The position numbers and the translations under genes were made by a program. The notes under the pieces are model-generated. The model saw only the letters and a list, made by a program, of their open reading frames with translations. It ran no database searches and was not told where the DNA came from. Of a stretch of DNA of 64,000 bases, positions 1-64,000 are shown in pieces (position 1 is the stretch's first letter; each line of letters starts with the position of its first letter). Source of the stretch: Microbacterium nanhaiense (GTDB lineage: Bacteria > Actinomycetota > Actinomycetes > Actinomycetales > Microbacteriaceae); assembly GCF_014646015.1 (NCBI RefSeq), contig NZ_BMMQ01000003.1, positions 372,001-436,000 of the forward strand, written 5' to 3'.

Positions 1-1302
1 GCGCGCGGCGGGGTGGCGCAGGTCGAGCAGGTGCCTGCCGTGTTCGGCGATGCGCACGCCTGCGCGCTGGAAGAAGGCCCCGTCGGGCAGCGTCGTGGCG
101 AGCGGGGAACGCACCCCGATGACCTCGGGTTCCAGCCACAGTCCCGGCACCATGCCGCGCTCGCGGATCCGGCCCGTCACCTCCGCGATGCCGCCGGGGA
201 AGCGCGTGGCGGACGGCAGCCATTCGCCGACGCCGTCCCACCAGCTACCGTCGGCGTACCAGCCGGCGTCGATGCAGAAGATGTCCGCGCCGGCCTCCGC
301 CGCGGCATCGATGAGGGGGAGGAGCTTCTCGGTCGTGGGGTCGCCCATCAGCGTGTTCATGTAGTCGTTGAACACGACCGGGAGTGATTCGTCGGCGGGG
401 CGGGGGAGGCGGATCGCGCGGCGCTGTCGAGCGAGCACGCGTAACGCGTCATCGAGGCCGCCCGCCGCAACGGCGAGCGACACCGGGACCGTGCGGAACG
501 ATCCGCCGTCCCTCAGTCGCACGCTCCACTGATGCTCCTGATCGGTCGGTCCCGTCAACGCCAGGTAGGCGCCGCGGCCGGTCTCGCCGATCTCGGCCGT
601 CCACGGGCCGTTGTGCTCGACCTGCCAGGCGAGGGCGTACGACGCGTCGGTCGCCGCGGGCGCGCCCGCGGGTACCTGCTCGCCGCTGGACCAGGATCCG
701 CGGTTGCCGAGTGCGAGGCGGGTTCGGGGCGCTTGGTGGTTGTGCGCGGCGCGATCGACGTCGATGAGCCCCGCCTCCCGGAGCGGTTCGACGCGCCAGC
801 GATTCTCGGCGATCCAGTCGTTGTCGGCGCGGGCGACGACGATGTCGTCGACGGATTCGACCCCGGCGTCGTCGAGGAAGGAGCCGATCGCGACGCTCGT
901 GACGGCGTCGATGACGAGGTCGCCGGCGACCTCGATCTCGGTCCACGTGCGCACGGCCGGCGCGGACTCATGCGCCTCGAACACGCTCGTTGCCCGCACG
1001 CCCCGAGAAGGATCCGCCTGCACGACCCGCAGGGTGTGCCATGGGCCGTCGACGCTCTGATCATGCGACACATGACGCAGCTCCGCCCCGATGACCGTGT
1101 CGACGCGGCGGAAGCTCCCGGGGAAGCGGCCGTGCCCGAGGGCGGTCATCTCGACAAGGGGTTGCGCGGCGAGGCGTGCGTCGGGAGCGGGCGCCCCCGC
1201 CGGTCGAATCGACGTGATCGCGACGGGAGCGGACGCGTCGATCGCGAGGTCGAGGGCGACGCATGGTGCGCGCCAGCAGAGCAGGGTCGGGGACTCGGGC
1301 AT
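1..1302 (-). CDS. GH36 alpha-galactosidase, partial (3' end outside the window)
   Basis: The first 434 codons of a retaining alpha-galactosidase that would release terminal alpha-galactose from galacto-oligosaccharides. Seen: an N-terminal beta-sandwich region, then the GH36 barrel signatures FNDYMNTLMGDPT, FCIDAGWYADGSWWDG and LWLEPEVIGVRSP. The reading frame is open to the left edge, so the C-terminal part with the catalytic KWD nucleophile motif lies outside and cannot be checked. The ATG at 1302 is preceded by GAAGAGGA. It is divergent from a ROK regulator and lies 1.3 kb from a second GH36 gene whose sequence is clearly different, so this is not a recent duplication. Family assignment is firm; the exact substrate is inferred. 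No signal peptide is seen, so the enzyme is probably cytoplasmic. Confidence 0.88.
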   Translation of the reverse strand, partial: MPESPTLLCWRAPCVALDLAIDASAPVAITSIRPAGAPAPDARLAAQPLVEMTALGHGRFPGSFRRVDTVIGAELRHVSHDQSVDGPWHTLRVVQADPSRGVRATSVFEAHESAPAVRTWTEIEVAGDLVIDAVTSVAIGSFLDDAGVESVDDIVVARADNDWIAENRWRVEPLREAGLIDVDRAAHNHQAPRTRLALGNRGSWSSGEQVPAGAPAATDASYALAWQVEHNGPWTAEIGETGRGAYLALTGPTDQEHQWSVRLRDGGSFRTVPVSLAVAAGGLDDALRVLARQRRAIRLPRPADESLPVVFNDYMNTLMGDPTTEKLLPLIDAAAEAGADIFCIDAGWYADGSWWDGVGEWLPSATRFPGGIAEVTGRIRERGMVPGLWLEPEVIGVRSPLATTLPDGAFFQRAGVRIAEHGRHLLDLRHPAAR

Positions 1303-1396
1303 GGGATCCTCTTCGATCTCGGGTGAGTGGATCCGGCGTATTCGGCCGGACGGTGACATCCTGGCAAACGAGACACCCCGCTTGCGAGGTATTAAG

Positions 1397-1414
1397 TTTA
1401 GTAAGGTGACAAAG
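1397..1414. promoter_or_regulatory. candidate ROK operator, copy 1
   Basis: TTTAGTAAGGTGACAAAG ends at the base before the ROK start codon and matches 14 of 18 positions of a second copy at 2572-2589, upstream of the neighbouring GH36 gene. It lies in an AT-rich patch of the divergent GH36/ROK intergenic region. Binding by the adjacent ROK protein is inferred from repetition and position only. Confidence 0.45.
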
Positions 1415-2566
1415 ATGCCCGATGAGAACGAGACCGGCGCGCCGGTCGACATCGCCGCCCTCGCTCCCGCTGTCAAAGCCGCGCTGCTCGAGGTGTTGAT
1501 CCACGGCGAGCTCCCGCGAGCCGAGATCGCCCGCCGGTTGCACCTTTCCCGGGCGAGTCTCACCCGCATCACGCGCATCCTCGTCGACGGCGGCCTGCTG
1601 TCGGAGGGCGAGACGCGTCTCATGGCGCAGACGGGGCGCCCCTCGGAGATGTTGCGGCTACGCGCCGAGGCGCGACACGTGCTCGGCATCAAGCTCACCG
1701 GCGACGGCCTCTTCGCGGTTGTCACGGACCTCGCTGCCACAGCCGTCGCGACCGCGGAACGGCCGCTGCGTTCCGCAGAACCCGAGGACGTCGTCGCCGA
1801 CATCGCCGACGTCGCGGCAGGTTTCCGCGCCGAGTTCCCCGATATCGTCGCGGTCGGTATCGCTCTCGCCGGCCGCGTGCATCAGCGGGACGACGGGCCC
1901 TTCGTGGAAGTGTCGGAATGGCTCGACTGGCGCGACGTGCCCCTCGGTGCCATGGTGCGGTCGGCGGTCGGGTTGCCGTGCGCCGTCGAGAACGATGTCA
2001 GCGCTCTGACCGCGACCGAGCACTGGTTCGGGGCGGGCACCGGTGTGGACGACATGGCCCTCATCACGGTCGGCGTCGGCATAGGCTGCGGTCTCGTCGT
2101 GAACGGAAGCCCGGTCGAGGGGGCGCACGCGCGCGCCGGCCTCGTGAGTCACACGATCGTCGATGAGGCGGGCCCCTATTGCGGTCTCGGGCATCGCGGG
2201 TGCGTCTCGAGCATGCTGACGAGCGGGGCGATCGTCGGCGCCTATCGCGTCGTCGGCATCGACTATGCCGGCGTCGTCGCCGCGGCACGCGACGGAGACG
2301 CCATCGCCCGCGCGATCTTCGCCGATGCGGGCCGCGCGCTCGGCGTGCTCATCGCGGCCGTCGTGAACCTCGTCGATCCCCGGAAGGTCGTGCTCTCGGG
2401 AGACGGCATTGCCGTCGTCGAACTCGGGGGTGATGAGATGCGGGCCGAGCTCGATCGTCGCCTCGACGGCAGCGCCGCGCCCGTCGACATCGACGTGCGC
2501 ACCTGGGACTTCTCGGAGTGGGCGCGCGCCGGCGCGGGGATCGCGATTCGAAGCATGCTCTCCTGA
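1415..2566 (+). CDS. ROK-family transcriptional regulator (alpha-galactoside locus)
   Basis: A 383-residue repressor of the NagC/XylR type. Residues about 15-70 form a winged helix (AEIARRLHLSRASLTRITR), followed by the ROK sugar-kinase fold with a VGVGIGCGLV phosphate-type loop and the CGLGHRGC segment, which keeps two of the three cysteines of the usual CxCGxxGC zinc site. The ATG at 1415 is preceded by AAGG; an in-frame GTG at 1406 is possible. The gene sits between two GH36 alpha-galactosidases and is divergent from the first, so it probably controls both in response to an alpha-galactoside or galactose. The ligand is not visible from sequence. Confidence 0.85.
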   Translation: MPDENETGAPVDIAALAPAVKAALLEVLIHGELPRAEIARRLHLSRASLTRITRILVDGGLLSEGETRLMAQTGRPSEMLRLRAEARHVLGIKLTGDGLFAVVTDLAATAVATAERPLRSAEPEDVVADIADVAAGFRAEFPDIVAVGIALAGRVHQRDDGPFVEVSEWLDWRDVPLGAMVRSAVGLPCAVENDVSALTATEHWFGAGTGVDDMALITVGVGIGCGLVVNGSPVEGAHARAGLVSHTIVDEAGPYCGLGHRGCVSSMLTSGAIVGAYRVVGIDYAGVVAAARDGDAIARAIFADAGRALGVLIAAVVNLVDPRKVVLSGDGIAVVELGGDEMRAELDRRLDGSAAPVDIDVRTWDFSEWARAGAGIAIRSMLS

Positions 2567-2571
2567 CAATG

Positions 2572-2589
2572 TTTCATCAGTTGACAAAG
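2572..2589. promoter_or_regulatory. candidate ROK operator, copy 2
   Basis: TTTCATCAGTTGACAAAG, 14 of 18 identical to the copy at 1397-1414. It contains TTGACA at 2581-2586, a perfect -35 hexamer, although no convincing -10 follows at normal spacing. Position between the ROK gene and the second GH36 gene suggests it blocks transcription of the latter. Confidence 0.42.
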
Positions 2590-2646
2590 TATGAACGAGG
2601 CGCGAGTCTGTACAGGGGGCATTGAGGCCCCATGGACGGAGAGCGC

Positions 2647-4785
2647 ATGACGCACATCACACACACGGCCTCCTCCGTGAGGATCCGGAGATTCCACGCG
2701 CAGGGGAGCGCCCTCATCGTCGCTTTCCCGGAGGACGGCCTTCCCGAGGTTCTCCACTGGGGCGCGGATCCGGGAGTGCACGCCGAGCGAGGTCTGTCAG
2801 AGCTGCGCCGCGCCGCGCGCAGACAGGTGACGCCGAGCGCGTTCGACGAGGCCTGGCCCCTGACGATCCTGCCGACCGAGCGCGACGGGTGGGCGGGACG
2901 GCCCGCCCTCGCCGGCTCGCGCCAGGGTGCGCCGCTGTTTCCGGCCTGGCGGACCATCGAGATAGACGAGGACGAGCGCGGCTTCCGACTGACGGCGGAA
3001 GGTGCGGGACTGCGCCTGCACAGCGAGATGGGCTTCGACGCGCACGGCGTGCTGAGGGTGACGCATCGCGTCACGAACATCGGCCCGTTCGATGTCGCGC
3101 TCGCGGCTCTCGACGCGACGATTCCCGTGCCCGCGCGCGCGGGCGAGGTGCTCGATTTCACCGGCCGGTGGATCCGCGAGCGTGCGCCGCAGCGACGCCC
3201 CGTCGCGATGGGGTCGTTCGCCCGCGAAACGCGGCGCGGCCGCACCGGGCACGATTCGCCGCTTCTCATGGTCGTCGGCGAGCCGGGCTTTGCCGATCGC
3301 TCGGGCGAAGTCTGGGCGGTGCACCTCGCGTGGAGCGGTGACAGCGTCTATCGCACCGATCGCCTCCCCGAGGGAGTCAACGCGATCGGGGCGGGCGAGC
3401 TGTTGCGCGCCGATGAGATCGTGCTCGCCCCCGGCGACGAGTTCGAGGCCCCGACGGCGTGGTTCGCCTGGAGCGACGCGGGCCTCGACGGCATGTCGGC
3501 GCGCCTGCATGCGTCGATTCGCGCACGCGCCGGCCATCCGCGCAGCACCCGGCCCGTCATGCTGAACACCTGGGAGGCGGTCTACTTCCAGCACTCGCTC
3601 CCACCGCTGCTCGCGCTCGCGGATGCCGCCGCTGCCGTCGGCGTGGAGCGTTTCGTGCTCGACGACGGGTGGTTCCTCGGGCGGCGGGACGATTCCACCT
3701 CGCTCGGTGACTGGTTCGCGGATCCGGAGGTGTGGCCCGAAGGCCTGCATCCGATCATCGACCACGTGCGCTCCCTCGGCATGGGCTTCGGCCTGTGGGT
3801 CGAGCCCGAGATGATCAGCCCGGGCTCGCGGCTCGAGGCGGCCCACCCCGAGTGGGTGCTCGGCCCCGTCGACCACCACCCGCGCGCTTGGCGCCACCAG
3901 CAGGTGCTCGACCTCGCCCGCCCGGAGGCGTTCGCCTATGTGCGGGATCGCCTCGACGCGCTGCTCACGGAGTATCCGATCGAGTTCCTGAAATGGGACC
4001 AGAACCGCGACCTGATCGAGGCGGTGCACGCCGGGCGGGCCGGTGTCGACGCGCACACGCGCGCGACCTACGCGCTGCTCGACGCGCTCCGGAAACGGCA
4101 CCCCGGCGTCGAGATCGAGTCCTGCGCATCGGGTGGCGGCCGAGTCGACCTCGGGATCCTGGAACACACCGATCGCGTCTGGGCCTCGGACACGAACGAT
4201 CCCATCGAGCGCTCGCGCATCCAACGGGGCACCGAGATGCTCCTCCCGCCGGAACTGATCGGCAGCCACGTGGGGCCGGGCACCGCGCACACGACGGGCC
4301 GCACGACGGATCTGCGCTTCCGTGCGTCGATGACGCTGTTCGCCTCGGCGGGGATCGAGATGGACATCACGCGCCTCGAGGCGGACGAGCGCGAAATGCT
4401 CGCCGCGTGGATCGCGGAGTACAAGCGCCTGCGTCCGCTGCTGCATGGCGGCGAGCTGGTACACGGCGCGACCGGCGACCGCGGCACGTCGCTCACGGGA
4501 TCCGTGTCGGCCGACCGCCGGTGGGCCCTCTACCGCCTCTCGCGCGAGGAGACGGCGGAGTGGTCCGTGCCGCCGCTCCTGATGCTGCCGGGGCTCGACT
4601 CGGCGCTCGACTATAGAGTGCGCGTCATCCCGTCGCTCTCGGCCGAGCAGCACGACGCGGTGCCCGTGGCGTGGATCGCCGACGGCCAGATCGAACAGCC
4701 CGGCGCGCTCCTGGCGTCCGTGGGCCTCCGCGTGCCGCAGCTGCGGCCCGGATCGGCCCTGGTGATCGAGGTCACCGCGGCCTGA
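2647..4785 (+). CDS. GH36 alpha-galactosidase
   Basis: A complete 712-residue alpha-galactosidase hydrolysing terminal alpha-1,6-galactosides (raffinose family, galactomannan fragments). Family hallmarks are present in order: NTWEAVYF, LDDGWFLGRRDD, LWVEPEMISPGSRL, the nucleophile in KWDQNRD (Asp451), ESCASGGGR, and the acid/base in WASDTND (Asp515). Length fits full GH36 enzymes with N-terminal super-sandwich, barrel and C-terminal beta domain. The start at 2647 is preferred because GGAGAG lies three bases upstream; an in-frame ATG at 2632 is the alternative. There is no signal peptide, so it should act on imported sugar. It follows the ROK gene, with a candidate operator in the gap, and is closed by a strong hairpin. 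Confidence 0.93.
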   Translation: MTHITHTASSVRIRRFHAQGSALIVAFPEDGLPEVLHWGADPGVHAERGLSELRRAARRQVTPSAFDEAWPLTILPTERDGWAGRPALAGSRQGAPLFPAWRTIEIDEDERGFRLTAEGAGLRLHSEMGFDAHGVLRVTHRVTNIGPFDVALAALDATIPVPARAGEVLDFTGRWIRERAPQRRPVAMGSFARETRRGRTGHDSPLLMVVGEPGFADRSGEVWAVHLAWSGDSVYRTDRLPEGVNAIGAGELLRADEIVLAPGDEFEAPTAWFAWSDAGLDGMSARLHASIRARAGHPRSTRPVMLNTWEAVYFQHSLPPLLALADAAAAVGVERFVLDDGWFLGRRDDSTSLGDWFADPEVWPEGLHPIIDHVRSLGMGFGLWVEPEMISPGSRLEAAHPEWVLGPVDHHPRAWRHQQVLDLARPEAFAYVRDRLDALLTEYPIEFLKWDQNRDLIEAVHAGRAGVDAHTRATYALLDALRKRHPGVEIESCASGGGRVDLGILEHTDRVWASDTNDPIERSRIQRGTEMLLPPELIGSHVGPGTAHTTGRTTDLRFRASMTLFASAGIEMDITRLEADEREMLAAWIAEYKRLRPLLHGGELVHGATGDRGTSLTGSVSADRRWALYRLSREETAEWSVPPLLMLPGLDSALDYRVRVIPSLSAEQHDAVPVAWIADGQIEQPGALLASVGLRVPQLRPGSALVIEVTAA

Positions 4786-4804
4786 TCGCCTGATCGCCTG
4801 CACG

Positions 4805-4834
4805 CGAACGCCCCCGCCTCGGCGGGGGCGTTCG
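4805..4834. terminator. bidirectional intrinsic terminator hairpin
   Basis: A perfect 14-base inverted repeat (CGAACGCCCCCGCC and its complement) separated by two bases. It lies between the convergent GH36 and whiB genes. There is no long T run, as is common in high-GC actinobacteria. Confidence 0.72.
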
Positions 4835-4850
4835 CGGCGACGAATCGGTG

Positions 4851-5099
4851 TCAGCCGGCGCGGCGGGCGCGGGCGGCGCGGCGCTTCAGCGCGCGGCGCT
4901 CGTCCTCGCTGAGGCCGCCCCAGACGCCCGAGTCCTGGCCCGTCTCGAGGGCGTACTGCAGGCACACCTCGGTCACGGTGCAGCGGGCGCAAACCGACTT
5001 AGCCTTCTCGATCTGGTCGACGGCCGGGCCGGTGTTCCCGACGGGGAAGAACAGCTCCGGGTCAACGGTGAGGCAAGCGGCCTTGTCGCGCCAATCCAT
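4851..5099 (-). CDS. whiB1: WhiB1-type iron-sulfur transcription factor
   Basis: An 82-residue WhiB protein. Cysteines fall at 9, 37, 40 and 46, the arrangement of mycobacterial WhiB1, and would hold a 4Fe-4S cluster. The turn motif SGVWGG (near residue 57) and a basic C-terminal tail (RRALKRRAARARR), the DNA-binding part, are present. WhiB1/WblE proteins are conserved essential regulators in actinobacteria, so this is a resident gene rather than part of the sugar loci. The ATG at 5099 has AGGAG at good spacing; the frame is open further upstream, but the extra residues do not resemble the family. Confidence 0.93.
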   Translation of the reverse strand: MDWRDKAACLTVDPELFFPVGNTGPAVDQIEKAKSVCARCTVTEVCLQYALETGQDSGVWGGLSEDERRALKRRAARARRAG

Positions 5100-5319
5100 G
5101 CGGGGGCTCCTAAGCGTAGTGGTGGGGTTCGTTTTGCGGGGTTCAGCTCGGATCAAGTAAGGTCTGACTAAGCTGGATGTGAGGCGGCTGCACGCCGCGC
5201 ACCCCACCACGCTGTGGGAAACACACCGTTAATAATTGTCGTACAGGCGGTGGTCTGGATCAAGGGTTTTGGGAAATCTCCAGGAACTCTTCTTTATAAC
5301 GCCTGTGGGAAGAGACTCG

Positions 5320-5721
5320 ATGAGCGCCGAACCCGCCGCCCGTACCCCCGCCACTCGCGTCGCATCCGTTCTGCTCGCGCTTGAGGCCCTCGTCCTCGTG
5401 ATCCTCACGGGGTGGCAGATCGTCGAGATCGTCGCGGGCGAGCTGACCTCGGTGACGACGTCGATCGCGCTGGTCGTGCTCACCCTGATCGCCGCGGTGG
5501 GAGTCGGCGCCTTCGCGTTCGCGGTGTGGGCGGGCGCGTCCTGGGGGCGTTCGGGCGGTATCGTCACGCAGGTGCTGATCGTCGCGATCGCCATCGGATC
5601 CGTGCAGGGCGGGGCCGGGCACTGGGGAATCGCCCTCGCGCTCGCGGCCCCGGCCGTGGTGACCTTCGTCGCCCTCATCGGCTCCGCGCGCGGTGCCGGA
5701 CGGCCGGTCTCAGAGGACTGA
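5320..5721 (+). CDS. small membrane protein, function unknown
   Basis: A 133-residue protein of roughly four hydrophobic helices: VASVLLALEALVLVIL, TSIALVVLTLIAAVGVGAF, a segment around VTQVLIVAIAIGS, and IALALAAPAVVTFVAL. The ends are short and polar. The ATG at 5320 follows GGAAGAG; the frame is open upstream to 5236 without a good ribosome site. It is divergent from whiB1 and convergent with the TauE gene five bases beyond its stop. No catalytic motif is visible. Similar short integral proteins are common in Microbacteriaceae; I cannot assign a role. Confidence 0.72.
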   Translation: MSAEPAARTPATRVASVLLALEALVLVILTGWQIVEIVAGELTSVTTSIALVVLTLIAAVGVGAFAFAVWAGASWGRSGGIVTQVLIVAIAIGSVQGGAGHWGIALALAAPAVVTFVALIGSARGAGRPVSED

Positions 5722-5726
5722 CCTCC

Positions 5727-6461
5727 TCAGAAGACGAGGTACAGCGCGCCGACGAGAGTCAGCACGACGACGATCGTCTCGAAGGTCTTCTGCGACAGCT
5801 TCGTGATGATGTAGCGCCCGATGGCCGCACCCACGAGCACCGGCACGACGAGAATCAGGTCGATCCAGAGCGTCGGCACCGTGATGATCCCGAGGCCGAT
5901 CGAGATCGGCAGCTTCACGATGTTGATGATCGCGAAGAACCATGCCGCCGTGCCGAGGAAGGTGTTCACGGAGAAGCGCGACGCCAGGAAGTACATCGAC
6001 ATCGGCGGTCCGCCGGCGTTGGCGACCATCGTCGTGAAGCCGCCGAGCGAGCCGTAGGCGATCGCGGATCCGCGCCCCGGTTTCACCTCGGCGCCGCGCC
6101 GGCGCCACAGGGTGAGCAGCACGACGAAGATGAGCAGGATGCCGATCGACCGTTTCACCCAGGCATCGCCCACGAGGGCGAGGAAGACCGCGCCGAGGGC
6201 GAGTCCGGCGATCACGGACGGCGCGAGCCGCACGATCGCCCTCCAATCGGCATGGCGCCGATAGAGGGCGAGCGCCATGACGTCGCCGAGGATCAGCAGG
6301 AGCAGCATCGCACCGGTCGATTCCTTGGCGGGCAGGGCCGCCGCGAACAGGGCGATGCCGAGCGTGTTCGCTCCGGGCAGGCCGGTTTTGGAGACGCCGA
6401 CGACGATCGCGCCGACGACCAGTCCGGCCCAGGCGAGGGCGCTGAGGGAGGGGATATCCAC
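5727..6461 (-). CDS. TauE/SafE family permease (sulfite/organic-anion exporter-like)
   Basis: A 244-residue protein of about seven or eight hydrophobic helices, with the paired repeat layout of TauE/SafE transporters: an N-terminal LAWAGLVVGAIVVGVSKTGL and a second-half SLGGFTTMVANAGGPPMS, the conserved glycine/proline motifs of the family. Known members move sulfite, taurine degradation products or other small anions; the substrate here cannot be read. The start codon is GTG at 6461. It lies 39 bases downstream of the oxidoreductase gene on the same strand, so the two may be cotranscribed. It has no evident link to the sugar genes. Confidence 0.88.
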   Translation of the reverse strand: MDIPSLSALAWAGLVVGAIVVGVSKTGLPGANTLGIALFAAALPAKESTGAMLLLLILGDVMALALYRRHADWRAIVRLAPSVIAGLALGAVFLALVGDAWVKRSIGILLIFVVLLTLWRRRGAEVKPGRGSAIAYGSLGGFTTMVANAGGPPMSMYFLASRFSVNTFLGTAAWFFAIINIVKLPISIGLGIITVPTLWIDLILVVPVLVGAAIGRYIITKLSQKTFETIVVVLTLVGALYLVF

Positions 6462-6500
6462 GGGGATCCACGCTATCGGGTGAATCCCCGCGGCAAACCC

Positions 6501-7439
6501 TTATGGCACGATGATGACCTTGCCGGCCGCGCCGTTCTCGTTCGCGTCCTGGGCGGCCGCGGCCTCCTCGAGCGGGAACGTCGGGCCGATCTCGACGTCG
6601 AAGTACTCGGTCGCGATCAGGGCGAGCGCGATGGGCAGGGCCTGGGAGCGCCACGTCTGCTGCTGCGGCGTCAGCGGAGCGGAGGCTCCGCCCGAGAAGG
6701 CGCGCAGCCCCATCTCCTCGGCCTTCGCGCCGAGCACGATGGTCGCGATGCGACTCTTGTCCTCGAGGAGCTCGAGGGAGGTCTCGAGCACGCCATCGGC
6801 GCCGGCGCAGTCGAGGATCGCCGTGACGCCGTCCGGCGCGATCTCCAGCACCCGCCCCGTGAGGCCGTCGCCGTAGCGCACCGGCTCGGCGCCGAGATCG
6901 CCGACGCGCTGCGCACGGGCGTCGCTCGTGGTCGCGATCACGCGTGCACCCGTCAGCACGGCGAACTGAATGGCGGCCTGCCCCACGGATCCCGATCCTC
7001 CGTGGATGAGCAGCGTGTCGTCTTCGCGGACGCCGAGCGACCTGATCGCCTGGTACGCGGTGCCGGCGGGAATTCCGAGCGCCGCACCCTGCGCGGCGCT
7101 GACGCCGGCGGGACGCAGATGCGCGTTCTCCGCCTTGACGGCGACATGCGTCGCGTACGCGCCCGATGCCCCGGTGAAGGCGACCGGGTCGCCGACGCGG
7201 AAGCCGTCGACGCCCCCGCCGATGGCCGCCACGGTGCCCGCACCGTCGGATCCCGCGCGCCAGGGGCCGTTGCCCGACAGCGGACGCATGCCGCTGCGGA
7301 GTTTGCGATCGATCGGATTCACCCCGATCGCTTCGACGGCGACCACGATCTGGCCCGCCGCCGCGGTCGGGCCTTCCACCGACTCGACCTCGAGAACCTC
7401 GCTGCCGCCGAACTTCGAGAACTGCACAACCTTCGCCAT
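6501..7439 (-). CDS. NAD(P)H-dependent zinc-less alcohol dehydrogenase/quinone oxidoreductase (MDR superfamily)
   Basis: A 312-residue medium-chain dehydrogenase/reductase. The N-terminal GroES-like domain (GVNPIDRKLRSG, GSDGAGTV) lacks the cysteine ligands of zinc alcohol dehydrogenases. A Rossmann domain with IHGGSGSVGQAAIQFA follows (about residue 138 on), and the C-terminus returns to the catalytic fold. This pattern is typical of quinone oxidoreductase-like enzymes that reduce enones or quinones with NADPH. It is transcribed leftward before the TauE gene and is separated from xylB by a strong hairpin, so it is probably independent of the xylose genes. Confidence 0.85.
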   Translation of the reverse strand: MAKVVQFSKFGGSEVLEVESVEGPTAAAGQIVVAVEAIGVNPIDRKLRSGMRPLSGNGPWRAGSDGAGTVAAIGGGVDGFRVGDPVAFTGASGAYATHVAVKAENAHLRPAGVSAAQGAALGIPAGTAYQAIRSLGVREDDTLLIHGGSGSVGQAAIQFAVLTGARVIATTSDARAQRVGDLGAEPVRYGDGLTGRVLEIAPDGVTAILDCAGADGVLETSLELLEDKSRIATIVLGAKAEEMGLRAFSGGASAPLTPQQQTWRSQALPIALALIATEYFDVEIGPTFPLEEAAAAQDANENGAAGKVIIVP

Positions 7440-7454
7440 GCGTCCACGCTACCG

Positions 7455-7500
7455 CGCCCCGGGCGTCACGTCTCCGCGGGGAGACACGACGCCCGGGGCG
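7455..7500 (-). terminator. xylB terminator hairpin
   Basis: Arms CGCCCCGGGCGTC (7455-7467) and its exact complement (7488-7500), 13 bases each; the loop itself contains a smaller stem (tctcc/ggaga). It lies just past the xylB stop codon and before the oxidoreductase start. Confidence 0.68.
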
Positions 7501-7512
7501 CGGACGGCAGGA

Positions 7513-8910
7513 TCAGAGGCGGGCGCGGTAGGCGGCGCGGGCCGGGGTCGCCCCGGGCTCGAGCTCGGCGAGGATCCGCGGCGACCAGGCGGGGCGGGTT
7601 CCCGTGAGGACCCACGCGGCCTGCGTGGCGGCGCCGAGTGCGACGTACTCGCCCGGGTCCGGAATCACGACGGGAACTCCGAAGACCTCGCCCGCGATCT
7701 GCTGAACGGCGGGGCTCTGCGCGGCACCGCCCGTGAGCAGCACGCGTTTCGCCTCGACCCCGAGCTCGCGCATCGCGTCGAGGCCCTCGGCGAGCGAGCA
7801 CAGCACGCCCTCGATCGCCGCGCGGGCGAGGTTCTCGCGCGTGGTGGATGCGAGCGTCATGCCAAAGAGGGTCGCGGTCGCGTCGGGGCGATTCGGCGTG
7901 CGCTCGCCCTCGAACCAGGGCTGCAGGACGAGCCCCGCCGATCCGGCATCGGCCGCGAGCGCGAGCCGCGACAGCTCGGCGTGGTCGACGCCGAGGAGCG
8001 CGGCGACCGCATCGAGAACGCGGGCGGCGTTCAGTGTGGTGACGATCGGGAGGTAGCCGCCCGCGGCGTCCGCGAAGCCGGCGACCGTACCGCTCGTGTC
8101 GCGAACGGGATCCGTCGCGACAGCGAACACGGTGCCGCTCGTCCCGATCGAGACGCCGATGTCGCCGGCGACGGCACCCATGCCGAGCGCGGCGCCGGCG
8201 TTGTCGCCCGCACCGGGAGCTACCCGGCGGCCCCGGCCGTCCGCGACGTATTCGGCGGGCCCGAGGACGCGCGGGAGGACGATGTCGGACGCATCGCGGC
8301 GGAGCGCGAGGGCGAGGAGCTCTCGGTCGTACGCGTCGCGCGACGAGTCGAAGTAGCCGGTGCCCGAGGCGTCGGAGCGGTCGGTGACGAGCTCGTCGAG
8401 GATCGGGCCGAACTCGCTCTCGCCCGCCGGTCCGTAACCGCGCAGGCGCCAGGACAGCCAGTCGTGGGGGAGTGCGACGGCGGCGACGCGGGCCGCATTG
8501 TCCGGCTCGGAGTCGGCGAGCCATCGCAGCTTCGTGATGGTGAAGGACGCGACCGGCACGAGTCCGGTCCGCCCGGCGAAGTCGGCGGCACCGACCTCGT
8601 CCGTGAGGGCCGCGGCGGCTCCCGCGGAACGCGTGTCGTTCCACAGGAGTGCGTCGCGGATGACCCGACCGTCGGCGTCGAGCGCCACGAGCCCGTGCTG
8701 CTGTCCCGCGATCGACCAGGCATCGACATCGTCGATGCCGCCCGCGTCGTTGATCGCCTCGCCGAGAGCGCGCCACCAGTGCGCCGGGTCGACCTCGGAT
8801 CCGTCGGGATGCGAGGCGCGACCGGAGCGCACGACCGCGCCCGTCTCGGTGTCGAGGATAAGGACCTTGCAGCTCTGCGTCGAAGAGTCGACGCCGGCGA
8901 CCAGAGTCAT
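7513..8910 (-). CDS. xylB: xylulokinase
   Basis: A 465-residue FGGY-family kinase that phosphorylates D-xylulose with ATP, feeding the pentose phosphate pathway. Seen: N-terminal phosphate loop ([10 protein letters not shown]), GQQHGLV, the catalytic-aspartate segment [11 protein letters not shown], the GTSGTVFA motif and the C-terminal adenosine-binding LTGGAAQSP. Length is normal for XylB. It lies 22 bases downstream of xylA on the same strand, so the two form an operon of isomerase then kinase. Ribulokinase and other FGGY kinases are alternatives in principle, but the xylA partner makes xylulokinase the natural call. Confidence 0.94.
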
Positions 8911-8932
8911 CGTTCGTGCCTTATCGGGGGGA

Positions 8933-10126
8933 TCAGCCGCGAGCGCCGAGGAGGTGCTCGGTGGCGAGCTGCTGCAGCTTCACGAAGCCGAAGCCCTTGC
9001 CGCCGAAGTACGCGTTCGGGTCGAAGTCCTCGTAGGCCGAGCGGTCCGCGAGGAAGTCGTCGTAGCTCTCGCCGGGGTTGAGGGTGGGCTCGCTGAGCTC
9101 GTCGACCTTCGCTGCCGAGAGGGCTTCCTGCACCTCGGGGTCGGCGCGGAACGCCTCGGCGCGCTCCTTGAGGAGGAGGTAGTTGCGCATGTTGGCCGAG
9201 ACCGAGTCCCAGATTCCGTTCTCGTCCTCGGTGCGGCTCGGCTTGTAGTCGAAGTGACGCGGGCCGTCGTATGCGGCGCCGCCCTGCGGGGCGCCGTGCT
9301 CGAGCAGGTCGACGAGCGAGAAGGCGTTGTAGAGGTCGCCGTGGCCGAAGACGAGGTCCTGGTCGTACTTGATGCCGCGCTGGCCGTTCAGGTCGATGTG
9401 GAAGAGCTTGCCGTGGTAGAGCGCCTGCGCGATGCCCGCGGTGAAGTTCAGGCCCGCCATCTGCTCGTGGCCGACCTCGGGGTTCACGCCGAACAGCTCG
9501 GGACGCTCGAGGGTGTCGGCGAACGCGATCGCGTGACCGAGGGTCGGCAGGAGGATGTCGCCGCGGGGCTCGTTCGGCTTCGGCTCGATCGCGAAACGGA
9601 TGTCGTAACCCTTGTCGGTGACGTAGTCGGCGAGGAGGTTCACGGCCTCGCGGTAGCGCTCGAGCGCGGCCTGGACGTCCTTCGCGGAGTCGTACTCGGC
9701 GCCCTCGCGGCCGCCCCACATGACGAAGGTCTTCGCACCGAGCTCGGCACCGAGGTCGAGCTGACGGAACACCTTGCGCAGCGCGTATCGGCGCACCTGG
9801 CGGTCGTTGGAGGTGAAGCCGCCGTCCTTGAAGACGGGGGCGCTGAAGAGGTTGGTGGTCACCATCGGCACGATGATGCCGGTGTCGTCCATGGCGCCCT
9901 TCAGGCGGTCGATCTGCTTCTGGCGCTCGGCGTCGGTCGAGCCGAATGCGAAGAGGTCGTCGTCGTGGAACGTCAGGCCGTACGCACCGAGCTCCGCGAG
10001 CTTTTCGACGGCGTGCACGACGTCGAGCGCCGGCCGCGTCGGGCCGCCGAACGGGTCGCTTCCGTTGTAGCCGATGGTCCAGAGGCCGAAGGAGAAGCGG
10101 TCGGCCTTGGTGGGGGTGAGGGACAT
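8933..10126 (-). CDS. xylA: xylose isomerase
   Basis: A 397-residue metal-dependent TIM-barrel enzyme interconverting D-xylose and D-xylulose. Family signatures are clear: FHDDDL (catalytic His region), [16 protein letters not shown], the metal ligands in [11 protein letters not shown], and [16 protein letters not shown]. The length matches the short class I actinobacterial enzymes. The ATG at 10126 has AAAGGCAGGA upstream. It is first in the xylA-xylB operon, with its own promoter and a direct-repeat operator candidate upstream. It converts xylose released by the alpha- and beta-xylosidases encoded elsewhere in the window. Confidence 0.96.
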
Positions 10127-10149
10127 GTGTGTCCTGCCTTTCAGCGTCG

Positions 10150-10170
10150 TTGGTGAAATGTTGTTGGTGA
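10150..10170. promoter_or_regulatory. direct repeat, candidate xyl operator
   Basis: TTGGTGA occurs at 10150-10156 and again at 10164-10170, exactly 14 bases apart, between the xylA -10 region and its ribosome site. Such phasing suits a dimeric repressor. No xyl regulator gene is adjacent; the ROK proteins at 1415 or 35604 are candidates. Confidence 0.4.
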
Positions 10171-10171
10171 G

Positions 10172-10200
10172 AACGTATCACGAACGAGGGCCTGTGACAA
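10172..10200 (-). promoter_or_regulatory. xylA promoter
   Basis: Reading leftward: TTGTCA (10200-10195), 17 bases, TACGTT (10177-10172). The -35 is a good match and the -10 is weak. The transcript would start about 40 bases before the xylA ATG. Confidence 0.5.
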
Positions 10201-10208
10201 CGTGATTC

Positions 10209-11189
10209 TCATCCGGCGAAGCGGTCCGCGAGCCAGCGGCGCTGGCGGAGCCAGTGGTGGAGCTGGCCGCCCTCGTGGCCGTTGAAGGGATACACCTCGA
10301 TGGTTCGATCGGGACCGCCGTAGGAGTTGTAGGCGGCGAACACGGAGGAGGGCAGCACGATCGCGTCCATCAGCGCGACCGAGAAGATCGCGGGAGCCGC
10401 GGAGCGCGAGGCCATGAGGGCACCGTCGAAGTAGCTCAGGGTGCGGAATACCATGTCGACGTGGTCGCGGTGCACGGCGAGATAGCGCACGATCTCCGTG
10501 AACGGGGGAGTCGGCGTCGCCTCGACCGAGTGCCGGAAGTCGCACAGGAAGGGCACATCGGGCATGACCGCCGCGACCCGCCCGGCGGCAAGGGCCCCCG
10601 CGGCGAGCGCGATGCCGCCGCCCTGACTCGTTCCGGTCACGGCGATGCGGGAGGCGTCGACGAAGTCGAATCCGGCGGCCACGTCGACGAGGAGCGCGGC
10701 ATCGGTGAACACTCGTCGGTAGTAGTAGTTCTCCGGGGAGTCGACGCCGCGTGTCATGTATCCCTCGGGCGCCGGCCCCGAGCCGTGGGGGTCCGGGGTG
10801 GCACCGCCGTTGCCCCAGCCGCTGCCCTGACCGCGCGTGTCCATGACGATGTGAACGTATCCGCTCGCCGCCCAGTGCAGGCGTTCGGCGGGAAGGCCGC
10901 GGCCTCCGTTGTAACCGATGTACTCGATGACGGCGGGACGGGGCGCGGTGTCGCTCCCGCGCGGGCGCACGACCCACCCCTTGATGGGCTCGCCGCCGAA
11001 GCCGGAGAAGGTGAGGTCCTGCACGACGACCTCCGGAAAGCCCGGATCGGGGTCTCCGAGCTCCGCCGGCCGCGCGAGGCCGCGTGCGTGGTCGAGCGTC
11101 GAGCCCCAGAAGGACTCGAAGTCGTCCGGCACGATGATGTCCGGCCGGTACTCGCGGAGCTGGGCGAGGGAGAGATCGGTCAACGGCAT
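10209..11189 (-). CDS. axe: CE7 acetyl(xylan) esterase / cephalosporin-C deacetylase family
   Basis: A 326-residue alpha/beta hydrolase that removes acetyl groups from acetylated xylo-oligosaccharides. CE7 markers are all visible: RGQGSGWG, the nucleophile elbow GTSQGG (Ser188), the catalytic Asp in VALMDAIVLPS (Asp275) and the His in GHEGG (His305). CE7 enzymes are usually cytoplasmic hexamers and no signal peptide is present, so it probably deacetylates imported oligosaccharides. The ATG at 11189 is preceded by GAAGGAG. It lies upstream of xylA on the same strand, but the xylA promoter in the gap suggests separate transcription. Confidence 0.92.
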   Translation of the reverse strand: MPLTDLSLAQLREYRPDIIVPDDFESFWGSTLDHARGLARPAELGDPDPGFPEVVVQDLTFSGFGGEPIKGWVVRPRGSDTAPRPAVIEYIGYNGGRGLPAERLHWAASGYVHIVMDTRGQGSGWGNGGATPDPHGSGPAPEGYMTRGVDSPENYYYRRVFTDAALLVDVAAGFDFVDASRIAVTGTSQGGGIALAAGALAAGRVAAVMPDVPFLCDFRHSVEATPTPPFTEIVRYLAVHRDHVDMVFRTLSYFDGALMASRSAAPAIFSVALMDAIVLPSSVFAAYNSYGGPDRTIEVYPFNGHEGGQLHHWLRQRRWLADRFAG

Positions 11190-11279
11190 GGGAGGGCTCC
11201 TTCGGGGATGCGGTCAATCGTCGGCACGATAGCCCACCTCGGTCGCGCGCGCGGGTCGCGCAGGGGAGAAGACCACGAG

Positions 11280-14135
11280 CTATGCACGCTCCTCGGCACA
11301 GATGAGTTCGAGCTCGGCCACCCGCGCGGCGCCCGAGAGCCGCACGCGCAGATCGGTGACGCCGGGCGCGGTTGACGTGAGCGCCGCCTCGAGGCTCGTC
11401 CAGCCGTAACGGTCGGTGTCGGGTGCGGCGATCGCGTCGGTGACGGGGATCCATGCGTCTCCCGATCGCGCCTCGACACGCACCTCGGCGGGCGCGGTCG
11501 ACGGCAGCGAACGCCGCGCCGCAAGCAGGCGGATGCCGGTGGCACCGGCCAGATCCACGCGGTCGTAGCGGGCCCAGCCGCCCTCGCGCGTGGGCGCCAC
11601 CTCGACGCTCTGCCCCCGCTCGCGGGTGCGGTCCGAGGTGAGCAGCCCGCTCTGCGCGTGGAAGGCCGCGGCATCGATGCGCGCGTCGGCGCGCGCTCCC
11701 GGGGCGGCGCCGGCGACGAGGAGCGTCACGGACACGAGCGGCTCGGAGGCCGAGCGACCGGCGCGCAGTTCGTAGGTGCCGGGCTGTACGCGGAAGGCGC
11801 CGTCCGCCGAGTCCCAGACGGCCAGCACGCCCGGATCGATGTCGACCTCGACGGCGCGGCGCTCGCCCGGAGCGAGCTCGACGCGCGCCCACCCCGCGAG
11901 GCGGGTGCGGGGCGCGGGCACCGCGAGGTCGGGTGCCGCCGCGTAGACGGTGACGAGCTCGTCGACCGGACGGGCGCCGGTGTTGGCGATCGTGACGCAC
12001 GCGACGAGGGATCCGCCGGATCCTGCGGGGCGGGCGGGCGTGTGGGCGGTTGTGAGCGGCGGGGCGTCGATGGCGGTGGCGGAGAGCTCGATGCTGTCGT
12101 ACTCCACGCGCGAATAGCTCAGGCCGTGACCGAGCCCATAAGCGGGGCGGGCGTTCGCGTACCGGTAGGTCATCGCGGATCCGACGACGTCGTAGTCGAA
12201 CAGCTCGCCGGCGTCACCTGCCGAGGCCCACCAGGTCTGCGGCAGGCGCCCGACCGGTTCCCGGTCTCCGCTCAGCACATCGACGAGCCCGTGCCCGAGT
12301 TCCTGCCCGCCGTGGCTGAGCCAGACGATCGCGTTCGCTTGGGCGGCGAGATCGCCGAGCTCGTACGGGTAGCTCGACACGACCGTGAGCACGGCGGATC
12401 CGGCGCCCGCCGCGGCGGCGTGCCAGAGCGCGCGCGAGCGCTCCGCGACGCGCATGTCGGGGCGGTCCTCGGTCTCGCGGCCCGCGACGTGCGGGTCGTT
12501 TCCGATCGCGACGATCGCGACGTCCGCGCCCTCGCACGCCGCGCTCACCTCGGCGAGGCCGCCCCGCACGAGCTCGAGATCGAAGACCTCGGCGGTCTTC
12601 TCGGTGCCGTCGGCGACGAGAGCGAGCGTGTCCCGTTGAACGCGCAGCCAGCCCTTGGATCCGAGGTGCTGGATCCGCACGCCGCCGTCCGTCTCGACGA
12701 GCCGGAACGTCTCCTGGGCGACCCATTCGCCGATCCGGCGGGCGCCGGCCCGGAGGAAGCGTTCGGCGCCCGAGAGGAGCAGGCCGCTCGCGACCGCGCG
12801 CAGCGATGACGTGTCGTCGCCCCAGTCCTCGAGATCGAAGTGCGTCGAGGCGGTCGCCTCCGGAGCGGTTGCCGCGACCGCGACGTCATCGCCCGCGACC
12901 GCGAGGTAGCGGCCGTGCGTGCGGGAGCGCAGAGCGATCCGATCGGCGCCCGAGACGACGCGCACCTCCGCATCCGGGAAGCGCTCGCGCACCGCGTCTC
13001 CGATGAGACTCATGTACGGCGGCGTGCCCGAGTACCAGTCGTGCACGAGGTGCGCGGCGAAGGGGCCGACGACGGCGATCGTGCGGGGCGCCTCGAGGGG
13101 GAGGGATCCGTCGTTCTCGAGGACCACGACGGAGCGCGCGACGGCGTCCCGCGCGAGCGCGCGATGGGCGGGGGTGTCGATCTGCTCGGGCCCGACACCG
13201 TAGGGATCCTCGCCTGTCAGCTCGCCCGTGCGGGCGCGCATGATCAGGAGGTTTCGCACGGCGCGATCGATATCCGCGGCGGTGATGTCGCCCGCCTCGA
13301 GGGCCGCCGTGACGCGCTCGATCGTCGGCGCGGAGGCTTCGCTGTTGTCGGTGAAGGAATCGAGGCCCGCCCGCAGGGCGGCCGCGTGCGACTGGCGATG
13401 CGAGTCGAAGTAGCGCTGCTCGTCGACGAGGAACGAGGGCGCCTGTGCATCGGAGACGTAGGCGATCGGTTCCGGTGCGAGATCTCGGAGGTGCTGCAGG
13501 AGCTCGCCCGAGACGTGGGTCGGCCGGCCGTTGACGAGGTTGTACGACGGCATCACCGCGCCGACGCAGCCGGCCGCGACGGGGCCGACGAACGCGGGGA
13601 GCTCGTACTCGTGCAGCGCCTGCGGCGGGAGGTGGGAGCTCGTCGTGGCACGGTCGGTCTCGTTGCCGTAGGCGAGGAAGTGCTTGAGCGTCGGAACCGT
13701 TTTCCACACCGTCGGGTGATCTCCGCGAAGGCCCTGCGTGTATCCGATCGCGAGGGCTGCGGTGAGATCCGGATCCTCCGAGTAGCCCTCCTCCCCGCGT
13801 CCCCACAGCGGGTGCCGCAGGGTGTTGACGACGGGGGCCCAGACGTTGAGGCTCAGCGACGGATCCTGGGCGTGCTTGGCGCGTACCTCCGTCGCCACCG
13901 CCGCGCCGACCTCGGCGAGGAAGCCGGGGTCCCACGTCGCGGCGAGGCCGACGGGCTGCGGGAAAACGGTCGCGATGCCGACCCAGCTCAGACCGTGCAG
14001 CGCCTCCGTTCCGGTGTGGAAGGCGTCAAGCCCCAGCCTCTCGATGGCGGGCTGGTGCTGGTGGAGCAGGGCGATCTTCTCGTCGAGCGTGAGTGCGGCG
14101 AGGAGCTCCTCGACGACGGGGTGCGGGGAAATCAC
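11280..14135 (-). CDS. GH3 beta-glycosidase with inserted beta-trefoil-like domain and C-terminal CBM6-like domain
   Basis: A 951-residue GH3 enzyme, much longer than usual. The (beta/alpha)8 domain has KHFLAYGNETDR (about 151) and the nucleophile in VSDAQAP (Asp229). The second domain is interrupted by a repetitive beta-rich stretch (HGRYLAVAGDDV, GLLLSGAERFL, GSKGWLRVQRDT) resembling a fascin/ricin-type trefoil, then resumes at AIVAIGNDPHV. A fibronectin-III-like module and a carbohydrate-binding-like tail (from about 820) follow. GTG at 14135 is chosen because AGGA lies upstream; the ATG at 14192 would run through an operator. It faces the xyloglucan importer and shares its control region. 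A beta-glucosidase or beta-xylosidase role is inferred. No signal peptide is seen. Confidence 0.88.
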   Translation of the reverse strand: MISPHPVVEELLAALTLDEKIALLHQHQPAIERLGLDAFHTGTEALHGLSWVGIATVFPQPVGLAATWDPGFLAEVGAAVATEVRAKHAQDPSLSLNVWAPVVNTLRHPLWGRGEEGYSEDPDLTAALAIGYTQGLRGDHPTVWKTVPTLKHFLAYGNETDRATTSSHLPPQALHEYELPAFVGPVAAGCVGAVMPSYNLVNGRPTHVSGELLQHLRDLAPEPIAYVSDAQAPSFLVDEQRYFDSHRQSHAAALRAGLDSFTDNSEASAPTIERVTAALEAGDITAADIDRAVRNLLIMRARTGELTGEDPYGVGPEQIDTPAHRALARDAVARSVVVLENDGSLPLEAPRTIAVVGPFAAHLVHDWYSGTPPYMSLIGDAVRERFPDAEVRVVSGADRIALRSRTHGRYLAVAGDDVAVAATAPEATASTHFDLEDWGDDTSSLRAVASGLLLSGAERFLRAGARRIGEWVAQETFRLVETDGGVRIQHLGSKGWLRVQRDTLALVADGTEKTAEVFDLELVRGGLAEVSAACEGADVAIVAIGNDPHVAGRETEDRPDMRVAERSRALWHAAAAGAGSAVLTVVSSYPYELGDLAAQANAIVWLSHGGQELGHGLVDVLSGDREPVGRLPQTWWASAGDAGELFDYDVVGSAMTYRYANARPAYGLGHGLSYSRVEYDSIELSATAIDAPPLTTAHTPARPAGSGGSLVACVTIANTGARPVDELVTVYAAAPDLAVPAPRTRLAGWARVELAPGERRAVEVDIDPGVLAVWDSADGAFRVQPGTYELRAGRSASEPLVSVTLLVAGAAPGARADARIDAAAFHAQSGLLTSDRTRERGQSVEVAPTREGGWARYDRVDLAGATGIRLLAARRSLPSTAPAEVRVEARSGDAWIPVTDAIAAPDTDRYGWTSLEAALTSTAPGVTDLRVRLSGAARVAELELICAEERA

Positions 14136-14168
14136 GAAGGTCCTCACAGACGTTGGGAGGGGAATAAG

Positions 14169-14180
14169 CGAACCGCTTCG
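14169..14180. promoter_or_regulatory. LacI-type operator, copy 1 (GH3 side)
   Basis: CGAACCGCTTCG, one base different from the perfect palindrome at 14235-14246. It lies between the start of the leftward GH3 gene and the rightward promoter, so it probably controls GH3. Confidence 0.6.
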
Positions 14181-14200
14181 ATGCGGATTCATCCACAGTA

Positions 14201-14229
14201 TTGCGGATGTCGGGATCTAAAGCTACCGT
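14201..14229 (+). promoter_or_regulatory. promoter of the xyloglucan importer operon
   Basis: TTGCGG (14201-14206), 17-base spacer, TACCGT (14224-14229). The expected transcription start falls inside the palindromic operator at 14235-14246, a classical arrangement for LacI repression. Confidence 0.58.
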
Positions 14230-14234
14230 AAATG

Positions 14235-14246
14235 CGAAGCGCTTCG
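14235..14246. promoter_or_regulatory. LacI-type operator, copy 2, perfect palindrome
   Basis: CGAAGCGCTTCG is a perfect 12-base palindrome at the predicted start site of the importer operon. A weaker relative, GGAAGCGCTCGG, lies 24 bases downstream (14259-14270). The LacI protein at 20207-21247 in the same operon is the likely binder. Confidence 0.66.
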
Positions 14247-14311
14247 ACAAAGTTGTTGGGAAGCGCTCGGGTGATGCAGCGTCGCCCGTTCGGAGACCAA
14301 AGGAGACCTCC

Positions 14312-15955
14312 ATGAACACAGCAGGTAGGGGACATCGGCCACCGCGCCGCGTCGGCGCCGTGATCGGCGCAGTCGGTGCCGTCGCGCTCGTCCTGAGCGG
14401 CTGCGGATCCGCAGACGAGCAGGGCACGTCCGTGGCGTCGAGCGACGGATCGATCGAGGAGACCGCGCTTCCGGCGTACGTGCCGATCGACGCGGTCGAG
14501 CCGGACTTCCCCGGCGTCGACGGATCCCCGTCGGGTTATCTCACGATGCCGGATCCGCTCGTCAAGGGCTTCGATTCGCCTCCCGGAAGCGGCGGCGAGT
14601 ACACCGCGATGACGCCGCTGTGGGGGACGATTCCGCCGACGAGCGGCAATCAGTACCTCGACGCCGTCAACGAGGCGATGGGCACGACCATCGACTTCCA
14701 GATCAGCGACGGAAACACGTACGGCGACAAGCTCGCGGCCGTGCTGGCCTCGCCGAAGGACATGCCCGACTGGATCTCGATCCCCTCGTGGAACGTGCCG
14801 CCGCGCTTCGGGACCGGCGTCGACAAGCTCTTCGAAGACCTGACCCCGTACCTCGGCGGCGACGCCGTGGAGGACTACCCCTATCTCGCGAACATCCCCA
14901 CCGACGCGTGGCGTGCCTGCTCGTGGAACGGGAAGCTCTACGGGATCCCGCAGGCGGCGGAGGGAAACCTCGGCAACTGGTTCTTCTACCGCGACGACCT
15001 CTTGCCCGACGCCGAGCTGCCGACGAACGCCGACGAGATGCTCGAGTTCGTCGAGGAGAACACGGCCGACGGGCACTACGGCACGGACGACCTCTGGAAC
15101 ATCGCGCAGATCATGTTCGCGGTTCCCGACAAGTGGGCCGTCGGTGAGGACGGAAAGCTCATCAGCAAGTTCGAAACCCCCGAGTACCGCGAGGCGCTCG
15201 AGTGGACCGCCGAGCTCTTCGCCTCCGGTTCGGTGCACCCCGACGCCGTCGCGGGCGACACGAGCGGTGCGCAGCAGCGCTTCGAGAGCGGGCAGGTCCT
15301 CGTGACCGGCGGCGGTGTGGGCTACTACCACGAGGCGCTGACCCGGATGCGGGCCACGGACCCCGACTTCAGCATCAAGCTCATGCCGGTCTTCGCGGCC
15401 GACGGCGGCACGCCCGTTCTCTACAAGACGCCCGCCGCCGGCATCTGCTCGTACCTGAAGAAGTCCGACGACGACGCGCAGATCAAGGAACTGCTGACCG
15501 CGGCCAACTTCATGGCGGCGCCCTTCGGCACCGAGGAGAACCAGCTGCTCACCTATGGCGTCGAGGGCGTGCACTACACGCTCGGCGAGGGCGGCGTGCC
15601 CCAGCCGACGGAGCTGGCGCAGACGGAGATCCAGCCGACCTACATCTTCCTCGTCGGTGCGCCGATCGCGATCACGAAGACGACGCTGCCGGACTACGTC
15701 GAGAACTACACGACCTGGATGGCGGAGAACGTCGCCTACCTGACGGAGCCGCCCTTCTTCGGGCAGAACATCACCGAGCCGAGCCAGTACGCCTCGCTGG
15801 GTCAGCCCTTCGACGACCTCGCATCGGACATCGTGCGCGGTCGCAAGTCGATCGACGATCTCGACGCCGCGATCGAGACGTGGCGGAGCTCGGGCGGCGA
15901 GGAGCTGCGCGCGTTCTACCAGGAGATCTATGACGGCGCGGAGCAAGGCTCATAG
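14312..15955 (+). CDS. Lpl-type sugar ABC importer, extracellular binding lipoprotein
   Basis: A 547-residue family 1 solute-binding protein of the large LplA/YtcQ class. It has a basic start, a hydrophobic helix and a lipobox LVLSGCG, giving a lipid-anchored protein outside the membrane. The ATG at 14312 follows AAAGGAG at good spacing; the frame is open upstream through the operator region, but that extension lacks secretory features. It leads an operon of two permeases, alpha-xylosidase, LacI, fucosidase and galactosidase, so its ligand is probably a xyloglucan oligosaccharide. The class (about 500-550 residues) binds complex oligosaccharides. No ATPase gene follows. Confidence 0.9.
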   Translation: MNTAGRGHRPPRRVGAVIGAVGAVALVLSGCGSADEQGTSVASSDGSIEETALPAYVPIDAVEPDFPGVDGSPSGYLTMPDPLVKGFDSPPGSGGEYTAMTPLWGTIPPTSGNQYLDAVNEAMGTTIDFQISDGNTYGDKLAAVLASPKDMPDWISIPSWNVPPRFGTGVDKLFEDLTPYLGGDAVEDYPYLANIPTDAWRACSWNGKLYGIPQAAEGNLGNWFFYRDDLLPDAELPTNADEMLEFVEENTADGHYGTDDLWNIAQIMFAVPDKWAVGEDGKLISKFETPEYREALEWTAELFASGSVHPDAVAGDTSGAQQRFESGQVLVTGGGVGYYHEALTRMRATDPDFSIKLMPVFAADGGTPVLYKTPAAGICSYLKKSDDDAQIKELLTAANFMAAPFGTEENQLLTYGVEGVHYTLGEGGVPQPTELAQTEIQPTYIFLVGAPIAITKTTLPDYVENYTTWMAENVAYLTEPPFFGQNITEPSQYASLGQPFDDLASDIVRGRKSIDDLDAAIETWRSSGGEELRAFYQEIYDGAEQGS

Positions 15956-15959
15956 GGCG

Positions 15960-16964
15960 ATGACCGCAACCGCGACCGAATCGCTGACGACTTCCGGCCC
16001 GGAGCGCCCGGGCCGGAAGTCGGCCGCCGCCGCGAAGGCGGCCCCGGGCCGCACGCTCAGCTTCCGCCACCGCCTGCGGCGCGACGGCGCGCTCCTGCTG
16101 ATGGTGCTGCCCGCCGTGGCGCTCCTGATCGTCTTCGCCTACGTGCCGATGCTCGGAAACGTCATCGCGTGGCTCGACTACTCGCCGTACGTGGGGATCA
16201 TCGACAGCGTCTGGGTGGGCTGGGACAACTTCGCCCGGGTCTTCCAGAACGCCACCTTCTGGCACGCCGTCGTGAACACCCTGGCGATCACGGCGTTCCA
16301 GCTGGTGTTCTACTTCCCGATCCCGATCATCCTCGCGCTGCTGCTCAACAGCGTCGCGACGCCGTGGATCCGCTCGACGATCCAGTCGATTGTCTACCTG
16401 CCCCACTTCTTCTCGTGGGTTCTCGTCGTGACGATCTTCCAGCAGATCTTCGGCGGCGCGGGGCTGCTGCACCGTGTTCTCGCAAATGCCGGCTTCGAGG
16501 GCTTCGACCTGATGACGAACCCCGATACCTTCCTCGTGCTGATCACCTCGCAGGCGGTGTGGAAGGACGCCGGCTGGGGCATCATCATCTTCCTCGCCGC
16601 GCTCGCCACCGTGAACCCGGAGCAGTACGAGGCCGCCACCATGGACGGCGCGGGCAAGTGGGGGCGCATCTGGCATGTGACGCTTCCCGCGATCCGTCCG
16701 ACGATTATCCTGCTGCTGATCCTCCGCCTCGGAGACGCCCTCACGGTCGGCTTCGAGCAGCTCATCCTGCAGAGAGACGCCGTCGGAGCCGACGCGGCGG
16801 AGGTGCTCGACACCTACGTCTACTACCAGGGCGTCATCAACGGTGACTGGGCCTTCGCGGCGGCCGCGGGCCTGGTCAAGGGAATCGTGTCGCTTCTGCT
16901 CGTGCTCGGCGCGAACAAGCTCGCACACCTGTTCGGAGAAGACGGGGTTTACCGCAAATCATGA
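15960..16964 (+). CDS. sugar ABC importer permease, LplB type
   Basis: A membrane permease of about 334 residues with six hydrophobic helices, a basic N-terminal tail and the inner-membrane EAA loop (EQYEAATMDGAGKWGRIWHVTLP), which contacts the ATPase. The LplB-type end LFGEDGVYRKS is typical. The start at 15960 avoids overlap; an ATG at 15930, preceded by AGGAG inside the binding-protein gene, is a real alternative. The next permease starts at 16961 with a four-base ATGA overlap, so translation is coupled. It forms the channel with the product of 16961-17917. Confidence 0.92.
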   Translation: MTATATESLTTSGPERPGRKSAAAAKAAPGRTLSFRHRLRRDGALLLMVLPAVALLIVFAYVPMLGNVIAWLDYSPYVGIIDSVWVGWDNFARVFQNATFWHAVVNTLAITAFQLVFYFPIPIILALLLNSVATPWIRSTIQSIVYLPHFFSWVLVVTIFQQIFGGAGLLHRVLANAGFEGFDLMTNPDTFLVLITSQAVWKDAGWGIIIFLAALATVNPEQYEAATMDGAGKWGRIWHVTLPAIRPTIILLLILRLGDALTVGFEQLILQRDAVGADAAEVLDTYVYYQGVINGDWAFAAAAGLVKGIVSLLLVLGANKLAHLFGEDGVYRKS

Positions 16965-17917
16965 GCACTCGCACGCATACAGAAAACCTGACGGTGCCGC
17001 GCCGGCGGCGCCGCCGTTCCTCGCCGCACCGACCCGCATGGGAGGGGCGTCCCACGGTTCTCGGCCAGACCGGGAAGTCCGTGGCACTCATCCTCGTGGT
17101 GCTCGCGGTGCTCTTCCCGCTGTACACGGTCCTCCTCACCTCCGTATCGTCGAACGCGACCGTGAACGCGGCGGGCGGCATGGTCGTGGTACCCGGCGAG
17201 ATCACCTTCGCGGCGTACCGGCAGATCCTCTCCGGCGGCATCGTCACCCGATCGGTCATCGTCAGCGTGATCATCACGGGGGTGGGCACCCTCATCTCCA
17301 CCGTCGTGTCGATCCTCGCCGCCTACGGGCTGTCGCGGCCGAACTCGCTGTTCCACCGCACGATCCTGTTCATCTTCCTCATCACGATGTTCTTCGGCGC
17401 CGGCATGATCCCGATGTACCTCCTCGTGAGCGGGCTGGGGCTCATCGACAGCCTCTGGGCGCTGATCCTTCCCGGAGCGGTGTCGGCGTTCAACGTGCTG
17501 ATCCTGCGCTCGTTCTTCATGGGGATCAGCCCCTCGATCACCGAGGCGGCCCGCATCGACGGGGCGGGAGACTGGCGCATCCTGTGGAAGATCGTCCTGC
17601 CCATGTCGGGCGCGGTGATCGCGGTCGTCGCGCTGTTCTACGGCGTGGGCTACTTCAACTCCTTCTTCAACGCGATGCTCTACATCAACGACAACGCGAA
17701 GTGGCCGCTGCAGCTCGTGCTGCGCTCCTACGTGCTGCAGGGCGTCACCCTCCCCGGCAGCGGCGCGGGCCAGGTCAACGTCGAGACGGGCGCCGTCACC
17801 GGCCTCCCCGTCAAGATGGCGATCATGGTGCTCGCGCTCGTGCCGATCCTCCTCGTCTATCCCTTCGTTCAACGACACTTCACCAAGGGCGTCATCTTCG
17901 GCGCCATCAAAGGCTAA
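16961..17917 (+). CDS. sugar ABC importer permease, LplC/YtcP type
   Basis: A 318-residue permease with six hydrophobic segments and the EAA loop ITEAARIDGAGDWRILWKIVLP. Typical LplC features are the extended NAMLYINDNAKWPLQLVLR segment and the end FVQRHFTKGVIFGAIKG. It overlaps the upstream permease by four bases and is followed within five bases by the alpha-xylosidase gene. With the LplB-type partner and the binding protein it makes a complete importer except for the ATPase. By context the cargo is a xyloglucan oligosaccharide. Confidence 0.93.
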   Translation: MSTRTHTENLTVPRRRRRRSSPHRPAWEGRPTVLGQTGKSVALILVVLAVLFPLYTVLLTSVSSNATVNAAGGMVVVPGEITFAAYRQILSGGIVTRSVIVSVIITGVGTLISTVVSILAAYGLSRPNSLFHRTILFIFLITMFFGAGMIPMYLLVSGLGLIDSLWALILPGAVSAFNVLILRSFFMGISPSITEAARIDGAGDWRILWKIVLPMSGAVIAVVALFYGVGYFNSFFNAMLYINDNAKWPLQLVLRSYVLQGVTLPGSGAGQVNVETGAVTGLPVKMAIMVLALVPILLVYPFVQRHFTKGVIFGAIKG

Positions 17918-17922
17918 GCACT

Positions 17923-20223
17923 ATGAAATTCACCGATGGATACTGGCAGCTGCGACCGGGTGTCAGCATCCTCCAGCCGAAGGACATCGACGGCGTCGAG
18001 CGCGTCGGCGACGATCTCGTGATCTATGCGCCCACGGCGCCCATCACCTCGCGCGGGGCCACGCTCAATCGCCCATCGCTGACCGTTCGGCTCACGAGCC
18101 CGATCGACGACGTGATCGGCGTCACGATCTCGCACCACCTCGGCTCGGCCGACGCCGCGCCCTCCTTCGCGCTCGCGCAGCAGGATCCGCGGGTACGGAT
18201 CGACATCCCCGACGCCCCGGGATCCGGTGAGGCGGTGTTCGCGTCGGGGCGCCTCGAGGCGCGCGTGGCGACGACGGGGCCGTGGCGGCTCGAATTCGTC
18301 GCGGACGGCCGCCCGCTCACGAGTTCCGATGCTCGCAGCGTCGGCGTGCTCTCGACCCCCGAGGGGACCTTCGTGCGCGAGCAGCTCGGCATGGGCGTCG
18401 GCGAGACGATCTACGGCCTCGGCGAGCGCTTCGGCGCTTTCGCGAAGAACGGCCAGAGCATCGACATCTGGAACGAGGACGGCGGCACGGCGTCCGAGCA
18501 GGCGTACAAGAACGTGCCGTTCTACCTCTCCGACGCCGGGTACGGCCTCTTCGTCGATCACCCCGGCGCCGTCTCCTTCGAGATCGGCTCCGAGGTCGTC
18601 TCGCGTGCGCAGTTCAGCGTGCCGGGCGAGGAGCTTCGCTACTACGTCATCTCCGGCGCGACGCCGAAGGACATCCTCGAGCGCTACACGGCCCTGACGG
18701 GGCGCCCGGCGGAGGTCCCCGCCTGGAGCTACGGGCTCTGGCTGTCGACGTCGTTCACGACGGACTACGACGAGGCGACCGTCACGAGCTTCATCGACGG
18801 CATGGCCGAACGCGAGATCCCGCTGTCGGTGTTCCACTTCGACTGCTTCTGGATGCGCGCCTTCCACTGGTCGGACTTCGTGTGGGATCCGGCGATGTTC
18901 CCCGACCCCCAGGGGATGCTGGCGCGGATCAAGGCCAAGGGGCTCCGCGTCAGCGCGTGGATCAACCCCTACATCGCGCAGCGGAGCCACCTCTTCGAGG
19001 AGGGGAGGCGACTCGGCTACCTCGTCCGCCGCGCCGACGGATCCGTGTGGCAGTGGGACATGTGGCAGGCCGGAATGGCGCTCGTCGACTTCACGAATCC
19101 CGATGCCGTGCGCTGGTTCCAGGACAAGCTGCGCGCCTTGCTCGACGACGGCGTCGACGCGTTCAAGACCGATTTCGGCGAACGCATCCCGACCGACGTC
19201 GTCTGGCACGACGGATCCGACCCTCGCCGCATGCACAACTACTACACGCAGCTCTACAACAAGGCGGTCTTCGAGCTGCTGACGGAGGAGCGCGGACAGG
19301 GCGAGGCCGTGCTCTTCGCGCGCTCGGCGACGGCGGGCGGTCAGCAATTCCCCGTCCACTGGGGCGGCGACTGCGAGTCGACCTTCGTCTCGATGGCCGA
19401 GTCGCTGCGCGGCGGCCTCTCGCTCGGCATGAGCGGCTTCGGCTATTGGTCGCACGACATCGGCGGCTTCGAGGGAACGCCGGATCCGGCGGTCTTCAAG
19501 CGCTGGGTCGCCTTCGGGCTGCTGTCGTCGCACTCGCGCCTGCACGGATCCGACTCGTACCGGGTGCCGTGGGCGTTCGACGAGGAGGCGGTCGACGTGA
19601 CGCGGAAGTTCACGCGGCTCAAGATGGCGCTCATGCCCTATCTTGCTCGCGCGGGCCGGGAGGCGAGCCTGCGGGGCACGCCGATCATGCGGGCGATGGC
19701 TCTCGAGTTCCCGCATGACCGGGCGGTCGCGGGGCTCGGCACGCAGTACATGCTGGGCGAATCGATCCTGGTCGCGCCGGTGTTCTCCGAGGCGGGGGAG
19801 GTCGACGTCTACCTGCCCCCGGGGGAGTGGACGCACCTCTTGACGGGAGAGCGCGTGGCCGGCGGCTCCTGGCGGCGGGAGACGCACGGTTTCGACTCGT
19901 TGCCGCTCTACGTCCGCGAGGGAACCGTGCTTCCGATCGGCGCCGTGTCGACCGGACCGGAGTACGCCTGGGCGGACGACGTGACGTTGCGGATATTCTC
20001 CCTTCCGGAGGGCTACGATCAGACCATCGAGGTGCCGGGGGGAACCGGCGCAGCGACGGAATTCCGGGTTCAACGCCAGGGCGCCGACGTGCTCGTGACG
20101 GCGGGCTCGAGTGCCGCACGCTGGAACGTCGACGTCGATGGACGCATCCACACGCACCGCGGATCGGGGACTCTGACCGTCGCACTCGCCGACGGTGGGA
20201 GCAGTAGTGGTTCGGATCGATGA
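17923..20223 (+). CDS. yicI: GH31 alpha-xylosidase (YicI type)
   Basis: A 766-residue GH31 enzyme that removes alpha-1,6-xylose from the non-reducing end of xyloglucan oligosaccharides (isoprimeverose and larger). The YicI-specific segment VFHFDCFWMRAFHWSDF precedes the nucleophile in KTDFGE (Asp417) and the acid/base in HWGGD (Asp483); E. coli YicI uses Asp416 and Asp482, so the register is nearly identical. HDIGGFEG follows. It has no signal peptide and is cytoplasmic. The ATG at 17923 lies five bases after the permease stop, with AAAGG upstream. Co-occurrence with fucosidase, galactosidase and glucosidase is the main evidence for xyloglucan as substrate. Confidence 0.95.
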   Translation: MKFTDGYWQLRPGVSILQPKDIDGVERVGDDLVIYAPTAPITSRGATLNRPSLTVRLTSPIDDVIGVTISHHLGSADAAPSFALAQQDPRVRIDIPDAPGSGEAVFASGRLEARVATTGPWRLEFVADGRPLTSSDARSVGVLSTPEGTFVREQLGMGVGETIYGLGERFGAFAKNGQSIDIWNEDGGTASEQAYKNVPFYLSDAGYGLFVDHPGAVSFEIGSEVVSRAQFSVPGEELRYYVISGATPKDILERYTALTGRPAEVPAWSYGLWLSTSFTTDYDEATVTSFIDGMAEREIPLSVFHFDCFWMRAFHWSDFVWDPAMFPDPQGMLARIKAKGLRVSAWINPYIAQRSHLFEEGRRLGYLVRRADGSVWQWDMWQAGMALVDFTNPDAVRWFQDKLRALLDDGVDAFKTDFGERIPTDVVWHDGSDPRRMHNYYTQLYNKAVFELLTEERGQGEAVLFARSATAGGQQFPVHWGGDCESTFVSMAESLRGGLSLGMSGFGYWSHDIGGFEGTPDPAVFKRWVAFGLLSSHSRLHGSDSYRVPWAFDEEAVDVTRKFTRLKMALMPYLARAGREASLRGTPIMRAMALEFPHDRAVAGLGTQYMLGESILVAPVFSEAGEVDVYLPPGEWTHLLTGERVAGGSWRRETHGFDSLPLYVREGTVLPIGAVSTGPEYAWADDVTLRIFSLPEGYDQTIEVPGGTGAATEFRVQRQGADVLVTAGSSAARWNVDVDGRIHTHRGSGTLTVALADGGSSSGSDR

Positions 20224-21247
20224 CGTCGCCAAGCGCGCGGGTGTCTCCATCAGCACGGTCTCGTACGCCCTCAGCGGCAAACGCCCCGTGTCGGAGCGCA
20301 CCCGGGAAAAGATCCATCTCGCCGCCCGCGAGCTCGGGTACCTGCCGAACGCGGGCGCGCGCATGCTCGCCGGCCGGCGCACGCATATCTTCGCGCTCAC
20401 GGAGCCGTTCCGCGCCGACACGCACGCGCCATCGCACATGGCCTTCGTCCTCGCCGCGTCCATCGCGGCGCGCAGGCACGGCTACGACATCCTGCTCCTG
20501 ACCGACGAGGACGCATCCCAGGGCATGCGCCGCGTCGAGGCGAGCGGGCTCGTCGACGGCATCATCGTGCTCGACGTGGCGCCGAACGACGAGCGGGCGG
20601 AACTCGCGCGCTCGATCGCGACGCCGACGGTGTTCGTCGGTGTGCCGAACGATGCGACGGGCCTGATGTGCGTCGACCTCGACTTCTCGGCGGCGGCGGC
20701 GACCGCCGTCGACCGATTGGCGGATGCCGGGCACCGAAAAATCGCGATGCTCGGCCATCCCGCGGGGCACTACGAGGCGACGAACTACGCCCCTCGCGTC
20801 CGCCAGGGGTTCCGCGACCGCGCGCGGGAGCGCGGTCTCGACGCCGTGTTCCGCCCCCTGTCGGAGACGCAGTTCGCCGCCGAGGATGCGTACCGGCTGA
20901 CGCTCGAATTCCTCGACGACGGCGTGACGGGCATCGTCCTCAACTCCGAGGAGCGCAGCTACAAGGCGGTGCTCGATGCCGTCTCGGCGCGCGGCATGGA
21001 CGTGCCCCGCGACGTGTCGCTGATCTCCGTCGGCGCGATCTTCGACACCTCCGGCTACCACCGCGCGATCGACTCGATTCCGCTGATCCCGGAGCGTAGC
21101 TGCGACCTCGCCCTCGAAGAACTGGTCGACGCCGTCGAACGACAGCAGCTCGACCCCGGAGTACGGCTCGTGACCCCGGAGTACCGGTCCTACGGCTCGG
21201 TCGGCGCGCACAGCTCATCGCCCCGCGGAAGCGGGCCCACCCCCTAG
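20207..21247 (+). CDS. LacI-family repressor of the xyloglucan locus
   Basis: A repressor of about 346 residues. The N-terminal helix-turn-helix reads IDDVAKRAGVSISTVSYALSG with hinge helix AGARMLAGRR, followed by a periplasmic-binding-protein-like ligand domain. The start is ambiguous: GTG at 20207 has GGGAG six bases upstream and gives a normal N-terminus, while GTG at 20195 adds four residues. Either way it overlaps the end of the alpha-xylosidase gene, so it is translated within the operon and autoregulated. Its operators are probably the CGAAGCGCTTCG-like sites at 14169, 14235 and 25580. The inducer is unknown. Confidence 0.9.
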   Translation: MVRIDDVAKRAGVSISTVSYALSGKRPVSERTREKIHLAARELGYLPNAGARMLAGRRTHIFALTEPFRADTHAPSHMAFVLAASIAARRHGYDILLLTDEDASQGMRRVEASGLVDGIIVLDVAPNDERAELARSIATPTVFVGVPNDATGLMCVDLDFSAAAATAVDRLADAGHRKIAMLGHPAGHYEATNYAPRVRQGFRDRARERGLDAVFRPLSETQFAAEDAYRLTLEFLDDGVTGIVLNSEERSYKAVLDAVSARGMDVPRDVSLISVGAIFDTSGYHRAIDSIPLIPERSCDLALEELVDAVERQQLDPGVRLVTPEYRSYGSVGAHSSSPRGSGPTP

Positions 21248-21256
21248 GGAGAACGC

Positions 21257-23509
21257 ATGACCGAGCGCACGCTCGAGTACGACGGCGCGGCCGAGGAATG
21301 GCTCGAGGCGCTGCCCCTCGGCAACGGACGGATCGGCGTCATGGACTGGGGATCCTTCCCCGCGCGCCTCGGCCTGAACGAGGAGAGCGTCTGGTCGGGA
21401 AACCCCGGATCCGAGGAGGCTCAGCGCCGCGTGAGCGTCAAGGAGGCCCGCGAGCTCTCTGTGCGCGCACAGCGCGCCGCGATCGAGGGGCGCGCAGGCG
21501 ACGCGGAGCGCGAGCTGAAGGCCGCCCAGAGCGGCCACTCGCAGGCCTACCTGCCCGTCGGCGAGCTCGTGATCGACGGCGGCCAGGAGCCGACGAGCCA
21601 TCGCGCGCTGGCCCTCGCCGATGCCCTCCACACGGCGAGCGGGTCGACCATGCGCGCGGAAACCTTCGTCTCGGCCGTCCACGATGTGATCGTCCATCGC
21701 GTGAGCAGCGGGGCGGATCCCGCGTTGCGATTCGAGTCGCCGCTGCGCGTCGAAAGGCACGAGACGACCGAGTCGGGGGAGCGGTGGATCCTTCGCGCAC
21801 CGATCGACGTCCCGCCCCCGCACGAGCCGCAGCTCGCGGCGGCGATCTGGCCCGACGATACCGAGGACACGGTCCGGGTCGTCGTCGAGGCCGCGTGGAG
21901 GCGCGACGGCGACGATGCGATCGTCATCGTCGCGATCGAGACGAGCTACGCCGGCCTCGGCGAGGAGCGCCTGCTCGACGTGGCCGACGCCGTCGAACGC
22001 GCCGCGCGCAAGGCGGCGGATGCGCTCGCCGCGCCGTACAGCGATCTCCGCAGGGCTCATATCAATGCGCACCGCGAACTCTTCGATAGGGCGGGCCTCG
22101 ACGGATCCGCACCCGCGGGCACGATCCCGGAGCGGCTCGAGGCGGCCCGCGCGAGCGGGGACACCGCGGCGGCGGATCCGGATCTCGTGCCGCTGCTGTT
22201 CGACTACGGTCGCTACCTGCTGATCTCGGCGTCGCGGGCGCCAGGCCGGCTCCCCGCGAACCTGCAGGGCATCTGGAACAACGACCCGCGACCGCCGTGG
22301 AGTTCCGCCTACACGACGAACATCAACCTCGAGATGAACTACTGGGCGGCCGAGACGGCCAACCTCGCCGAGCTGGCGGATCCGCTCTTCGACCTCATCG
22401 CCGCGCTCGCGCGCACGGGGGAGGCCGTCGCGGCCTCGCTCGGCGCACGGGGGTGGGCGGCGCACCACAACTCCGACGCCTGGGCCTTCGCCTCGTCGGT
22501 CGGCGAGGGCCGCGCGGATCCGAAGTGGGCCTTCTGGCCGTTCGCGGGCGCCTGGCTCCTGCAGCACGTGGCGGAGCATCGCGCGTTCGGCTCGGACCGA
22601 GAGTGCGTCTCGCCGGACGTCGTGCGGGGCGCGGCGGAGTTCCTGCTCGACTGGCTCGTCGAGACGCCCGCGGGTCTCGGCACGGCTCCCTCGACCTCGC
22701 CCGAGAACACCTACCTCGACGCGGACGGAGCAGAGCGCTCGGTCGGGACCACGAGCACCATGGACCTCGCGATCACGCGCGAACTCCTCGCTTCGGTGGT
22801 CAATGACGAGCAGATCGGTGCGCGCGCCCGGGCGGCGCTCGAACGGCTGCCGGAGATCGACAGCCGCATCACCGGCGCGGGCGTGGTCGAGTGGGACCGC
22901 GAATACACCGAAGCCGACCCCCATCACCGGCACCTCAGCCACCTCTACGCCCTGCACCCCGGATCCGCCGCGAGCCCCGCCTTCGAGCGCGCCGCCGCCA
23001 CGAGCCTCGACCGCCGCGGCGCCGACTCAACCGGCTGGTCGCTCGCGTGGAAGATGGCGATGTGGTCGCGGCTGCGCCGCGGTGACCGCCTCGACGAGTT
23101 GATCCAGTTGTTCCTCCGCGACGCCCGCGGTGAGGCGCGGCAGTGGTCGGGTGGTCTCTATCCGAACCTGTTCGCGGCGCACCCTCCGTTCCAGATCGAT
23201 GGCAATTACGGCTTCGTGGCGGGAATCGCGGAGGCGCTCCTGCAGAGCCACCGCGGTGAGATCGAGCTCCTGCCCGCCCTGCCGTCGTCGATGCGGACGG
23301 GATCCGTGCGCGGACTCGTCGCGCGACCCGGCATCGTCGTCGACATCGAATGGTCGGAACGCAAGCTTCTGCGGGCGCGGCTCCGAGCGCGCCCGGGACG
23401 AGGCGGAACAGTGCGAGTCCGATGGGGATCCGCGATCGCTGCCGTCGACGTCGAAACGGCGGGCGACGCCATCATCACACCGAACGATTTCAACGAGGAG
23501 ACCACATGA
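21257..23509 (+). CDS. GH95 alpha-L-fucosidase (1,2-alpha-L-fucosidase type)
   Basis: A 750-residue inverting enzyme of GH95, expected to remove the terminal alpha-1,2-L-fucose (or alpha-L-galactose) of xyloglucan side chains. Seen in order: ALPLGNGRIG near the start, PANLQGIWNN, the catalytic asparagine/aspartate cluster HHNSDAW (about 403-409), the acid Glu in SPENTY (Glu483) and the Asp in FQIDGNYG (Asp648). No signal peptide is present, so defucosylation would occur inside the cell, in contrast to secreted bifidobacterial AfcA. AGGGAG precedes the ATG at 21257; its TGA overlaps the GH42 start by four bases. Confidence 0.93.
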   Translation: MTERTLEYDGAAEEWLEALPLGNGRIGVMDWGSFPARLGLNEESVWSGNPGSEEAQRRVSVKEARELSVRAQRAAIEGRAGDAERELKAAQSGHSQAYLPVGELVIDGGQEPTSHRALALADALHTASGSTMRAETFVSAVHDVIVHRVSSGADPALRFESPLRVERHETTESGERWILRAPIDVPPPHEPQLAAAIWPDDTEDTVRVVVEAAWRRDGDDAIVIVAIETSYAGLGEERLLDVADAVERAARKAADALAAPYSDLRRAHINAHRELFDRAGLDGSAPAGTIPERLEAARASGDTAAADPDLVPLLFDYGRYLLISASRAPGRLPANLQGIWNNDPRPPWSSAYTTNINLEMNYWAAETANLAELADPLFDLIAALARTGEAVAASLGARGWAAHHNSDAWAFASSVGEGRADPKWAFWPFAGAWLLQHVAEHRAFGSDRECVSPDVVRGAAEFLLDWLVETPAGLGTAPSTSPENTYLDADGAERSVGTTSTMDLAITRELLASVVNDEQIGARARAALERLPEIDSRITGAGVVEWDREYTEADPHHRHLSHLYALHPGSAASPAFERAAATSLDRRGADSTGWSLAWKMAMWSRLRRGDRLDELIQLFLRDARGEARQWSGGLYPNLFAAHPPFQIDGNYGFVAGIAEALLQSHRGEIELLPALPSSMRTGSVRGLVARPGIVVDIEWSERKLLRARLRARPGRGGTVRVRWGSAIAAVDVETAGDAIITPNDFNEETT

Positions 23510-25533
23510 CCTTCGTGCCCGACCGCCTCCTCTTCGGAGGCGACTACAACCCGGATCAGTGGGATGCCGAGACCGTGCGCGAGGACATCGAACTGATGCG
23601 GCGTGCCAAGGTCAACACCGCCACGGTGGGCGTGTTCTCGTGGTCGAAGATGGAGCCTCGGGAGGGCGTGTACGAGCTCGACTGGCTTTCCGAGATCCTC
23701 GATCAGTTGCATGCCGGCGGGATCGGCTTCTTCCTCGCCACCCCGACGGCGTCGCCGCCGCCGTGGTTCTCCCTCGCGCATCCCGATGCGCTGCCGGTGC
23801 GACCGGACGGCGTGCGTCTCTCGCACGGATCCCGAGACACCTATGCGATCAGTGCGCCCGCCTATCGCGCGGCGAGCCGGGGCATCGCCCGGGCGCTTGC
23901 GGAACGCTTCGGCGATCACCCGGGCCTCCGCGGATGGCACATTCACAACGAGTACGGCACGCTCGACTATGGTCCGCACGCTGAGCGTGCGTTCCGCGCC
24001 TGGTTGCGCGCGAAGTACGGCACTCTCGACGCGCTCAACGCCGCGTGGTGGACGGCCTTCTGGTCGCAGGGCTACGGCGCCTGGGAAGAGATCCTGCCGC
24101 CGCGTGACACGCAGTACCTGCACAACCCCGCGCAGTCGATCGACTTCCGGCGCTTCTGCTCCGACGAGATGCTCGCGGCCTATGGCGAGCAGCTCGCCGA
24201 GATCCGCGCGACGGGATCCACGGCGCCGGCAACGACGAACTTCATGCTGCCGACCTGGAATCACCTCGAGCAGTGGACGTGGTCGGACGCGCAGGACGTC
24301 GTGTCGATCGACCACTACCTCGACACCCGGGGTCCCGACGGCGAGGCCCACGTGGCCTATGGGGGAGACCTCACGCGTTCCTGGGGCGGCGGGCCGTGGC
24401 TCCTGATGGAGCAGAATGCGACGGGCATCAGCGCCGACGGCCGCTGGTACACGAAGTCGCCCGACCGCACGATCCGCAATTCTCTCGGCTACGTCGCGCG
24501 GGGATCCCAGAGCTCGCTGTTCTTCCAGTGGCGCCAGTCGGCAGGCGGCTCGGAGCAGTGGCACGGCGGTCTCGTGCCGCACGCCGGCGGATCCAGCCGC
24601 GCCTTCGCGACGATCGAGCGACTCGGTGGGATCCTCGAGTCGATCCGTGAGGTCGTCGATCCTCCCGCCGACGGCCGGCTCTCCGATGCCGAGGTCGGCA
24701 TCCTGTGGCATGCCGACGGATGGTGGGCGCTCGAAACGCCGCAGATGCCGAACGACGCTCTGAGCTACTCCGACGAGGTGCGTTCGACGCACCGCGCCCT
24801 GTGGCGCTCCGGCATCGAGACCGACTTCGTTCGGCCGGGCGCGCCGATAACCCGTTATCGCGTGATCGTGGTGCCGTGCCTGTATCCGATGAGCGAGGAG
24901 ACGGCCGCGTGGCTGCACGACTACGCCGCCTCGGGCGGAACCGTCGTCGTCAGCTATCTCTCCGGCGTCTCGGATGAGAACCTGCGGATCGTCGGCGGGG
25001 GCTTCCCCGGCCGCTTGCGCGACCTGCTCGGAGCCAGCAGCGAACAGATCGACGTGCTGGGACCGGGCGAGGTCGTCGACCTCGGCGACGGACTCGCGGG
25101 CACCGAGTGGAGCGAGCTGATCCACCTGCGTGGCGCTGAGGCGCTGCACGTGTACCGGAACGGGTCGATCGCCGGTCTCCCGGCGATCACGTCGAACACC
25201 GTCGGCGCGGGGCGCGCGATCTACGTGTCCACCAAGCTCGATCAGGCCTCCCGCGACCGCTTCTTCGCCGACATCGTGGCACGGGAAGGGCTGAGCGAAA
25301 CGGCCCCCGGTGCCGTCGCCTCAGGCATCGAGGCCGTGCGGCGCAGGGGGCGGAGCGCCGACTACCTGTTCCTCCTGCACTACGGCGACGAGCGCGTCGT
25401 CGTCGAGGGCGAGGGTGTCGACCTCGTGTCGGGGACCGACATCGCCTCGGGTCTTGAGCTTGGCGCGGGCGAGGTCGCCGTGATTCGGGTCGATCGCGGC
25501 CGCACCGCACGGATCCGAGGGCGCCGCGCATGA
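23506..25533 (+). CDS. GH42 beta-galactosidase
   Basis: A 675-residue retaining beta-galactosidase. Seen: GGDYNPDQW at the N-terminus, the acid/base in HIHNEYG (Glu149), the nucleophile in LLMEQN (Glu302), a class I glutamine-amidotransferase-like trimerisation domain (about 390-590) and a C-terminal beta domain. In xyloglucan it would remove the beta-1,2-galactose exposed after defucosylation. The ATG at 23506 sits in an ATGA overlap with GH95 and has GAGGAG upstream. There is no signal peptide. Arabinogalactan or galactan oligosaccharides are alternative substrates. Confidence 0.94.
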   Translation: MTFVPDRLLFGGDYNPDQWDAETVREDIELMRRAKVNTATVGVFSWSKMEPREGVYELDWLSEILDQLHAGGIGFFLATPTASPPPWFSLAHPDALPVRPDGVRLSHGSRDTYAISAPAYRAASRGIARALAERFGDHPGLRGWHIHNEYGTLDYGPHAERAFRAWLRAKYGTLDALNAAWWTAFWSQGYGAWEEILPPRDTQYLHNPAQSIDFRRFCSDEMLAAYGEQLAEIRATGSTAPATTNFMLPTWNHLEQWTWSDAQDVVSIDHYLDTRGPDGEAHVAYGGDLTRSWGGGPWLLMEQNATGISADGRWYTKSPDRTIRNSLGYVARGSQSSLFFQWRQSAGGSEQWHGGLVPHAGGSSRAFATIERLGGILESIREVVDPPADGRLSDAEVGILWHADGWWALETPQMPNDALSYSDEVRSTHRALWRSGIETDFVRPGAPITRYRVIVVPCLYPMSEETAAWLHDYAASGGTVVVSYLSGVSDENLRIVGGGFPGRLRDLLGASSEQIDVLGPGEVVDLGDGLAGTEWSELIHLRGAEALHVYRNGSIAGLPAITSNTVGAGRAIYVSTKLDQASRDRFFADIVAREGLSETAPGAVASGIEAVRRRGRSADYLFLLHYGDERVVVEGEGVDLVSGTDIASGLELGAGEVAVIRVDRGRTARIRGRRA

Positions 25534-25573
25534 CGGCGGCCGCGTCCAGGGTGTGCGTCGCCCGCGAACCCCA

Positions 25574-25591
25574 TAGAATGTAAGCGCTTCC
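25574..25591 (+). promoter_or_regulatory. GH1 promoter -10 with LacI-type operator
   Basis: TAGAAT (25574-25579) is a good -10 element, and GTAAGCGCTTCC (25580-25591) immediately follows. The operator shares the core AAGCGCTTC with the palindrome at 14235-14246, tying GH1 to the same LacI regulon. No clear -35 is seen. Confidence 0.52.
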
Positions 25592-25625
25592 GGAAACCTT
25601 CCGGCCGGATCACTGGAGACCCGAC

Positions 25626-27029
25626 ATGACCGACTACCGCACCGTCCCGCTCGACTTCCCGCGTGAATTCCTCATCGGATCCGCGACCGCTTCCTACCAG
25701 GTGGAGGGGGCCGCCCACGAAGACGGGCGCACCCCCTCCATCTGGGACACCTACTCGCACACCCCCGGGCGCGTGTGGAACGGCGACACGGGCGACATCG
25801 CCTGCGACCACTATCACCGGCTGGAGGAAGACCTCGACCTCATCGCGAGCCTCGGCCTCGAGGCCTACCGCTTCTCCATCTCGTGGTCGCGCGTGTTCCC
25901 GAACGCGGGCAGTGCGATGAACCCCAAGGGCATCGACTTCTATGCGCGGCTCGTCGACGGCCTGCGTGCGCGCGGTATCAGCCCGGTCGCGACCCTGTAC
26001 CACTGGGATCTGCCGCAGGAACTCGAAGATGCCGGCGGCTGGGCCAACCGCGATACCTCCTATCGCTTCATGGAGTACGCCGCGCGTACCGTGGAGAAAC
26101 TTGGCGACCGCGTCGACACATGGACGACCTTCAACGAGCCGTGGTGCTCCGCGTATCTCGGTTACGGATCCGGCGCGCACGCGCCCGGCCGCACGAGCGG
26201 TGCCGACGCGCTCGCCGCCGTGCACTACCTGAACCTCGCGCACGGTCTCGCGGTTCCGGAGATTCGGCGCGAGGCCACGAACGACCCCGACGTATCGGTC
26301 ACCCTGAACTTCCACGTCGCTCGGGGCGAGCGCGAGGCCGCCCGGCGCGTCGAGGCGCTCGCAAACCGCGCGTTCACGAGCCCCATGCTGCTCGGCCGCT
26401 ACGACGACGACCTCCTGGAGTTCACGAGCAGCGTCACGGACTGGTCGTTCGTACGGCCCGGCGACCTCGAGCAGATCCACCAGCCGCTCGATGTGCTCGG
26501 CGTCAATTACTACTCGACGGTCACGGTGCGCATGTGGGACGGGGCGGGCGAGAAGGTCCGCAACGACGGGCACAAGGACGTCGGCGGTTCGCCGTGGCCG
26601 GGGCTCGACGACGTGGAGTTCCTGCCGCAGGACGGGCCCTTCACCGACATGGGATGGAACATCGCGCCGGACGGTCTCGAGGAGCTCCTGCTGTCGCTGA
26701 AGGAGCAGTTCCCCGAGCAGCCGCTCATGATCACCGAGAACGGCGCGGCGTTCCCCGACCGGGTGACGGAGGACGACGAGGGCCGGCACGTGCACGACGA
26801 GCTGCGCACCGACTACCTCGCGCGCCATTTCGGCGCCGCCCGCCGTGCCATGGACCAGGGCGTCGACCTGCGCGGGTACCTCGTGTGGTCGTTGCTCGAC
26901 AACTTCGAATGGGGTTACGGCTATTCGAAGCGTTTCGGAATCGTCCGCGTCGAATACGACACCGGCGAGCGCCTGCCGAAGGACAGCGCGTACTGGGTGC
27001 GCGAGCAGATCCAGCGCAAGAACGGCTGA
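25626..27029 (+). CDS. bglA: GH1 beta-glucosidase
   Basis: A 467-residue retaining GH1 enzyme hydrolysing beta-glucosides such as cellobiose or the glucan backbone of trimmed xyloglucan. Seen: the N-terminal signature [15 protein letters not shown], the acid/base in TFNEPW (Glu171), the nucleophile in ITENGA (Glu371) and the aglycone-site [18 protein letters not shown]. Length and layout are standard, with no signal peptide. It begins 92 bases after GH42, with its own -10 and a copy of the LacI operator, so it can be expressed as a separate unit of the regulon. It completes the set needed to take xyloglucan oligosaccharides to monomers. Confidence 0.95.
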
Positions 27030-27043
27030 CGCGCAACTTTTGA

Positions 27044-27072
27044 TTGTTAGGCGGTAAAAGCCTCTCTAGGAT
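27044..27072 (+). promoter_or_regulatory. promoter of the isomerase-oxidoreductase pair
   Basis: TTGTTA (27044-27049), 17 bases, TAGGAT (27067-27072), upstream of the ATG at 27110. This spacing is ideal. Short arms CTTTT/AAAAG flank the spacer but are too weak to call an operator. Confidence 0.55.
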
Positions 27073-27109
27073 GAGAGCACCGCATTCCACCTCGATGAAG
27101 AGAGAGACC

Positions 27110-27883
27110 ATGCCCGGAACACCGTCGATTGCGCTGCAGCTCTATTCCGTTCGCGAGGCCGCGGGGGAGGACCTTGCCTCGACGCTCGCGCGCGTCGCCG
27201 AGATCGGCTTCACACAGATCGAGCTGTACAACCTCGTCGGCTGGCGCGCAGAGCTCGCGAAGCACCTGGCAGACAACGGACTGACTGCGCCGACGGCTCA
27301 CGCGCCGCTGTCGAACGCGAACGCCGAGGAGGCGTTCGAGGCCGCCGCCGAGCTCGGGGTGAAGACCCTCATCGACCCGATGATCGCGCCCGAGCGTTGG
27401 ACGAGCCTCGACGACATCGCCCTCAACGCGGAGCAGCTCGCCGGCCACGCCGAACTCGCCCGTTCCTACGGCCTGGGCTTCGGCTACCACAACCACTTCT
27501 GGGAGGTGGAGAACACCTTCGGCGGGCGGACGGCGCTCGAGATCCTCGCAGAGCAGCTCCCGGCCGAGGCGACGCTCGAGGTCGACGCCTATTGGGCCGC
27601 GGTCGGCGGTGCCGACGTGGCCGGCCTGCTGACGACGCTCGGCGACCGCGTGCGGCAGCTGCACATCAAGGACGCGCCGGAGGCCGAGAACGGCCTGAGC
27701 AAGGACCGCTTCGACCAGCTTCCCGCGGGCCAGGGCGCCATCGCGTGGGGGCCCGTGCTCGCCGCGGCGCCGCAGGCCGAGCTGCTCGTCGTCGAGTTCG
27801 ACGAGTACCGCGGCGACATCTTCGAGGGCATCGCACAGGGGCTCGCGGGCACCCGCGCCCTCCTGGAAGGGGGAGAGCGATGA
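27110..27883 (+). CDS. sugar phosphate isomerase/epimerase-like TIM-barrel protein
   Basis: A 257-residue AP endonuclease 2/xylose-isomerase-like barrel protein. It begins IALQLYSVRE, typical of this family, and carries the metal-site segments GFGYHNHFWE, EVDAYWA and QLHIKDAPE, with a final acidic residue in LLVVEFDEY. Members isomerise or epimerise sugars, inositols or keto-sugars, or act on 3-keto-glycosides; the exact reaction is not visible. The ATG at 27110 follows AGAGAGAG; ATGs at 27095 and 27044 are possible but less well placed. Its stop overlaps the next start by four bases, so it works with the oxidoreductase at 27880. Confidence 0.85.
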   Translation: MPGTPSIALQLYSVREAAGEDLASTLARVAEIGFTQIELYNLVGWRAELAKHLADNGLTAPTAHAPLSNANAEEAFEAAAELGVKTLIDPMIAPERWTSLDDIALNAEQLAGHAELARSYGLGFGYHNHFWEVENTFGGRTALEILAEQLPAEATLEVDAYWAAVGGADVAGLLTTLGDRVRQLHIKDAPEAENGLSKDRFDQLPAGQGAIAWGPVLAAAPQAELLVVEFDEYRGDIFEGIAQGLAGTRALLEGGER

Positions 27884-28980
27884 CGCAGCGCGCCATGGGG
27901 ATCGGCTTCGTCGGGGCCGGAATGATCTCCGACACCTATCTCGAGCATCTCGCGCAGTTCCCCGAGGTCGAGGTCGTCGCGGTCGGCGACATCGACGCCG
28001 GGCGCGCGGCGGTGCAGGCCGCGAAGCACGACGTCCCGGTGTCGGGCACGCCGGACGAGGTGCTCGCGCACCCGGACGTCGAGCTCGTCGTGAACCTCAC
28101 GATCCCCGCGGTGCACGCCGAGGTGTCGCTCGCCGCGATCGAGGCCGGCAAGCACGTCTGGAGCGAGAAGCCCATCGCCACGGCCTTCGCCGATGCGCAG
28201 CGGCTGCTCGCGCGCGCCGAGGAGAGGGGGCTGCGCGTCGGCATCGCCCCCGACACTGTCCTCGGTCAGGGCGTGCAGAGCGCGCTGCGCGCGATCCGCT
28301 CGGGCGTGATCGGTCAGCCGATCGCGGCCTACACGGCCATGATGACGCTCGGGCCGGACAAGTGGCACCCGAACCCGGACTTCTTCTTCCAGCCGGGCGC
28401 CGGGCCCGTCCTCGACATGGGGCCGTACTACCTCACCACGCTGGTCAACGTCTTCGGCTCGGCGGCGCGCGCATCGGCCTTCGGGCTCGCGTCGACGCCG
28501 ACGCGCCGGGTCGTGGAGGGGCCGCGCGCGGGCGAGGAGTTCCCCGTTCTCATCCCCACTCACGTGAACGCGAACCTCGAGTTCGTCGACGGCGGCACCT
28601 CGTCGAGCGTCTTCAGCTGGGAGTCCTCGCTCGTGCGCATGGGCGTGGTCGAGATCACCGGCACCGAGGGCACCCTGTCGATCCCGGATCCCAACATGTT
28701 CGAAGGTCCGCTGCGGGTCATGCGTCCGGGATCCGAGCAGCGCTGGGAGGATCTGCCCGTCGAGGGCACGATCGGCGGGCGCGGCCTCGGCGTGCTCGAC
28801 ATGGTGCGGGGGATCCGGTCAGGCCGCCCCCACCGGGCCTCCGGTGAGATCGGCCTGCACGTGCTCGAGACCATGCTCGCGATCGAAGAATCGGTTCGCA
28901 CGGGGCAGACGATCGATATCGCCAGCCGCATCGACCGTCCCGAGCCGATCCCGGAGGGGTGGACGCCCTACGAGGCGTAG
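27880..28980 (+). CDS. Gfo/Idh/MocA family sugar oxidoreductase
   Basis: A 366-residue NAD(P)-dependent enzyme. The N-terminal Rossmann fold shows GFVGAGMISDTYL and the family EKP motif (WSEKPIATA); the C-terminal alpha/beta domain carries DMGPYYLTTLVNVFG, the site of the catalytic histidine/lysine in relatives, although here the usual H is replaced by Y-Y. It is translationally coupled to the isomerase-like gene. Such pairs often oxidise and rearrange sugars at C1 or C3, as in inositol or 3-keto-glycoside pathways. The substrate is unknown. Its 3' end overlaps the end of the convergent bxlR-like gene by 13 bases. Confidence 0.86.
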   Translation: MTQRAMGIGFVGAGMISDTYLEHLAQFPEVEVVAVGDIDAGRAAVQAAKHDVPVSGTPDEVLAHPDVELVVNLTIPAVHAEVSLAAIEAGKHVWSEKPIATAFADAQRLLARAEERGLRVGIAPDTVLGQGVQSALRAIRSGVIGQPIAAYTAMMTLGPDKWHPNPDFFFQPGAGPVLDMGPYYLTTLVNVFGSAARASAFGLASTPTRRVVEGPRAGEEFPVLIPTHVNANLEFVDGGTSSSVFSWESSLVRMGVVEITGTEGTLSIPDPNMFEGPLRVMRPGSEQRWEDLPVEGTIGGRGLGVLDMVRGIRSGRPHRASGEIGLHVLETMLAIEESVRTGQTIDIASRIDRPEPIPEGWTPYEA

Positions 28981-29990
28981 GGAGCCGTCGTACCCCGCAC
29001 GATGAGTTCGCTCGGCATCCGCACGTGCTCCGCGGGTGCGCCGTGGTCGATCATGCGCACGAGCAGTTCGACCGCGGCGTGCCCCATCTCGGTGAGCGGC
29101 TGGCGCACCGTCGTGAGGGGCGGATCCGTGGCCACGGCCGCGGGGATGTCGTCGAAACCGACGATCGAGAGGTCTTCGGGGATCCGGATGCCGCGCTCGC
29201 GCGCCACGGACATCGCCTCGATCGCCGACACGTCGTTGGCGGCGAAGATCGCGGTGGGGCGCTCCGGTGCGTCGAGCAGGCGCGCCGCCGCCCGCGCGGA
29301 TTCCTCGGGGGAGTAGCCGCCCTGGGCGACCAGTTCCTCGTCGAGGGCGATCCCTGCGGCCGCGAGGGCCTCCCGGTAGCCGACGGCGCGCAGCCGCGCA
29401 GACTCGAGGTCGTCGCGGCCGCTGAGGTGCGCGATGCGCGTGTGTCCGAGGCTCAGCAGGTGCTCGGTCGCCCGGGCGCCGCCGCGGCGGTTGTCGACGT
29501 CGACGACGGCGGGCCCGACGGGGCCGGTGTGCGGGTCGATCGACACGATCGGCACGCCCGCGCCCGGCAGCGCGACGGTCGGGGTGACGACGATCGCGCC
29601 GTCGATGAGGGTTCCGCCGAGGCGCGACAGTGAGCGCGCCTCCCAGCCCTCGTGCGAGCCGGATGAGACGGCACCCGCGTAGGCGAGGACGTCGTAAGCG
29701 GTGCCGCTCAGCGACTCGGACACGCCGCGCAGCAGCTCGAGCGCGAAGGGTTCGAACTCCGCCACGAGCACGCCGATGACGTGCGTGCGCTGTCTGCGCA
29801 TCGACGTGGCGACGAGCGAGCTGGCGTATCCGAGCTCCGAGACGACGCGCATGACGCGTTCGTGCGTCGCCGCGGCGACGCCGTAGCGCCCGTTGATGAC
29901 CTTCGACACCGTGGCGACCGAGACGTCGGCGGCGCGCGCGACGTCGGTGATCGTGGCGCGCCCTCGGGGGGCGTCATCGGGGCTGCTCAT
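28968..29990 (-). CDS. bxlR: LacI-family repressor, BxlR-like
   Basis: A 340-residue LacI protein: helix-turn-helix ITDVARAADVSVATVSKVING, hinge helix SSLVATSMRR, ligand-binding domain with GFDDIPAAVATDPPLTTVRQP near the end. It is divergent from a binding protein-permease-permease-GH3 operon, the same arrangement as bxlR-bxlEFGA of Streptomyces, where BxlR represses xylobiose uptake. A perfect 20-base palindrome in the intergenic region is its likely operator. The gene symbol rests on synteny and family, not on a demonstrated orthology. Confidence 0.87.
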   Translation of the reverse strand: MSSPDDAPRGRATITDVARAADVSVATVSKVINGRYGVAAATHERVMRVVSELGYASSLVATSMRRQRTHVIGVLVAEFEPFALELLRGVSESLSGTAYDVLAYAGAVSSGSHEGWEARSLSRLGGTLIDGAIVVTPTVALPGAGVPIVSIDPHTGPVGPAVVDVDNRRGGARATEHLLSLGHTRIAHLSGRDDLESARLRAVGYREALAAAGIALDEELVAQGGYSPEESARAAARLLDAPERPTAIFAANDVSAIEAMSVARERGIRIPEDLSIVGFDDIPAAVATDPPLTTVRQPLTEMGHAAVELLVRMIDHGAPAEHVRMPSELIVRGTTAPYAS

Positions 29991-30043
29991 AGTTCCTCCA
30001 CGCTAGTCGGCAGCGGCGCGTGGCGCGGGAACCGCCGTATGTA

Positions 30044-30063
30044 AAACGTTATCGATAACGTTT
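30044..30063. promoter_or_regulatory. BxlR-like operator, perfect 20-bp palindrome
   Basis: AAACGTTATCGATAACGTTT reads the same on both strands. It lies between the divergent LacI and binding-protein genes and overlaps the -35 (TTGACA, 30062-30067) of the rightward promoter, so occupancy would block transcription. Confidence 0.75.
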
Positions 30064-30090
30064 GACATCGTGCCACACTCCTGTCAGAGT
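30062..30090 (+). promoter_or_regulatory. bxlE promoter
   Basis: TTGACA (30062-30067), 17 bases, CAGAGT (30085-30090). The -35 is perfect and the -10 matches three of six. The -35 overlaps the palindromic operator by two bases. Confidence 0.5.
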
Positions 30091-30149
30091 CGTACAGGCA
30101 CGGCGGCCGTCCGCCCCGTGCGCACCCGCACTCAACGAGGAGAACTGCA

Positions 30150-31430
30150 ATGAACGTGCGAAAGACCTGGCTCGCCGCACTCGCGACGGCGTCCGTCGCG
30201 ACCCTCGCCCTCGCCGGTTGCTCCGGCGGGAGCGAGCCCGCCGATGACAACGCCCTCGAGATGTGGCACAACTCGACGACCGGCGACGGCAAGGCCTATT
30301 GGGACGAGGTCGCGGCCGCCTTCGAGGAGGAGACCGGCGTCAAGGTCACCATGACGTCCGTGCAGAACGAGGACATGGACGGCAAGCTCCAGACGGCGTC
30401 GAACTCGGGCGACATGCCGGACGTCTTCATGGCTCGCGGAGGCGGCAAGCTCGCCGACTTCGTCGACGCCGGCGTCGTGAAGGATCTCACCGAGCTGATC
30501 TCCGACGACGCCCACGCCGCCTATGGCGAGGCGTCCTTCAGTGCCTTCACGGTCGAGGGCGCGACCTACGGTATGCCCGTCGCCGTGCTCCCGCAGGGCA
30601 TGTTCTACAGCGAAGACCTCTTCGCCGACGCCGGCATCACCGAGGAGCCCGCGACGATCGACGAGCTGAACGACGCGGTCGAAAAGCTCAAGGCGTCGGG
30701 CGTCGAGCCCATCGCCCTCGGCGCGAAGGCCGCATGGCCGGCGGCGCACTGGTACTACGGCTTCGCGCTGCGCGCCTGCGCCGAGGACGTCCTGCAGAAC
30801 ATCGCCGTGGATCTCGACTTCAGCGACCCGTGCTGGCTCCAGGCGGGGCAGGACCTCGTCGACTTCGCCGCGACCGAGCCCTTCAACAACGGCTTCCTCA
30901 CGACCGACGCGCAGGAGGGCGCGGGATCCTCGGCGGGCCTGATCGCCAACCACAAGGCCGGCATGGAGCTGATGGGCGGCTGGAATGCGGGCGTCATCGG
31001 ATCCCTCACGCCCGACGGGCAGCCGCTCGCCGATCTCGGCTGGTTCCCGCTTCCCGCAACCGACGGGGGAGCGGGCGACCCCACGGCGATGATGGGCGGC
31101 GTCGACGGCTACGCCTGCTCGGCCGACTCGCCCAGCACCTGCGAGGACTTCCTGAACTTCTTCGCTCAGGCGGAGTGGCAGGAGAAGTACGCCGACGCCT
31201 TCGACGCGATTCCCGCATCGAAGGAGGCCCAGTCGGCCGTGACCGACCCGGCCCTGCAGGAGATGATGGCGGCCTACAACGAGGCCAGCTACATCGTGCT
31301 CTGGCTCGACACCCTGCTCGGTCAGAACGTCGGCAACGCGCTCAACGCGGCCGTCGTCGAGACGCTGGCCGGATCCGGCACCGCCGAGTCGATCGTCGAC
31401 GCGGCCACGCAGGCGGCGGCGCGCGGTTAA
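30150..31430 (+). CDS. bxlE: xylobiose/xylo-oligosaccharide ABC binding lipoprotein, BxlE-like
   Basis: A 426-residue family 1 extracellular solute-binding protein. The N-terminus has two positive charges, a hydrophobic core and the lipobox LALAGCS, so it is exported and lipid-anchored. The domain pattern (LEMWHNSTTGDGKAYWDE, MPDVFMARGGGKL, ELMGGWNAG) is that of CUT1 sugar-binding proteins. It leads a four-gene operon with two permeases and a GH3 beta-xylosidase and is divergent from a BxlR-like repressor; by analogy with Streptomyces it captures xylobiose. GAGGAG lies upstream of the ATG. Confidence 0.88.
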   Translation: MNVRKTWLAALATASVATLALAGCSGGSEPADDNALEMWHNSTTGDGKAYWDEVAAAFEEETGVKVTMTSVQNEDMDGKLQTASNSGDMPDVFMARGGGKLADFVDAGVVKDLTELISDDAHAAYGEASFSAFTVEGATYGMPVAVLPQGMFYSEDLFADAGITEEPATIDELNDAVEKLKASGVEPIALGAKAAWPAAHWYYGFALRACAEDVLQNIAVDLDFSDPCWLQAGQDLVDFAATEPFNNGFLTTDAQEGAGSSAGLIANHKAGMELMGGWNAGVIGSLTPDGQPLADLGWFPLPATDGGAGDPTAMMGGVDGYACSADSPSTCEDFLNFFAQAEWQEKYADAFDAIPASKEAQSAVTDPALQEMMAAYNEASYIVLWLDTLLGQNVGNALNAAVVETLAGSGTAESIVDAATQAAARG

Positions 31431-31433
31431 GCA

Positions 31434-32408
31434 ATGACCGAGACTGCAACACTCGTGGCACCGGCCGGGGCGGCTCGACGCGCCCCGGCCCGGCCGGACT
31501 GGCGGAAGCGGGGTGAGATCACTCTGCTCGCGGGGCCCGCGATCATCGTCTTCGTCACCTTCGTGATCCTGCCCGTCGTGATGGCCGCCTTCTACGGCTT
31601 CTTCCGCTGGAAGGGCTTCGGTTTCCCCGACGACTTCGTCGGGCTCGACAACTACATCGCCATCCTGCAGGACCCGACCTTCCGCTCGGCGGTCGGCCAC
31701 AACTTCTTCATCGTCATCGCGTCGCTGATCCTGCAGGGCCCGCTCGCGATCCTCTTCGCGCTCCTGATGAACCAGAAGATGCGCGGGCGCAGCCTCATCC
31801 GCGTGCTGATCTTCGTGCCCTACGTGATCAGCGAGGTCGTCGTCGGCACGGGCTGGTCGCTCATGCTGCAGGACGCCGGTGCCCTGAACTCGCTCCTCGA
31901 GAAGGTCGGGCTGGGGTCCTGGGTGCAGTCGTGGATCGCGAGCCCCTCCATCGCGATGGGCACGCTCATGTTCATCATCAGCTGGAAGTACATCGGCTTC
32001 GCCGTGATCCTCATGCTGGCGGGCCTCCAATCGATTCCCGAGGAACTGTACGAGGCGGCGGCGATCGACGGCGCCAGCTTCTGGCAGACCCAGTGGCGGA
32101 TCACGCTGCCGCTGCTCGCGCCGACGATCCGGATCTGGGCGTTCTTGTCGATCATCGGATCGCTGCAACTCTTCGACCTCGTCAACATCATCTGGGGCCA
32201 GTACGTCGCGGCGACGGCCGGCACCTCGACGATGGCGACCTACATGTACCTGAACGGGCACCTCGCCGGAAACTACGGCTTCGGCAACGCCGTCGCGGTG
32301 CTCCTGTTCCTCATCTCGCTCGTCGTCGCCCTCGTCTACCAGCGATTCGCGCTGAATCGCGATACGGCGGGCGCGCTCACGGGCGACGGCGGAAGGAAGA
32401 AGCGATGA
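31434..32408 (+). CDS. bxlF: xylobiose ABC importer permease, BxlF-like
   Basis: A 324-residue CUT1 permease of the UgpA/MalF group: cytoplasmic N-terminus, six hydrophobic helices and the EAA loop PEELYEAAAIDGASFWQTQW that docks the ATPase. It starts three bases after the bxlE stop codon and overlaps the next permease by four bases. It pairs with the 32405-33271 product to form the membrane channel. The repeated pairing with a GH3 xylosidase supports xylobiose or short xylo-oligosaccharides as cargo. Confidence 0.9.
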   Translation: MTETATLVAPAGAARRAPARPDWRKRGEITLLAGPAIIVFVTFVILPVVMAAFYGFFRWKGFGFPDDFVGLDNYIAILQDPTFRSAVGHNFFIVIASLILQGPLAILFALLMNQKMRGRSLIRVLIFVPYVISEVVVGTGWSLMLQDAGALNSLLEKVGLGSWVQSWIASPSIAMGTLMFIISWKYIGFAVILMLAGLQSIPEELYEAAAIDGASFWQTQWRITLPLLAPTIRIWAFLSIIGSLQLFDLVNIIWGQYVAATAGTSTMATYMYLNGHLAGNYGFGNAVAVLLFLISLVVALVYQRFALNRDTAGALTGDGGRKKR

Positions 32409-33271
32409 CCGCGACCGCAACCGCGATCCGTGCCGTGCGGCCGCGCCGTGGCACGGCCCACACCGCCGGACCCTGGGTCTACCTGATGGCGACGATCCTC
32501 GTGGCGATCTGCATCGGACCGGTGCTGTACGTCATCATCGGCGGCTTCCGCACGAACGCGCAGATCACGCAGGATCCGTCAGGCTGGCCCTCGCCGTGGG
32601 TGCTCGGCAACTACGGCGATGTGCTCGCGAGCGGCGAGTTCTGGCTCGCAATGGGCAACTCCACGATCTCCGCGGGCGTCACGACGATCGGAACGGTCGT
32701 GCTCGGCGTCATGGCGAGCTACGTCATTGCGCGCTACGACTTCCTCGGCAAGGGAGCGATGTACTCGCTCTTCGCGGCGGGCCTGATGTTCCCCGCGACC
32801 GTGGCGATCACGCCGCTGTACCTGCTGATCCGCAACCTCGGCCTCGTCAACTCGCTCGGCGGCATCATCCTGCCGCAGATCGCGTTCGCGCTGCCGACAA
32901 CGATCATCATCCTCGTCCCCTTCCTCCGGGCGATTCCGAAGGAGCTCGAGGAGGCCGCCGCGATCGACGGCGCGAGCCGTCTCGGCTTCTTCTGGCGCAT
33001 GGTCATTCCCCTGAGCCTGCCCGGGGTCATCACGGTCGCGATCCTCTGCTTCGTCACGACCTGGAACGGGTACATCCTGCCGCTGTTCATCCTGAGCGAC
33101 CAGTCGCTCTTCACACTGCCGCTCGGCGTGCAGAACTTCGCCTCGCAGTACTCGGTCGACACTGCCCGGGTCCTCGCCTACACCTCGCTGTCGATGATCC
33201 CCGCGCTGGTCTTCTTCAGCCTCTTCGAGAAGCGCATCGTCGGCGGCCTCACCGGCGCCGTGAAGGGATAG
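32405..33271 (+). CDS. bxlG: xylobiose ABC importer permease, BxlG-like
   Basis: A 288-residue CUT1 permease of the MalG/UgpE group with six hydrophobic segments and an EAA loop PKELEEAAAIDGASRLGFFW. The ATG at 32405 forms an ATGA overlap with bxlF; the open frame continues far upstream inside bxlF but only this start gives a normal permease N-terminus. The C-terminal KRIVGGLTGAVKG is typical. Four bases separate its stop from the GH3 start, so the whole operon is tightly coupled. Confidence 0.9.
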   Translation: MTATATAIRAVRPRRGTAHTAGPWVYLMATILVAICIGPVLYVIIGGFRTNAQITQDPSGWPSPWVLGNYGDVLASGEFWLAMGNSTISAGVTTIGTVVLGVMASYVIARYDFLGKGAMYSLFAAGLMFPATVAITPLYLLIRNLGLVNSLGGIILPQIAFALPTTIIILVPFLRAIPKELEEAAAIDGASRLGFFWRMVIPLSLPGVITVAILCFVTTWNGYILPLFILSDQSLFTLPLGVQNFASQYSVDTARVLAYTSLSMIPALVFFSLFEKRIVGGLTGAVKG

Positions 33272-33275
33272 TCCA

Positions 33276-35531
33276 GTGACCGTATCGACCCGCGTGCAGG
33301 ATCTGCTCGCACGGATGACGCTCGACGAGAAGGTCGCGCAGCTCGTCGGGTTCTGGCTCGACCAGGACGGTGAGGTCGTGGCGCCGCTCGCCGACGAGAT
33401 GGCGACCGCCGACGGGCGCTCCCTCGCAGACATCACCCGCCACGGCATCGGGCACTTCACCCGCGTCTACGGCACCCGACCGGTGGATCCGGCGGCGCGC
33501 GCCGCGTGGCTCGTCGACGAGCAGCGGCGGCTCGTGCGCGAGACGCGGCTCGGGATCCCCGCACTCGTGCACGAGGAGTGCCTGACGGGGCTCGCGGCGT
33601 GGAAGGCCGCGACCTTCCCGACGCCGCTCGCCTGGGGCGCCTCCTTCGACGCGGCCCTGGTCGAGGAGATGGCGACGTCGATCGGCGAGTCGATGCGCCG
33701 ACTGGGCGTGCACCAGGGGCTCGCGCCCGTGCTCGACGTCGTCCGGGATCCGCGGTGGGGTCGCGTGGACGAGTGCATCTCCGAGGATCCGTACCTCGTA
33801 GGCACGGTCGGAACGGCGTACGTGCGCGGCCTGCAGGCGGCGGGCGTGCACGCGACGCTGAAGCACTTCCTCGGCTATTCGGCCTCGCAGGCCGGTCGCA
33901 ACCACGCGCCTGTGCACGCCGGTCCGCGCGAGATCGCCGATGTGTTCCTGCCTCCCTTCGAGATGGCGCTGCGCGACGGCGGGGCGAAGAGCGTGATGAA
34001 CAGCTACACCGAGATCGACGGGGTACCCGTCGCCTCCTCCCCGGAGCTGCTCACCGATCTGCTGCGCGGTGAACTCGGATTCGAGGGGGTGGTGGTCGCC
34101 GATTACTTCGCCGTCGCGTTCCTGGAGAAGACCCACGCGCTCGCGGCGGACCGCGGGGAGGCCGCGGCGCTCGCGCTCGCCGCGGGCATCGACGTCGAGC
34201 TGCCGTCGGGCGACGCGTACCTCGAGCCCCTGATCGAGAAGGTGCGGGCGGGCGAGGTGCCCGAATCTCTCGTCGATCGCGCCGTGCTGCGCGTGCTCGC
34301 GCAGAAGGAGGAGCTCGGTCTGCTCGATGCCGAAGCCTTCGACGCCGACGCCCCCGCGACGATCGACCTCGATACCCCGCGCCATCGCGACATCGCGCGC
34401 CGGCTCGCCGAGGAGTCGGTCGTGCTTCTCGCCAACGACGGTGCGCTTCCGCTCGCGCCGGGCGCGCGCGTCGCCGTCATCGGTCCGAACGCCGACCGCG
34501 CCGAGGCCCTGCAGGGGTGCTACTCGTTCGCCAACCACGTGCTGGCTCATCACCCGGGCACCCCGATCGGTGTCGAGATGCCGACCGTTCGGGAGGCGCT
34601 CGCCGGTGCCTTCGAGGTCGAGTACGCGCTCGGCTGCGAGGTCGAGGGCACCGACCGCTCGGGATTCGCCGAGGCGGAGGCGGCCGCATCGGCGGCCGAT
34701 GTGGCGGTCGTCGTCGTCGGAGATCAGGCGGGACTCTTCGGGCGCGGCACGGTCGGCGAGGGAAACGACGCGGAGTCGCTGGATCTGCCTGGCGTGCAGC
34801 GCGAACTCGTCGAACGACTCGTCGCAACGGGCACGCCGGTTGTCATGGTGCTGTTGACGGGCCGTCCCTACGCGCTCGACTGGGCGCTCGGCGCGGGTGG
34901 GCCCGCTGCCGTCGTGCAGGCGTTCTTCCCCGGAGAGGAGGGCGGAAGCGCCCTCGCGCGGATCCTCTCCGGTGCGGTCTCGCCCTCGGGGCGCCTCCCC
35001 GTCAGCCTGCCTCGATCGGCCGGCGCGCAGCCCTATGGCTACCTCCATCCGCCGCTCGCCGGGCCGTCCGGGGTCACGTCGACCGACTCGACTCCTGTGC
35101 GACCGTTCGGCTTCGGCCTGTCCTACGCCTCCTTCGAGTACTCGGAGTTTGCCTGCTCGGTCGCGGAGTCGATCACGGCGCGTGTGACCGTGACGAACAC
35201 CTCGGACGTGGCGGGCGTCGAGGTCGTTCAGCTCTATGGGCACGACGTGGCCGCCTCCATCACGAGGCCCGTGGCACAGCTGCTCGGCTTCGCGCGCGTG
35301 CCGCTCGACGCCGGAGAGTCGCGCGTCGTCACCTTCGACGCGCCGCTGTCCCGCTTCGCGTTCCATGACCGCTCCATGGAGCGCGTGGTCGAGGCGGGCG
35401 CGGCCGAGGTGTGGATCGGCTCCGACGCGGCGACGGATGCGATCCCGCGCGTCACGATCGAGCTCCCGCAGCGCGCCATCACGGCAGCGGATCGACGGCT
35501 CGTCGAGGTGACGCTGTCCGAGGCGCGCTGA
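33276..35531 (+). CDS. bxlA: GH3 beta-xylosidase, BxlA-like
   Basis: A 751-residue GH3 enzyme that would split imported xylobiose to xylose. The catalytic barrel shows MTLDEKVAQL, DPRWGRVDEC, LKHFLGYSAS and the nucleophile in VVADYFAV (Asp276); the sandwich domain has VVGDQAGLFGRGTVGEG, where the general acid lies in relatives, and a fibronectin-III-like tail completes it. There is no signal peptide. The start is GTG at 33276. It is the last gene of the bxl operon, followed by a strong terminator. Family and synteny make beta-xylosidase most likely; beta-glucosidase is the alternative. Confidence 0.92.
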   Translation: MTVSTRVQDLLARMTLDEKVAQLVGFWLDQDGEVVAPLADEMATADGRSLADITRHGIGHFTRVYGTRPVDPAARAAWLVDEQRRLVRETRLGIPALVHEECLTGLAAWKAATFPTPLAWGASFDAALVEEMATSIGESMRRLGVHQGLAPVLDVVRDPRWGRVDECISEDPYLVGTVGTAYVRGLQAAGVHATLKHFLGYSASQAGRNHAPVHAGPREIADVFLPPFEMALRDGGAKSVMNSYTEIDGVPVASSPELLTDLLRGELGFEGVVVADYFAVAFLEKTHALAADRGEAAALALAAGIDVELPSGDAYLEPLIEKVRAGEVPESLVDRAVLRVLAQKEELGLLDAEAFDADAPATIDLDTPRHRDIARRLAEESVVLLANDGALPLAPGARVAVIGPNADRAEALQGCYSFANHVLAHHPGTPIGVEMPTVREALAGAFEVEYALGCEVEGTDRSGFAEAEAAASAADVAVVVVGDQAGLFGRGTVGEGNDAESLDLPGVQRELVERLVATGTPVVMVLLTGRPYALDWALGAGGPAAVVQAFFPGEEGGSALARILSGAVSPSGRLPVSLPRSAGAQPYGYLHPPLAGPSGVTSTDSTPVRPFGFGLSYASFEYSEFACSVAESITARVTVTNTSDVAGVEVVQLYGHDVAASITRPVAQLLGFARVPLDAGESRVVTFDAPLSRFAFHDRSMERVVEAGAAEVWIGSDAATDAIPRVTIELPQRAITAADRRLVEVTLSEAR

Positions 35532-35533
35532 CC

Positions 35534-35566
35534 CCCGGGGCGCCGCCGCACGGGCGGCGCCCCGGG
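35534..35566 (+). terminator. bxl operon terminator
   Basis: Perfect 14-base arms (CCCGGGGCGCCGCC and its complement) with a five-base loop, starting three bases after the bxlA stop codon. No T tract follows. Confidence 0.75.
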
Positions 35567-35603
35567 CCGCGATAAGCTTTCGCTCACAACCAAAGGGAGA
35601 GCG

Positions 35604-36746
35604 ATGGCGAGCGGATCGAGTGTCGAGGGCGTGCGGCGTGCGAATCTCGGGGCGATCCTGCGTCTCGTCCACCACCTCGGCCCGCTTTCGCGGGCGCGGC
35701 TCACGTCCGAGACGGGACTGAACCGGTCCACGATCGGCGGCCTGGTCACGACGCTCGCCGAGCACGGTCTCGTCCGCGAGCAGGATCCGGATCCCACGCG
35801 CCGCGTCGGGCGACCCTCGCCGACCGTCGTGCCGACCGACGACGTCGTCGCGATCGCCGCGAACCCCGAGGTCGACGCGCTCGAGATCGGCATCGTCGGC
35901 TTCGGCGGGCGCGTCCGCCAGCGCGTGCGGCTCGATACGGACTCCGTGCCGAGCCCCGAGGAGACCGCAGAGCGCATCGCGCTGGCGATCGACGGCTGGT
36001 CGGCGGGCGCGCTGCGCGGCGCCCGGATCCTCGGGATCGGGATCGCCGTGCCGGGCCTCGTGCGGGCCGCCGACCGGATCGTGCGAAACGCCCCGCATCT
36101 CGGGTGGCGGGACGTCGACCTCGCGCGCATGGTGACGGAGCGGACGGGCCTGGTCGCGGAGGTCGGCAACGACGCCTCGCTCGGAGCCGTCGCCGAGTGG
36201 GTGTTCGGTGCCGCGCGTGGGCACGACGATGTCGTGTACCTCAACGGCGGTGCGAGCGGCATCGGTGGGGGCGCCATCCTGGGCGGTGTGAGCGTCGGCG
36301 GTGTCAGCGGCTATGCCGGCGAGTGGGGCCAGAACCGGCCGAGCGTCGACGACGCCATCGACCGATGCGTCCCCGGCGGCACGCTCGAGGACGAGGTCAA
36401 TCGCGGCCGGCTCTTCGACGCCTACGGAGTGAGCGACGATCCGTCGCTTGCCGCGGGCCTCGCCCGGCTGCTGTCGGCCGAGGCCTCGCGGCAGCGGCGG
36501 ATCCTCGCGTCGACGCTCGCGAACGCGGCGAACACGCTGAACCCCTCGCGGATCGTGCTCGGCGGTTTCCTCGCCGCGCTGCGCGAGGCGGACGCCCGTG
36601 CCTTCGACGAGTCGGTGCGGGGGCAGATGCTGGCCGCACCCGCGGAGGACCTGACGCTCGCGCCGGCCGCGCTCGGCGCCGATCGCCTGCTGATCGGGGC
36701 CGCCGAGCTCGTCTTCGAAAGGCTGCTCGCGGATCCGGTCGTCTGA
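35604..36746 (+). CDS. ROK-family transcriptional regulator, zinc motif lost
   Basis: A 380-residue repressor of the XylR/NagC group. The N-terminal winged helix reads SRARLTSETGLNRSTIGGLV, followed by the ROK fold (IAVPGLV, EVGNDASLGAVAEW, GGASGIGGGAI). Where most ROK proteins have a histidine and a CxCGxxGC zinc cluster, this one has GQNRPSVDDAIDRCVPGG, with a single cysteine. AAAGGGAGAG precedes the ATG. It follows the bxl operon but has its own transcription unit after a terminator. Control of xylose genes is possible by family but not shown by the sequence. Confidence 0.86.
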   Translation: MASGSSVEGVRRANLGAILRLVHHLGPLSRARLTSETGLNRSTIGGLVTTLAEHGLVREQDPDPTRRVGRPSPTVVPTDDVVAIAANPEVDALEIGIVGFGGRVRQRVRLDTDSVPSPEETAERIALAIDGWSAGALRGARILGIGIAVPGLVRAADRIVRNAPHLGWRDVDLARMVTERTGLVAEVGNDASLGAVAEWVFGAARGHDDVVYLNGGASGIGGGAILGGVSVGGVSGYAGEWGQNRPSVDDAIDRCVPGGTLEDEVNRGRLFDAYGVSDDPSLAAGLARLLSAEASRQRRILASTLANAANTLNPSRIVLGGFLAALREADARAFDESVRGQMLAAPAEDLTLAPAALGADRLLIGAAELVFERLLADPVV

Positions 36747-36826
36747 GCGTCTTCTGCCGCGGACGAACCGAGAGCTCGCGGTCGACGCGAAACGGCGTCA
36801 CCCGCGGCGATCGGCGGAGGAGCGGT

Positions 36827-37798
36827 TCAGACGCCGGCGACCACCGCGTTGTCGAGCTGGTCGGTGTCCGCGCCGACCCGGCCGGCCTTGGCGGTCAGCA
36901 GCACCCAGGCGACGCCGTGCTCGGGGTGCACGTAGAACTCGGTACCGGCCCATCCGCCGTGCCCGAATCCATCCGTCGAGATGAGCCCCGGCGCGCGGTT
37001 TCGGAGGTTGACGGTGAAGCCCCAGTCCTGTCCGCGCTCCAGGGGATACGGCTCCAGGCGGGCCATGCCCTGGGTCACGGGTCGCCGCATGAAGTCGAGC
37101 CCCGCGGGCGTCAGCACGCCGGGCGTGCCGTCCCGGAGGGTGCGTAGCAGGTCGGATCCGAGCAGCAGCAGGTCCTCGGCGCGCGCGAACAGTCCCGCGC
37201 CCGGGTCGCGGTTGGCGACGAACTGCTCGACGTCGAGACCGGCCTCCCGGGCGCCCTCGACGGGCACGTGCTCGTCCGGATCGAGGGTGAGGCCGTCTGC
37301 CCCGATCGTCGATGCCCACTCGGCCACGCCCGCATCCCACGCCTGGCCCGTCGCATGCTCGTAGAGCGCGGCGATGCCGGTGTAGGCGAGGGTGGAGTAG
37401 CGAGAGGCCGTGCCGGCACGGAAGTCGCGGCCGCGCGTGACGAGCTCCTCGGCGAGCGGGACCGCCGTGTCGAGCGGCGGCTCCGAGATGCCGGAGGAGT
37501 GGCTGCCGAGGTGCCACAGGCGCACGATGTCGTCGCGCGTGCTTCCGAACCCGGGAACGGCGTCCGCGAGGGGAGTGTTCGGGGTCAGCAGCCCCCGCTC
37601 GATCGCGCGCGTCGCCGTGATGCCGGTCAGGATCTTGGTGATCGAGAACAGGGGATAGCTCGCGTCGACGGGCACGCCGCCGAAGCTGTCGAGCGCGACC
37701 GTGCCGTCGGCGTCGGCGATCCCGAGCACGGCGTTTGGCAGTCGGCCATCGCCGACGTGCCGCCGGGCCCAGTCGAAGGCGGCGGTGTATACGGTCAT
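36827..37798 (-). CDS. serine beta-lactamase-fold hydrolase
   Basis: A 323-residue class C beta-lactamase/esterase-like protein. The nucleophile motif SITK (Ser52-Lys55) and a tyrosine motif YST (Tyr134) are present, and GHGGWAGTEF lies where the third motif (HxG/KTG) is expected. It lacks a signal peptide, so it is probably a cytoplasmic esterase or transesterase rather than an antibiotic-resistance enzyme. The ATG at 37798 has GGAGA upstream. It is the last gene of a leftward operon with a dehydratase, SDR, Gfo/Idh and M24-like protein, and the divergent operon carries a relative at 46774, suggesting acyl-group removal from a sugar. Confidence 0.84.
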   Translation of the reverse strand: MTVYTAAFDWARRHVGDGRLPNAVLGIADADGTVALDSFGGVPVDASYPLFSITKILTGITATRAIERGLLTPNTPLADAVPGFGSTRDDIVRLWHLGSHSSGISEPPLDTAVPLAEELVTRGRDFRAGTASRYSTLAYTGIAALYEHATGQAWDAGVAEWASTIGADGLTLDPDEHVPVEGAREAGLDVEQFVANRDPGAGLFARAEDLLLLGSDLLRTLRDGTPGVLTPAGLDFMRRPVTQGMARLEPYPLERGQDWGFTVNLRNRAPGLISTDGFGHGGWAGTEFYVHPEHGVAWVLLTAKAGRVGADTDQLDNAVVAGV

Positions 37799-37829
37799 GA
37801 TGTCTCCGGTGACGACAACGGGGGCGGGC

Positions 37830-38891
37830 TCAGCGGAAGCGGATGCCCAGCCCCAGCGTAGGGCCACCCGACGCGACGCCGTCGGCGATCGTCAGGCCCG
37901 TCGGCTCGACGAGGGCGCCGAGCTGGGCGAAGCCCGCGTCCTCGACGTCCTCCACCCAGGTCGCGAGCGGCAGCGCGTACGCCAGCTGGCTCGACAGTTC
38001 CGGAAGCAGGTGCGGGGCGAGCCCGACGCCACGATCCGCCGCGAGCGCCGCAATCTCGCGGAACGGCGTGATGCCGCCCACCCGCACGATGTTCGGCTGG
38101 ATCACGTCGACCGCGCCGGCATCGATCGCGTCGCGGAACTGGTACACCGTGTGGCGGTTCTCGCCGAACGCGATCGGCACATCGATGCGCCGGCGCAGTT
38201 CCGCGTGGCCGGCGATGTCGTCGGCGCGAAGCGGTTCCTCGATCCAGGCGGGCTCGAACGGAGCGAGCTGCGCCATCGCGGCGGTCGCCTTCTCGAGGTC
38301 CCAGCGCTGATTCGCGTCGATCATGAGGGTGCGGTTGGGGCCGAGCACCTCGCGGACCGCCGCGACACGCTCGACGTCGCGGGCGATGTCGGGGCTGCCG
38401 ACCTTGAACTTCACGGCCTGGAATCCGTCACTCACCCAGCGTTCCGCCTGGGCGACGAGCTCGTCGAGGGTGTAGTGCAGGTTGACCCCGCTGCCGTATG
38501 CCGGAAGCGAGGTGTGCCTGCGGCCGATGAATTCGGTGATCGACTGTCCCGCGCGGCGCGCCTGCAGATCCCACAGCGCCAGGTCGAGACCCGCGAGCGC
38601 GATCGTCGTGATGCCGCCGCCGCCCGCCTCGTGCAGGTGGGTCCAGGCGCTCGTCCAGATCTGCGGATCCGCGTCCTTGCCCAGCGCGAAATCGGTGATG
38701 TCGTGCGCGAGCAGCTGGTGCACGGCGTGCGCGCCGATCGTCGGCGTCCACGAGAAGCCGAAGCCCGTCGCGCCGTCCGAGTCGGTGACGATGACCTCGA
38801 TCACGTGGATCTCGGTCACGTCGGCGCCCCAGGGGCGCGACAGCGGGATCCGGATCAGGCGGGTATCGACGGCGGCGATCGTCGCGCTCAC
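37830..38891 (-). CDS. enolase-superfamily sugar-acid dehydratase (mandelate racemase type)
   Basis: A 353-residue enolase-superfamily enzyme. The capping domain is followed by the barrel with KFKVG (Lys151/Lys153), metal ligands Asp182 (MIDANQRW), Glu208 (WIEEP) and Glu234 (FGENR), and a histidine in APHLLPE (His284): the mandelate-racemase subgroup set. Members dehydrate aldonic or uronic acids such as fuconate, rhamnonate, galactonate or galactarate; the substrate here is not readable. The start is GTG at 38891, overlapping the SDR stop by four bases. With the neighbouring SDR and oxidoreductase it suggests oxidation of a sugar to the acid, then dehydration. Confidence 0.87.
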   Translation of the reverse strand: MSATIAAVDTRLIRIPLSRPWGADVTEIHVIEVIVTDSDGATGFGFSWTPTIGAHAVHQLLAHDITDFALGKDADPQIWTSAWTHLHEAGGGGITTIALAGLDLALWDLQARRAGQSITEFIGRRHTSLPAYGSGVNLHYTLDELVAQAERWVSDGFQAVKFKVGSPDIARDVERVAAVREVLGPNRTLMIDANQRWDLEKATAAMAQLAPFEPAWIEEPLRADDIAGHAELRRRIDVPIAFGENRHTVYQFRDAIDAGAVDVIQPNIVRVGGITPFREIAALAADRGVGLAPHLLPELSSQLAYALPLATWVEDVEDAGFAQLGALVEPTGLTIADGVASGGPTLGLGIRFR

Positions 38892-39790
38892 GCGACCGCC
38901 TCCTCGCGCACGAGCTCGTCGCGCCACAGACGCGTCGCGCGCCAGCCGAGCAGCGTCGCGGCGTTCTCGCTCGAGAACATCGACTGCGTGCCGGACAGCT
39001 GCTCGGCGGCGCCGGCCGCGGCCGGCAGATACTGGCGGATCCCGTCGGCCGTGTCGCCGTCGTACAGCGCGTCGGGCGCGCCGACGAAGAAGGTCGAACC
39101 GTTGGGGACCTCGTCGGCCTTCCGGATCCACGCGTCGACGAAGGCACCCGCGTCGCGCGCGTCGACGTAGTTGAACAGCGCCACGGCCGACAGCTCGGGG
39201 TTCGCGATGCGTTCGGCGACCGTGTGGCCCTGCTGCGTCGGCGCGCCGGCCCATTCCTCGGGGGCGATCACGTAGCAGGGGCGGAAGGCGCCGAAGCGCA
39301 TGCGGTGACCGTGTTGGCGCACGGCCATCTGCACGATCTGCTCCATCGCGACCTTCGACGTCCCATACCCGTTCCAGGGCGCCGTCGGGTGCTTCTCATC
39401 GAGCGGCAGGTACTGCGGCTCCCATCCGCTCGGCGAACCGTAGCCCATGACGGTGGGGCTCGACGCGAGCAGCATCTTCCGCACACCCGCGTCGAGCGAG
39501 GCCTGCAGCACCGACCACACGAGCTGCGTGTTGATCCGGTAGATGTCGGGATCCGGCAGCGCGCCGGGCACCGCGATCGCCGCGAGATGCACGACGGCGT
39601 CGGGCGCGATCTCCGCGAATGCCGACGACGCGGCCTCGAGGTCGAGCAGGTCGACCGCGATCTGCTCGGCGGGCAGCCCCTCGAGCGTCGCCTGATCGAT
39701 CGAGACGACCTCGTGCCCGGCCTCGGCCAGGGCGGCCACGACGCTGCGGCCGAGCCGGCCCGCGCCTCCCGTCACGACGACGCGGCTCAT
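38888..39790 (-). CDS. NAD-dependent epimerase/dehydratase family (SDR)
   Basis: A 300-residue extended SDR. The cofactor loop TGGAGRLGRS lies at the N-terminus, the NNAG-type segment is HLAAIAV, and the catalytic serine and YxxxK are in LASSPTVMGYG and YGTSK. Relatives include uronate dehydrogenases and nucleotide-sugar epimerases; in this context a uronate or aldose dehydrogenase that supplies the acid for the adjacent dehydratase is attractive, but this is inference. It overlaps its neighbours on both sides by four bases, so expression is tightly coupled. Confidence 0.86.
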   Translation of the reverse strand: MSRVVVTGGAGRLGRSVVAALAEAGHEVVSIDQATLEGLPAEQIAVDLLDLEAASSAFAEIAPDAVVHLAAIAVPGALPDPDIYRINTQLVWSVLQASLDAGVRKMLLASSPTVMGYGSPSGWEPQYLPLDEKHPTAPWNGYGTSKVAMEQIVQMAVRQHGHRMRFGAFRPCYVIAPEEWAGAPTQQGHTVAERIANPELSAVALFNYVDARDAGAFVDAWIRKADEVPNGSTFFVGAPDALYDGDTADGIRQYLPAAAGAAEQLSGTQSMFSSENAATLLGWRATRLWRDELVREEAVA

Positions 39791-41133
39791 TTCGATTCTC
39801 CGTTCAGGGCGCGGGCCGCGGGGCCCAGGTCGAGGTCGGCCACGCGCACGGCCTGACTGGTCTCGAGCGAGAGGTTGCCCGCGACGCCGACGACGACGCT
39901 GCGCACGCCGTCGGTCCAGTCGGCGGTGAAGCCCAGCGGATCCTCCGCCGCGCCGTAGAAGACATCATTCAGCAGTTTCTTGTCGCCGCCGCCGTGGCCG
40001 CCCTCGCTGTTGACGATCTCGATCTCGTAGGCGGGCTGGAAGTGCTTCTGCACGACGAGCTTCTCGAACTCGGGGCGCGTGTCGTTGCTCTCGACGTCGT
40101 CCGGGTTGGCGCTCGGGTCGACGACCGTGCCGCCGGACTTGCTGCTGTGCACCATGCCGCGCTCGACGACCGTCAGCTCGGCGCGCCCCTTCGTGCCGTT
40201 GACGGCGACCGTGTAGCCCTCCCACGGCGAGTGGGCGTTGAGCGAGTAGCTCATGGTGGGGCCGCCGACGTAGTCGACGACGAGCGAGAGGTTGTCCTCG
40301 ATCGAGATGTTCTCATCGAACACGTCGCGGTCGCGGATGTAGCCGTCGTGGCCCTCGTTGTCGAAGTAGAGGCCCTTGAGCTTCTCGTCGGCGCGCATGT
40401 CGAGGCTGAACGCGTCGGTGCGCGGGTCGTCGACGGATCCGCGGCTCGCGCGCTCACCGAGGCCGCGACGGGCCGCGTTCTCGGCACCGTAGAAGCGCAG
40501 ACCGCCGGACGCGTACACGCGCGAGGGCACGTCGTCGATCCACCAGTTGACGAGGTCGAAGTGGTGGCTCGACTTGTGGATCAGCAGTCCGCCCGAGTGC
40601 TCCTTCTCGCGGTGCCAGCGCCGGAAGTAGTCCGCGCCGTGGGCAGTGTCGAGCACCCACTCGAAGTGAACGCTCGTGACCTCGCCGATCTCGCCGGACG
40701 CGATGACCTTCTTCAGCTCGGCGTTGCGGGGCGAGTAGCGGTAGTTGAAGGTGATGGTGACCTTGCGGCCCGTGCGTTCGGCCGCCTCGGCGATCGCGCG
40801 GATGCCCTCCTCGTTGATCGTGAGGGGCTTCTCTACGATGGCGTCCGCACCGGCCTCGAGCGCGGCGACGACGTACTTCGCGTGGAGGTAGTCGGGCGTC
40901 GTCACGATGACGGCGTCGATGTTCTCCTCCGCGACGATGGCGTCGAGGTTCTCCGGGTCGAAGCGGCGCGGCTGGCCGATGCCGGGCGAGGTCTTCTCGT
41001 GCCAATCCTGGCGGCCCGGGTTGGTGTCGGCCCAGGCGACGAGCGTGCCGGCGTCGGCGTGGCTGTCGGCGAGCGCGCCGATGTACATGCCGGCGCGTCC
41101 GCCGGTACCGATGAGTGCAAAGCGACGAGTCAT
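39787..41133 (-). CDS. Gfo/Idh/MocA family oxidoreductase, long form
   Basis: A 448-residue NAD(P)-dependent oxidoreductase. The Rossmann fold starts LIGTGGRAGMYIGA and the EKP motif is VEKPLTINEEG. The C-terminal half has FNYRYSPRN and the HKSSHHFDLVNWW segment, with the histidine expected for catalysis. It is about 80-100 residues longer than ordinary family members because of insertions around FDENISIEDN and in the final third, a form common in polysaccharide-degradation clusters. It is the second gene of the leftward operon under the GAAACCGGTTTC operator. The substrate is unknown. Confidence 0.88.
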   Translation of the reverse strand: MTRRFALIGTGGRAGMYIGALADSHADAGTLVAWADTNPGRQDWHEKTSPGIGQPRRFDPENLDAIVAEENIDAVIVTTPDYLHAKYVVAALEAGADAIVEKPLTINEEGIRAIAEAAERTGRKVTITFNYRYSPRNAELKKVIASGEIGEVTSVHFEWVLDTAHGADYFRRWHREKEHSGGLLIHKSSHHFDLVNWWIDDVPSRVYASGGLRFYGAENAARRGLGERASRGSVDDPRTDAFSLDMRADEKLKGLYFDNEGHDGYIRDRDVFDENISIEDNLSLVVDYVGGPTMSYSLNAHSPWEGYTVAVNGTKGRAELTVVERGMVHSSKSGGTVVDPSANPDDVESNDTRPEFEKLVVQKHFQPAYEIEIVNSEGGHGGGDKKLLNDVFYGAAEDPLGFTADWTDGVRSVVVGVAGNLSLETSQAVRVADLDLGPAARALNGESK

Positions 41134-41152
41134 GCGAATCTCTCCAGGGGGA

Positions 41153-42211
41153 TCAGGTGCGGGCGAGGGGCAGGGGGCGGATGCGGCCCCGAACGGTGGT
41201 GGACGGCCACTCGGGGTCGAGGCTCAGAACCTCGACGCCGTCGGCCGTGACGAGAACGGTGTCTTCGAGCTTGGCGCCGGGGACCCACGGGTTCCACGCG
41301 ACCGCGTGGTGCGCGCCGATGGTGTCATCGAAGCCGGGGGTGACCTTCGGGTCGCGCCCGAGGTAACCGGTCGGCCCGCCCTGGTGGTGGCGGGTCCACG
41401 CGTCGTCGCCGAAGCCGTGGCGCGCGTAGGCGGCGCGCAGTTCATCGAAGACCGCGCCGAAGCTCGACCCGGGCACGGTCGCGTCGAGGATGTCGGCCTC
41501 GACCTCGCGCAGGCGCGCCTCGGTGTCGGCGAAGCGCTCGTGGTCGGCGAAGGTGACCCAGCGCGTGGCGCTGACGTGCAGCCCGTCGCGCACGGTCGTG
41601 ATGACCGCCATGGCGCGGTCGCCGAGCGGTGCGTCGGTCGGGATCGGGTGCTGCACGGATCCGCGCGACGCGCCCGCGACCAGGAGCACGGCGGGTTCGG
41701 CGCCGATGCCGTACGCGCTCTCCGCGAGATACCCGGCGAGCTGGCGTTCGGTCCAGCCGGGCTCCGCGGCCTTCAGGGCGGCCGACATCGCGCGGGCCGT
41801 GTCGGCTCCGAGCGCTCGGTAGCGCTCAATCTCGCTCGGGAGGAGATCGGCGCGCGCGGCGCGCAGCCGTGCCGCGACGTCCGCCTCGGCGACGGCGTCT
41901 CCGGGCGGCGAGGCGAGGTCGCCATACCAGGGGATCTCGCGCCAGAGCAGCTCGCCCGCGAGCTCCTCGTCGCGGAGGCGCTCGATCTCGTTGGCGAGCG
42001 CCGTGATCGTGACGGATCCGTCTGCGGTGACGGTCGCCGAGAAGACGGGCGCGCCGCCGAGCGGGACGGCCGTGCGCGGGCCGTCGAGGAGCCAGGCGAG
42101 CGAGGCCGCCGTCGTGAGGTGGACCGCGGGGGCGCCCAGATCGGACAGGATCCCGCGGATCCTGTCGATCTTGCTCGAGCGGTCTGGGGTCGCGTCGTTG
42201 CGATGAGCCAT
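41153..42211 (-). CDS. M24 (pita-bread fold) peptidase-like protein, probably not a metallopeptidase
   Basis: A 352-residue protein with an N-terminal creatinase-like domain (about 1-140) and a pita-bread C-terminal domain (ERYRALGADTARAMSAALK onward; RHHQGGPTGYLGRDP). The metal-binding aspartates and glutamates of aminopeptidases are not evident: the usual DxGxxxxGYxSDxTRT stretch is RDGLHVSATRW, and the final glutamates are absent. It is therefore likely a creatinase-like or non-catalytic member. It is the first gene of the leftward sugar operon, directly under the LacI operator, so its role is probably in sugar use rather than proteolysis. What it does is unknown. Confidence 0.8.
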   Translation of the reverse strand: MAHRNDATPDRSSKIDRIRGILSDLGAPAVHLTTAASLAWLLDGPRTAVPLGGAPVFSATVTADGSVTITALANEIERLRDEELAGELLWREIPWYGDLASPPGDAVAEADVAARLRAARADLLPSEIERYRALGADTARAMSAALKAAEPGWTERQLAGYLAESAYGIGAEPAVLLVAGASRGSVQHPIPTDAPLGDRAMAVITTVRDGLHVSATRWVTFADHERFADTEARLREVEADILDATVPGSSFGAVFDELRAAYARHGFGDDAWTRHHQGGPTGYLGRDPKVTPGFDDTIGAHHAVAWNPWVPGAKLEDTVLVTADGVEVLSLDPEWPSTTVRGRIRPLPLART

Positions 42212-42258
42212 GTGTCCTCGTGCGTTTCGAGAGGGAGTGGTCTGATGTCTTGCAAGAA

Positions 42259-42287
42259 ACCATAGCAGAAACCGGTTTCTGATGTAA
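42259..42287 (-). promoter_or_regulatory. promoter of the leftward M24-to-serine-hydrolase operon
   Basis: Reading leftward: TTACAT (42287-42282), exactly 17 bases, TATGGT (42264-42259). The whole spacer is the palindromic operator at 42266-42281, so repressor and polymerase cannot bind together. Confidence 0.62.
42266..42281. promoter_or_regulatory. LacI-type operator CAGAAACCGGTTTCTG
   Basis: A perfect 16-base palindrome between the divergent M24-like and GH43 operons. Its core GAAACCGGTTTC recurs at 49480-49491 exactly and at four other places with one or two changes. The LacI protein at 43819-44823 is the probable binder. Confidence 0.75.
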
Positions 42288-42298
42288 TCTTACTGTTA
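42285..42298 (+). promoter_or_regulatory. GH43 promoter -10, possible leaderless transcript
   Basis: TAATCT (42285-42290) lies only seven bases before the ATG at 42298, and no purine-rich ribosome site is present. Transcription from this -10 would start at or next to the A of ATG, giving a leaderless mRNA, which is common in actinobacteria. The -35 region is poor. Confidence 0.42.
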
Positions 42299-43815
42299 TG
42301 GACCACCTCAATGGCGAGAGCACATACCGGAATCCGATTCTCGATGCCGACCTGCCCGACCCCGACGCGATCCGCGTGGGAGAGCGCTACGTGATGATCG
42401 GTTCGAGCTTCAACCGCGCGCCGGGGCTGCCCGTGTACGCCTCGACCGACCTCGTGAACTGGGATCGCGTCGCCGACGCCCTCCCGGCGGGGAACGAACC
42501 CACGGCCTGGTTCGAGCTGCCGCGGCACGGGCAGGGCGTGTGGGCGCCGTCGATCCGCCACCACGACGGAACGTATTACATCGTCTATCCCGACCCGGAT
42601 CAGGGGATCTTCGTCGTCACGGCGCCCGAACCCGAGGGTCCGTGGAGCGCTCCCCACCTCCTGCTCGCGGGTCTCGGCCTGATCGACCCGTGCCCGCTCT
42701 GGGACGACGACGGCCGCGCCTACCTCGTGCACGGCTGGGCCAAGTCTCGCGCGGGGAAGAAGAACATCCTCACGGTCGTTCCGGTCGACGAGTCGCTTCG
42801 CACCGCGACCGGCCCGGCGCGCGACGTGATCGACGGCGCCGATATCGACGGGTGGGGCACGATCGAGGGCCCCAAGTTCTACAAGCGCGACGGCTGGTAC
42901 TGGATTTTCGCACCCGCGGGGGGCGTGGCGACCGGCTGGCAGGCGGTGTTCCGCTCGCGCGACGTGTACGGGCCGTACGAAGAGCGCAACGTGCTCGAGC
43001 AGGGATCCACGCCGGTCAACGGCCCGCACCAGGGCGCCTGGGTGACGGCGGTGGACGGCCGCGACTGGTTCCTGCACTTCCAGGACCGGGGCCCTTTCGG
43101 GCGCGTCGTGCACCTGCAGCCGATGGCGTGGGGCGACGACGGCTGGCCGGTGATGGGTAAGGCAGTCGACGGCGGGCCGAGCGAACCCGTTCTCGAGTAC
43201 CCCGCGCCGCACGGCACGCCGCAGCTCTACCGCACGATCGCCCGCAGCGATGACTTCGCCGGGGGAGTGCCAGGGCCCAGCTGGGTGTGGCAGGCCAACC
43301 CGTCGGGCGACGCGCTCGTCCCGGGCGAGGGCGGCCTGCGGATCCGATCGGGCGAGGAATCGGGCAACCTGCGCACCCTCTCTCGCGTGCTGGGACAGCC
43401 CCTTCCGGGCATGGCCTCGCGATCGAGCGTTCGCGTCGCGCTCGACGGCGAAGCGGGAACGCGCGCCGGCCTCGCGGTGCTCGGCTACGACTATCTCTGG
43501 GCCGGTCTCGCGCGCGGTGAGCGCGGAGCCGACGCGGTCGTCGCCGTGCGCACCCGAGACGACATGAGCGAGCGTATCATCGCCCGGATCCCGGTGGATG
43601 GCCCCGTCGAGGTCGCCGTCGAGTGCGCCGCCGACGCGGCCCTCGTCGTCGAGCTGACGATCGACGGGCGCGCGCTCCGCATCGATCCCGGCTTCCATGC
43701 GTCCGAGGGACAGTGGATCGGCGCCGAGCTCGCGCTCTTCGCCGGTCACCCCGTCGGCCGGGCTCCGGCGGTGGGCGCCTTCAGCTCCTTCCGCGTCGAT
43801 CTCGATCAAGATTGA
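42298..43815 (+). CDS. GH43 glycosidase (arabinofuranosidase/xylosidase type)
   Basis: A 505-residue inverting enzyme. The five-bladed propeller carries the catalytic base in LPDPD (Asp21), the pKa modulator in GLIDPCPLW (Asp130) and the acid in GTIEGPK (Glu190). A C-terminal beta-sandwich (about 320-505; SDDFAGG onward) completes the bidomain form seen in subfamilies related to GH43_12. It would release arabinofuranose, xylose or galactose from side chains. No signal peptide is seen, so it acts on imported oligosaccharide. It leads the rightward operon and is probably translated from a leaderless message. Confidence 0.9.
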   Translation: MDHLNGESTYRNPILDADLPDPDAIRVGERYVMIGSSFNRAPGLPVYASTDLVNWDRVADALPAGNEPTAWFELPRHGQGVWAPSIRHHDGTYYIVYPDPDQGIFVVTAPEPEGPWSAPHLLLAGLGLIDPCPLWDDDGRAYLVHGWAKSRAGKKNILTVVPVDESLRTATGPARDVIDGADIDGWGTIEGPKFYKRDGWYWIFAPAGGVATGWQAVFRSRDVYGPYEERNVLEQGSTPVNGPHQGAWVTAVDGRDWFLHFQDRGPFGRVVHLQPMAWGDDGWPVMGKAVDGGPSEPVLEYPAPHGTPQLYRTIARSDDFAGGVPGPSWVWQANPSGDALVPGEGGLRIRSGEESGNLRTLSRVLGQPLPGMASRSSVRVALDGEAGTRAGLAVLGYDYLWAGLARGERGADAVVAVRTRDDMSERIIARIPVDGPVEVAVECAADAALVVELTIDGRALRIDPGFHASEGQWIGAELALFAGHPVGRAPAVGAFSSFRVDLDQD

Positions 43816-43818
43816 GCC

Positions 43819-44823
43819 ATGACTGCGAAGAAGACCGGGCGCGAGATCACGATTTCCGACATCGCCGCGGCGGCGGGGGTGTCGAAGGCCACGGTGTCTC
43901 GCGTGATGAACGGCGTATCGACCGTGAACGAGCAGATCGCCGAGCGCGTGCGCGCCGCGGTCGCCGAGCTCGGATACTCGCCCAGCGCGGCCGCGCGCTC
44001 GCTGTCGCTCGGTGAGAGCCGGACCATCGGCGTCGTCGTGCCGGACCTCGCCAACCCGATGTTCCACCAGGTGCTTCACGGCCTGAATTCCGCCGCGGAG
44101 CGCGACGGCTACCGGGTGCTCGTCGCCGACACGCGCGAGCATCGCGAGCGCGAGGTGGAGATCGCGCTCGACATCCGCAACCGCACGGACGCGATCGTGC
44201 TCTTCGCGCCCCGCATGGACCGTCTGACGATGCTCGACCTCATGCCCAAGATCGATCCGGTCGTCATTTTCAACCGCACGACCGGTAAGCGCGCGGGTGC
44301 CGTCCTGATCGATTACGCCGAAGGGATCGGCGCCGTCGCGCGTCATCTCATCGAGCTGGGGCACACGAAGATCGCCTACCTCGCCGGCCCGCCGCAGGCG
44401 CGGTCGAACATGGCCCGTCAGGACGGCCTCGACATCGTCCGCGGCGAGCATCCGGAGGTCGAGATCGTCAGCGTCGACTGCGGATCGTCCTTCGAAGACG
44501 GCTACGCGGCCTGGCCCGCCGTGCGCGAGACCGGCGCGAGCGCGGCGATGGCGTTCAACGATGTCGTCGCGCTCGGATTCCTCGGTCGCCTCGCGGAGGA
44601 GGGCGTGAGCGTGCCCGACGAGCTCTCGGTCGCCGGATTCGACGACATCCCGTTCTCGCAGTACTCCTCGCCGAGCCTCACCACGATGACCGCCCGCCTG
44701 GGCGACGTCGGGGAGAAGATCTGGTCGACGCTGCTCGAGCAGATCCGCGGAACGGCCGATCTCGAACCCACGACCTTCGCGCCCCAGCTCACGGTGCGCT
44801 CCAGCACAGGGAAGAAGAAATGA
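43819..44823 (+). CDS. LacI-family repressor of the pectin-type regulon
   Basis: A 334-residue LacI protein: DNA-binding domain ISDIAAAAGVSKATVSRVMNG, hinge AAARSLSLGES, and a full ligand domain (IGVVVPDLANPMFHQVLHGL, VAGFDDIPFSQYSSPSLTT). It is the second gene of the GH43 operon, three bases after GH43, and overlaps DUF6807 by four. Because it lies inside the operon controlled by the GAAACCGGTTTC operator and five related sites surround the neighbouring genes, it is the natural local regulator of all of them. The inducer cannot be read from sequence. Confidence 0.9.
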   Translation: MTAKKTGREITISDIAAAAGVSKATVSRVMNGVSTVNEQIAERVRAAVAELGYSPSAAARSLSLGESRTIGVVVPDLANPMFHQVLHGLNSAAERDGYRVLVADTREHREREVEIALDIRNRTDAIVLFAPRMDRLTMLDLMPKIDPVVIFNRTTGKRAGAVLIDYAEGIGAVARHLIELGHTKIAYLAGPPQARSNMARQDGLDIVRGEHPEVEIVSVDCGSSFEDGYAAWPAVRETGASAAMAFNDVVALGFLGRLAEEGVSVPDELSVAGFDDIPFSQYSSPSLTTMTARLGDVGEKIWSTLLEQIRGTADLEPTTFAPQLTVRSSTGKKK

Positions 44824-45647
44824 CAACGATCCTCCGCAACGGCGCGGGTCAGCCGATCGTGACGCTCCACTCGGGCGACGACGTCGACCCCGGACACGCC
44901 CCGAGGCCTTACGCGACGGTAACCACGCCGGCCGGCGTCGAGGTCACTCAGACCCGCCCCTCGGATCACCTGCACCACCTCGGGGTCAGCGTCACCACCC
45001 CCGACGTGTCGGGCACCAACTTCTGGGGCGGGAGCACCTACGTCCGCGACGTCGGCCCGCAGATCCTGGACAACCACGGGCGCCAAGTCATCGAGGCGGA
45101 GTCCGCCGAGGTGAATCGTTACAATTCAACGATCCTCTGGCGCGACCGCGACGACGAGCCGGTGATCTCGGAGGAACGCGAGATCCGGGTGGACGACGTC
45201 GGCGGCACGACCGTGATCTCGTGGCGGTCCACCCTCACGGCGCTGCGCGACGGTGTGAGCATCGGCAGCTCCCAGACGAACGGCCGCCCCGGTGCCTTTT
45301 ACGGCGGTATCTTCTGGCGCGCCCCGTTCGGATCGGCGGACGTGTTCAGCGAGGCGGGTGCCGGAACCGAGAACGCGCACGGATCCACCTCGCCGTGGCT
45401 CGTCGTCGTGGGCGCCGACGCGGGCCTCGTCGCCGCGTCGAGCTCGCGCCTGCCGTGGTTCGTGCGGGCGGAGGGATACGTTGGTTTCTGTCCCGCTCTC
45501 GCGCACGACGAGCGTCGCCACCTCGAGCCGGGCGAGCCCCTCGCCCTGGATCTCGTCGTCGCGCTCGTCGACGCCCCGGACGACAACACGATCGAACGCG
45601 CTCTCGCGAGCGCACTCACGCTGACGACATCGGAGGTCGCCTCTTGA
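44820..45647 (+). CDS. DUF6807 (PmoA-like) family protein
   Basis: A 275-residue protein matching the DUF6807 family, annotated in places as PmoA. Characteristic segments are RPYATVTTPAGVEVTQTRPSD, HLHHLGVSV, and NGRPGAFYGGIFWRAP. It is beta-rich and lacks a signal peptide and any known catalytic motif. Family members occur next to Gfo/Idh oxidoreductases in polysaccharide-use loci, as here, where it is coupled by four-base overlaps to the LacI gene before it and the oxidoreductase after it. Function is unknown; a sugar-binding or isomerase role is possible but unproven. Confidence 0.82.
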   Translation: MTTILRNGAGQPIVTLHSGDDVDPGHAPRPYATVTTPAGVEVTQTRPSDHLHHLGVSVTTPDVSGTNFWGGSTYVRDVGPQILDNHGRQVIEAESAEVNRYNSTILWRDRDDEPVISEEREIRVDDVGGTTVISWRSTLTALRDGVSIGSSQTNGRPGAFYGGIFWRAPFGSADVFSEAGAGTENAHGSTSPWLVVVGADAGLVAASSSRLPWFVRAEGYVGFCPALAHDERRHLEPGEPLALDLVVALVDAPDDNTIERALASALTLTTSEVAS

Positions 45648-46777
45648 ACGCCCCACGACTGGCACTCATCGGAACCGGTGGACACGGCCGCACCCACGTC
45701 GAGAAGGGCCTGCGGCTGCACGAGGAGGGCCGCGTCCAGCTGGTCGCCGTCGCCGATCCGGTACCGCCTGCCGCCGACGCCCTGCCCGCGGGCGTGGCGA
45801 GGTTCACCGATGGCGCCGAGCTCATCGCGGCGGGCGGCTTCGACGTCGTCGTGATCTGCACGCCGATCAACACGCACTTCGACTTCGCCTCGGCGGCGCT
45901 CGAGGCGGGCGCCGACGTCATGCTGGAGAAGCCGACGACCGCGACCCTCGACGAGTTCGAGCGCCTGCTCGCGATCGCCGAGCGCACGGGCGGGCTCGTG
46001 CAGGTCGGCTTCCAGAGCCTCGGCTCCGAGGCTCTCGACATCATCCGGGCCCGCGTCGCGGAGGGCGACATCGGCGAGGTCGTGCGATACAGCGCCACGG
46101 GCGCCTGGGTGCGGAACGAGGCCTACTACGCCCGTTCGGCGTGGGCCGGACGCCGCACCCTCGACGGCCGCGTCGTCGCCGACGGTGCCCTGACGAATCC
46201 GCTCGCGCACGCCACCGCCACCGCCCTGGCGCTCGCCGGCGCGACCCGGCTGGAGGACGTGAAGTCGCTCGAACTCGACCTGTGGCGAGCGAACGACATC
46301 GAGGCCGACGACACCTCGGTCGCCGTCTTCGATCTCGAGGGAGACGTGCGTTTGACGACCGCGGTGACGCTGGCGGCATCGCTGCAGAAGGATCCGTACG
46401 TCGAGGTCGTCGGCACGAACGGCGCGCTACGCCTGTGGTACACGAAGGACGACATCGAGCTCCTCGACGCGAACGGGTTCGTCCTGGAGACGCAGCACAC
46501 GGGGCGCCGCGACCTGATCGAGAACCTGCTCGCGGCGCGCGAGGGCGCGGAGGCGCTGTTCTCACCCCTCGCTGGCACCGGCGCGTTCATGCGACTAGTG
46601 GAGGGCGTGATGCAGGCGCCCGCGCCGCGGCTCGTCGCGGAGGGATCCGCGAGGGTCGTCGACGATGAGGCCGGCCATCACCTGGTCATCGACGGCGTCG
46701 AGGAGGAACTCGAGCGCGCTCTGCGGCTTGAGTCGACCTTCGTCGAGCTCGACAGCCCGTTTACGCGCGTCCGATGA
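45644..46777 (+). CDS. Gfo/Idh/MocA family oxidoreductase
   Basis: A 377-residue NAD(P)-dependent enzyme: Rossmann start LALIGTGGHGRTHVEKG, EKP motif LEKPTTATL, and a C-terminal domain with GALTNPLAHATATALALAG, which includes the histidine of the active-site helix. The start is TTG at 45644: GGAGG lies seven bases upstream and the codon overlaps the preceding stop; no ATG or GTG fits. It partners DUF6807, a recurrent pair in sugar loci. The substrate is unknown. The leftward operon encodes another, longer member of the same family at 39787. Confidence 0.87.
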   Translation: MNAPRLALIGTGGHGRTHVEKGLRLHEEGRVQLVAVADPVPPAADALPAGVARFTDGAELIAAGGFDVVVICTPINTHFDFASAALEAGADVMLEKPTTATLDEFERLLAIAERTGGLVQVGFQSLGSEALDIIRARVAEGDIGEVVRYSATGAWVRNEAYYARSAWAGRRTLDGRVVADGALTNPLAHATATALALAGATRLEDVKSLELDLWRANDIEADDTSVAVFDLEGDVRLTTAVTLAASLQKDPYVEVVGTNGALRLWYTKDDIELLDANGFVLETQHTGRRDLIENLLAAREGAEALFSPLAGTGAFMRLVEGVMQAPAPRLVAEGSARVVDDEAGHHLVIDGVEEELERALRLESTFVELDSPFTRVR

Positions 46778-48087
46778 ACGGCTCCTTCGATCGGCTGATC
46801 GCCGAAGCGGCCGCCCACGACATCTCGATCCACTCGATCGAGGTGTCGCGGGGCGGCTCTCTCGTATACAGCGCCGGCGCGGCGGGCATGGGGCCCGAGG
46901 TGCCGCACCGCCTGTACTCGGTCTCGAAGACGTTCACCGCGATCGCCGTGCTCTCCCTCGCTCACGAGGGCAGGCTCGCCACGGGCGACGCCCTGATGGA
47001 TCACTTCCCCGAGAAGCGCCCGGTGCATCCGCTTCTCGAACTCGCGACGATCGACGACCTCCTTTCGATGCGCACGCCCTATGTCGGCACGACGTACACC
47101 GAGGGTTCGCCGGAGTGGCTGGACAGCTTCTTCCGCACGATGCCGTCGCACCGACCGGGCACCCTGTTCCACTACGACACGAGCGCCTCGTACGTGCTCG
47201 CCGCGCTCGTGGAGCGCATCGAGGGGCGGTCGTGGGAGGACGTCATCCGCGAACGGGTCTTCGCACCGCTCGGGCTCGGCGAGGGCATGCGCATGATCAC
47301 GAGCCCCGAGGGCATCGCCCACGGCGGCAGCGGCATGGTCGCCCGCCCGCACGATCTGCTCGTGATCGGTGAGATGCTGCTCGGCGGCGGAGCGCGCGGC
47401 GATGTCCGCGTGCTTCCGCGCGAGGTCGTCGGCGAGCTCGTGAGGCACCGCGCCGACACGAGCATGCTCACGTGGGGCTCGACGAACCGATTCGGTTATG
47501 CGGCGCAGACCTGGTTGCCCCCGCAGGGCGGGTGGATGATGGTCGGCCTGGGCGGCCAGTACGTCTACGGCGATCCCGCACGCGACCTCGTCGCCGTGAT
47601 GACGGCGAACGCGCAGGGGTGCAACGCGGGCGATCAGCGCCTCAGCACGATGCTCCTCGAGGCGCTCGACGAGCCGATGGGGGAGGCGCCGGCGTCGATC
47701 GCGTGGCCCGCGCCCGTGCACGACGCCCGGCACGCGCGCGCGGTGAGCGGTTCGCTGCGCGCGGTGACCGGATCCGGGCTGCGCTCCCGCGTCTCGCTCG
47801 AGCTCACGACCGAGGGCATGCGGCTCGACGCCGGCGCGTTCGCGTTCACGGCGCGCGCGGGGGAGGAGCTCGCCGTCGACGCGCCGGGAGTCGGGCACGG
47901 AGTCGTGACGGGCGGTTGGTGCGCGCCGGGGATCTTCGACGCGCGCGTCGACGTGATCGGGGACGACATCGCCCGCCAGCGCGTGCGCATCGTCGTCACG
48001 GACGATGGCCTCGTGACCCTCGAGGCGCAGGGCTTCGGTCCGGGCGCGCCCGCGGGATGGACGGGGCAGGGCACCTTCCAGCAGTAG
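46774..48087 (+). CDS. serine beta-lactamase-fold hydrolase with C-terminal beta domain
   Basis: A 437-residue penicillin-binding-protein-like hydrolase. The nucleophile motif SVSK (Ser49-Lys52) and tyrosine motif YDTS (Tyr134) are in place, and GLGGQYVYG fits the third motif region. The last 120 residues form a small beta domain (VSGSLRAVTG onward), often found in esterases of this fold. There is no signal peptide. It overlaps the oxidoreductase stop by four bases and ends the operon at a strong terminator. Like the shorter relative at 36827, it may be a sugar esterase; antibiotic hydrolysis is unlikely from this context. Confidence 0.84.
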   Translation: MNGSFDRLIAEAAAHDISIHSIEVSRGGSLVYSAGAAGMGPEVPHRLYSVSKTFTAIAVLSLAHEGRLATGDALMDHFPEKRPVHPLLELATIDDLLSMRTPYVGTTYTEGSPEWLDSFFRTMPSHRPGTLFHYDTSASYVLAALVERIEGRSWEDVIRERVFAPLGLGEGMRMITSPEGIAHGGSGMVARPHDLLVIGEMLLGGGARGDVRVLPREVVGELVRHRADTSMLTWGSTNRFGYAAQTWLPPQGGWMMVGLGGQYVYGDPARDLVAVMTANAQGCNAGDQRLSTMLLEALDEPMGEAPASIAWPAPVHDARHARAVSGSLRAVTGSGLRSRVSLELTTEGMRLDAGAFAFTARAGEELAVDAPGVGHGVVTGGWCAPGIFDARVDVIGDDIARQRVRIVVTDDGLVTLEAQGFGPGAPAGWTGQGTFQQ

Positions 48088-48142
48088 CGCACGCAGAAAG
48101 ATCGCCGCGACCGAATCGGTCGCGGCGATCTTTCTGCGTGCG
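48088..48142. terminator. perfect 26-bp inverted repeat, bidirectional terminator
   Basis: Arms 48088-48113 and 48117-48142 are exact complements with a three-base loop. It begins one base after the rightward operon's stop and ends two bases before the leftward permease's stop, so it closes both. The outer stem ends in A/T-rich AGAAAGAT/ATCTTTCT, giving short U runs in both directions. Confidence 0.85.
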
Positions 48143-48144
48143 GA

Positions 48145-49074
48145 TCAGCCCTTGACGGATCCGATCAGCGCGCCCTTGACGAAGAAGCGCTGCACGAACG
48201 GGTAGACGATGAGCATCGGCAGGGTCGCGACGAAGATGACCGCCATCTTGATCGACTGCGCCGGCGGCACGACATCGACCGAGGACTCGTCGGCGTTCAG
48301 CCCGCTCGCCACGATCACGATCTGGCGCAGCAGCACCTGCATCGGCCACTTGGTCGAGTCGTTGATGTAGAGGATCGCGCTCTGGTAGGTGTTCCAGTAG
48401 TAGACCGCGTAGAACAGGCCGATCGTCGCGATCGACGCGAGCGAGAGCGGCAGCACGATCCGCAGGAACACGCCGAACTCCGAGCAGCCGTCGATGCGCG
48501 CGGCCTCCTCGAGGCTCTCCGGGATGCCCTGGAAGAAGCTGCGCATGATGACGAAGTTGAAGGCGTTGATCGCGACCGGCAGGATCAGCGACCACAGCGA
48601 GTCGATGAGGCCGAAGGCGTTGACGACCATGAAGGTCGGGATCATTCCGCCGGAGAACAGCATCGTGAACACGACGAGGAAGTTGATGACGCGGCGGCCC
48701 TTGAGGTGCTTCTTCGACAGGGCGTACGCCATGAACGCCGTCAGCACGAGGCTCACGAAGGTGCCGACGATGGTGACGAAGGCCGAGACGCCCATGGCGC
48801 GAAAGATCGTCGGCGTCGAGAGGATGTACTTGTAGGCCTCGAGCGTGAACGTCTTCGGGAAGAGGATGAACGGCGTCGTCGCGATCTCACCCGGGGTCGC
48901 GAGCGAGCTCGCGAGCACATTCACGAAGGGCAGCACGCAGATCAGCGCGAAGGCCGTCAGAACGATGCCGTTGATGACGTTGAAGACGCGGCGGCCAGGC
49001 GTCATTGCGCGGCTGCCCCGTCCCTTGCCCCGGAACTTGATCGGCACGGTGGCCGGCGAGGTGGTCGTTGTCAT
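48145..49074 (-). CDS. sugar ABC importer permease, LplC/YtcP type
   Basis: A 309-residue permease with six hydrophobic helices, the EAA loop PESLEEAARIDGCSEFGVFL, the LplC-type ILYINDSTKWPMQVLLR segment and the end FVQRFFVKGALIGSVKG. The ATG at 49074 overlaps the small membrane-protein gene by four bases. Its natural partner is the LplB-type permease at 57590-58579, at the far end of the same operon about 8.5 kb upstream. It is the last gene before a strong terminator. Cargo is inferred to be a pectin-derived oligosaccharide. Confidence 0.92.
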   Translation of the reverse strand: MTTTTSPATVPIKFRGKGRGSRAMTPGRRVFNVINGIVLTAFALICVLPFVNVLASSLATPGEIATTPFILFPKTFTLEAYKYILSTPTIFRAMGVSAFVTIVGTFVSLVLTAFMAYALSKKHLKGRRVINFLVVFTMLFSGGMIPTFMVVNAFGLIDSLWSLILPVAINAFNFVIMRSFFQGIPESLEEAARIDGCSEFGVFLRIVLPLSLASIATIGLFYAVYYWNTYQSAILYINDSTKWPMQVLLRQIVIVASGLNADESSVDVVPPAQSIKMAVIFVATLPMLIVYPFVQRFFVKGALIGSVKG

Positions 49075-49493
49075 GATGTAGATCCTTGCTGCGTCGAACG
49101 GACCGCGAACAGTGCGGCCGCGAGGAAGAAGAAGAAAGCGACGGGGTACAGCACGAGCTGCGTTCCCACGAGGCAGATGAGACCGGCGCCGGCGAACCAC
49201 CATCCGGTCGAGCGTCGCTCGGGGCGGCGCGATGCGATGAACAGCCCGACGACGCACAGCGCGAGGACGATGATCAGCGAGAAGCCGAACCATGCGGCGA
49301 GCGTGCGTGCACCTTCGTACGCATCGCCCGTCGGCTGCATCCCCGCCGCCTGCATCGCCGGGAGGATCTTCTCGGTGAACTCGGCCTCGCTCGATGCGTT
49401 AACCGTGAGAGTGAATCCGCCCTGCAGCAGGCCCGCGAGAGCGAGCCCGATGCCGGAGATCCATTTCTCAGGCCGTCGAGAAACCGGTTTCAT
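49071..49493 (-). CDS. small membrane protein in the importer operon, unknown function
   Basis: A protein of about 140 residues with three or more hydrophobic helices: WISGIGLALAGLLQGGF, FSLIIVLALCVVGLFIA, and a long segment ending in LYPVAFFFFLAAALFAV, with an outer loop of about 40 residues after the first helix. It resembles DUF4064-like proteins, but I am not certain. ATG at 49493 is taken; ATG at 49502 is possible and neither has a strong ribosome site. The operator GAAACCGGTTTC overlaps the first codons (ATGAAACCGGTTTC). It lies between GH28 and the LplC permease and overlaps the latter by four bases. Confidence 0.72.
   Translation of the reverse strand: MKPVSRRPEKWISGIGLALAGLLQGGFTLTVNASSEAEFTEKILPAMQAAGMQPTGDAYEGARTLAAWFGFSLIIVLALCVVGLFIASRRPERRSTGWWFAGAGLICLVGTQLVLYPVAFFFFLAAALFAVRSTQQGSTS
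49480..49491. promoter_or_regulatory. LacI-type operator inside the operon, over a start codon
   Basis: GAAACCGGTTTC, identical to the core at 42266-42281, overlaps codons 1-5 of the small membrane-protein gene, 28 bases after GH28. It could be an internal roadblock or mark a secondary promoter for the last two genes. Confidence 0.6.
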
Positions 49494-49518
49494 GCTCACC
49501 ATCATACGCACAGGAGCG

Positions 49519-50778
49519 TCAATTGCCATAGGTGGCGACCTCTGCCGTGAGATTCTCGACACCGGCGCCGCCGATGATCGCGTCGCCGACCAGACCGGAG
49601 AGGCTGACGCCCTCAATCCGCGAGTTCTTCACGAAGTCGATGTAGAAGCCGGCCGCCGCCATCTCGTCGATGCCGAACGCCATCGCGGGCACCGAGGGAA
49701 CGGGATCCTTCGCGAAACCGATCGACACGTCCGTGATCGTGATGTCTTCGAACGGCATCTCGGGAAGGCCCGAGATGAAGCCCGCGCAGGAGGACACCTC
49801 GGTCGCCGAGACGTTCGAGATGAACACGCGGCGGATGGTCGGGGTGCCGTCGTCGACGGGCAGGGGGTTGCGGTCCGAGACGCGGGGGAGCTTGCCCTCG
49901 GGGCCGCAGAAGTAGAAGGGGTTGAAGACGAAGGGAACGGCGACGTTCCGCATCACGATGTTGGAGATGCGCAGGTCTTCGACGACGCCGCCGCGCCCGC
50001 GCCGCGTCTTGAGACGCACGCCGCGGTCGGTGCCGTCGAACACGCAGTCGCTGATGACGACGCCGCGCACCCCGCCCGACATCTCGCTGCCGATCACGAC
50101 GCCGCCGTGGCCGGCGAGCATCGTGCAGCCCGTGATGACGATGTTCTCGCAGGGCGCCGGGTCGGCGTTCGACGCCTCCGTGCCGGCCTTGATGGCGATG
50201 CAGTCGTCGCCGACGTCGATGTGGCAGTCGGTGATGCGCACGTTGCGGCACGACTCGGGGTCGATGCCGTCGGTGTTCGGCGAGTCGGCCGGGTTTTTGA
50301 TCCGGACCCCGGAGACGCGGACGTCGTCGCATCGGTAGGGGTGCACGGTCCACGCGGGGGAGTTCTCGAGCACGACGTCGCGGATCGTGACGCGCGACGA
50401 GTGCCGGAAGCTGATGAGGGTGGGGCGGGCGGCCTCGAGACGTGTGCCCGTGCGGACCGCCTCCCACCAGGAGGAGCCGCCGCCGTCGATTGTGCCGAGG
50501 CCCGTGACGGAGACGCCCTCCTCGCCGTCGGCGAAGATGCACGGCTGGTGGATCCTGGCCGGTGCGCCCTCCCACGAGGCGTCGATGATGGGGTAGAGGG
50601 CGGGGTCTGGAACGAACTCGAGCCGGGCCCCGCTCTCCAGGTGAAGCTCCACGAAGGAGCGCAGGCGCAGAGCACCCGTGCGGTGTACGCCCGCGGGAAT
50701 CGTGACGACCCCGCCCCCGGCGCGTGCCGCGTCGTCGATCGCCGCCTGGATCTGGGCGGTCTCGATGGTGTAGCTCAT
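49519..50778 (-). CDS. GH28 polygalacturonase-family enzyme
   Basis: A 419-residue right-handed parallel beta-helix glycosidase. All GH28 motifs are present: NTDGID (Asn168, Asp170), GDDCIAIK (Asp191, Asp192), GHG (His224) and the RLK triad (Arg255, Lys257). It hydrolyses alpha-1,4-galacturonic bonds in homogalacturonan or rhamnogalacturonan fragments. There is no signal peptide, so it most likely trims imported oligogalacturonides from the non-reducing end. The ATG at 50778 follows AGGAGC; the frame extends upstream without secretory features. It lies 31 bases after the fourth binding protein in the operon, the main clue that the cargo is pectic. Confidence 0.93.
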   Translation of the reverse strand: MSYTIETAQIQAAIDDAARAGGGVVTIPAGVHRTGALRLRSFVELHLESGARLEFVPDPALYPIIDASWEGAPARIHQPCIFADGEEGVSVTGLGTIDGGGSSWWEAVRTGTRLEAARPTLISFRHSSRVTIRDVVLENSPAWTVHPYRCDDVRVSGVRIKNPADSPNTDGIDPESCRNVRITDCHIDVGDDCIAIKAGTEASNADPAPCENIVITGCTMLAGHGGVVIGSEMSGGVRGVVISDCVFDGTDRGVRLKTRRGRGGVVEDLRISNIVMRNVAVPFVFNPFYFCGPEGKLPRVSDRNPLPVDDGTPTIRRVFISNVSATEVSSCAGFISGLPEMPFEDITITDVSIGFAKDPVPSVPAMAFGIDEMAAAGFYIDFVKNSRIEGVSLSGLVGDAIIGGAGVENLTAEVATYGN

Positions 50779-50809
50779 GCTCTGCTCCTGCGCTCCTTTG
50801 TGGTGGGTC

Positions 50810-52333
50810 TTAGCCGTTGGAGGCGGCGTACGCCTCGGTGTATTCGGCCTCGATCTTGCCGAGGTCACCCGCACGAAGCTTGTCGATGACCTCCTCGTAG
50901 CCGGCCATATCGATCTGGCCGACCATGTACTTGTTGTAGGCGTCCTTGGCGGCGGTCACGACCTCGCTCCAGCGGGTGTCGTAGGTGTCGGACTGGAGCG
51001 ACTGGACGGGGTTCGTGATCACGAACTCCTCCTGCTCGGCCATCTTCTCCGCGGCCTCGTTGACGTAGGGCGCGCTGCTTGGGAAGTCGACCAGGTTCTG
51101 CGTGATGCGCGACGACTGGTACGGCTGAACCTCGGCGGCCCAGACGCCCTCGTCGATCGTCTCGATCTCGCCGTTCGCACCGATGTTGTAGTGCTCGCCC
51201 TCGATGCCGTTCGTCATGATGCCGAACGCCTCTTCGGAGTTGATGTCGTTGACGAACTGCAGCACCGCGCGCAGCTCGTCCTCATCCTTCACCTCGGACT
51301 TCGGGAAGACGTACCAGCCGCCGATGCCGCCGCGCGTGTCGGACAGCGTGCGCCGCTCGACGTCGCCGTACGTCATGTCGTTGATGAGCGCCCACTCCAT
51401 CGGCGTGTCGGGGTTCGCGCTCTCGGCGAGCTGCATGAAGCCGCGCGCCTCGAACAGGCCCGTCGAGACGATTCCGCCCTTGCCCTGCGCGATGGCGTCG
51501 TACTGGTTCTGCTTCTGCACGGTGACGAACTCGTTGTTCACGGCGCCGTCCTCGTACACGCCGCGGTACCACTCCATGGCTTCCTTGAACGGATCGGTCG
51601 TGAAGCTCGCAACGACCTCGTCGTTGTCGTTCAGCTCGAAATCGCTGCCCGCGCCGAAGAATCCGGCGATGTTGCGGAAGCCGAGGTCGAAGCTCTCGAG
51701 GCGATCGATGAATCCGGTCGTGTCGTTCTGGCCGTTGCCGTCGGGATCCTGCGTGGCGAAGGCCCGAGCGACCTCGCCGAGCTCCTCGACGGTGTGCGGA
51801 ACCTCGAGCCCGAGGTTGTCGAGCCAGTCCTGGCGCACGAGGATGCCGTAGCGGGCCTTCTCCTTCACCTGGGGCATGCCGTAGAGGCGGCCCTCGATGC
51901 TGGAGTCGGTCTTGACCTGGTCGCTCAGGACCGCGGCGAGGTTGGGGTAGTCGTCGAGGTAGTCGGTGACGTCCCAGAACTGCCCGGACTTCATCGCCTG
52001 GCGGATCGTCGGCGACGTGAAGCCGAGGCTGCTGACCGTGACGATGTCGGCGAGGGTGTCCGATGCGATGGCGGCGGTGAGCTTCTCGCTTGCGTTCGCG
52101 GCGGGGACCCACTGGAAGGAGAGGTCGTAGCCCGTGAGCTCCTCGAGGGCGGTGTGCACGGGGCCGTTCGCGTCCGGGGTGGTGGGGGAGTGCAGGATCG
52201 ACATCCAGGTGATGGACTTCGATTCCTCGACGCTCGCACCGTCGTCTCCGCCGCCCGTGCCGCAACCCGTGAGGGCGAGGCCGGCGACGGCGACGGAAGC
52301 AACGCTGATTCCGAGTCGGCGGTTCAGTTTCAT
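50810..52333 (-). CDS. tandem sugar-binding lipoprotein 4 (operon order), Lpl type
   Basis: A 507-residue family 1 solute-binding protein. The signal peptide ISVASVAVAGLALTGCG ends in a lipobox cysteine. It shares long blocks with its three neighbours: RYGILVRQDWLDNLGLEVPH, DPDGNGQNDTTGFIDR, FGAGSDFELNDNDEVV, KEAMEWYRGVYEDGAV and the C-terminal AGDLGKIEAEYTEAYA. It is the most downstream of four consecutive paralogues, immediately before GH28. Differences cluster in the ligand domain, suggesting a related but distinct pectic oligosaccharide. It probably feeds the single LplB/LplC channel encoded at both ends of the operon. Confidence 0.92.
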   Translation of the reverse strand: MKLNRRLGISVASVAVAGLALTGCGTGGGDDGASVEESKSITWMSILHSPTTPDANGPVHTALEELTGYDLSFQWVPAANASEKLTAAIASDTLADIVTVSSLGFTSPTIRQAMKSGQFWDVTDYLDDYPNLAAVLSDQVKTDSSIEGRLYGMPQVKEKARYGILVRQDWLDNLGLEVPHTVEELGEVARAFATQDPDGNGQNDTTGFIDRLESFDLGFRNIAGFFGAGSDFELNDNDEVVASFTTDPFKEAMEWYRGVYEDGAVNNEFVTVQKQNQYDAIAQGKGGIVSTGLFEARGFMQLAESANPDTPMEWALINDMTYGDVERRTLSDTRGGIGGWYVFPKSEVKDEDELRAVLQFVNDINSEEAFGIMTNGIEGEHYNIGANGEIETIDEGVWAAEVQPYQSSRITQNLVDFPSSAPYVNEAAEKMAEQEEFVITNPVQSLQSDTYDTRWSEVVTAAKDAYNKYMVGQIDMAGYEEVIDKLRAGDLGKIEAEYTEAYAASNG

Positions 52334-52357
52334 GATGTTCTCTTTCTTAGGGGGAAT

Positions 52358-52380
52358 CCGAAGTCAACCGTTGACTTCGG
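52358..52380 (-). other. intercistronic hairpin across the stop of binding protein 3
   Basis: CCGAAGTCAAC (52358-52368) and its exact complement (52370-52380) around one base, spanning the TGA of the 52364-53872 gene. With no T tract it is more likely an mRNA stabiliser or attenuator than a full terminator, and could raise the level of upstream relative to downstream cistrons. Confidence 0.5.
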
Positions 52381-53872
52381 CGTATGCGGCGGTGAACTCC
52401 GCCTCGATCTTGCCGAGGTCGCCCGCGCGTTCCTTCTCGACGGCGGCCTCGTAGTCTTCCATCTCGTACTGGCCGACCATGTACTTGGTGTAGGCGTCAC
52501 CGATCGCGGTGTTGACCTCGTTCCAGCGCGCGTCGAAGGTCTCCGAGGACAGCGACTGGGCCGGGTTCGTGACGACGTACTGCTCCTGCTCGGCCATCAT
52601 CTCGTCCGACTGGTTCACGTACTTGACGTTGCTCGGGTAGATCACGAGGTCGTCGGACATGCGCGACGAGAGGAAGGGCTGAACCTCGCGGTCCCATAGG
52701 CCCTGGTCGAGGATCGTGACGGCGCCGTCCGCGTCGTACTCGAAGTGCTCGCCCTCGACGCCGTTCGTCATGATGCCGAACACCTCTTCGGAGCTCATCT
52801 TGTCGAGGAAGTCGAGGATCGTGCGGAGCTCGTCCTCGTCCTTCACCTCGGACTTCGGCATGGCGTACCAGCCGCCCACGCCGCCCGCCGTGTCGGTGAG
52901 GATCCGGCGCGGCACGTCGTCGTAGGTGATGTCGTTGATGAGCGCCCAGTCCATCGGGGTGTTCGGGTCGGCGCTCTCGGCGAGGGCCTGGAAGTTGCGC
53001 GCCTCCCAGATGCCCGTGACGACGATGCCGCCCTTGTTCTGCGCGATGGCGTCGTACTGGTTCTGCTTCTGCAGCGTCACGAACTCCTGGTTGACGGCGC
53101 CCTCGTTGTAGAGGCCGCGGTACCACTCCATCGCTTCCTTGAACGCGTCGGTCGTGAAGCTCGCGACCATCTCGTCGTTCTCGTTGAGCTCGAAGACGCT
53201 GCCCGCACCGAAGTAGCCGGAGAGGCTCCGGAGGCCCACGCCGAAGCTCTCCTGGCGGTCGACGAAGCCGGTGGTGTCGTTCTTGCCGTTGCCGTCCGGG
53301 TCTTCGTTCGTGAATGCCAGGGCGACCTCGGAGAGCTCCTCGATCGTGTGCGGCACCTCGAGGCCGAGGTTGTCGAGCCAATCCTGGCGCACGAGCACGC
53401 CGTAGCGCGCCTTGATCTTCTGCATCGGCACGCCGTAGAGCTTGCCGTCGATGCTTGCGTCGGTGCGCGTCTGCTCGTCGATCTTGGCGAGGTTCGGGTA
53501 GTCGTCGATGTAGTCCGAGATCTCCCAGAACTGCCCGTCAGACAGGGCCTTTCGGATGGGGGAGGAGGTGATGCTGTTGAGCGTGACGACGTCCGCGAGC
53601 GTGCTGGACGCGATCGCCGATGTCAGCTTCTCGCCGGAGCTGGCCGCCGGGACCCAGGTGAAGTCGATCTGGTAGCCGGTGGCCTCCTCGATGGCGGTCT
53701 CGATGGGGCCGTTCGCCTCGGGCGTCGAGGGCGTGTGGACGACCGTCATCCAGCTGATCTCTTTGGAGTCCGCAGCGCTTTCGCCGCCGCCGCCCGCGCC
53801 GCAGCCCGTGAGGGCCAGGCCGGCGATGGTGACGGAAGCAACGCTGATTCCGATCCTGCGGTTGATTTTCAT
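52364..53872 (-). CDS. tandem sugar-binding lipoprotein 3 (operon order), Lpl type
   Basis: A 502-residue paralogue of the other three binding proteins, with lipobox LALTGCG at the end of the signal peptide. Conserved blocks: MQKIKARYGVLVRQDWLDNL, DPDGNGKNDTTGFVDR, FGAGSVFELNENDEMV, KEAMEWYRGLYNEGAV, and C-terminal AGDLGKIEAEFTAAYAEVNG. It is most like the 50810-52333 protein by eye, pointing to a recent duplication of that pair. A hairpin spans its stop codon. As an outer-face lipoprotein it would deliver a pectic oligosaccharide to the shared LplB/LplC channel. Confidence 0.92.
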   Translation of the reverse strand: MKINRRIGISVASVTIAGLALTGCGAGGGGESAADSKEISWMTVVHTPSTPEANGPIETAIEEATGYQIDFTWVPAASSGEKLTSAIASSTLADVVTLNSITSSPIRKALSDGQFWEISDYIDDYPNLAKIDEQTRTDASIDGKLYGVPMQKIKARYGVLVRQDWLDNLGLEVPHTIEELSEVALAFTNEDPDGNGKNDTTGFVDRQESFGVGLRSLSGYFGAGSVFELNENDEMVASFTTDAFKEAMEWYRGLYNEGAVNQEFVTLQKQNQYDAIAQNKGGIVVTGIWEARNFQALAESADPNTPMDWALINDITYDDVPRRILTDTAGGVGGWYAMPKSEVKDEDELRTILDFLDKMSSEEVFGIMTNGVEGEHFEYDADGAVTILDQGLWDREVQPFLSSRMSDDLVIYPSNVKYVNQSDEMMAEQEQYVVTNPAQSLSSETFDARWNEVNTAIGDAYTKYMVGQYEMEDYEAAVEKERAGDLGKIEAEFTAAYAEVNG

Positions 53873-53911
53873 GGGGTGCTTTCCTCGTGCTGTGGGGAAG
53901 GGGACTGGGGG

Positions 53912-55417
53912 TCAGCCGTTGACGGCCCGGTATGCCTCGGTGTATTCGGCCTGGATCTTGCCGAGATCTCCGGCGAGCAGCTCGTCGATGGCGGCCTCGT
54001 AGCCGGCCATGTCGATCTGCCCGACGATGTACTTGTTGTACGCGTCCTGAGCGGCCTGCTCGACCTGGGTCCAGCGTGCGTCGAAGGTCTCCGACGTCAG
54101 CGGTTGAGCCACGTTCGTGATCGCGTAGTCGTCGTTCTCGGCCGTGAGCTCGGCGCCCTCGTTCACGTAGGGATCCGTGTTGGGGTAGGTCACGAGCGTG
54201 TCGGAGGGGCGCGACGACGCGAAGGGCTGCACGTCGCGCTCCCACGCGGCCTGGTCGAGCATCGTGATCACGCCGTCGGCGTCGACCTCGTAGTGCTCGC
54301 CCTCGATGCCGTTCGTCATGATCCCGTACGCCTCCTCATCGAGGAGCTTGTCGATCATGCCGAGCGCCACGCGCAGCTCGTCTTCGTTCTGGATGTTGGA
54401 CTTCGGGAAGCTGAGCCAGCCGCCGAAGCCGCCGTTCGTGTCGGTGAGGATGCGCCGCGGTACGTCCTTGTAGGTCATGTCGTTGACCATCGCCCACTCC
54501 ATCGGCGTCTCGGGGTCGACCGAGCGTGCGGTGGCGATGTAGTTGGGCACGGCGGTGAAGCCCGCCATCGCGATGCCCGCCGCGCCCTTGGCGATGCCGT
54601 CCTGCTGGTGCTGCTTCTGCAGGGTCACGAACTCCTGGTTGACCGAGCCGTCCTCGTAGAGGCCGCGGTACCACTCCATGGCTTCCTTGTATGCGTCGGT
54701 CGTGAAGCTCGCGACGACCTCGCCGTCGTCGTTCAACTCGAAGTCGGCGCCCGCCCCGAAGTATCCGGAGAGGATCCGGAACCCGATGTAGAAGCTCTCG
54801 TCGCGGTCGTACATCCCCTCGGTGTCGTCCTTGCCGTTGCCGTCCGGATCGTTGTGCGCGAACGCGTGGGCGACCTCGGTGAGCTCCTCGATCGTATGCG
54901 GCACCTCGAGCCCGAGATTGTCGAGCCAGTCCTGGCGGATGACGACGCCGTAGCGTGCCTTGGGCTTCTGGATCGGAACACCGTAGAGGTGGCCGTCGAG
55001 CATCGCGGCCTCGACGATCTGCGGGTCGATCTTCGACAGGTTCGGGAACTCGCTGAGGTACTTCTCCACGTCCCAGAACTGGCCCGAGGCGAGGGCCTTG
55101 CGGATCGACGAGGAGTCGATCTGCTGCAGCGTGACGATATCCGCCAGCTTGTCGGACGCGATCGCCGCGTTGAGCTTCTCGGAGGCGGACGCGGCGGGGA
55201 TCCACTGGAAGTCGAGCCCGACACGGGTGTGCTCCTCGAGCGCCGTCTCCACGACACCGCCGGGTTCCGGCGTCGTCGGCATGTGGAGCATCGCCATCCA
55301 GGTGAGCTCGTCGGGCGAATCGCTGTCCGCCGCCCCGCCGGCCCCGCACCCCGTGAGGGCGACGCCGGCGATGGCGAGGGAAGCGACGCTGATTCCCAGT
55401 TTGCGATTGATCCTCAT
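53912..55417 (-). CDS. tandem sugar-binding lipoprotein 2 (operon order), Lpl type
   Basis: A 501-residue paralogue with signal peptide ISVASLAIAGVALTGCG and lipobox. It keeps the family blocks (ARYGVVIRQDWLDNLGLEV, KEAMEWYRGLYEDGSV, AGDLGKIQAEYTEAYRAVNG) but differs most in the central region: FTAVPNYIATARSVDPE replaces the FEARGF/FEAKNY-like segment of its siblings, and DKLLDEEAYGIMTNGIEG has its own changes. This divergence suggests a different ligand. Gaps to its neighbours are 39 and 17 bases, so it is cotranscribed. Confidence 0.92.
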   Translation of the reverse strand: MRINRKLGISVASLAIAGVALTGCGAGGAADSDSPDELTWMAMLHMPTTPEPGGVVETALEEHTRVGLDFQWIPAASASEKLNAAIASDKLADIVTLQQIDSSSIRKALASGQFWDVEKYLSEFPNLSKIDPQIVEAAMLDGHLYGVPIQKPKARYGVVIRQDWLDNLGLEVPHTIEELTEVAHAFAHNDPDGNGKDDTEGMYDRDESFYIGFRILSGYFGAGADFELNDDGEVVASFTTDAYKEAMEWYRGLYEDGSVNQEFVTLQKQHQQDGIAKGAAGIAMAGFTAVPNYIATARSVDPETPMEWAMVNDMTYKDVPRRILTDTNGGFGGWLSFPKSNIQNEDELRVALGMIDKLLDEEAYGIMTNGIEGEHYEVDADGVITMLDQAAWERDVQPFASSRPSDTLVTYPNTDPYVNEGAELTAENDDYAITNVAQPLTSETFDARWTQVEQAAQDAYNKYIVGQIDMAGYEAAIDELLAGDLGKIQAEYTEAYRAVNG

Positions 55418-55434
55418 GATGTCCTGTCTCGTGG

Positions 55435-56937
55435 TCAGCCGTTGACCTTGGCGTACGCCTCGGTGAATTCGTCTTGGATCTTGCCGAGGTCGCCCGCGAG
55501 GAGGTCGTCGACGACCTTCTGGTAGCCGTCGATGTCGAGCTGGCCGACCATGTACTTGTTGTACGCGTCGCGTGCGCTCTTGAGCACCTCGGTCCAGCGC
55601 GAGTCATACGTGTCCGAGGTCAGCGACTGCGAGACGTCGACGATTGCATAGTCGTCGTTCTCGGCCATCTTCTCGGCGGCCTCGTCGACGTACGGCGTGC
55701 TGCTCGGGAAGGTCTTGATGGTCTCGGACATACGCGACGAAGAGTAGGGCTGCACTTCCTGCTCCCACTTCGTCTGGTCGGTGATCGCGACGGCGCCATC
55801 GGCTTCGTACTCGAAGTGCTCGCCTTCGATGCCGTTCGTCATGAGGTCGAAGGCCTCCTCGGAGAGCAGCTTGTCCAGAACTCCGAGCACGACCTTGACC
55901 TGCTCCTCGTTCTTCACGCTCGACTTCGAGATCGCGTACAGACCGCCGATGCCGCCGTTGGTGTCGGAAAGGATCCGGCGAGGCACGTCTTCGTGAGTCA
56001 TGTCATTGACGAGGGCCCATGCCATCGGCGTGTCCGGGTCGCTGCTCTGCGCCAGAGCCATGTAGTTCTTCGCCTCGAACAGGCCCGTCAAGACGATGCC
56101 GCCCTTGCCCTGAGCAATCGCGTCCTGCTGATTCTGTTTCTGGATGGTGACGAATTCCTGCGTGACGGCGCCGTCCTGGTACAGCTCGCGGTACCACTCC
56201 ATCGCCTCGATGAACGGCTCGGTCGTGAAGCTCGCGACGACCTCGTCGTTGTCGTTGACCTCGAAGACGCTTCCGGCGCCGAAGTAACCGGCGAGGCTGC
56301 GGAAGCCGAGGTCGAAGCTCTCCGAGCGGTCGAGGATGCCGGTCGTGTCGTCCTTGCCGTTGCCGTCCGGGTCTTCGTTCGTGAAGGCGCGTGCAACCTC
56401 GGCGAGTTCCTCGGTCGTGTGCGGCACCTCAAGGCCGAGGGTGTCCAACCAGTCCTGACGGATCAGAACGCCGTAGCGAGCCTTGGGCTTCTGCGCCGGG
56501 ACTCCGTAGAGGACGCCGTCGATCTTCGACGCTTCGAGGATCTGTGGGTCGATCTTCGAGAGGTTCGGGAAGTCGGCGAGGAAGGGCTCGATGTCCCAGA
56601 ACTGGCCCGACGTCAGAGCGCGACGCGACGTCGACTCGGTCAGGCTCAGCGGCACGATGTCGGCGAGGTTATCCGATGCGATCGCGGCGTTGAGCTTCTC
56701 GTCTTTCGACGCTGCCGGGATCCACTGGAAGTCGAGGCCCTTCCCCACGACGTCCTCGAGCGCCGTTTCGATCACGCCGCCCTTTTCAGGAGTGGTCGGG
56801 GTGTGCAGCAGCGCCATCCACGAGACGTTGTCCTTCGAGGCATCCCCGGCACCGCCGGAGGCGCCGCACCCCGTGAGGGCGAGGCCGGTGACGGCGAGGA
56901 CTGCGGATCCGAGGGCGAGCTTGCGGTTGAACTTCAT
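55435..56937 (-). CDS. tandem sugar-binding lipoprotein 1 (operon order), Lpl type
   Basis: A 500-residue paralogue, first of the four in transcription order. The signal peptide reads ALGSAVLAVTGLALTGCG with a lipobox cysteine. Family blocks: ARYGVLIRQDWLDTLGLEV, DPDGNGKDDTTGILDR, FGAGSVFEVNDNDEVV, AGDLGKIQDEFTEAYAKVNG. The ATG at 56937 overlaps the YesL stop by four bases; the frame is open far upstream through yesL, but only this start gives a lipoprotein. Its coupling to yesL and closeness to the LplB permease suggest it is the ancestral partner of the importer, with the other three as added specificities. Confidence 0.92.
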   Translation of the reverse strand: MKFNRKLALGSAVLAVTGLALTGCGASGGAGDASKDNVSWMALLHTPTTPEKGGVIETALEDVVGKGLDFQWIPAASKDEKLNAAIASDNLADIVPLSLTESTSRRALTSGQFWDIEPFLADFPNLSKIDPQILEASKIDGVLYGVPAQKPKARYGVLIRQDWLDTLGLEVPHTTEELAEVARAFTNEDPDGNGKDDTTGILDRSESFDLGFRSLAGYFGAGSVFEVNDNDEVVASFTTEPFIEAMEWYRELYQDGAVTQEFVTIQKQNQQDAIAQGKGGIVLTGLFEAKNYMALAQSSDPDTPMAWALVNDMTHEDVPRRILSDTNGGIGGLYAISKSSVKNEEQVKVVLGVLDKLLSEEAFDLMTNGIEGEHFEYEADGAVAITDQTKWEQEVQPYSSSRMSETIKTFPSSTPYVDEAAEKMAENDDYAIVDVSQSLTSDTYDSRWTEVLKSARDAYNKYMVGQLDIDGYQKVVDDLLAGDLGKIQDEFTEAYAKVNG

Positions 56938-57590
56938 GAGGAGATTCCTTGCGATGCCGGTGCGTGAGATGTGGTGTCGTTGATGTCGTCGTCGGCGACG
57001 AGCTGACGGAAGACGGATCGTGTGATGAGGCCGATGGCGGTCGCGGGCACGACCATGGCGAAGAGGGGAAGGATGGGGAGGGCGAAGGTGTACAGCAGCC
57101 ACACCCACCCGGCGGTCGCGGCGGCGGCGATAATCGTCCAGTGCAGCGAGCCGATCCCGACGAGGAACGCCGCGGCGAAGCGGCGGTGAATCGCGACCTG
57201 GTCGGTGGCGACCGCAATCGGGAAGACATACGCGCCCGCGACGAAGAGAAGGAAGAGCGCGACCACGTTTGCGAAGCGGAGCTCCCAGCTCGACGCCGAG
57301 AAGATGTTCGTTCCGATGATGGTGCCGGCGACGATGAGCACCCAGCCCATCGCCGCCGAGCGCCAGAACTCGGCCCGGACCTTCTGGAAGAAGGTGCGGG
57401 TGATCGGCGGCTGGTCGCCGAGGCGGAACCAGCCATCGATGTATGCCGCGAGCGCGTACGACGCGGGGCCCAGACCGAAGATGATCAGGCCGGCCAGCGT
57501 CGTCACCAGCCACAGCAGGGTGAGGTACACCATGCGGTACACGCCCGTCAGGAACGAGTTCAGCCGCATGAGTCCCTCGTAGGAGAACAT
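56934..57590 (-). CDS. yesL: YesL-like DUF624 membrane protein
   Basis: A 218-residue membrane protein with five or so hydrophobic helices: VYLTLLWLVTTLAGLIIFGLG, AAMGWVLIVAGTIIG, VVALFLLFVAGAYVF, WTIIAAAATAGWVWLLYTFA and ILPLFAMVVPATAIGLI. DUF624/YesL proteins sit in rhamnogalacturonan and related importer operons (yes and lpl regions of Bacillus subtilis) but have no assigned biochemical role. It lies between the LplB permease (one-base overlap) and the first binding protein (four-base overlap), the usual place. Its presence supports a pectic or uronic oligosaccharide as cargo. Confidence 0.86.
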   Translation of the reverse strand: MFSYEGLMRLNSFLTGVYRMVYLTLLWLVTTLAGLIIFGLGPASYALAAYIDGWFRLGDQPPITRTFFQKVRAEFWRSAAMGWVLIVAGTIIGTNIFSASSWELRFANVVALFLLFVAGAYVFPIAVATDQVAIHRRFAAAFLVGIGSLHWTIIAAAATAGWVWLLYTFALPILPLFAMVVPATAIGLITRSVFRQLVADDDINDTTSHAPASQGISS

Positions 57591-58579
57591 CAGTAGACGC
57601 CTTCCTCGCCGAACTTCTTCGCGAGCTTGTTCGCCATGATGACGAGGATCAGGCCGACCAGGCCCTTGAACAGGCCGACCGCTGCGGCGTAGCTCATCTG
57701 ACCGTTCTGGATACCCGTGACGTACACGTAGGTGTCGAAGATCTCGCCGACTTCGCGGTTGAGCGAGTTCAGCACGAGGAACATGTGCTCGAATCCGAGC
57801 TCGAGGAAGTCACCGATCGCGAGGATGAAGAGAACGATGATGGTCGGGCGGATGGCAGGGAGCGTGATGTGCCACGTCTGACGCCAGCGTCCGGCTCCGT
57901 CGAGCTCGGAGGCCTCGTAGAGTTCGGTGTCGACAGCGGTCATCGCCGCGAGGTACACGATGGTTCCCCATCCGGCGCTCTTCCAGATCTCCTGGAAGAC
58001 GTACATGGGGCGGAGCCAGGCGGGATCGGTCAGGAAGCCGATCTTCTCGAAGCCCCACGACTCGAGGAGGTTGTTGATGCTTCCGCCGTCGGTCGTGAAC
58101 AGCACGTAGAACAGCGACACCACGATGACCCACGACATGAAGTGCGGTAGGTAGATGACCGTCTGCACGGAGCGCTGGAACCACTTCGTGCGCACCTCGT
58201 TGAGCAGCAGCGCGAGGATGATCGGAATCGGGAACGAGAAGATCAGCAGCAGCAGCGACACGATGATCGTGTTGCTGAGCAGCATGAAGAACGTTTCTTC
58301 GGTGAAGAAGCGGATGAAGTGCTCGAAGCCGACCCAGTCGCTGCCGAAGAGACCGAGATAGGGCGTGAAGTCCTGGAAGGCCATGATGAGGCCGCCCATG
58401 GGGAAGTACTTGAAGACGATGAAGTACGCGATCCCGGGCAGCGCCATGAGGTACAGCGCCTTGTGGCGCCAGATGTACGATTCGCGCCAGCCCTTCTTCC
58501 TCGGCGTGACGGTCGGGGCCGCTGTCGTGAACAGGTGCTCAGTCGTCGGCTTGACCTGAGGAATGGTGGGACCGCTCAT
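57590..58579 (-). CDS. sugar ABC importer permease, LplB type
   Basis: A 329-residue permease with a cytoplasmic N-terminus, six hydrophobic helices and the EAA loop ELYEASELDGAGRWRQTWHI. The LplB-type end KLAKKFGEEGVY is present. It opens the nine-gene leftward operon and is preceded by a promoter with two GAAACCGGTTTC-like operators. Its partner LplC-type permease is the last gene of the same operon, about 8.5 kb away. No ATPase gene is in the operon, so energy must come from an ATPase encoded elsewhere. Confidence 0.93.
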   Translation of the reverse strand: MSGPTIPQVKPTTEHLFTTAAPTVTPRKKGWRESYIWRHKALYLMALPGIAYFIVFKYFPMGGLIMAFQDFTPYLGLFGSDWVGFEHFIRFFTEETFFMLLSNTIIVSLLLLIFSFPIPIILALLLNEVRTKWFQRSVQTVIYLPHFMSWVIVVSLFYVLFTTDGGSINNLLESWGFEKIGFLTDPAWLRPMYVFQEIWKSAGWGTIVYLAAMTAVDTELYEASELDGAGRWRQTWHITLPAIRPTIIVLFILAIGDFLELGFEHMFLVLNSLNREVGEIFDTYVYVTGIQNGQMSYAAAVGLFKGLVGLILVIMANKLAKKFGEEGVY

Positions 58580-58642
58580 CCCAGGGCCTCCGGGCCGTGC
58601 ATGGTCGAGTTCATCGAAAGGGCGCCTCTCTGCGTGCGATTC

Positions 58643-58654
58643 GGGGACCGGTTT
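58643..58654. promoter_or_regulatory. LacI-type operator, promoter-distal copy for the importer operon
   Basis: GGGACCGGTTTC, 10 of 12 matches to GAAACCGGTTTC, centred 46 bases (about four helical turns) from the second copy at 58689-58700. It lies in the 5' untranslated region of the LplB-first operon. Confidence 0.58.
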
Positions 58655-58688
58655 CCTGGTGGCCCACGACCGTGTGGGGCACCATCGG

Positions 58689-58700
58689 GGAACCGGTTTC
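58689..58700. promoter_or_regulatory. LacI-type operator at the transcription start of the importer operon
   Basis: GGAACCGGTTTC, 11 of 12 matches to GAAACCGGTTTC. It begins four bases downstream of the predicted -10 (58705-58710), so it would cover the transcription start. Confidence 0.66.
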
Positions 58701-58704
58701 TGAC

Positions 58705-58733
58705 AGGGTAACAGCTTGCCCAGGGGCGAGCAA
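58705..58733 (-). promoter_or_regulatory. promoter of the nine-gene importer operon
   Basis: Reading leftward: TTGCTC (58733-58728), 17 bases, TACCCT (58710-58705), followed by two operators. Spacing is ideal and the hexamers are fair. Confidence 0.58.
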
Positions 58734-58750
58734 GTGCGGTGATCTGACCG

Positions 58751-59956
58751 TTAGGAGCGGGGGATCGTCCGATCGAGTCGGGCCGCGAAATCGATCATGA
58801 ATTCGTGCCGCCACTGCGATACCGTGCGGGCGCCCGGCCAGCCCTCGATGGCGACCTCGGGCGCGCCGTCGTCGCACCACCAGTTTCGATAGGCCTGCGA
58901 GGGGATCGACCACCTCTGGGCGGGCGGAAGCTCGGCGGTGAAGGATCCGGACTGGCCGTCGAGCGCGGGGTGGGTGCTGCGGATCTCATACCCCATCGGG
59001 CGGATGTCGCGCGGTGAGAGGCGGAAGCGCAGCAACTCGCCCTCGACCACGGGCTCGGGGAAGGGGCCCTGCAGGCGCCCGTCGAAGAGGAGGTTGGCGT
59101 GGTGCTCGTCGCTCCAGTCGGCCGGCTTCGGGACGAGGATCTCGACGACGCCGAACGCCTCGACGACGTCGGCCTCGGTAGCGGGGTGCGCGAGACGGGT
59201 CTTTCGTCCGTCCCACAGCGGCACGAACTTCCCGCCCCAGCTGGGCTCGTCGGGGCGCTGGGTGCCGTGCAGCACCCAGGTGACGGTCGGCGTGTCGCCC
59301 ATCTTGACCGCGGGCAGCTGCTTCTCGAAGAACGCGCCGAGTGCGCCTCGACCGATGACGTGCTCGCCGATGAAGCGCGTCGGGGAGAGATCGTCGTCCG
59401 GAGCGCCCATGAAGAAGCCGCGATAGGTGTTGTTCGACTCGATCAGCGTCACGTCGCGGTGGTGTGTCTCGATGTAGTTGTATGCGTCGACGCCCCACGT
59501 CTTGTTGGGGCCGCCGATGTAGTGCACGACGATCTTGTCGGTGATGTCCGGCGCGTCGTGGAGCGCCTGGGCCACGTCGTCGATCCCGCCCCAAACGAGC
59601 ACGTTGAGCGGTCGCGGGTCCTCGCGCCGCGCGCACGCCACGAGCCATTCGGATCCCTCGGAGGGGTCGGAGAAGCCGGCGTCCGGTGCGACGTCGACGG
59701 CGCCCTGTTTCACGAGCGATCGAAGCGCGTCGGGCATGGGGTAGTCCGCGTGCGACGACAGTGCCGCGTAGTCGCTCTCGTAGGCGTCGATGACGGCGTG
59801 GATGTCGCGCGCCCGACCGTCGCCGTAGGGCGACGACACGAGCCCCTCGATGTCGAGCACATCCGAGTAGAGAAGCAGGTGCACCATCGACTGGAAGTCG
59901 TCGGGGTCGGTTCCACCGATGTCCGTCGAAACGAGGACGCGGGGCAGGGCGGTCAT
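58751..59956 (-). CDS. DUF1593 nucleoside-hydrolase-like protein
   Basis: A 401-residue cytoplasmic protein with the inosine-uridine nucleoside-hydrolase fold at its N-terminus: STDIGGTDPDDFQSM, the metal-binding aspartate motif, then NVLVWGGIDDVAQAL and HYIGGPNKTWG. The last 120 residues are a beta-rich domain of the DUF1593/Sde182-like family, which recurs in plant-polysaccharide loci. The activity is unknown; hydrolysis of an N- or O-glycosidic bond is plausible by fold. The ATG at 59956 has AGAGAG upstream. It is divergent from the 60144 gene, sharing an operator-bearing control region. Confidence 0.84.
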   Translation of the reverse strand: MTALPRVLVSTDIGGTDPDDFQSMVHLLLYSDVLDIEGLVSSPYGDGRARDIHAVIDAYESDYAALSSHADYPMPDALRSLVKQGAVDVAPDAGFSDPSEGSEWLVACARREDPRPLNVLVWGGIDDVAQALHDAPDITDKIVVHYIGGPNKTWGVDAYNYIETHHRDVTLIESNNTYRGFFMGAPDDDLSPTRFIGEHVIGRGALGAFFEKQLPAVKMGDTPTVTWVLHGTQRPDEPSWGGKFVPLWDGRKTRLAHPATEADVVEAFGVVEILVPKPADWSDEHHANLLFDGRLQGPFPEPVVEGELLRFRLSPRDIRPMGYEIRSTHPALDGQSGSFTAELPPAQRWSIPSQAYRNWWCDDGAPEVAIEGWPGARTVSQWRHEFMIDFAARLDRTIPRS

Positions 59957-60067
59957 GGTCAGCTCTCTTTCGTTGCTGCGCGGCGTCTTTGCCGCGCAGA
60001 TGAGTGGTGACGGGCGCTCAGGGCGGCGACTCGTCGAACCGGTTGACCAAATTAGCACCGTTCGCCG

Positions 60068-60097
60068 TTGTAAGAAACCGCTTTCTCACGATATCTT
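60068..60097 (+). promoter_or_regulatory. promoter of the six-hairpin protein gene
   Basis: TTGTAA (60068-60073), 18-base spacer, TATCTT (60092-60097). The spacer is largely filled by the operator at 60073-60086, the same layout as at 42259-42287. Confidence 0.55.
60073..60086. promoter_or_regulatory. LacI-type operator AGAAACCGCTTTCT
   Basis: The inner 12 bases match GAAACCGGTTTC at 11 positions. It lies between the divergent DUF1593 and 60144 genes and inside the spacer of the rightward promoter. Confidence 0.64.
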
Positions 60098-60143
60098 CAG
60101 TCGGGGCATCGACGCCCGACGAGACATCGCGAGGGAGCGGGAC

Positions 60144-62234
60144 ATGACTCAGGCCACGATCGATCGACGCGCCGTCATCGAGCGGCACGACGTGCGGCAG
60201 ACCACCCTCGACGGACGCAGCCCGGTCTCCGTCGGCAACGGAGAGTTCGCCTTCACCGTCGACCTCACGGGCTTGCAGAGCTTCCCCGATCACTTCCCGG
60301 TGGAGCGCCGCCCGAACGAGCCGGATCGCGACGCGCCGGGCACGCTGCTCGGCACGCAGGCCCAGTGGGCATGGCACTCGATCCCGGGGGAGCGCGAGTA
60401 CGAGCTCTCCGAATCGACGCGCTGGTACGACATCGACGGACGCCCGACGCCGTACCTCGAGGAGGTCAAGGATACGGCCGAGAGCGCGGATGCCACCCGG
60501 TGGTTGCGCGCGAACCCGCACCGCCTCGATCTCGCGAGGATCGGTTTCGTCGATGCGGGCGGCGAGGCGATCCGCCCGGCCGAGCTCGAGCGCGCGGAGC
60601 AGACGCTGTCGCTCTGGGAGGGCGTCGCCCGGAGTTCGTTCGAGCGCGGGGGTGCGCACGTCGACGTCGTGACCGCGGTGCACCCGGATCGAGACGCCGT
60701 CGGGATCGAGGTGCGGGGAGCGCGCGCGGCGGGCCTCGCGATCCGCGTCGCCTTCCCCTACGGATCCGGCGATTGGCACAACGCCGCCGACTGGGGCCGG
60801 CCGGATCGGCACTCGACGATCGTGATCGAGCGCGAGGACGGGTGGCTCGTCGAGCGCGAGCTCGACGGCTCGCGCTACACCGCGCGGATCCTCGCCCCGG
60901 GCGCCGCCCTCGAACGCGTCGGCGAGCACGAGGTGCTGCTGCGCGTGAGCGACGATGCGCGCGTCTCGATCGAATTCGCGACGGACGGATCCGGCGACAT
61001 GGTGAGCATCCCGGGCCGGGAGCCCGGCCGGGATCCGCTGGATGCCGGAGACATCGTGCGGGCGGCCCGCGAGCACTGGGCGCGGTTCTGGACGACGGGA
61101 TCCGCGATCGCGCTCGCGAGCGACACCGACGCGCGCGCCGCCGAACTGGAGCGCCGCATCGTGCTCTCGCAGTACGTGACGGCCGTGAACTGCTCCGGAT
61201 CCCTCCCGCCGCAGGAGACGGGCCTCGTCTGCAACTCCTGGCGAGGAAAGTTCCACCTCGAGATGCACTGGTGGCACGCGGCCCACTTCCCGATGTGGGG
61301 CAGGCCCGAGCTGCTGCGCCGCAGCCTCGGATGGTACGTCGACGCCCTCGAGCTCGCGCGCGAGACGGCCTCGGCGCAGGGCTTCGCGGGGGCGCGCTGG
61401 CCGAAGCAGCTGGGATCCGCGATGCGCGATACGCCCAGCACGATCGGTGTGTTCCTCATCTGGCAGCAGCCCCACCCCATCGCGCTCGCCGAGCTCGTGT
61501 ACCGAGCGAGCGCCGATCGCGCCGTGCTCGACCGCTTCGCCGAGATGGTCTTCGAGACGGCGGAGTTCATGGCCGATTTTGCCAAGGAGGTCGACGGCCG
61601 ATTCGTGCTCGGGCCGCCCCTCATTCCGGCGCAGGAGAGCTACGGGGCCGATCGCCTGCGCATGTCGAACCCGCCGTTCGAGCTGGCCTACTGGCGGTGG
61701 GCGCTTCGCGTCGCCGCCGAATGGCGCGCCCGGCTCGGCCTCGAGCCCCGGGCCTCGTGGGAGCGCGTCGCGGAGGGGCTCGTGGAACCGCACGTGCGCG
61801 GCGGTGTCTATACCGCCGTCGACGTGGATCCGTTCACGATCCGCGAGGATCACCCGTCGATGCTGGGCGCCCTGGGCTTCGTGCCCGACGTCGGCATGAT
61901 CGATCCCGCGGTCATGCGGGCGACCTATCTCGACGTCGTGCGCGAGTGGGATTGGGCGTCGACCTGGGGCTGGGACTATCCGCTCATGGCCATGACGGCG
62001 TCGCGCCTGGGCGAACCCGCATGGGCGATCGATGCGCTGATGAACGACGCCGGCAAGAACGAGGTCGTCGCGAGCGGGCACAACCACCAGAACGGCTCGC
62101 TGCCGCTCTACCTGCCGGGCAACGGAGGTCTGCTCGCGGCGATCGCGGTGATGGCCGACCGGCACCAGCGCTCGGGGGACGGGTTCCCCGCGGACTGGAG
62201 CGTGCGGCTGGAGGGCTTCGGCGTCACGATGTGA
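60144..62234 (+). CDS. six-hairpin glycosidase-like protein of unclassified family
   Basis: A 696-residue cytoplasmic protein. An N-terminal beta-sandwich contains VGNGEFAFTVDLTGLQSFP, and the second half looks like an (alpha/alpha)6 barrel with RGKFHLEMHWWHAAHFPMWG (Glu373 as a possible catalytic acid), GARWPKQLGS and a final HNHQNGSLPLYLPGNGG. The overall plan recalls GH65, GH95 and related enzymes, but the motifs fit none I can name with confidence. GAGGGAGCGG precedes the ATG at 60144. It sits under the same operator as the GH28 importer operon, so a pectin-side-chain glycosidase is a fair inference. Confidence 0.78.
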   Translation: MTQATIDRRAVIERHDVRQTTLDGRSPVSVGNGEFAFTVDLTGLQSFPDHFPVERRPNEPDRDAPGTLLGTQAQWAWHSIPGEREYELSESTRWYDIDGRPTPYLEEVKDTAESADATRWLRANPHRLDLARIGFVDAGGEAIRPAELERAEQTLSLWEGVARSSFERGGAHVDVVTAVHPDRDAVGIEVRGARAAGLAIRVAFPYGSGDWHNAADWGRPDRHSTIVIEREDGWLVERELDGSRYTARILAPGAALERVGEHEVLLRVSDDARVSIEFATDGSGDMVSIPGREPGRDPLDAGDIVRAAREHWARFWTTGSAIALASDTDARAAELERRIVLSQYVTAVNCSGSLPPQETGLVCNSWRGKFHLEMHWWHAAHFPMWGRPELLRRSLGWYVDALELARETASAQGFAGARWPKQLGSAMRDTPSTIGVFLIWQQPHPIALAELVYRASADRAVLDRFAEMVFETAEFMADFAKEVDGRFVLGPPLIPAQESYGADRLRMSNPPFELAYWRWALRVAAEWRARLGLEPRASWERVAEGLVEPHVRGGVYTAVDVDPFTIREDHPSMLGALGFVPDVGMIDPAVMRATYLDVVREWDWASTWGWDYPLMAMTASRLGEPAWAIDALMNDAGKNEVVASGHNHQNGSLPLYLPGNGGLLAAIAVMADRHQRSGDGFPADWSVRLEGFGVTM

Positions 62235-62246
62235 CGCCGAGGGCGC

Positions 62247-63221
62247 TCAGCCCGCGAGACGGTCGAAGAGCTCGGCCCAGCGCGGATCCGTGACCCGCCG
62301 CGTCGCGTCGGCGTCGCGCCACTCGATCATCTCGCGCGCGCCCTCGTGGAAGGTGACCACCGGGTTGAACTCCGGGACGAGCGAGCGGATCTTCGTGTCG
62401 TCGAAGACGACCGAGTGCGCGCGGTCGCCGAGCACCTGGCCGCCGACGATGGGGGAGGCCGCCTCGATATCGTCGCTGGTCACGTGCAGGATGTCGGCGG
62501 TCGTCCCCGCGGCGTTCGCCATGATGCGGTAGATCTCGTCCCACGTGTACACGAAGTCGCTCGTGATCTGGAAGGTGTCGCCGATCGCGAGGGAGTTGCC
62601 GAAGAGCCCGACGAAGCCGACCGCGAAGTCGTCGGCGTGGGTGAGGGTCCACAGCGAGGTCCCATCGCCCTGCACGACCACCTTCTTTCCTGCCCGCATG
62701 CGCTCGATGTTCGCCCAGCCTCCGAGGAGCGGGATCATCTGCTCGTCGTAGGTGTGCGAGGGCCGCACGATGGTGACGGGAAAGTCGCGCTCGCGCCAGG
62801 CCTCGTTCAGCAGCGTCTCGCAGGCGATCTTGTCGCGGGAGTACTGCCAGTGCGGGTTCTTCAGCGGGGTCGACTCGGTGATCGGGAGCCGCGCGACGGG
62901 CTTCGCGTACGCCGATGCGGAGCTGATGAACACGTACTGCGCGGTCCGGCCCTCGAAGCGCGCCAGGTCGCGTTCGACGTGCTCGGGCGTGAACGCGATC
63001 ATGTCGACGACGACGTCGAACTCGCGCGCGCCGAGCGCGTCGTCGACCGCGGTGGGATCGTTCACATCCGCGACGAGGACCTCGGCGTCGGGGTGCGGGG
63101 TTCGGGAGGACGTGCCGCGGTTGAGCAGCGTGACGTCCATTCCGCGCTCGACGGCGAGGTCGCTCGCCGCCGAGGAGATCGTGCCGGTACCGCCGATGAA
63201 CAACACCTTTGTCGCAGTCAT
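62247..63221 (-). CDS. NAD-dependent epimerase/dehydratase family protein
   Basis: A 324-residue SDR-fold protein. The cofactor loop is FIGGTGTISSAASDLA, DMIAF fills the central strand, and the active-site region has ISSASAYAKP and YSRDK (YxxxK). It resembles the NAD-epimerase/3-beta-HSD-like group that includes bacterial and plastid CSP41 relatives. The ATG at 63221 is used; the open frame extends 20 codons upstream into the gap without a better start. It ends 12 bases from the convergent 60144 gene and follows the GDSL esterase by 28 bases. The substrate is unknown; a nucleotide- or free-sugar epimerase is likely. Confidence 0.84.
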   Translation of the reverse strand: MTATKVLFIGGTGTISSAASDLAVERGMDVTLLNRGTSSRTPHPDAEVLVADVNDPTAVDDALGAREFDVVVDMIAFTPEHVERDLARFEGRTAQYVFISSASAYAKPVARLPITESTPLKNPHWQYSRDKIACETLLNEAWRERDFPVTIVRPSHTYDEQMIPLLGGWANIERMRAGKKVVVQGDGTSLWTLTHADDFAVGFVGLFGNSLAIGDTFQITSDFVYTWDEIYRIMANAAGTTADILHVTSDDIEAASPIVGGQVLGDRAHSVVFDDTKIRSLVPEFNPVVTFHEGAREMIEWRDADATRRVTDPRWAELFDRLAG

Positions 63222-63249
63222 AGCGCCCACGATAGCGGTTGTGCCCGCA

Positions 63250-63840
63250 TCAGGCCGAGCGGTACACCTCGAGCCAGGCATCCGCGATCAGGCGCGCGCC
63301 CTGGGCGGACGGGTGCACGCCGTCGGGCGCGATCGATGCCGGATCCGCTCCCGCGGCCGCCGTGAGGAGGGAGTGCAGCGGGACGAGGCCCGCGCCGATC
63401 TCGGACGCGAGCCCGTCGACGACCGCGCGCTTGGCGTCGAGGTCCTCGATCCATCCGCGCTGATCAGCCGTCACGGGGAGGAGGAACGGCTCCACGAGGA
63501 TGACGCGGGCGCCTCGCACCACCTCGGTGTCGAGCAGGCGCCGGAGGCTCGCCTCGAAGTCCTCCGCGGAGGTTGCGTCGTCGCGATCGAAGCGCCGCCA
63601 GGTGTCGTTGATCCCGATGTAGATCGTGAGCACGTCGGGGGAGGTGGGGACAACGTCCGTCGCCCAGCGTGCCTCGAGATCCACGGCGCGGTTTCCGGAG
63701 ATTCCGACGTTGACGATCTCCGCCTCCGGAAGCTCCGCGGCGATCTGCGCGACGTAACCGTCGCCCAGCGAGCGGGCGTCATCGCGGTCCCGGTGCGAAT
63801 CGGTGATGGAGTCTCCGACGAAGACGAGGCGAGCGGTCAT
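63250..63840 (-). CDS. SGNH/GDSL esterase, probable pectic acetylesterase
   Basis: A 196-residue SGNH hydrolase. The four blocks are clear: FVGDSITDS (Ser11), GISGN (Gly48), IYIGINDTW (Asn78) and PDGVHPS (Asp173, His176). Small cytoplasmic members of this type in pectin operons, such as YesT and YesY of Bacillus subtilis, deacetylate rhamnogalacturonan oligosaccharides. There is no signal peptide. It heads a leftward pair with the SDR at 62247. A weak copy of the LacI operator lies 76 bases upstream (63916-63929). Confidence 0.88.
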   Translation of the reverse strand: MTARLVFVGDSITDSHRDRDDARSLGDGYVAQIAAELPEAEIVNVGISGNRAVDLEARWATDVVPTSPDVLTIYIGINDTWRRFDRDDATSAEDFEASLRRLLDTEVVRGARVILVEPFLLPVTADQRGWIEDLDAKRAVVDGLASEIGAGLVPLHSLLTAAAGADPASIAPDGVHPSAQGARLIADAWLEVYRSA

Positions 63841-63915
63841 GGTGGTCCTAACGGGAGGCGGAAGCGACCGCGACGGTGCGGTGCACCCCGATTATCTCGG
63901 ATCCGTAACTGATTC

Positions 63916-63929
63916 GGAAAGCGGTTGCC
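63916..63929. promoter_or_regulatory. LacI-type operator, degenerate copy upstream of the GDSL esterase
   Basis: GGAAAGCGGTTGCC; its inner 12 bases match the 60073 site (read on the opposite strand) at 11 positions and GAAACCGGTTTC at 10. No gene is seen between 63841 and the right edge. Confidence 0.5.
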
Positions 63930-63963
63930 GGAAGCTTGCAGATTGTTTCGGGCTGCCTTAGTG

Positions 63964-63973
63964 TGAACGTTCA
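63964..63973. promoter_or_regulatory. 10-bp palindrome at the right edge
   Basis: TGAACGTTCA, a perfect palindrome within TGTGAACGTTCATA, close to the window end and to GAAAC/GTTTC arms at 63980-63995. It may be an operator for a rightward gene beyond the window. Confidence 0.35.
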
Positions 63974-64000
63974 TATGGGAAACGAAGAAGTTTCGATGTG

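Follow-up and report, generated by a model that had tools for sequence, protein, structure and literature searches.

Four tandem paralogous binding lipoproteins beside a single LplB/LplC permease pair in Microbacterium nanhaiense

Introduction

Why should a single oligosaccharide importer locus carry four binding proteins? In the window analysed here, a 64,000-nucleotide stretch of the Microbacterium nanhaiense genome (contig NZ_BMMQ01000003.1), four consecutive genes encode related lipoproteins, in a cluster with one pair of LplB- and LplC-type permeases. An initial annotation read them as the product of an in-place expansion within one operon, widening the range of pectic oligosaccharides captured. 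The locus thus poses three questions: how the copies arose, whether they share one channel and whether they differ in what they bind.

Receptor genes and cluster organization

The four receptor genes lie on the reverse strand and are intact open reading frames with no internal stops, encoding proteins of 500 (S1, 55435..56937), 501 (S2, 53912..55417), 502 (S3, 52364..53872) and 507 residues (S4, 50810..52333). The gaps between successive genes measure 17, 39 and 30 nt. Pairwise identity is 61–67% at the protein level; the four-way alignment contains gaps of at most three columns, and a lipobox-like LTGC motif, judged by eye, is invariant. When the genome is searched with their own profile, S1–S4 score 986–1000 bits and the next protein 303, which excludes chance likeness. 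The frames, identities and profile scores confirm four intact tandem lipoprotein genes of 500–507 residues, as first annotated. Duplication by sequencing or assembly error is rejected: the copies are only 72–77% identical in nucleotide sequence, and three of them have orthologues in the M. sorbitolivorans locus (L046; 78% identical for S1, 82% for S3 and 91% for S4). Against Pfam SBP_bac_1 (PF01547), a six-frame search matches S3 (57 bits) and S4 (52 bits), while hmmscan gives no match for S1 and S4; an NCBIfam search of S1–S4 returned no match. Estimated dN/dS ratios (NG86) against M. sorbitolivorans, 0.24 for S1, 0.23 for S3 and 0.14 for S4, show that these three copies are under purifying selection, S4 being the slowest-changing.

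The array is flanked by lplB and a DUF624 gene on one side and by GH28, DUF4064-like and lplC genes on the other, all on the reverse strand. The first gene of the cluster encodes an LplB-type permease of 329 residues (57590..58579; BPD_transp_1, PF00528, 5.7e-19). Adjoining its stop, and immediately upstream of S1, is a gene for a small DUF624 membrane protein of 218 residues (56934..57590); its match to PF04854 (8.8e-20) rejects a truncated LplC. Beyond S4 lies a member of the GH28 polygalacturonase family (49519..50778; PF00295, 4e-47), starting MSYTIETA; no signal peptide is evident by eye, so it is probably cytoplasmic. It is followed by a gene for a small DUF4064-like membrane protein (49071..49493, with a putative start at 49493), whose match to PF13273 (6.9e-06, 26.7 bits) stays below the cut-off of 32.1. 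The last gene, downstream of both, encodes an LplC-type permease of 309 residues (48145..49074, its start taken at MTTTT), with a PF00528 match of 4.5e-08 on the longer reading frame 48145–49293. The cluster therefore contains the two BPD_transp_1 permeases, LplB and LplC, of an LplABC (CUT1-like) importer.

Six proteins of the genome score at least 275 bits as LplB-type permeases; the five outside this cluster each adjoin one LplA-type protein detected in the S1–S4 profile search. This supports the assignment of one permease pair to four receptors; judged by sequence and gene order, the locus has at least two paralogous receptors per permease pair. None of the cluster genes scanned encodes an ATPase; the two UgpC/MsmX-type ATPases above the model cut-off (C3:42194 and C8:100431) both lie outside the locus. 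Neighbouring genes point to oligogalacturonides as the likely cargo, and a related locus in E. casseliflavus carries GH88, GH28, pectinesterase and GH43 genes. All four receptors probably deliver pectin fragments to one and the same import channel.

Upstream of lplB is a LacI-type operator-like palindrome (58689..58700), also present in L046 (at 8235) and in a second related locus, L047 (at 8240). Another such site lies 45 bp closer to lplB (58644..58655), with identical spacing in L046 (8235/8280); it was looked for and not found in L047. Ahead of lplC, a perfect palindrome, GAAACCGGTTTC (49480..49491), coincides in part with the probable start of the DUF4064-like gene; it has a counterpart in L046 (at 15911) and was not found in L047. 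A LacI-family regulator encoded on the forward strand (43819..44823; PF00356 and PF13377) is a candidate reader of these sites. Between 48000 and 58800, scans gave one promoter-like site against 0.8 expected, at 49529–49501 near the lplC-side palindrome, and three terminator-like sites against 4.8 expected. Of the proposed single operon with one LplB/LplC pair, the single pair stands; the operon is only partly secure, given the palindrome ahead of lplC.

Origin of the array

A scan of genome contigs, using the best 80 of 426 matches, yielded 79 loci. Copy number was counted in the 62 related named loci (L046–L106 and L111), with the 17 distant ones (L107–L110, L112–L124) set aside: within the sequence retrieved for each locus, truncated in some cases by the end of a contig, 52 have one such protein, nine have two, one has three and none has four. 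Searches at genus and order level scored four and three candidates per genome, respectively, so higher copy counts would not appear there. Among these 62 loci, 40 actinobacterial ones contain both permeases, and 27 of these have the order lplB-DUF624-SBP-GH28-lplC; the same order with two binding-protein genes occurs in four of the 40 and with three in one.

A tree was calculated from 70 rows: S1–S4 and 66 proteins from 54 loci selected by hand. Short and near-identical sequences were excluded, as were several Enterococcus loci, the distant Clostridium and Butyrivibrio loci and all but one of the distant Paenibacillus loci; a second alignment comprised 66 rows. S1–S4, three M. sorbitolivorans copies and two Cand. 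M. stercoravium copies form one clade (support 100/90), which rejects the assembly of the array from four unrelated receptors acquired elsewhere. The clade adjoins the single-copy proteins of M. suaedae and Microbacterium sp. G2-8, the eleven together having support of 100/99. A burst private to this genome is likewise rejected, since forcing its four copies together gives a p-AU of 1.4e-49. S2 has no orthologue among the tree rows, sits on a long branch (0.36) and shifts place between the two halves of the protein. For contraction of the array in Cand. M. stercoravium by fusion of S3-type and S4-type copies, a runs test gave p 0.059. Tree, synteny and copy numbers of one, two, three and four, as read from these alignments and gene orders, show an in-place tandem expansion of the receptor gene within one Microbacterium lineage, and this part of the initial annotation is well supported.

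Fold and predicted ligand contacts

The AlphaFold model of S4 (pLDDT 90, pTM 0.85) matches 1kwh in a Foldseek search (2.8e-23) and 5gub by VIA (Z 29). The nearest solved folds are Smon0123 and AlgQ1/AlgQ2 (PDB 5gub, 5h6u and 3vlw; Z 29.0, 28.2 and 27.6), AlgQ2 scoring Z 28; with the invariant LTGC, this identifies a lipoprotein of the AlgQ/LplA fold. The fold does not prove an acidic cargo, because FusA, which binds neutral fructan, is also close (Z 26.7).

Ligand contacts were mapped by sequence alignment to Smon0123 at about 20% identity, an alignment that is weak in the C-terminal part and places Tyr146 inside an insertion. Arg204 and Arg393 of Smon0123, described as holding a sulfate (PMC5717064, Table 1), align with Arg211 and Arg409 of S1–S4; these two arginines and His48 are identical in all four receptors and throughout the single-copy rows (32 of 32). 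Ser287, described in the same source as holding the uronate (PMC5717064), aligns with Glu or Ala in the array, so a retained uronate site is not evident. The contact residue Trp284 aligns with a glycine two residues ahead of position 294, which is Phe in S1 and S4, Thr in S2 and Trp in S3. Position 155, in a predicted contact loop, is Ala in S1, Met in S3 and Gln in S4, and these paralogue-specific residues are kept in M. sorbitolivorans.

S1–S4 vary more around the Smon0123-aligned contacts than elsewhere; among 1000 control quartets drawn from single-copy orthologues, none equalled this excess. Taken pair by pair, the observed value is attained by between 0 and 3 of 1000 control pairs in five cases out of six; the exception is the pair of S1 and S4, which has no excess (294 of 1000 control pairs attain its value, 460 without a hand-added loop). 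The excess is weaker in the M. sorbitolivorans trio (3 and 25 of 1000 controls) and absent between the two Cand. M. stercoravium copies (122 and 231 of 1000); at six other two-copy loci, between 40 and 362 out of 500 control pairs show an excess at least as large. A plain column shuffle leaving out S2 was not significant (p 0.07–0.38). These alignment-based comparisons show that the paralogues have diverged preferentially near contact-aligned positions, with some basic contact positions unchanged. The suggested widening of the ligand range has indirect support only: divergence at the predicted ligand loops exceeds the controls, but not between S1 and S4.

Alternative explanations

That all copies bind one ligand and simply raise receptor density at the surface is rather unlikely. 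The constancy of His48, Arg211 and Arg409 fits such a role, as do the short intergenic gaps, which suggest co-expression, and a contact difference between S1 and S4 no greater than that between single-copy orthologues; however, the copies share just 61–67% of their residues, the Ala, Met and Gln at position 155 are maintained paralogue by paralogue in a second species, and the contact excess is unmatched among the control quartets.

Some copies, chiefly S2, might instead be redundant relics under relaxed constraint, consistent with the long branch of S2 and its lack of an orthologue among the rows used. All four also deviate at columns conserved in the family, and do so more than the majority of single-copy members: of 213 such columns, S1 departs at 24, S2 and S3 at 29 each and S4 at 35, compared with 0 to 29 in the 32 single-copy rows, the same rows that defined those columns. 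Yet the departures of S2 are clustered, ten of the 29 falling within residues 276–296, a concentration that none of 1000 shuffles reaches (no clustering was found in S1, S3 or S4; p 0.30, 0.95 and 0.33). Intact frames, the purifying selection on S1, S3 and S4 and the finding that S4, which departs at the most columns, has the slowest change between species also argue against decay, which we regard as improbable. Very improbable, too, is a division of labour of another kind, with at least one copy acting as a sensor, a scavenger or the partner of another permease. Binding proteins can serve sensing besides uptake, SPH1118 being described as having both roles (PMC9314435), but of the cluster genes that were scanned, none was identified as a sensor gene, and the other five LplB-type permeases each have a detected partner of their own.

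Proposed model

The reading we prefer, and hold to be reasonably probable, is that four receptors whose ligand preferences differ in part would dock on one LplB/LplC channel for oligogalacturonide-type fragments. A single ancestral binding-protein gene, standing where such genes usually do, between DUF624 and GH28, was duplicated in tandem, and its products would be four lipid-anchored receptors. All four may bind acidic pectin fragments, differing in the structures accepted: chain length, an unsaturated terminus, methyl or acetyl substituents, rhamnose or side chains. Receptors carrying a ligand, each assumed to dock, would compete for the one channel, which would draw its energy from an MsmX-like ATPase encoded outside the locus; GH28 and its neighbours would cleave the imported fragments inside the cell, and the LacI-type regulator would turn the cluster on.

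More speculatively, and in our view doubtful, S2, with its rebuilt predicted stacking loop (276–296), or S3, with Trp for Phe at position 294, may have switched from the ancestral oligogalacturonide to a chemically different cell-wall fragment that LplB/LplC accepts. If so, the four exchangeable receptors alone would set the selectivity of the importer.

Comparison with known systems

Literature searches turned up no publication describing this array. As an idea, a 'binding-protein array' is not new, because importers with several receptors are already known. The nearest solved folds, Smon0123 and AlgQ1/AlgQ2, are also among the best sequence matches and bind acidic oligosaccharides, although they are only about 20% identical to S1–S4. 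YtcQ-YtcP-YteP of Bacillus subtilis is described as involved in the use of polygalacturonan and rhamnogalacturonan I, with the shared MsmX as its most probable ATPase (PMC5730181). Like the Microbacterium system, it is a pectin-linked importer with two transmembrane proteins, but it has one binding protein instead of four; the likeness is one of description, and kinship with YtcQ is a lead.

In the Ami system of Streptococcus pneumoniae, five paralogous lipoproteins, about 52–60% identical, are described as serving one permease; these bind peptides, belong to the SBP_bac_5 family and have locus tags far apart, whereas the Microbacterium genes are in tandem (PMC11192437). The Opp receptors of Borrelia burgdorferi were also multiplied by duplication, with distinct binding ranges predicted, but are described as peptide receptors, independently regulated, encoded on chromosome and plasmids and served by two permeases (PMC5736914). 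Among oligosaccharide ABC transporters, that of Anaerocellum bescii is described as having two binding proteins, Athe_0597 and Athe_0598, which differ in chain-length preference; there the receptors are two and the cargo is cellulose fragments, taken up by a cello-oligosaccharide transporter (PMC12838199).

The Microbacterium array enlarges this known type of system, with a receptor number that is large for an oligosaccharide importer. Close relatives with one, two, three and four copies in the same syntenic position provide a natural series on cargo gain, in which receptors change and the permease stays nearly fixed (compared with M. sorbitolivorans, LplB is 94% and LplC 95% identical, against 78% for S1 and 82% for S3, though 91% for S4). 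The array thus makes testable how far a permease trusts its receptors.

Organization of the gene cluster

The four tandem paralogous binding lipoproteins S1, S2, S3 and S4 (500, 501, 502 and 507 residues, respectively) are encoded in this order on the minus strand, from 56937 down to 50810; the initial annotation had both the coordinates and the count of four correct. The genes are separated by only 17, 39 and 30 nt, and the proteins share 61–67% pairwise identity and an LTGC motif close to the N-terminus. A single LplB/LplC pair had likewise been proposed and is indeed present, but the two permeases sit on either side of the cluster. The lplB gene (57590-58579) is followed by that of a DUF624 small membrane protein (56934-57590), and it is this gene, not a permease, that S1 touches. 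Beyond the array come a GH28 gene (49519-50778), a DUF4064-like small membrane protein gene (49071-49493, match below the Pfam cut-off) and lplC (48145-49074), all on the minus strand. DUF624 and DUF4064-like proteins accompany the importer not only in Microbacterium but also in Enterococcus casseliflavus (2920-3597 and 7959-8405 of the locus fetched). A Sde182 nucleoside-hydrolase-like protein (58751-60058; PF07632, 2.5e-51) adjoins the cluster on the same strand.

As in M. nanhaiense, GH28 belongs to the cluster in 37 of the 40 actinobacterial loci that carry both permeases, and the related E. casseliflavus locus encodes GH88, GH28, pectinesterase, GH43 and a DUF4064-like protein. These enzymes point to galacturonate-containing oligosaccharides as the putative cargo.

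Copy number and origin of the array

Scoring up to four candidates per genome, a close relative of S1-S4 was found in 19 of 366 genomes of the genus: one copy in 15, two in 2, three in 1 and four in M. nanhaiense. Among 62 loci counted from the best 80 of 426 matches in the genome collection, the fetched stretch contained one copy in 52, two in nine and three in one. The exact order lplB-DUF624-SBP-GH28-lplC is present in 27 of the 40 actinobacterial loci, with two binding proteins (SBPs) in the same slot in four and three in one; among the other eight, GH28 is absent (3) or behind lplC (1), there is an extra LplB match (2), or a second SBP is carried elsewhere in the cluster (2).

In a 70-row tree, S1-S4, three M. 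sorbitolivorans copies and two copies of Candidatus M. stercoravium form one clade (100/90), which joins the single-copy proteins of M. suaedae and Microbacterium sp. G2-8 in a group of eleven (100/99). S1, S3 and S4 are each sister to one M. sorbitolivorans copy (100/99 or better), placing their splits before the separation of the two species; S1-S4 as an exclusive own-genome clade was rejected by a tree constraint test. S2 has no partner copy in this tree; it falls near the S1-type in a tree of the N-terminal half (86/77) and outside the group, at an open fork, in that of the C-terminal half. The second Cand. M. stercoravium copy (L051:3183-4697) is mostly S4-like, and S3-like near 281-320 and 361-400; it is possibly a chimera left by array shrinkage (p 0.059, not significant). 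Two-copy loci outside the S1-S4 clade occur in Brachybacterium, Isoptericola, Krasilnikoviella, another Microbacterium (G034), Enterococcus and a Eubacterium MAG, and adjacent SBP pairs also in four genomes of the order.

Fold and predicted binding site

Profile searches gave mixed assignments: hmmscan against Pfam returned no family for S1 or S4, the two queried, and NCBIfam none for any of the four, while a six-frame search matched S3 (57 bits) and S4 (52 bits) to SBP_bac_1. The question was settled by the fold. For an AlphaFold model of S4 (alignment of 66 rows; mean pLDDT 90.0, pTM 0.85), the closest matches among solved structures are AlgQ2 (Foldseek, 2.8e-23) and Smon0123 (Z of 29.0, rmsd 4.1, 443 aligned); these proteins bind alginate and chondroitin oligosaccharides, respectively. 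FusA, by contrast a binder of neutral fructan, is just behind (Z 26.7), followed by Blon_2347 of Bifidobacterium (25.7) and YesO of B. subtilis (22.1). Smon0123 was top in both sequence searches run, with AlgQ1 as runner-up in one, and the Bifidobacterium protein 6fth, then AlgQ1, in the other. The predicted fold thus assigns the family, but because FusA is also close, it does not on its own establish an acidic cargo.

His48, Arg211 and Arg409 are identical across S1-S4 and in 32 of 32 single-copy rows, and align with His36, Arg204 and Arg393 of Smon0123. In Smon0123 (PMC5717064), the two arginines hold sulfate, His36 the N-acetyl group and Ser287 the uronate; the last is Glu or Ala at the aligned position in S1-S4. 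As the aligned arginines hold sulfate and the serine is replaced, a retained acidic-group site with changed surroundings is plausible. Ten of the 29 departures of S2 from family-conserved columns fall within residues 276-296 (equalled in 0 of 1000 shuffles), a loop aligning with Trp284 and Ser287 of Smon0123; no such clustering was found in S1, S3 or S4. At position 294, where every protein of the single-copy set has Phe, S2 carries Thr and S3 carries Trp.

Divergence at predicted ligand contacts

The NG86 dN/dS values between M. nanhaiense and M. sorbitolivorans (S1 0.24, S3 0.23, S4 0.14) indicate that these three genes are maintained. Among the Smon0123 contact residues in Table 1 of PMC5717064, 12 were used, of which 11 were transferred to S1-S4 via a profile alignment; the twelfth, Tyr146, maps to an insertion, and loop 154-158 was therefore included manually. 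Columns within three residues of contact positions contain 2.06 different residues among S1-S4, versus 1.75 elsewhere (p 0.004 by permutation, 0.0125 when the manually added loop is omitted, 0.004 to 0.028 over all four-protein variants). With S2 left out, column shuffles gave p 0.07 to 0.38.

As the preferred control, single-copy orthologues were combined into quartets out of a set of 32 rows, the draws not being independent; in these quartets contact regions are less variable than the rest (mean −0.16). The S1-S4 value, +0.31, was matched by none of 1000 control quartets, and that of S1, S3 and S4 together by 0/1000 control trios (1/1000 without the loop). Pairwise, S3 with S4 and S2 with S3 were reached by 0/1000 control pairs, with or without the loop; with and without it, respectively, S2 with S4 was reached by 0 and 2, S1 with S2 by 1 and 0, and S1 with S3 by 3 and 2. 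The pair of S1 and S4 has no contact excess (294/1000 with the loop, 460/1000 without). From these comparisons, predicted contact divergence sets S2 and S3 apart, and S1 and S4 may overlap. The M. sorbitolivorans trio was reached by 3/1000 controls (25/1000 without the loop) and the Cand. M. stercoravium pair by 122/1000 (231/1000).

Putative regulation and other importers of the genome

When at most one mismatch is allowed, the pattern GAAACCGGTTYC occurs 10 times in the window, at six places, against 0.41 matches in shuffled sequence. Twin sites lie upstream of lplB (58644-58655 and 58689-58700), and a perfect palindrome (49480-49491), located before lplC, overlaps the likely start codon of the DUF4064-like gene. 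M. sorbitolivorans shows both arrangements, the palindrome perfectly kept; in M. suaedae a single operator-like site precedes lplB and none precedes lplC. The lplC gene may therefore have a promoter of its own, and what was first called one operon would better be termed one co-regulated cluster. LacI-type operator-like palindromes, a further one being at 42268-42279, are common to the importer cluster and the GH43/LacI side, where a LacI-family gene lies at 43819-44823, and link both.

Six LplB-type permeases of the genome score at least 275 bits, and the next match falls to 104 bits. Each of the other five has one SBP detected with the S1-S4 profile within about 2 kb (C5:9842, C7:56877, C3:386603, C6:173223 and C4:105215), a search that more divergent partners may escape. 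A further LplABC-type system in the window (14201-17917) combines two permeases with a single binding protein, of 584 aa, as far as detected. Tandem receptor genes are not unique to S1-S4 in this genome, since two SBP_bac_1 proteins are adjacent at C8:101815 and C8:103190 (about 4450-7366 of locus L125, C8:97000-112000); an ATPase gene lies upstream of this pair and a permease-like match downstream (C8:106246). The scanned cluster genes include no ATPase, and two UgpC/MsmX-type ATPases score above the model cut-off in the genome (C3:42194 and C8:100431). In B. subtilis, a single MsmX-type ATPase is described as powering several pectin-related importers (PMC5730181); a shared one might likewise power the S1-S4 importer.

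Comparison with known multi-receptor importers

Importers with several receptors are already known. Ami is described with five paralogous receptors of about 52–60% identity (PMC11192437), Borrelia Opp with several (PMC5736914), and the oligosaccharide receptors Athe_0597/0598 as differing in chain-length preference (PMC12838199). What is unusual in M. nanhaiense is that a single LplB/LplC pair is accompanied by four receptors encoded in tandem, and that sister species show intermediate stages.
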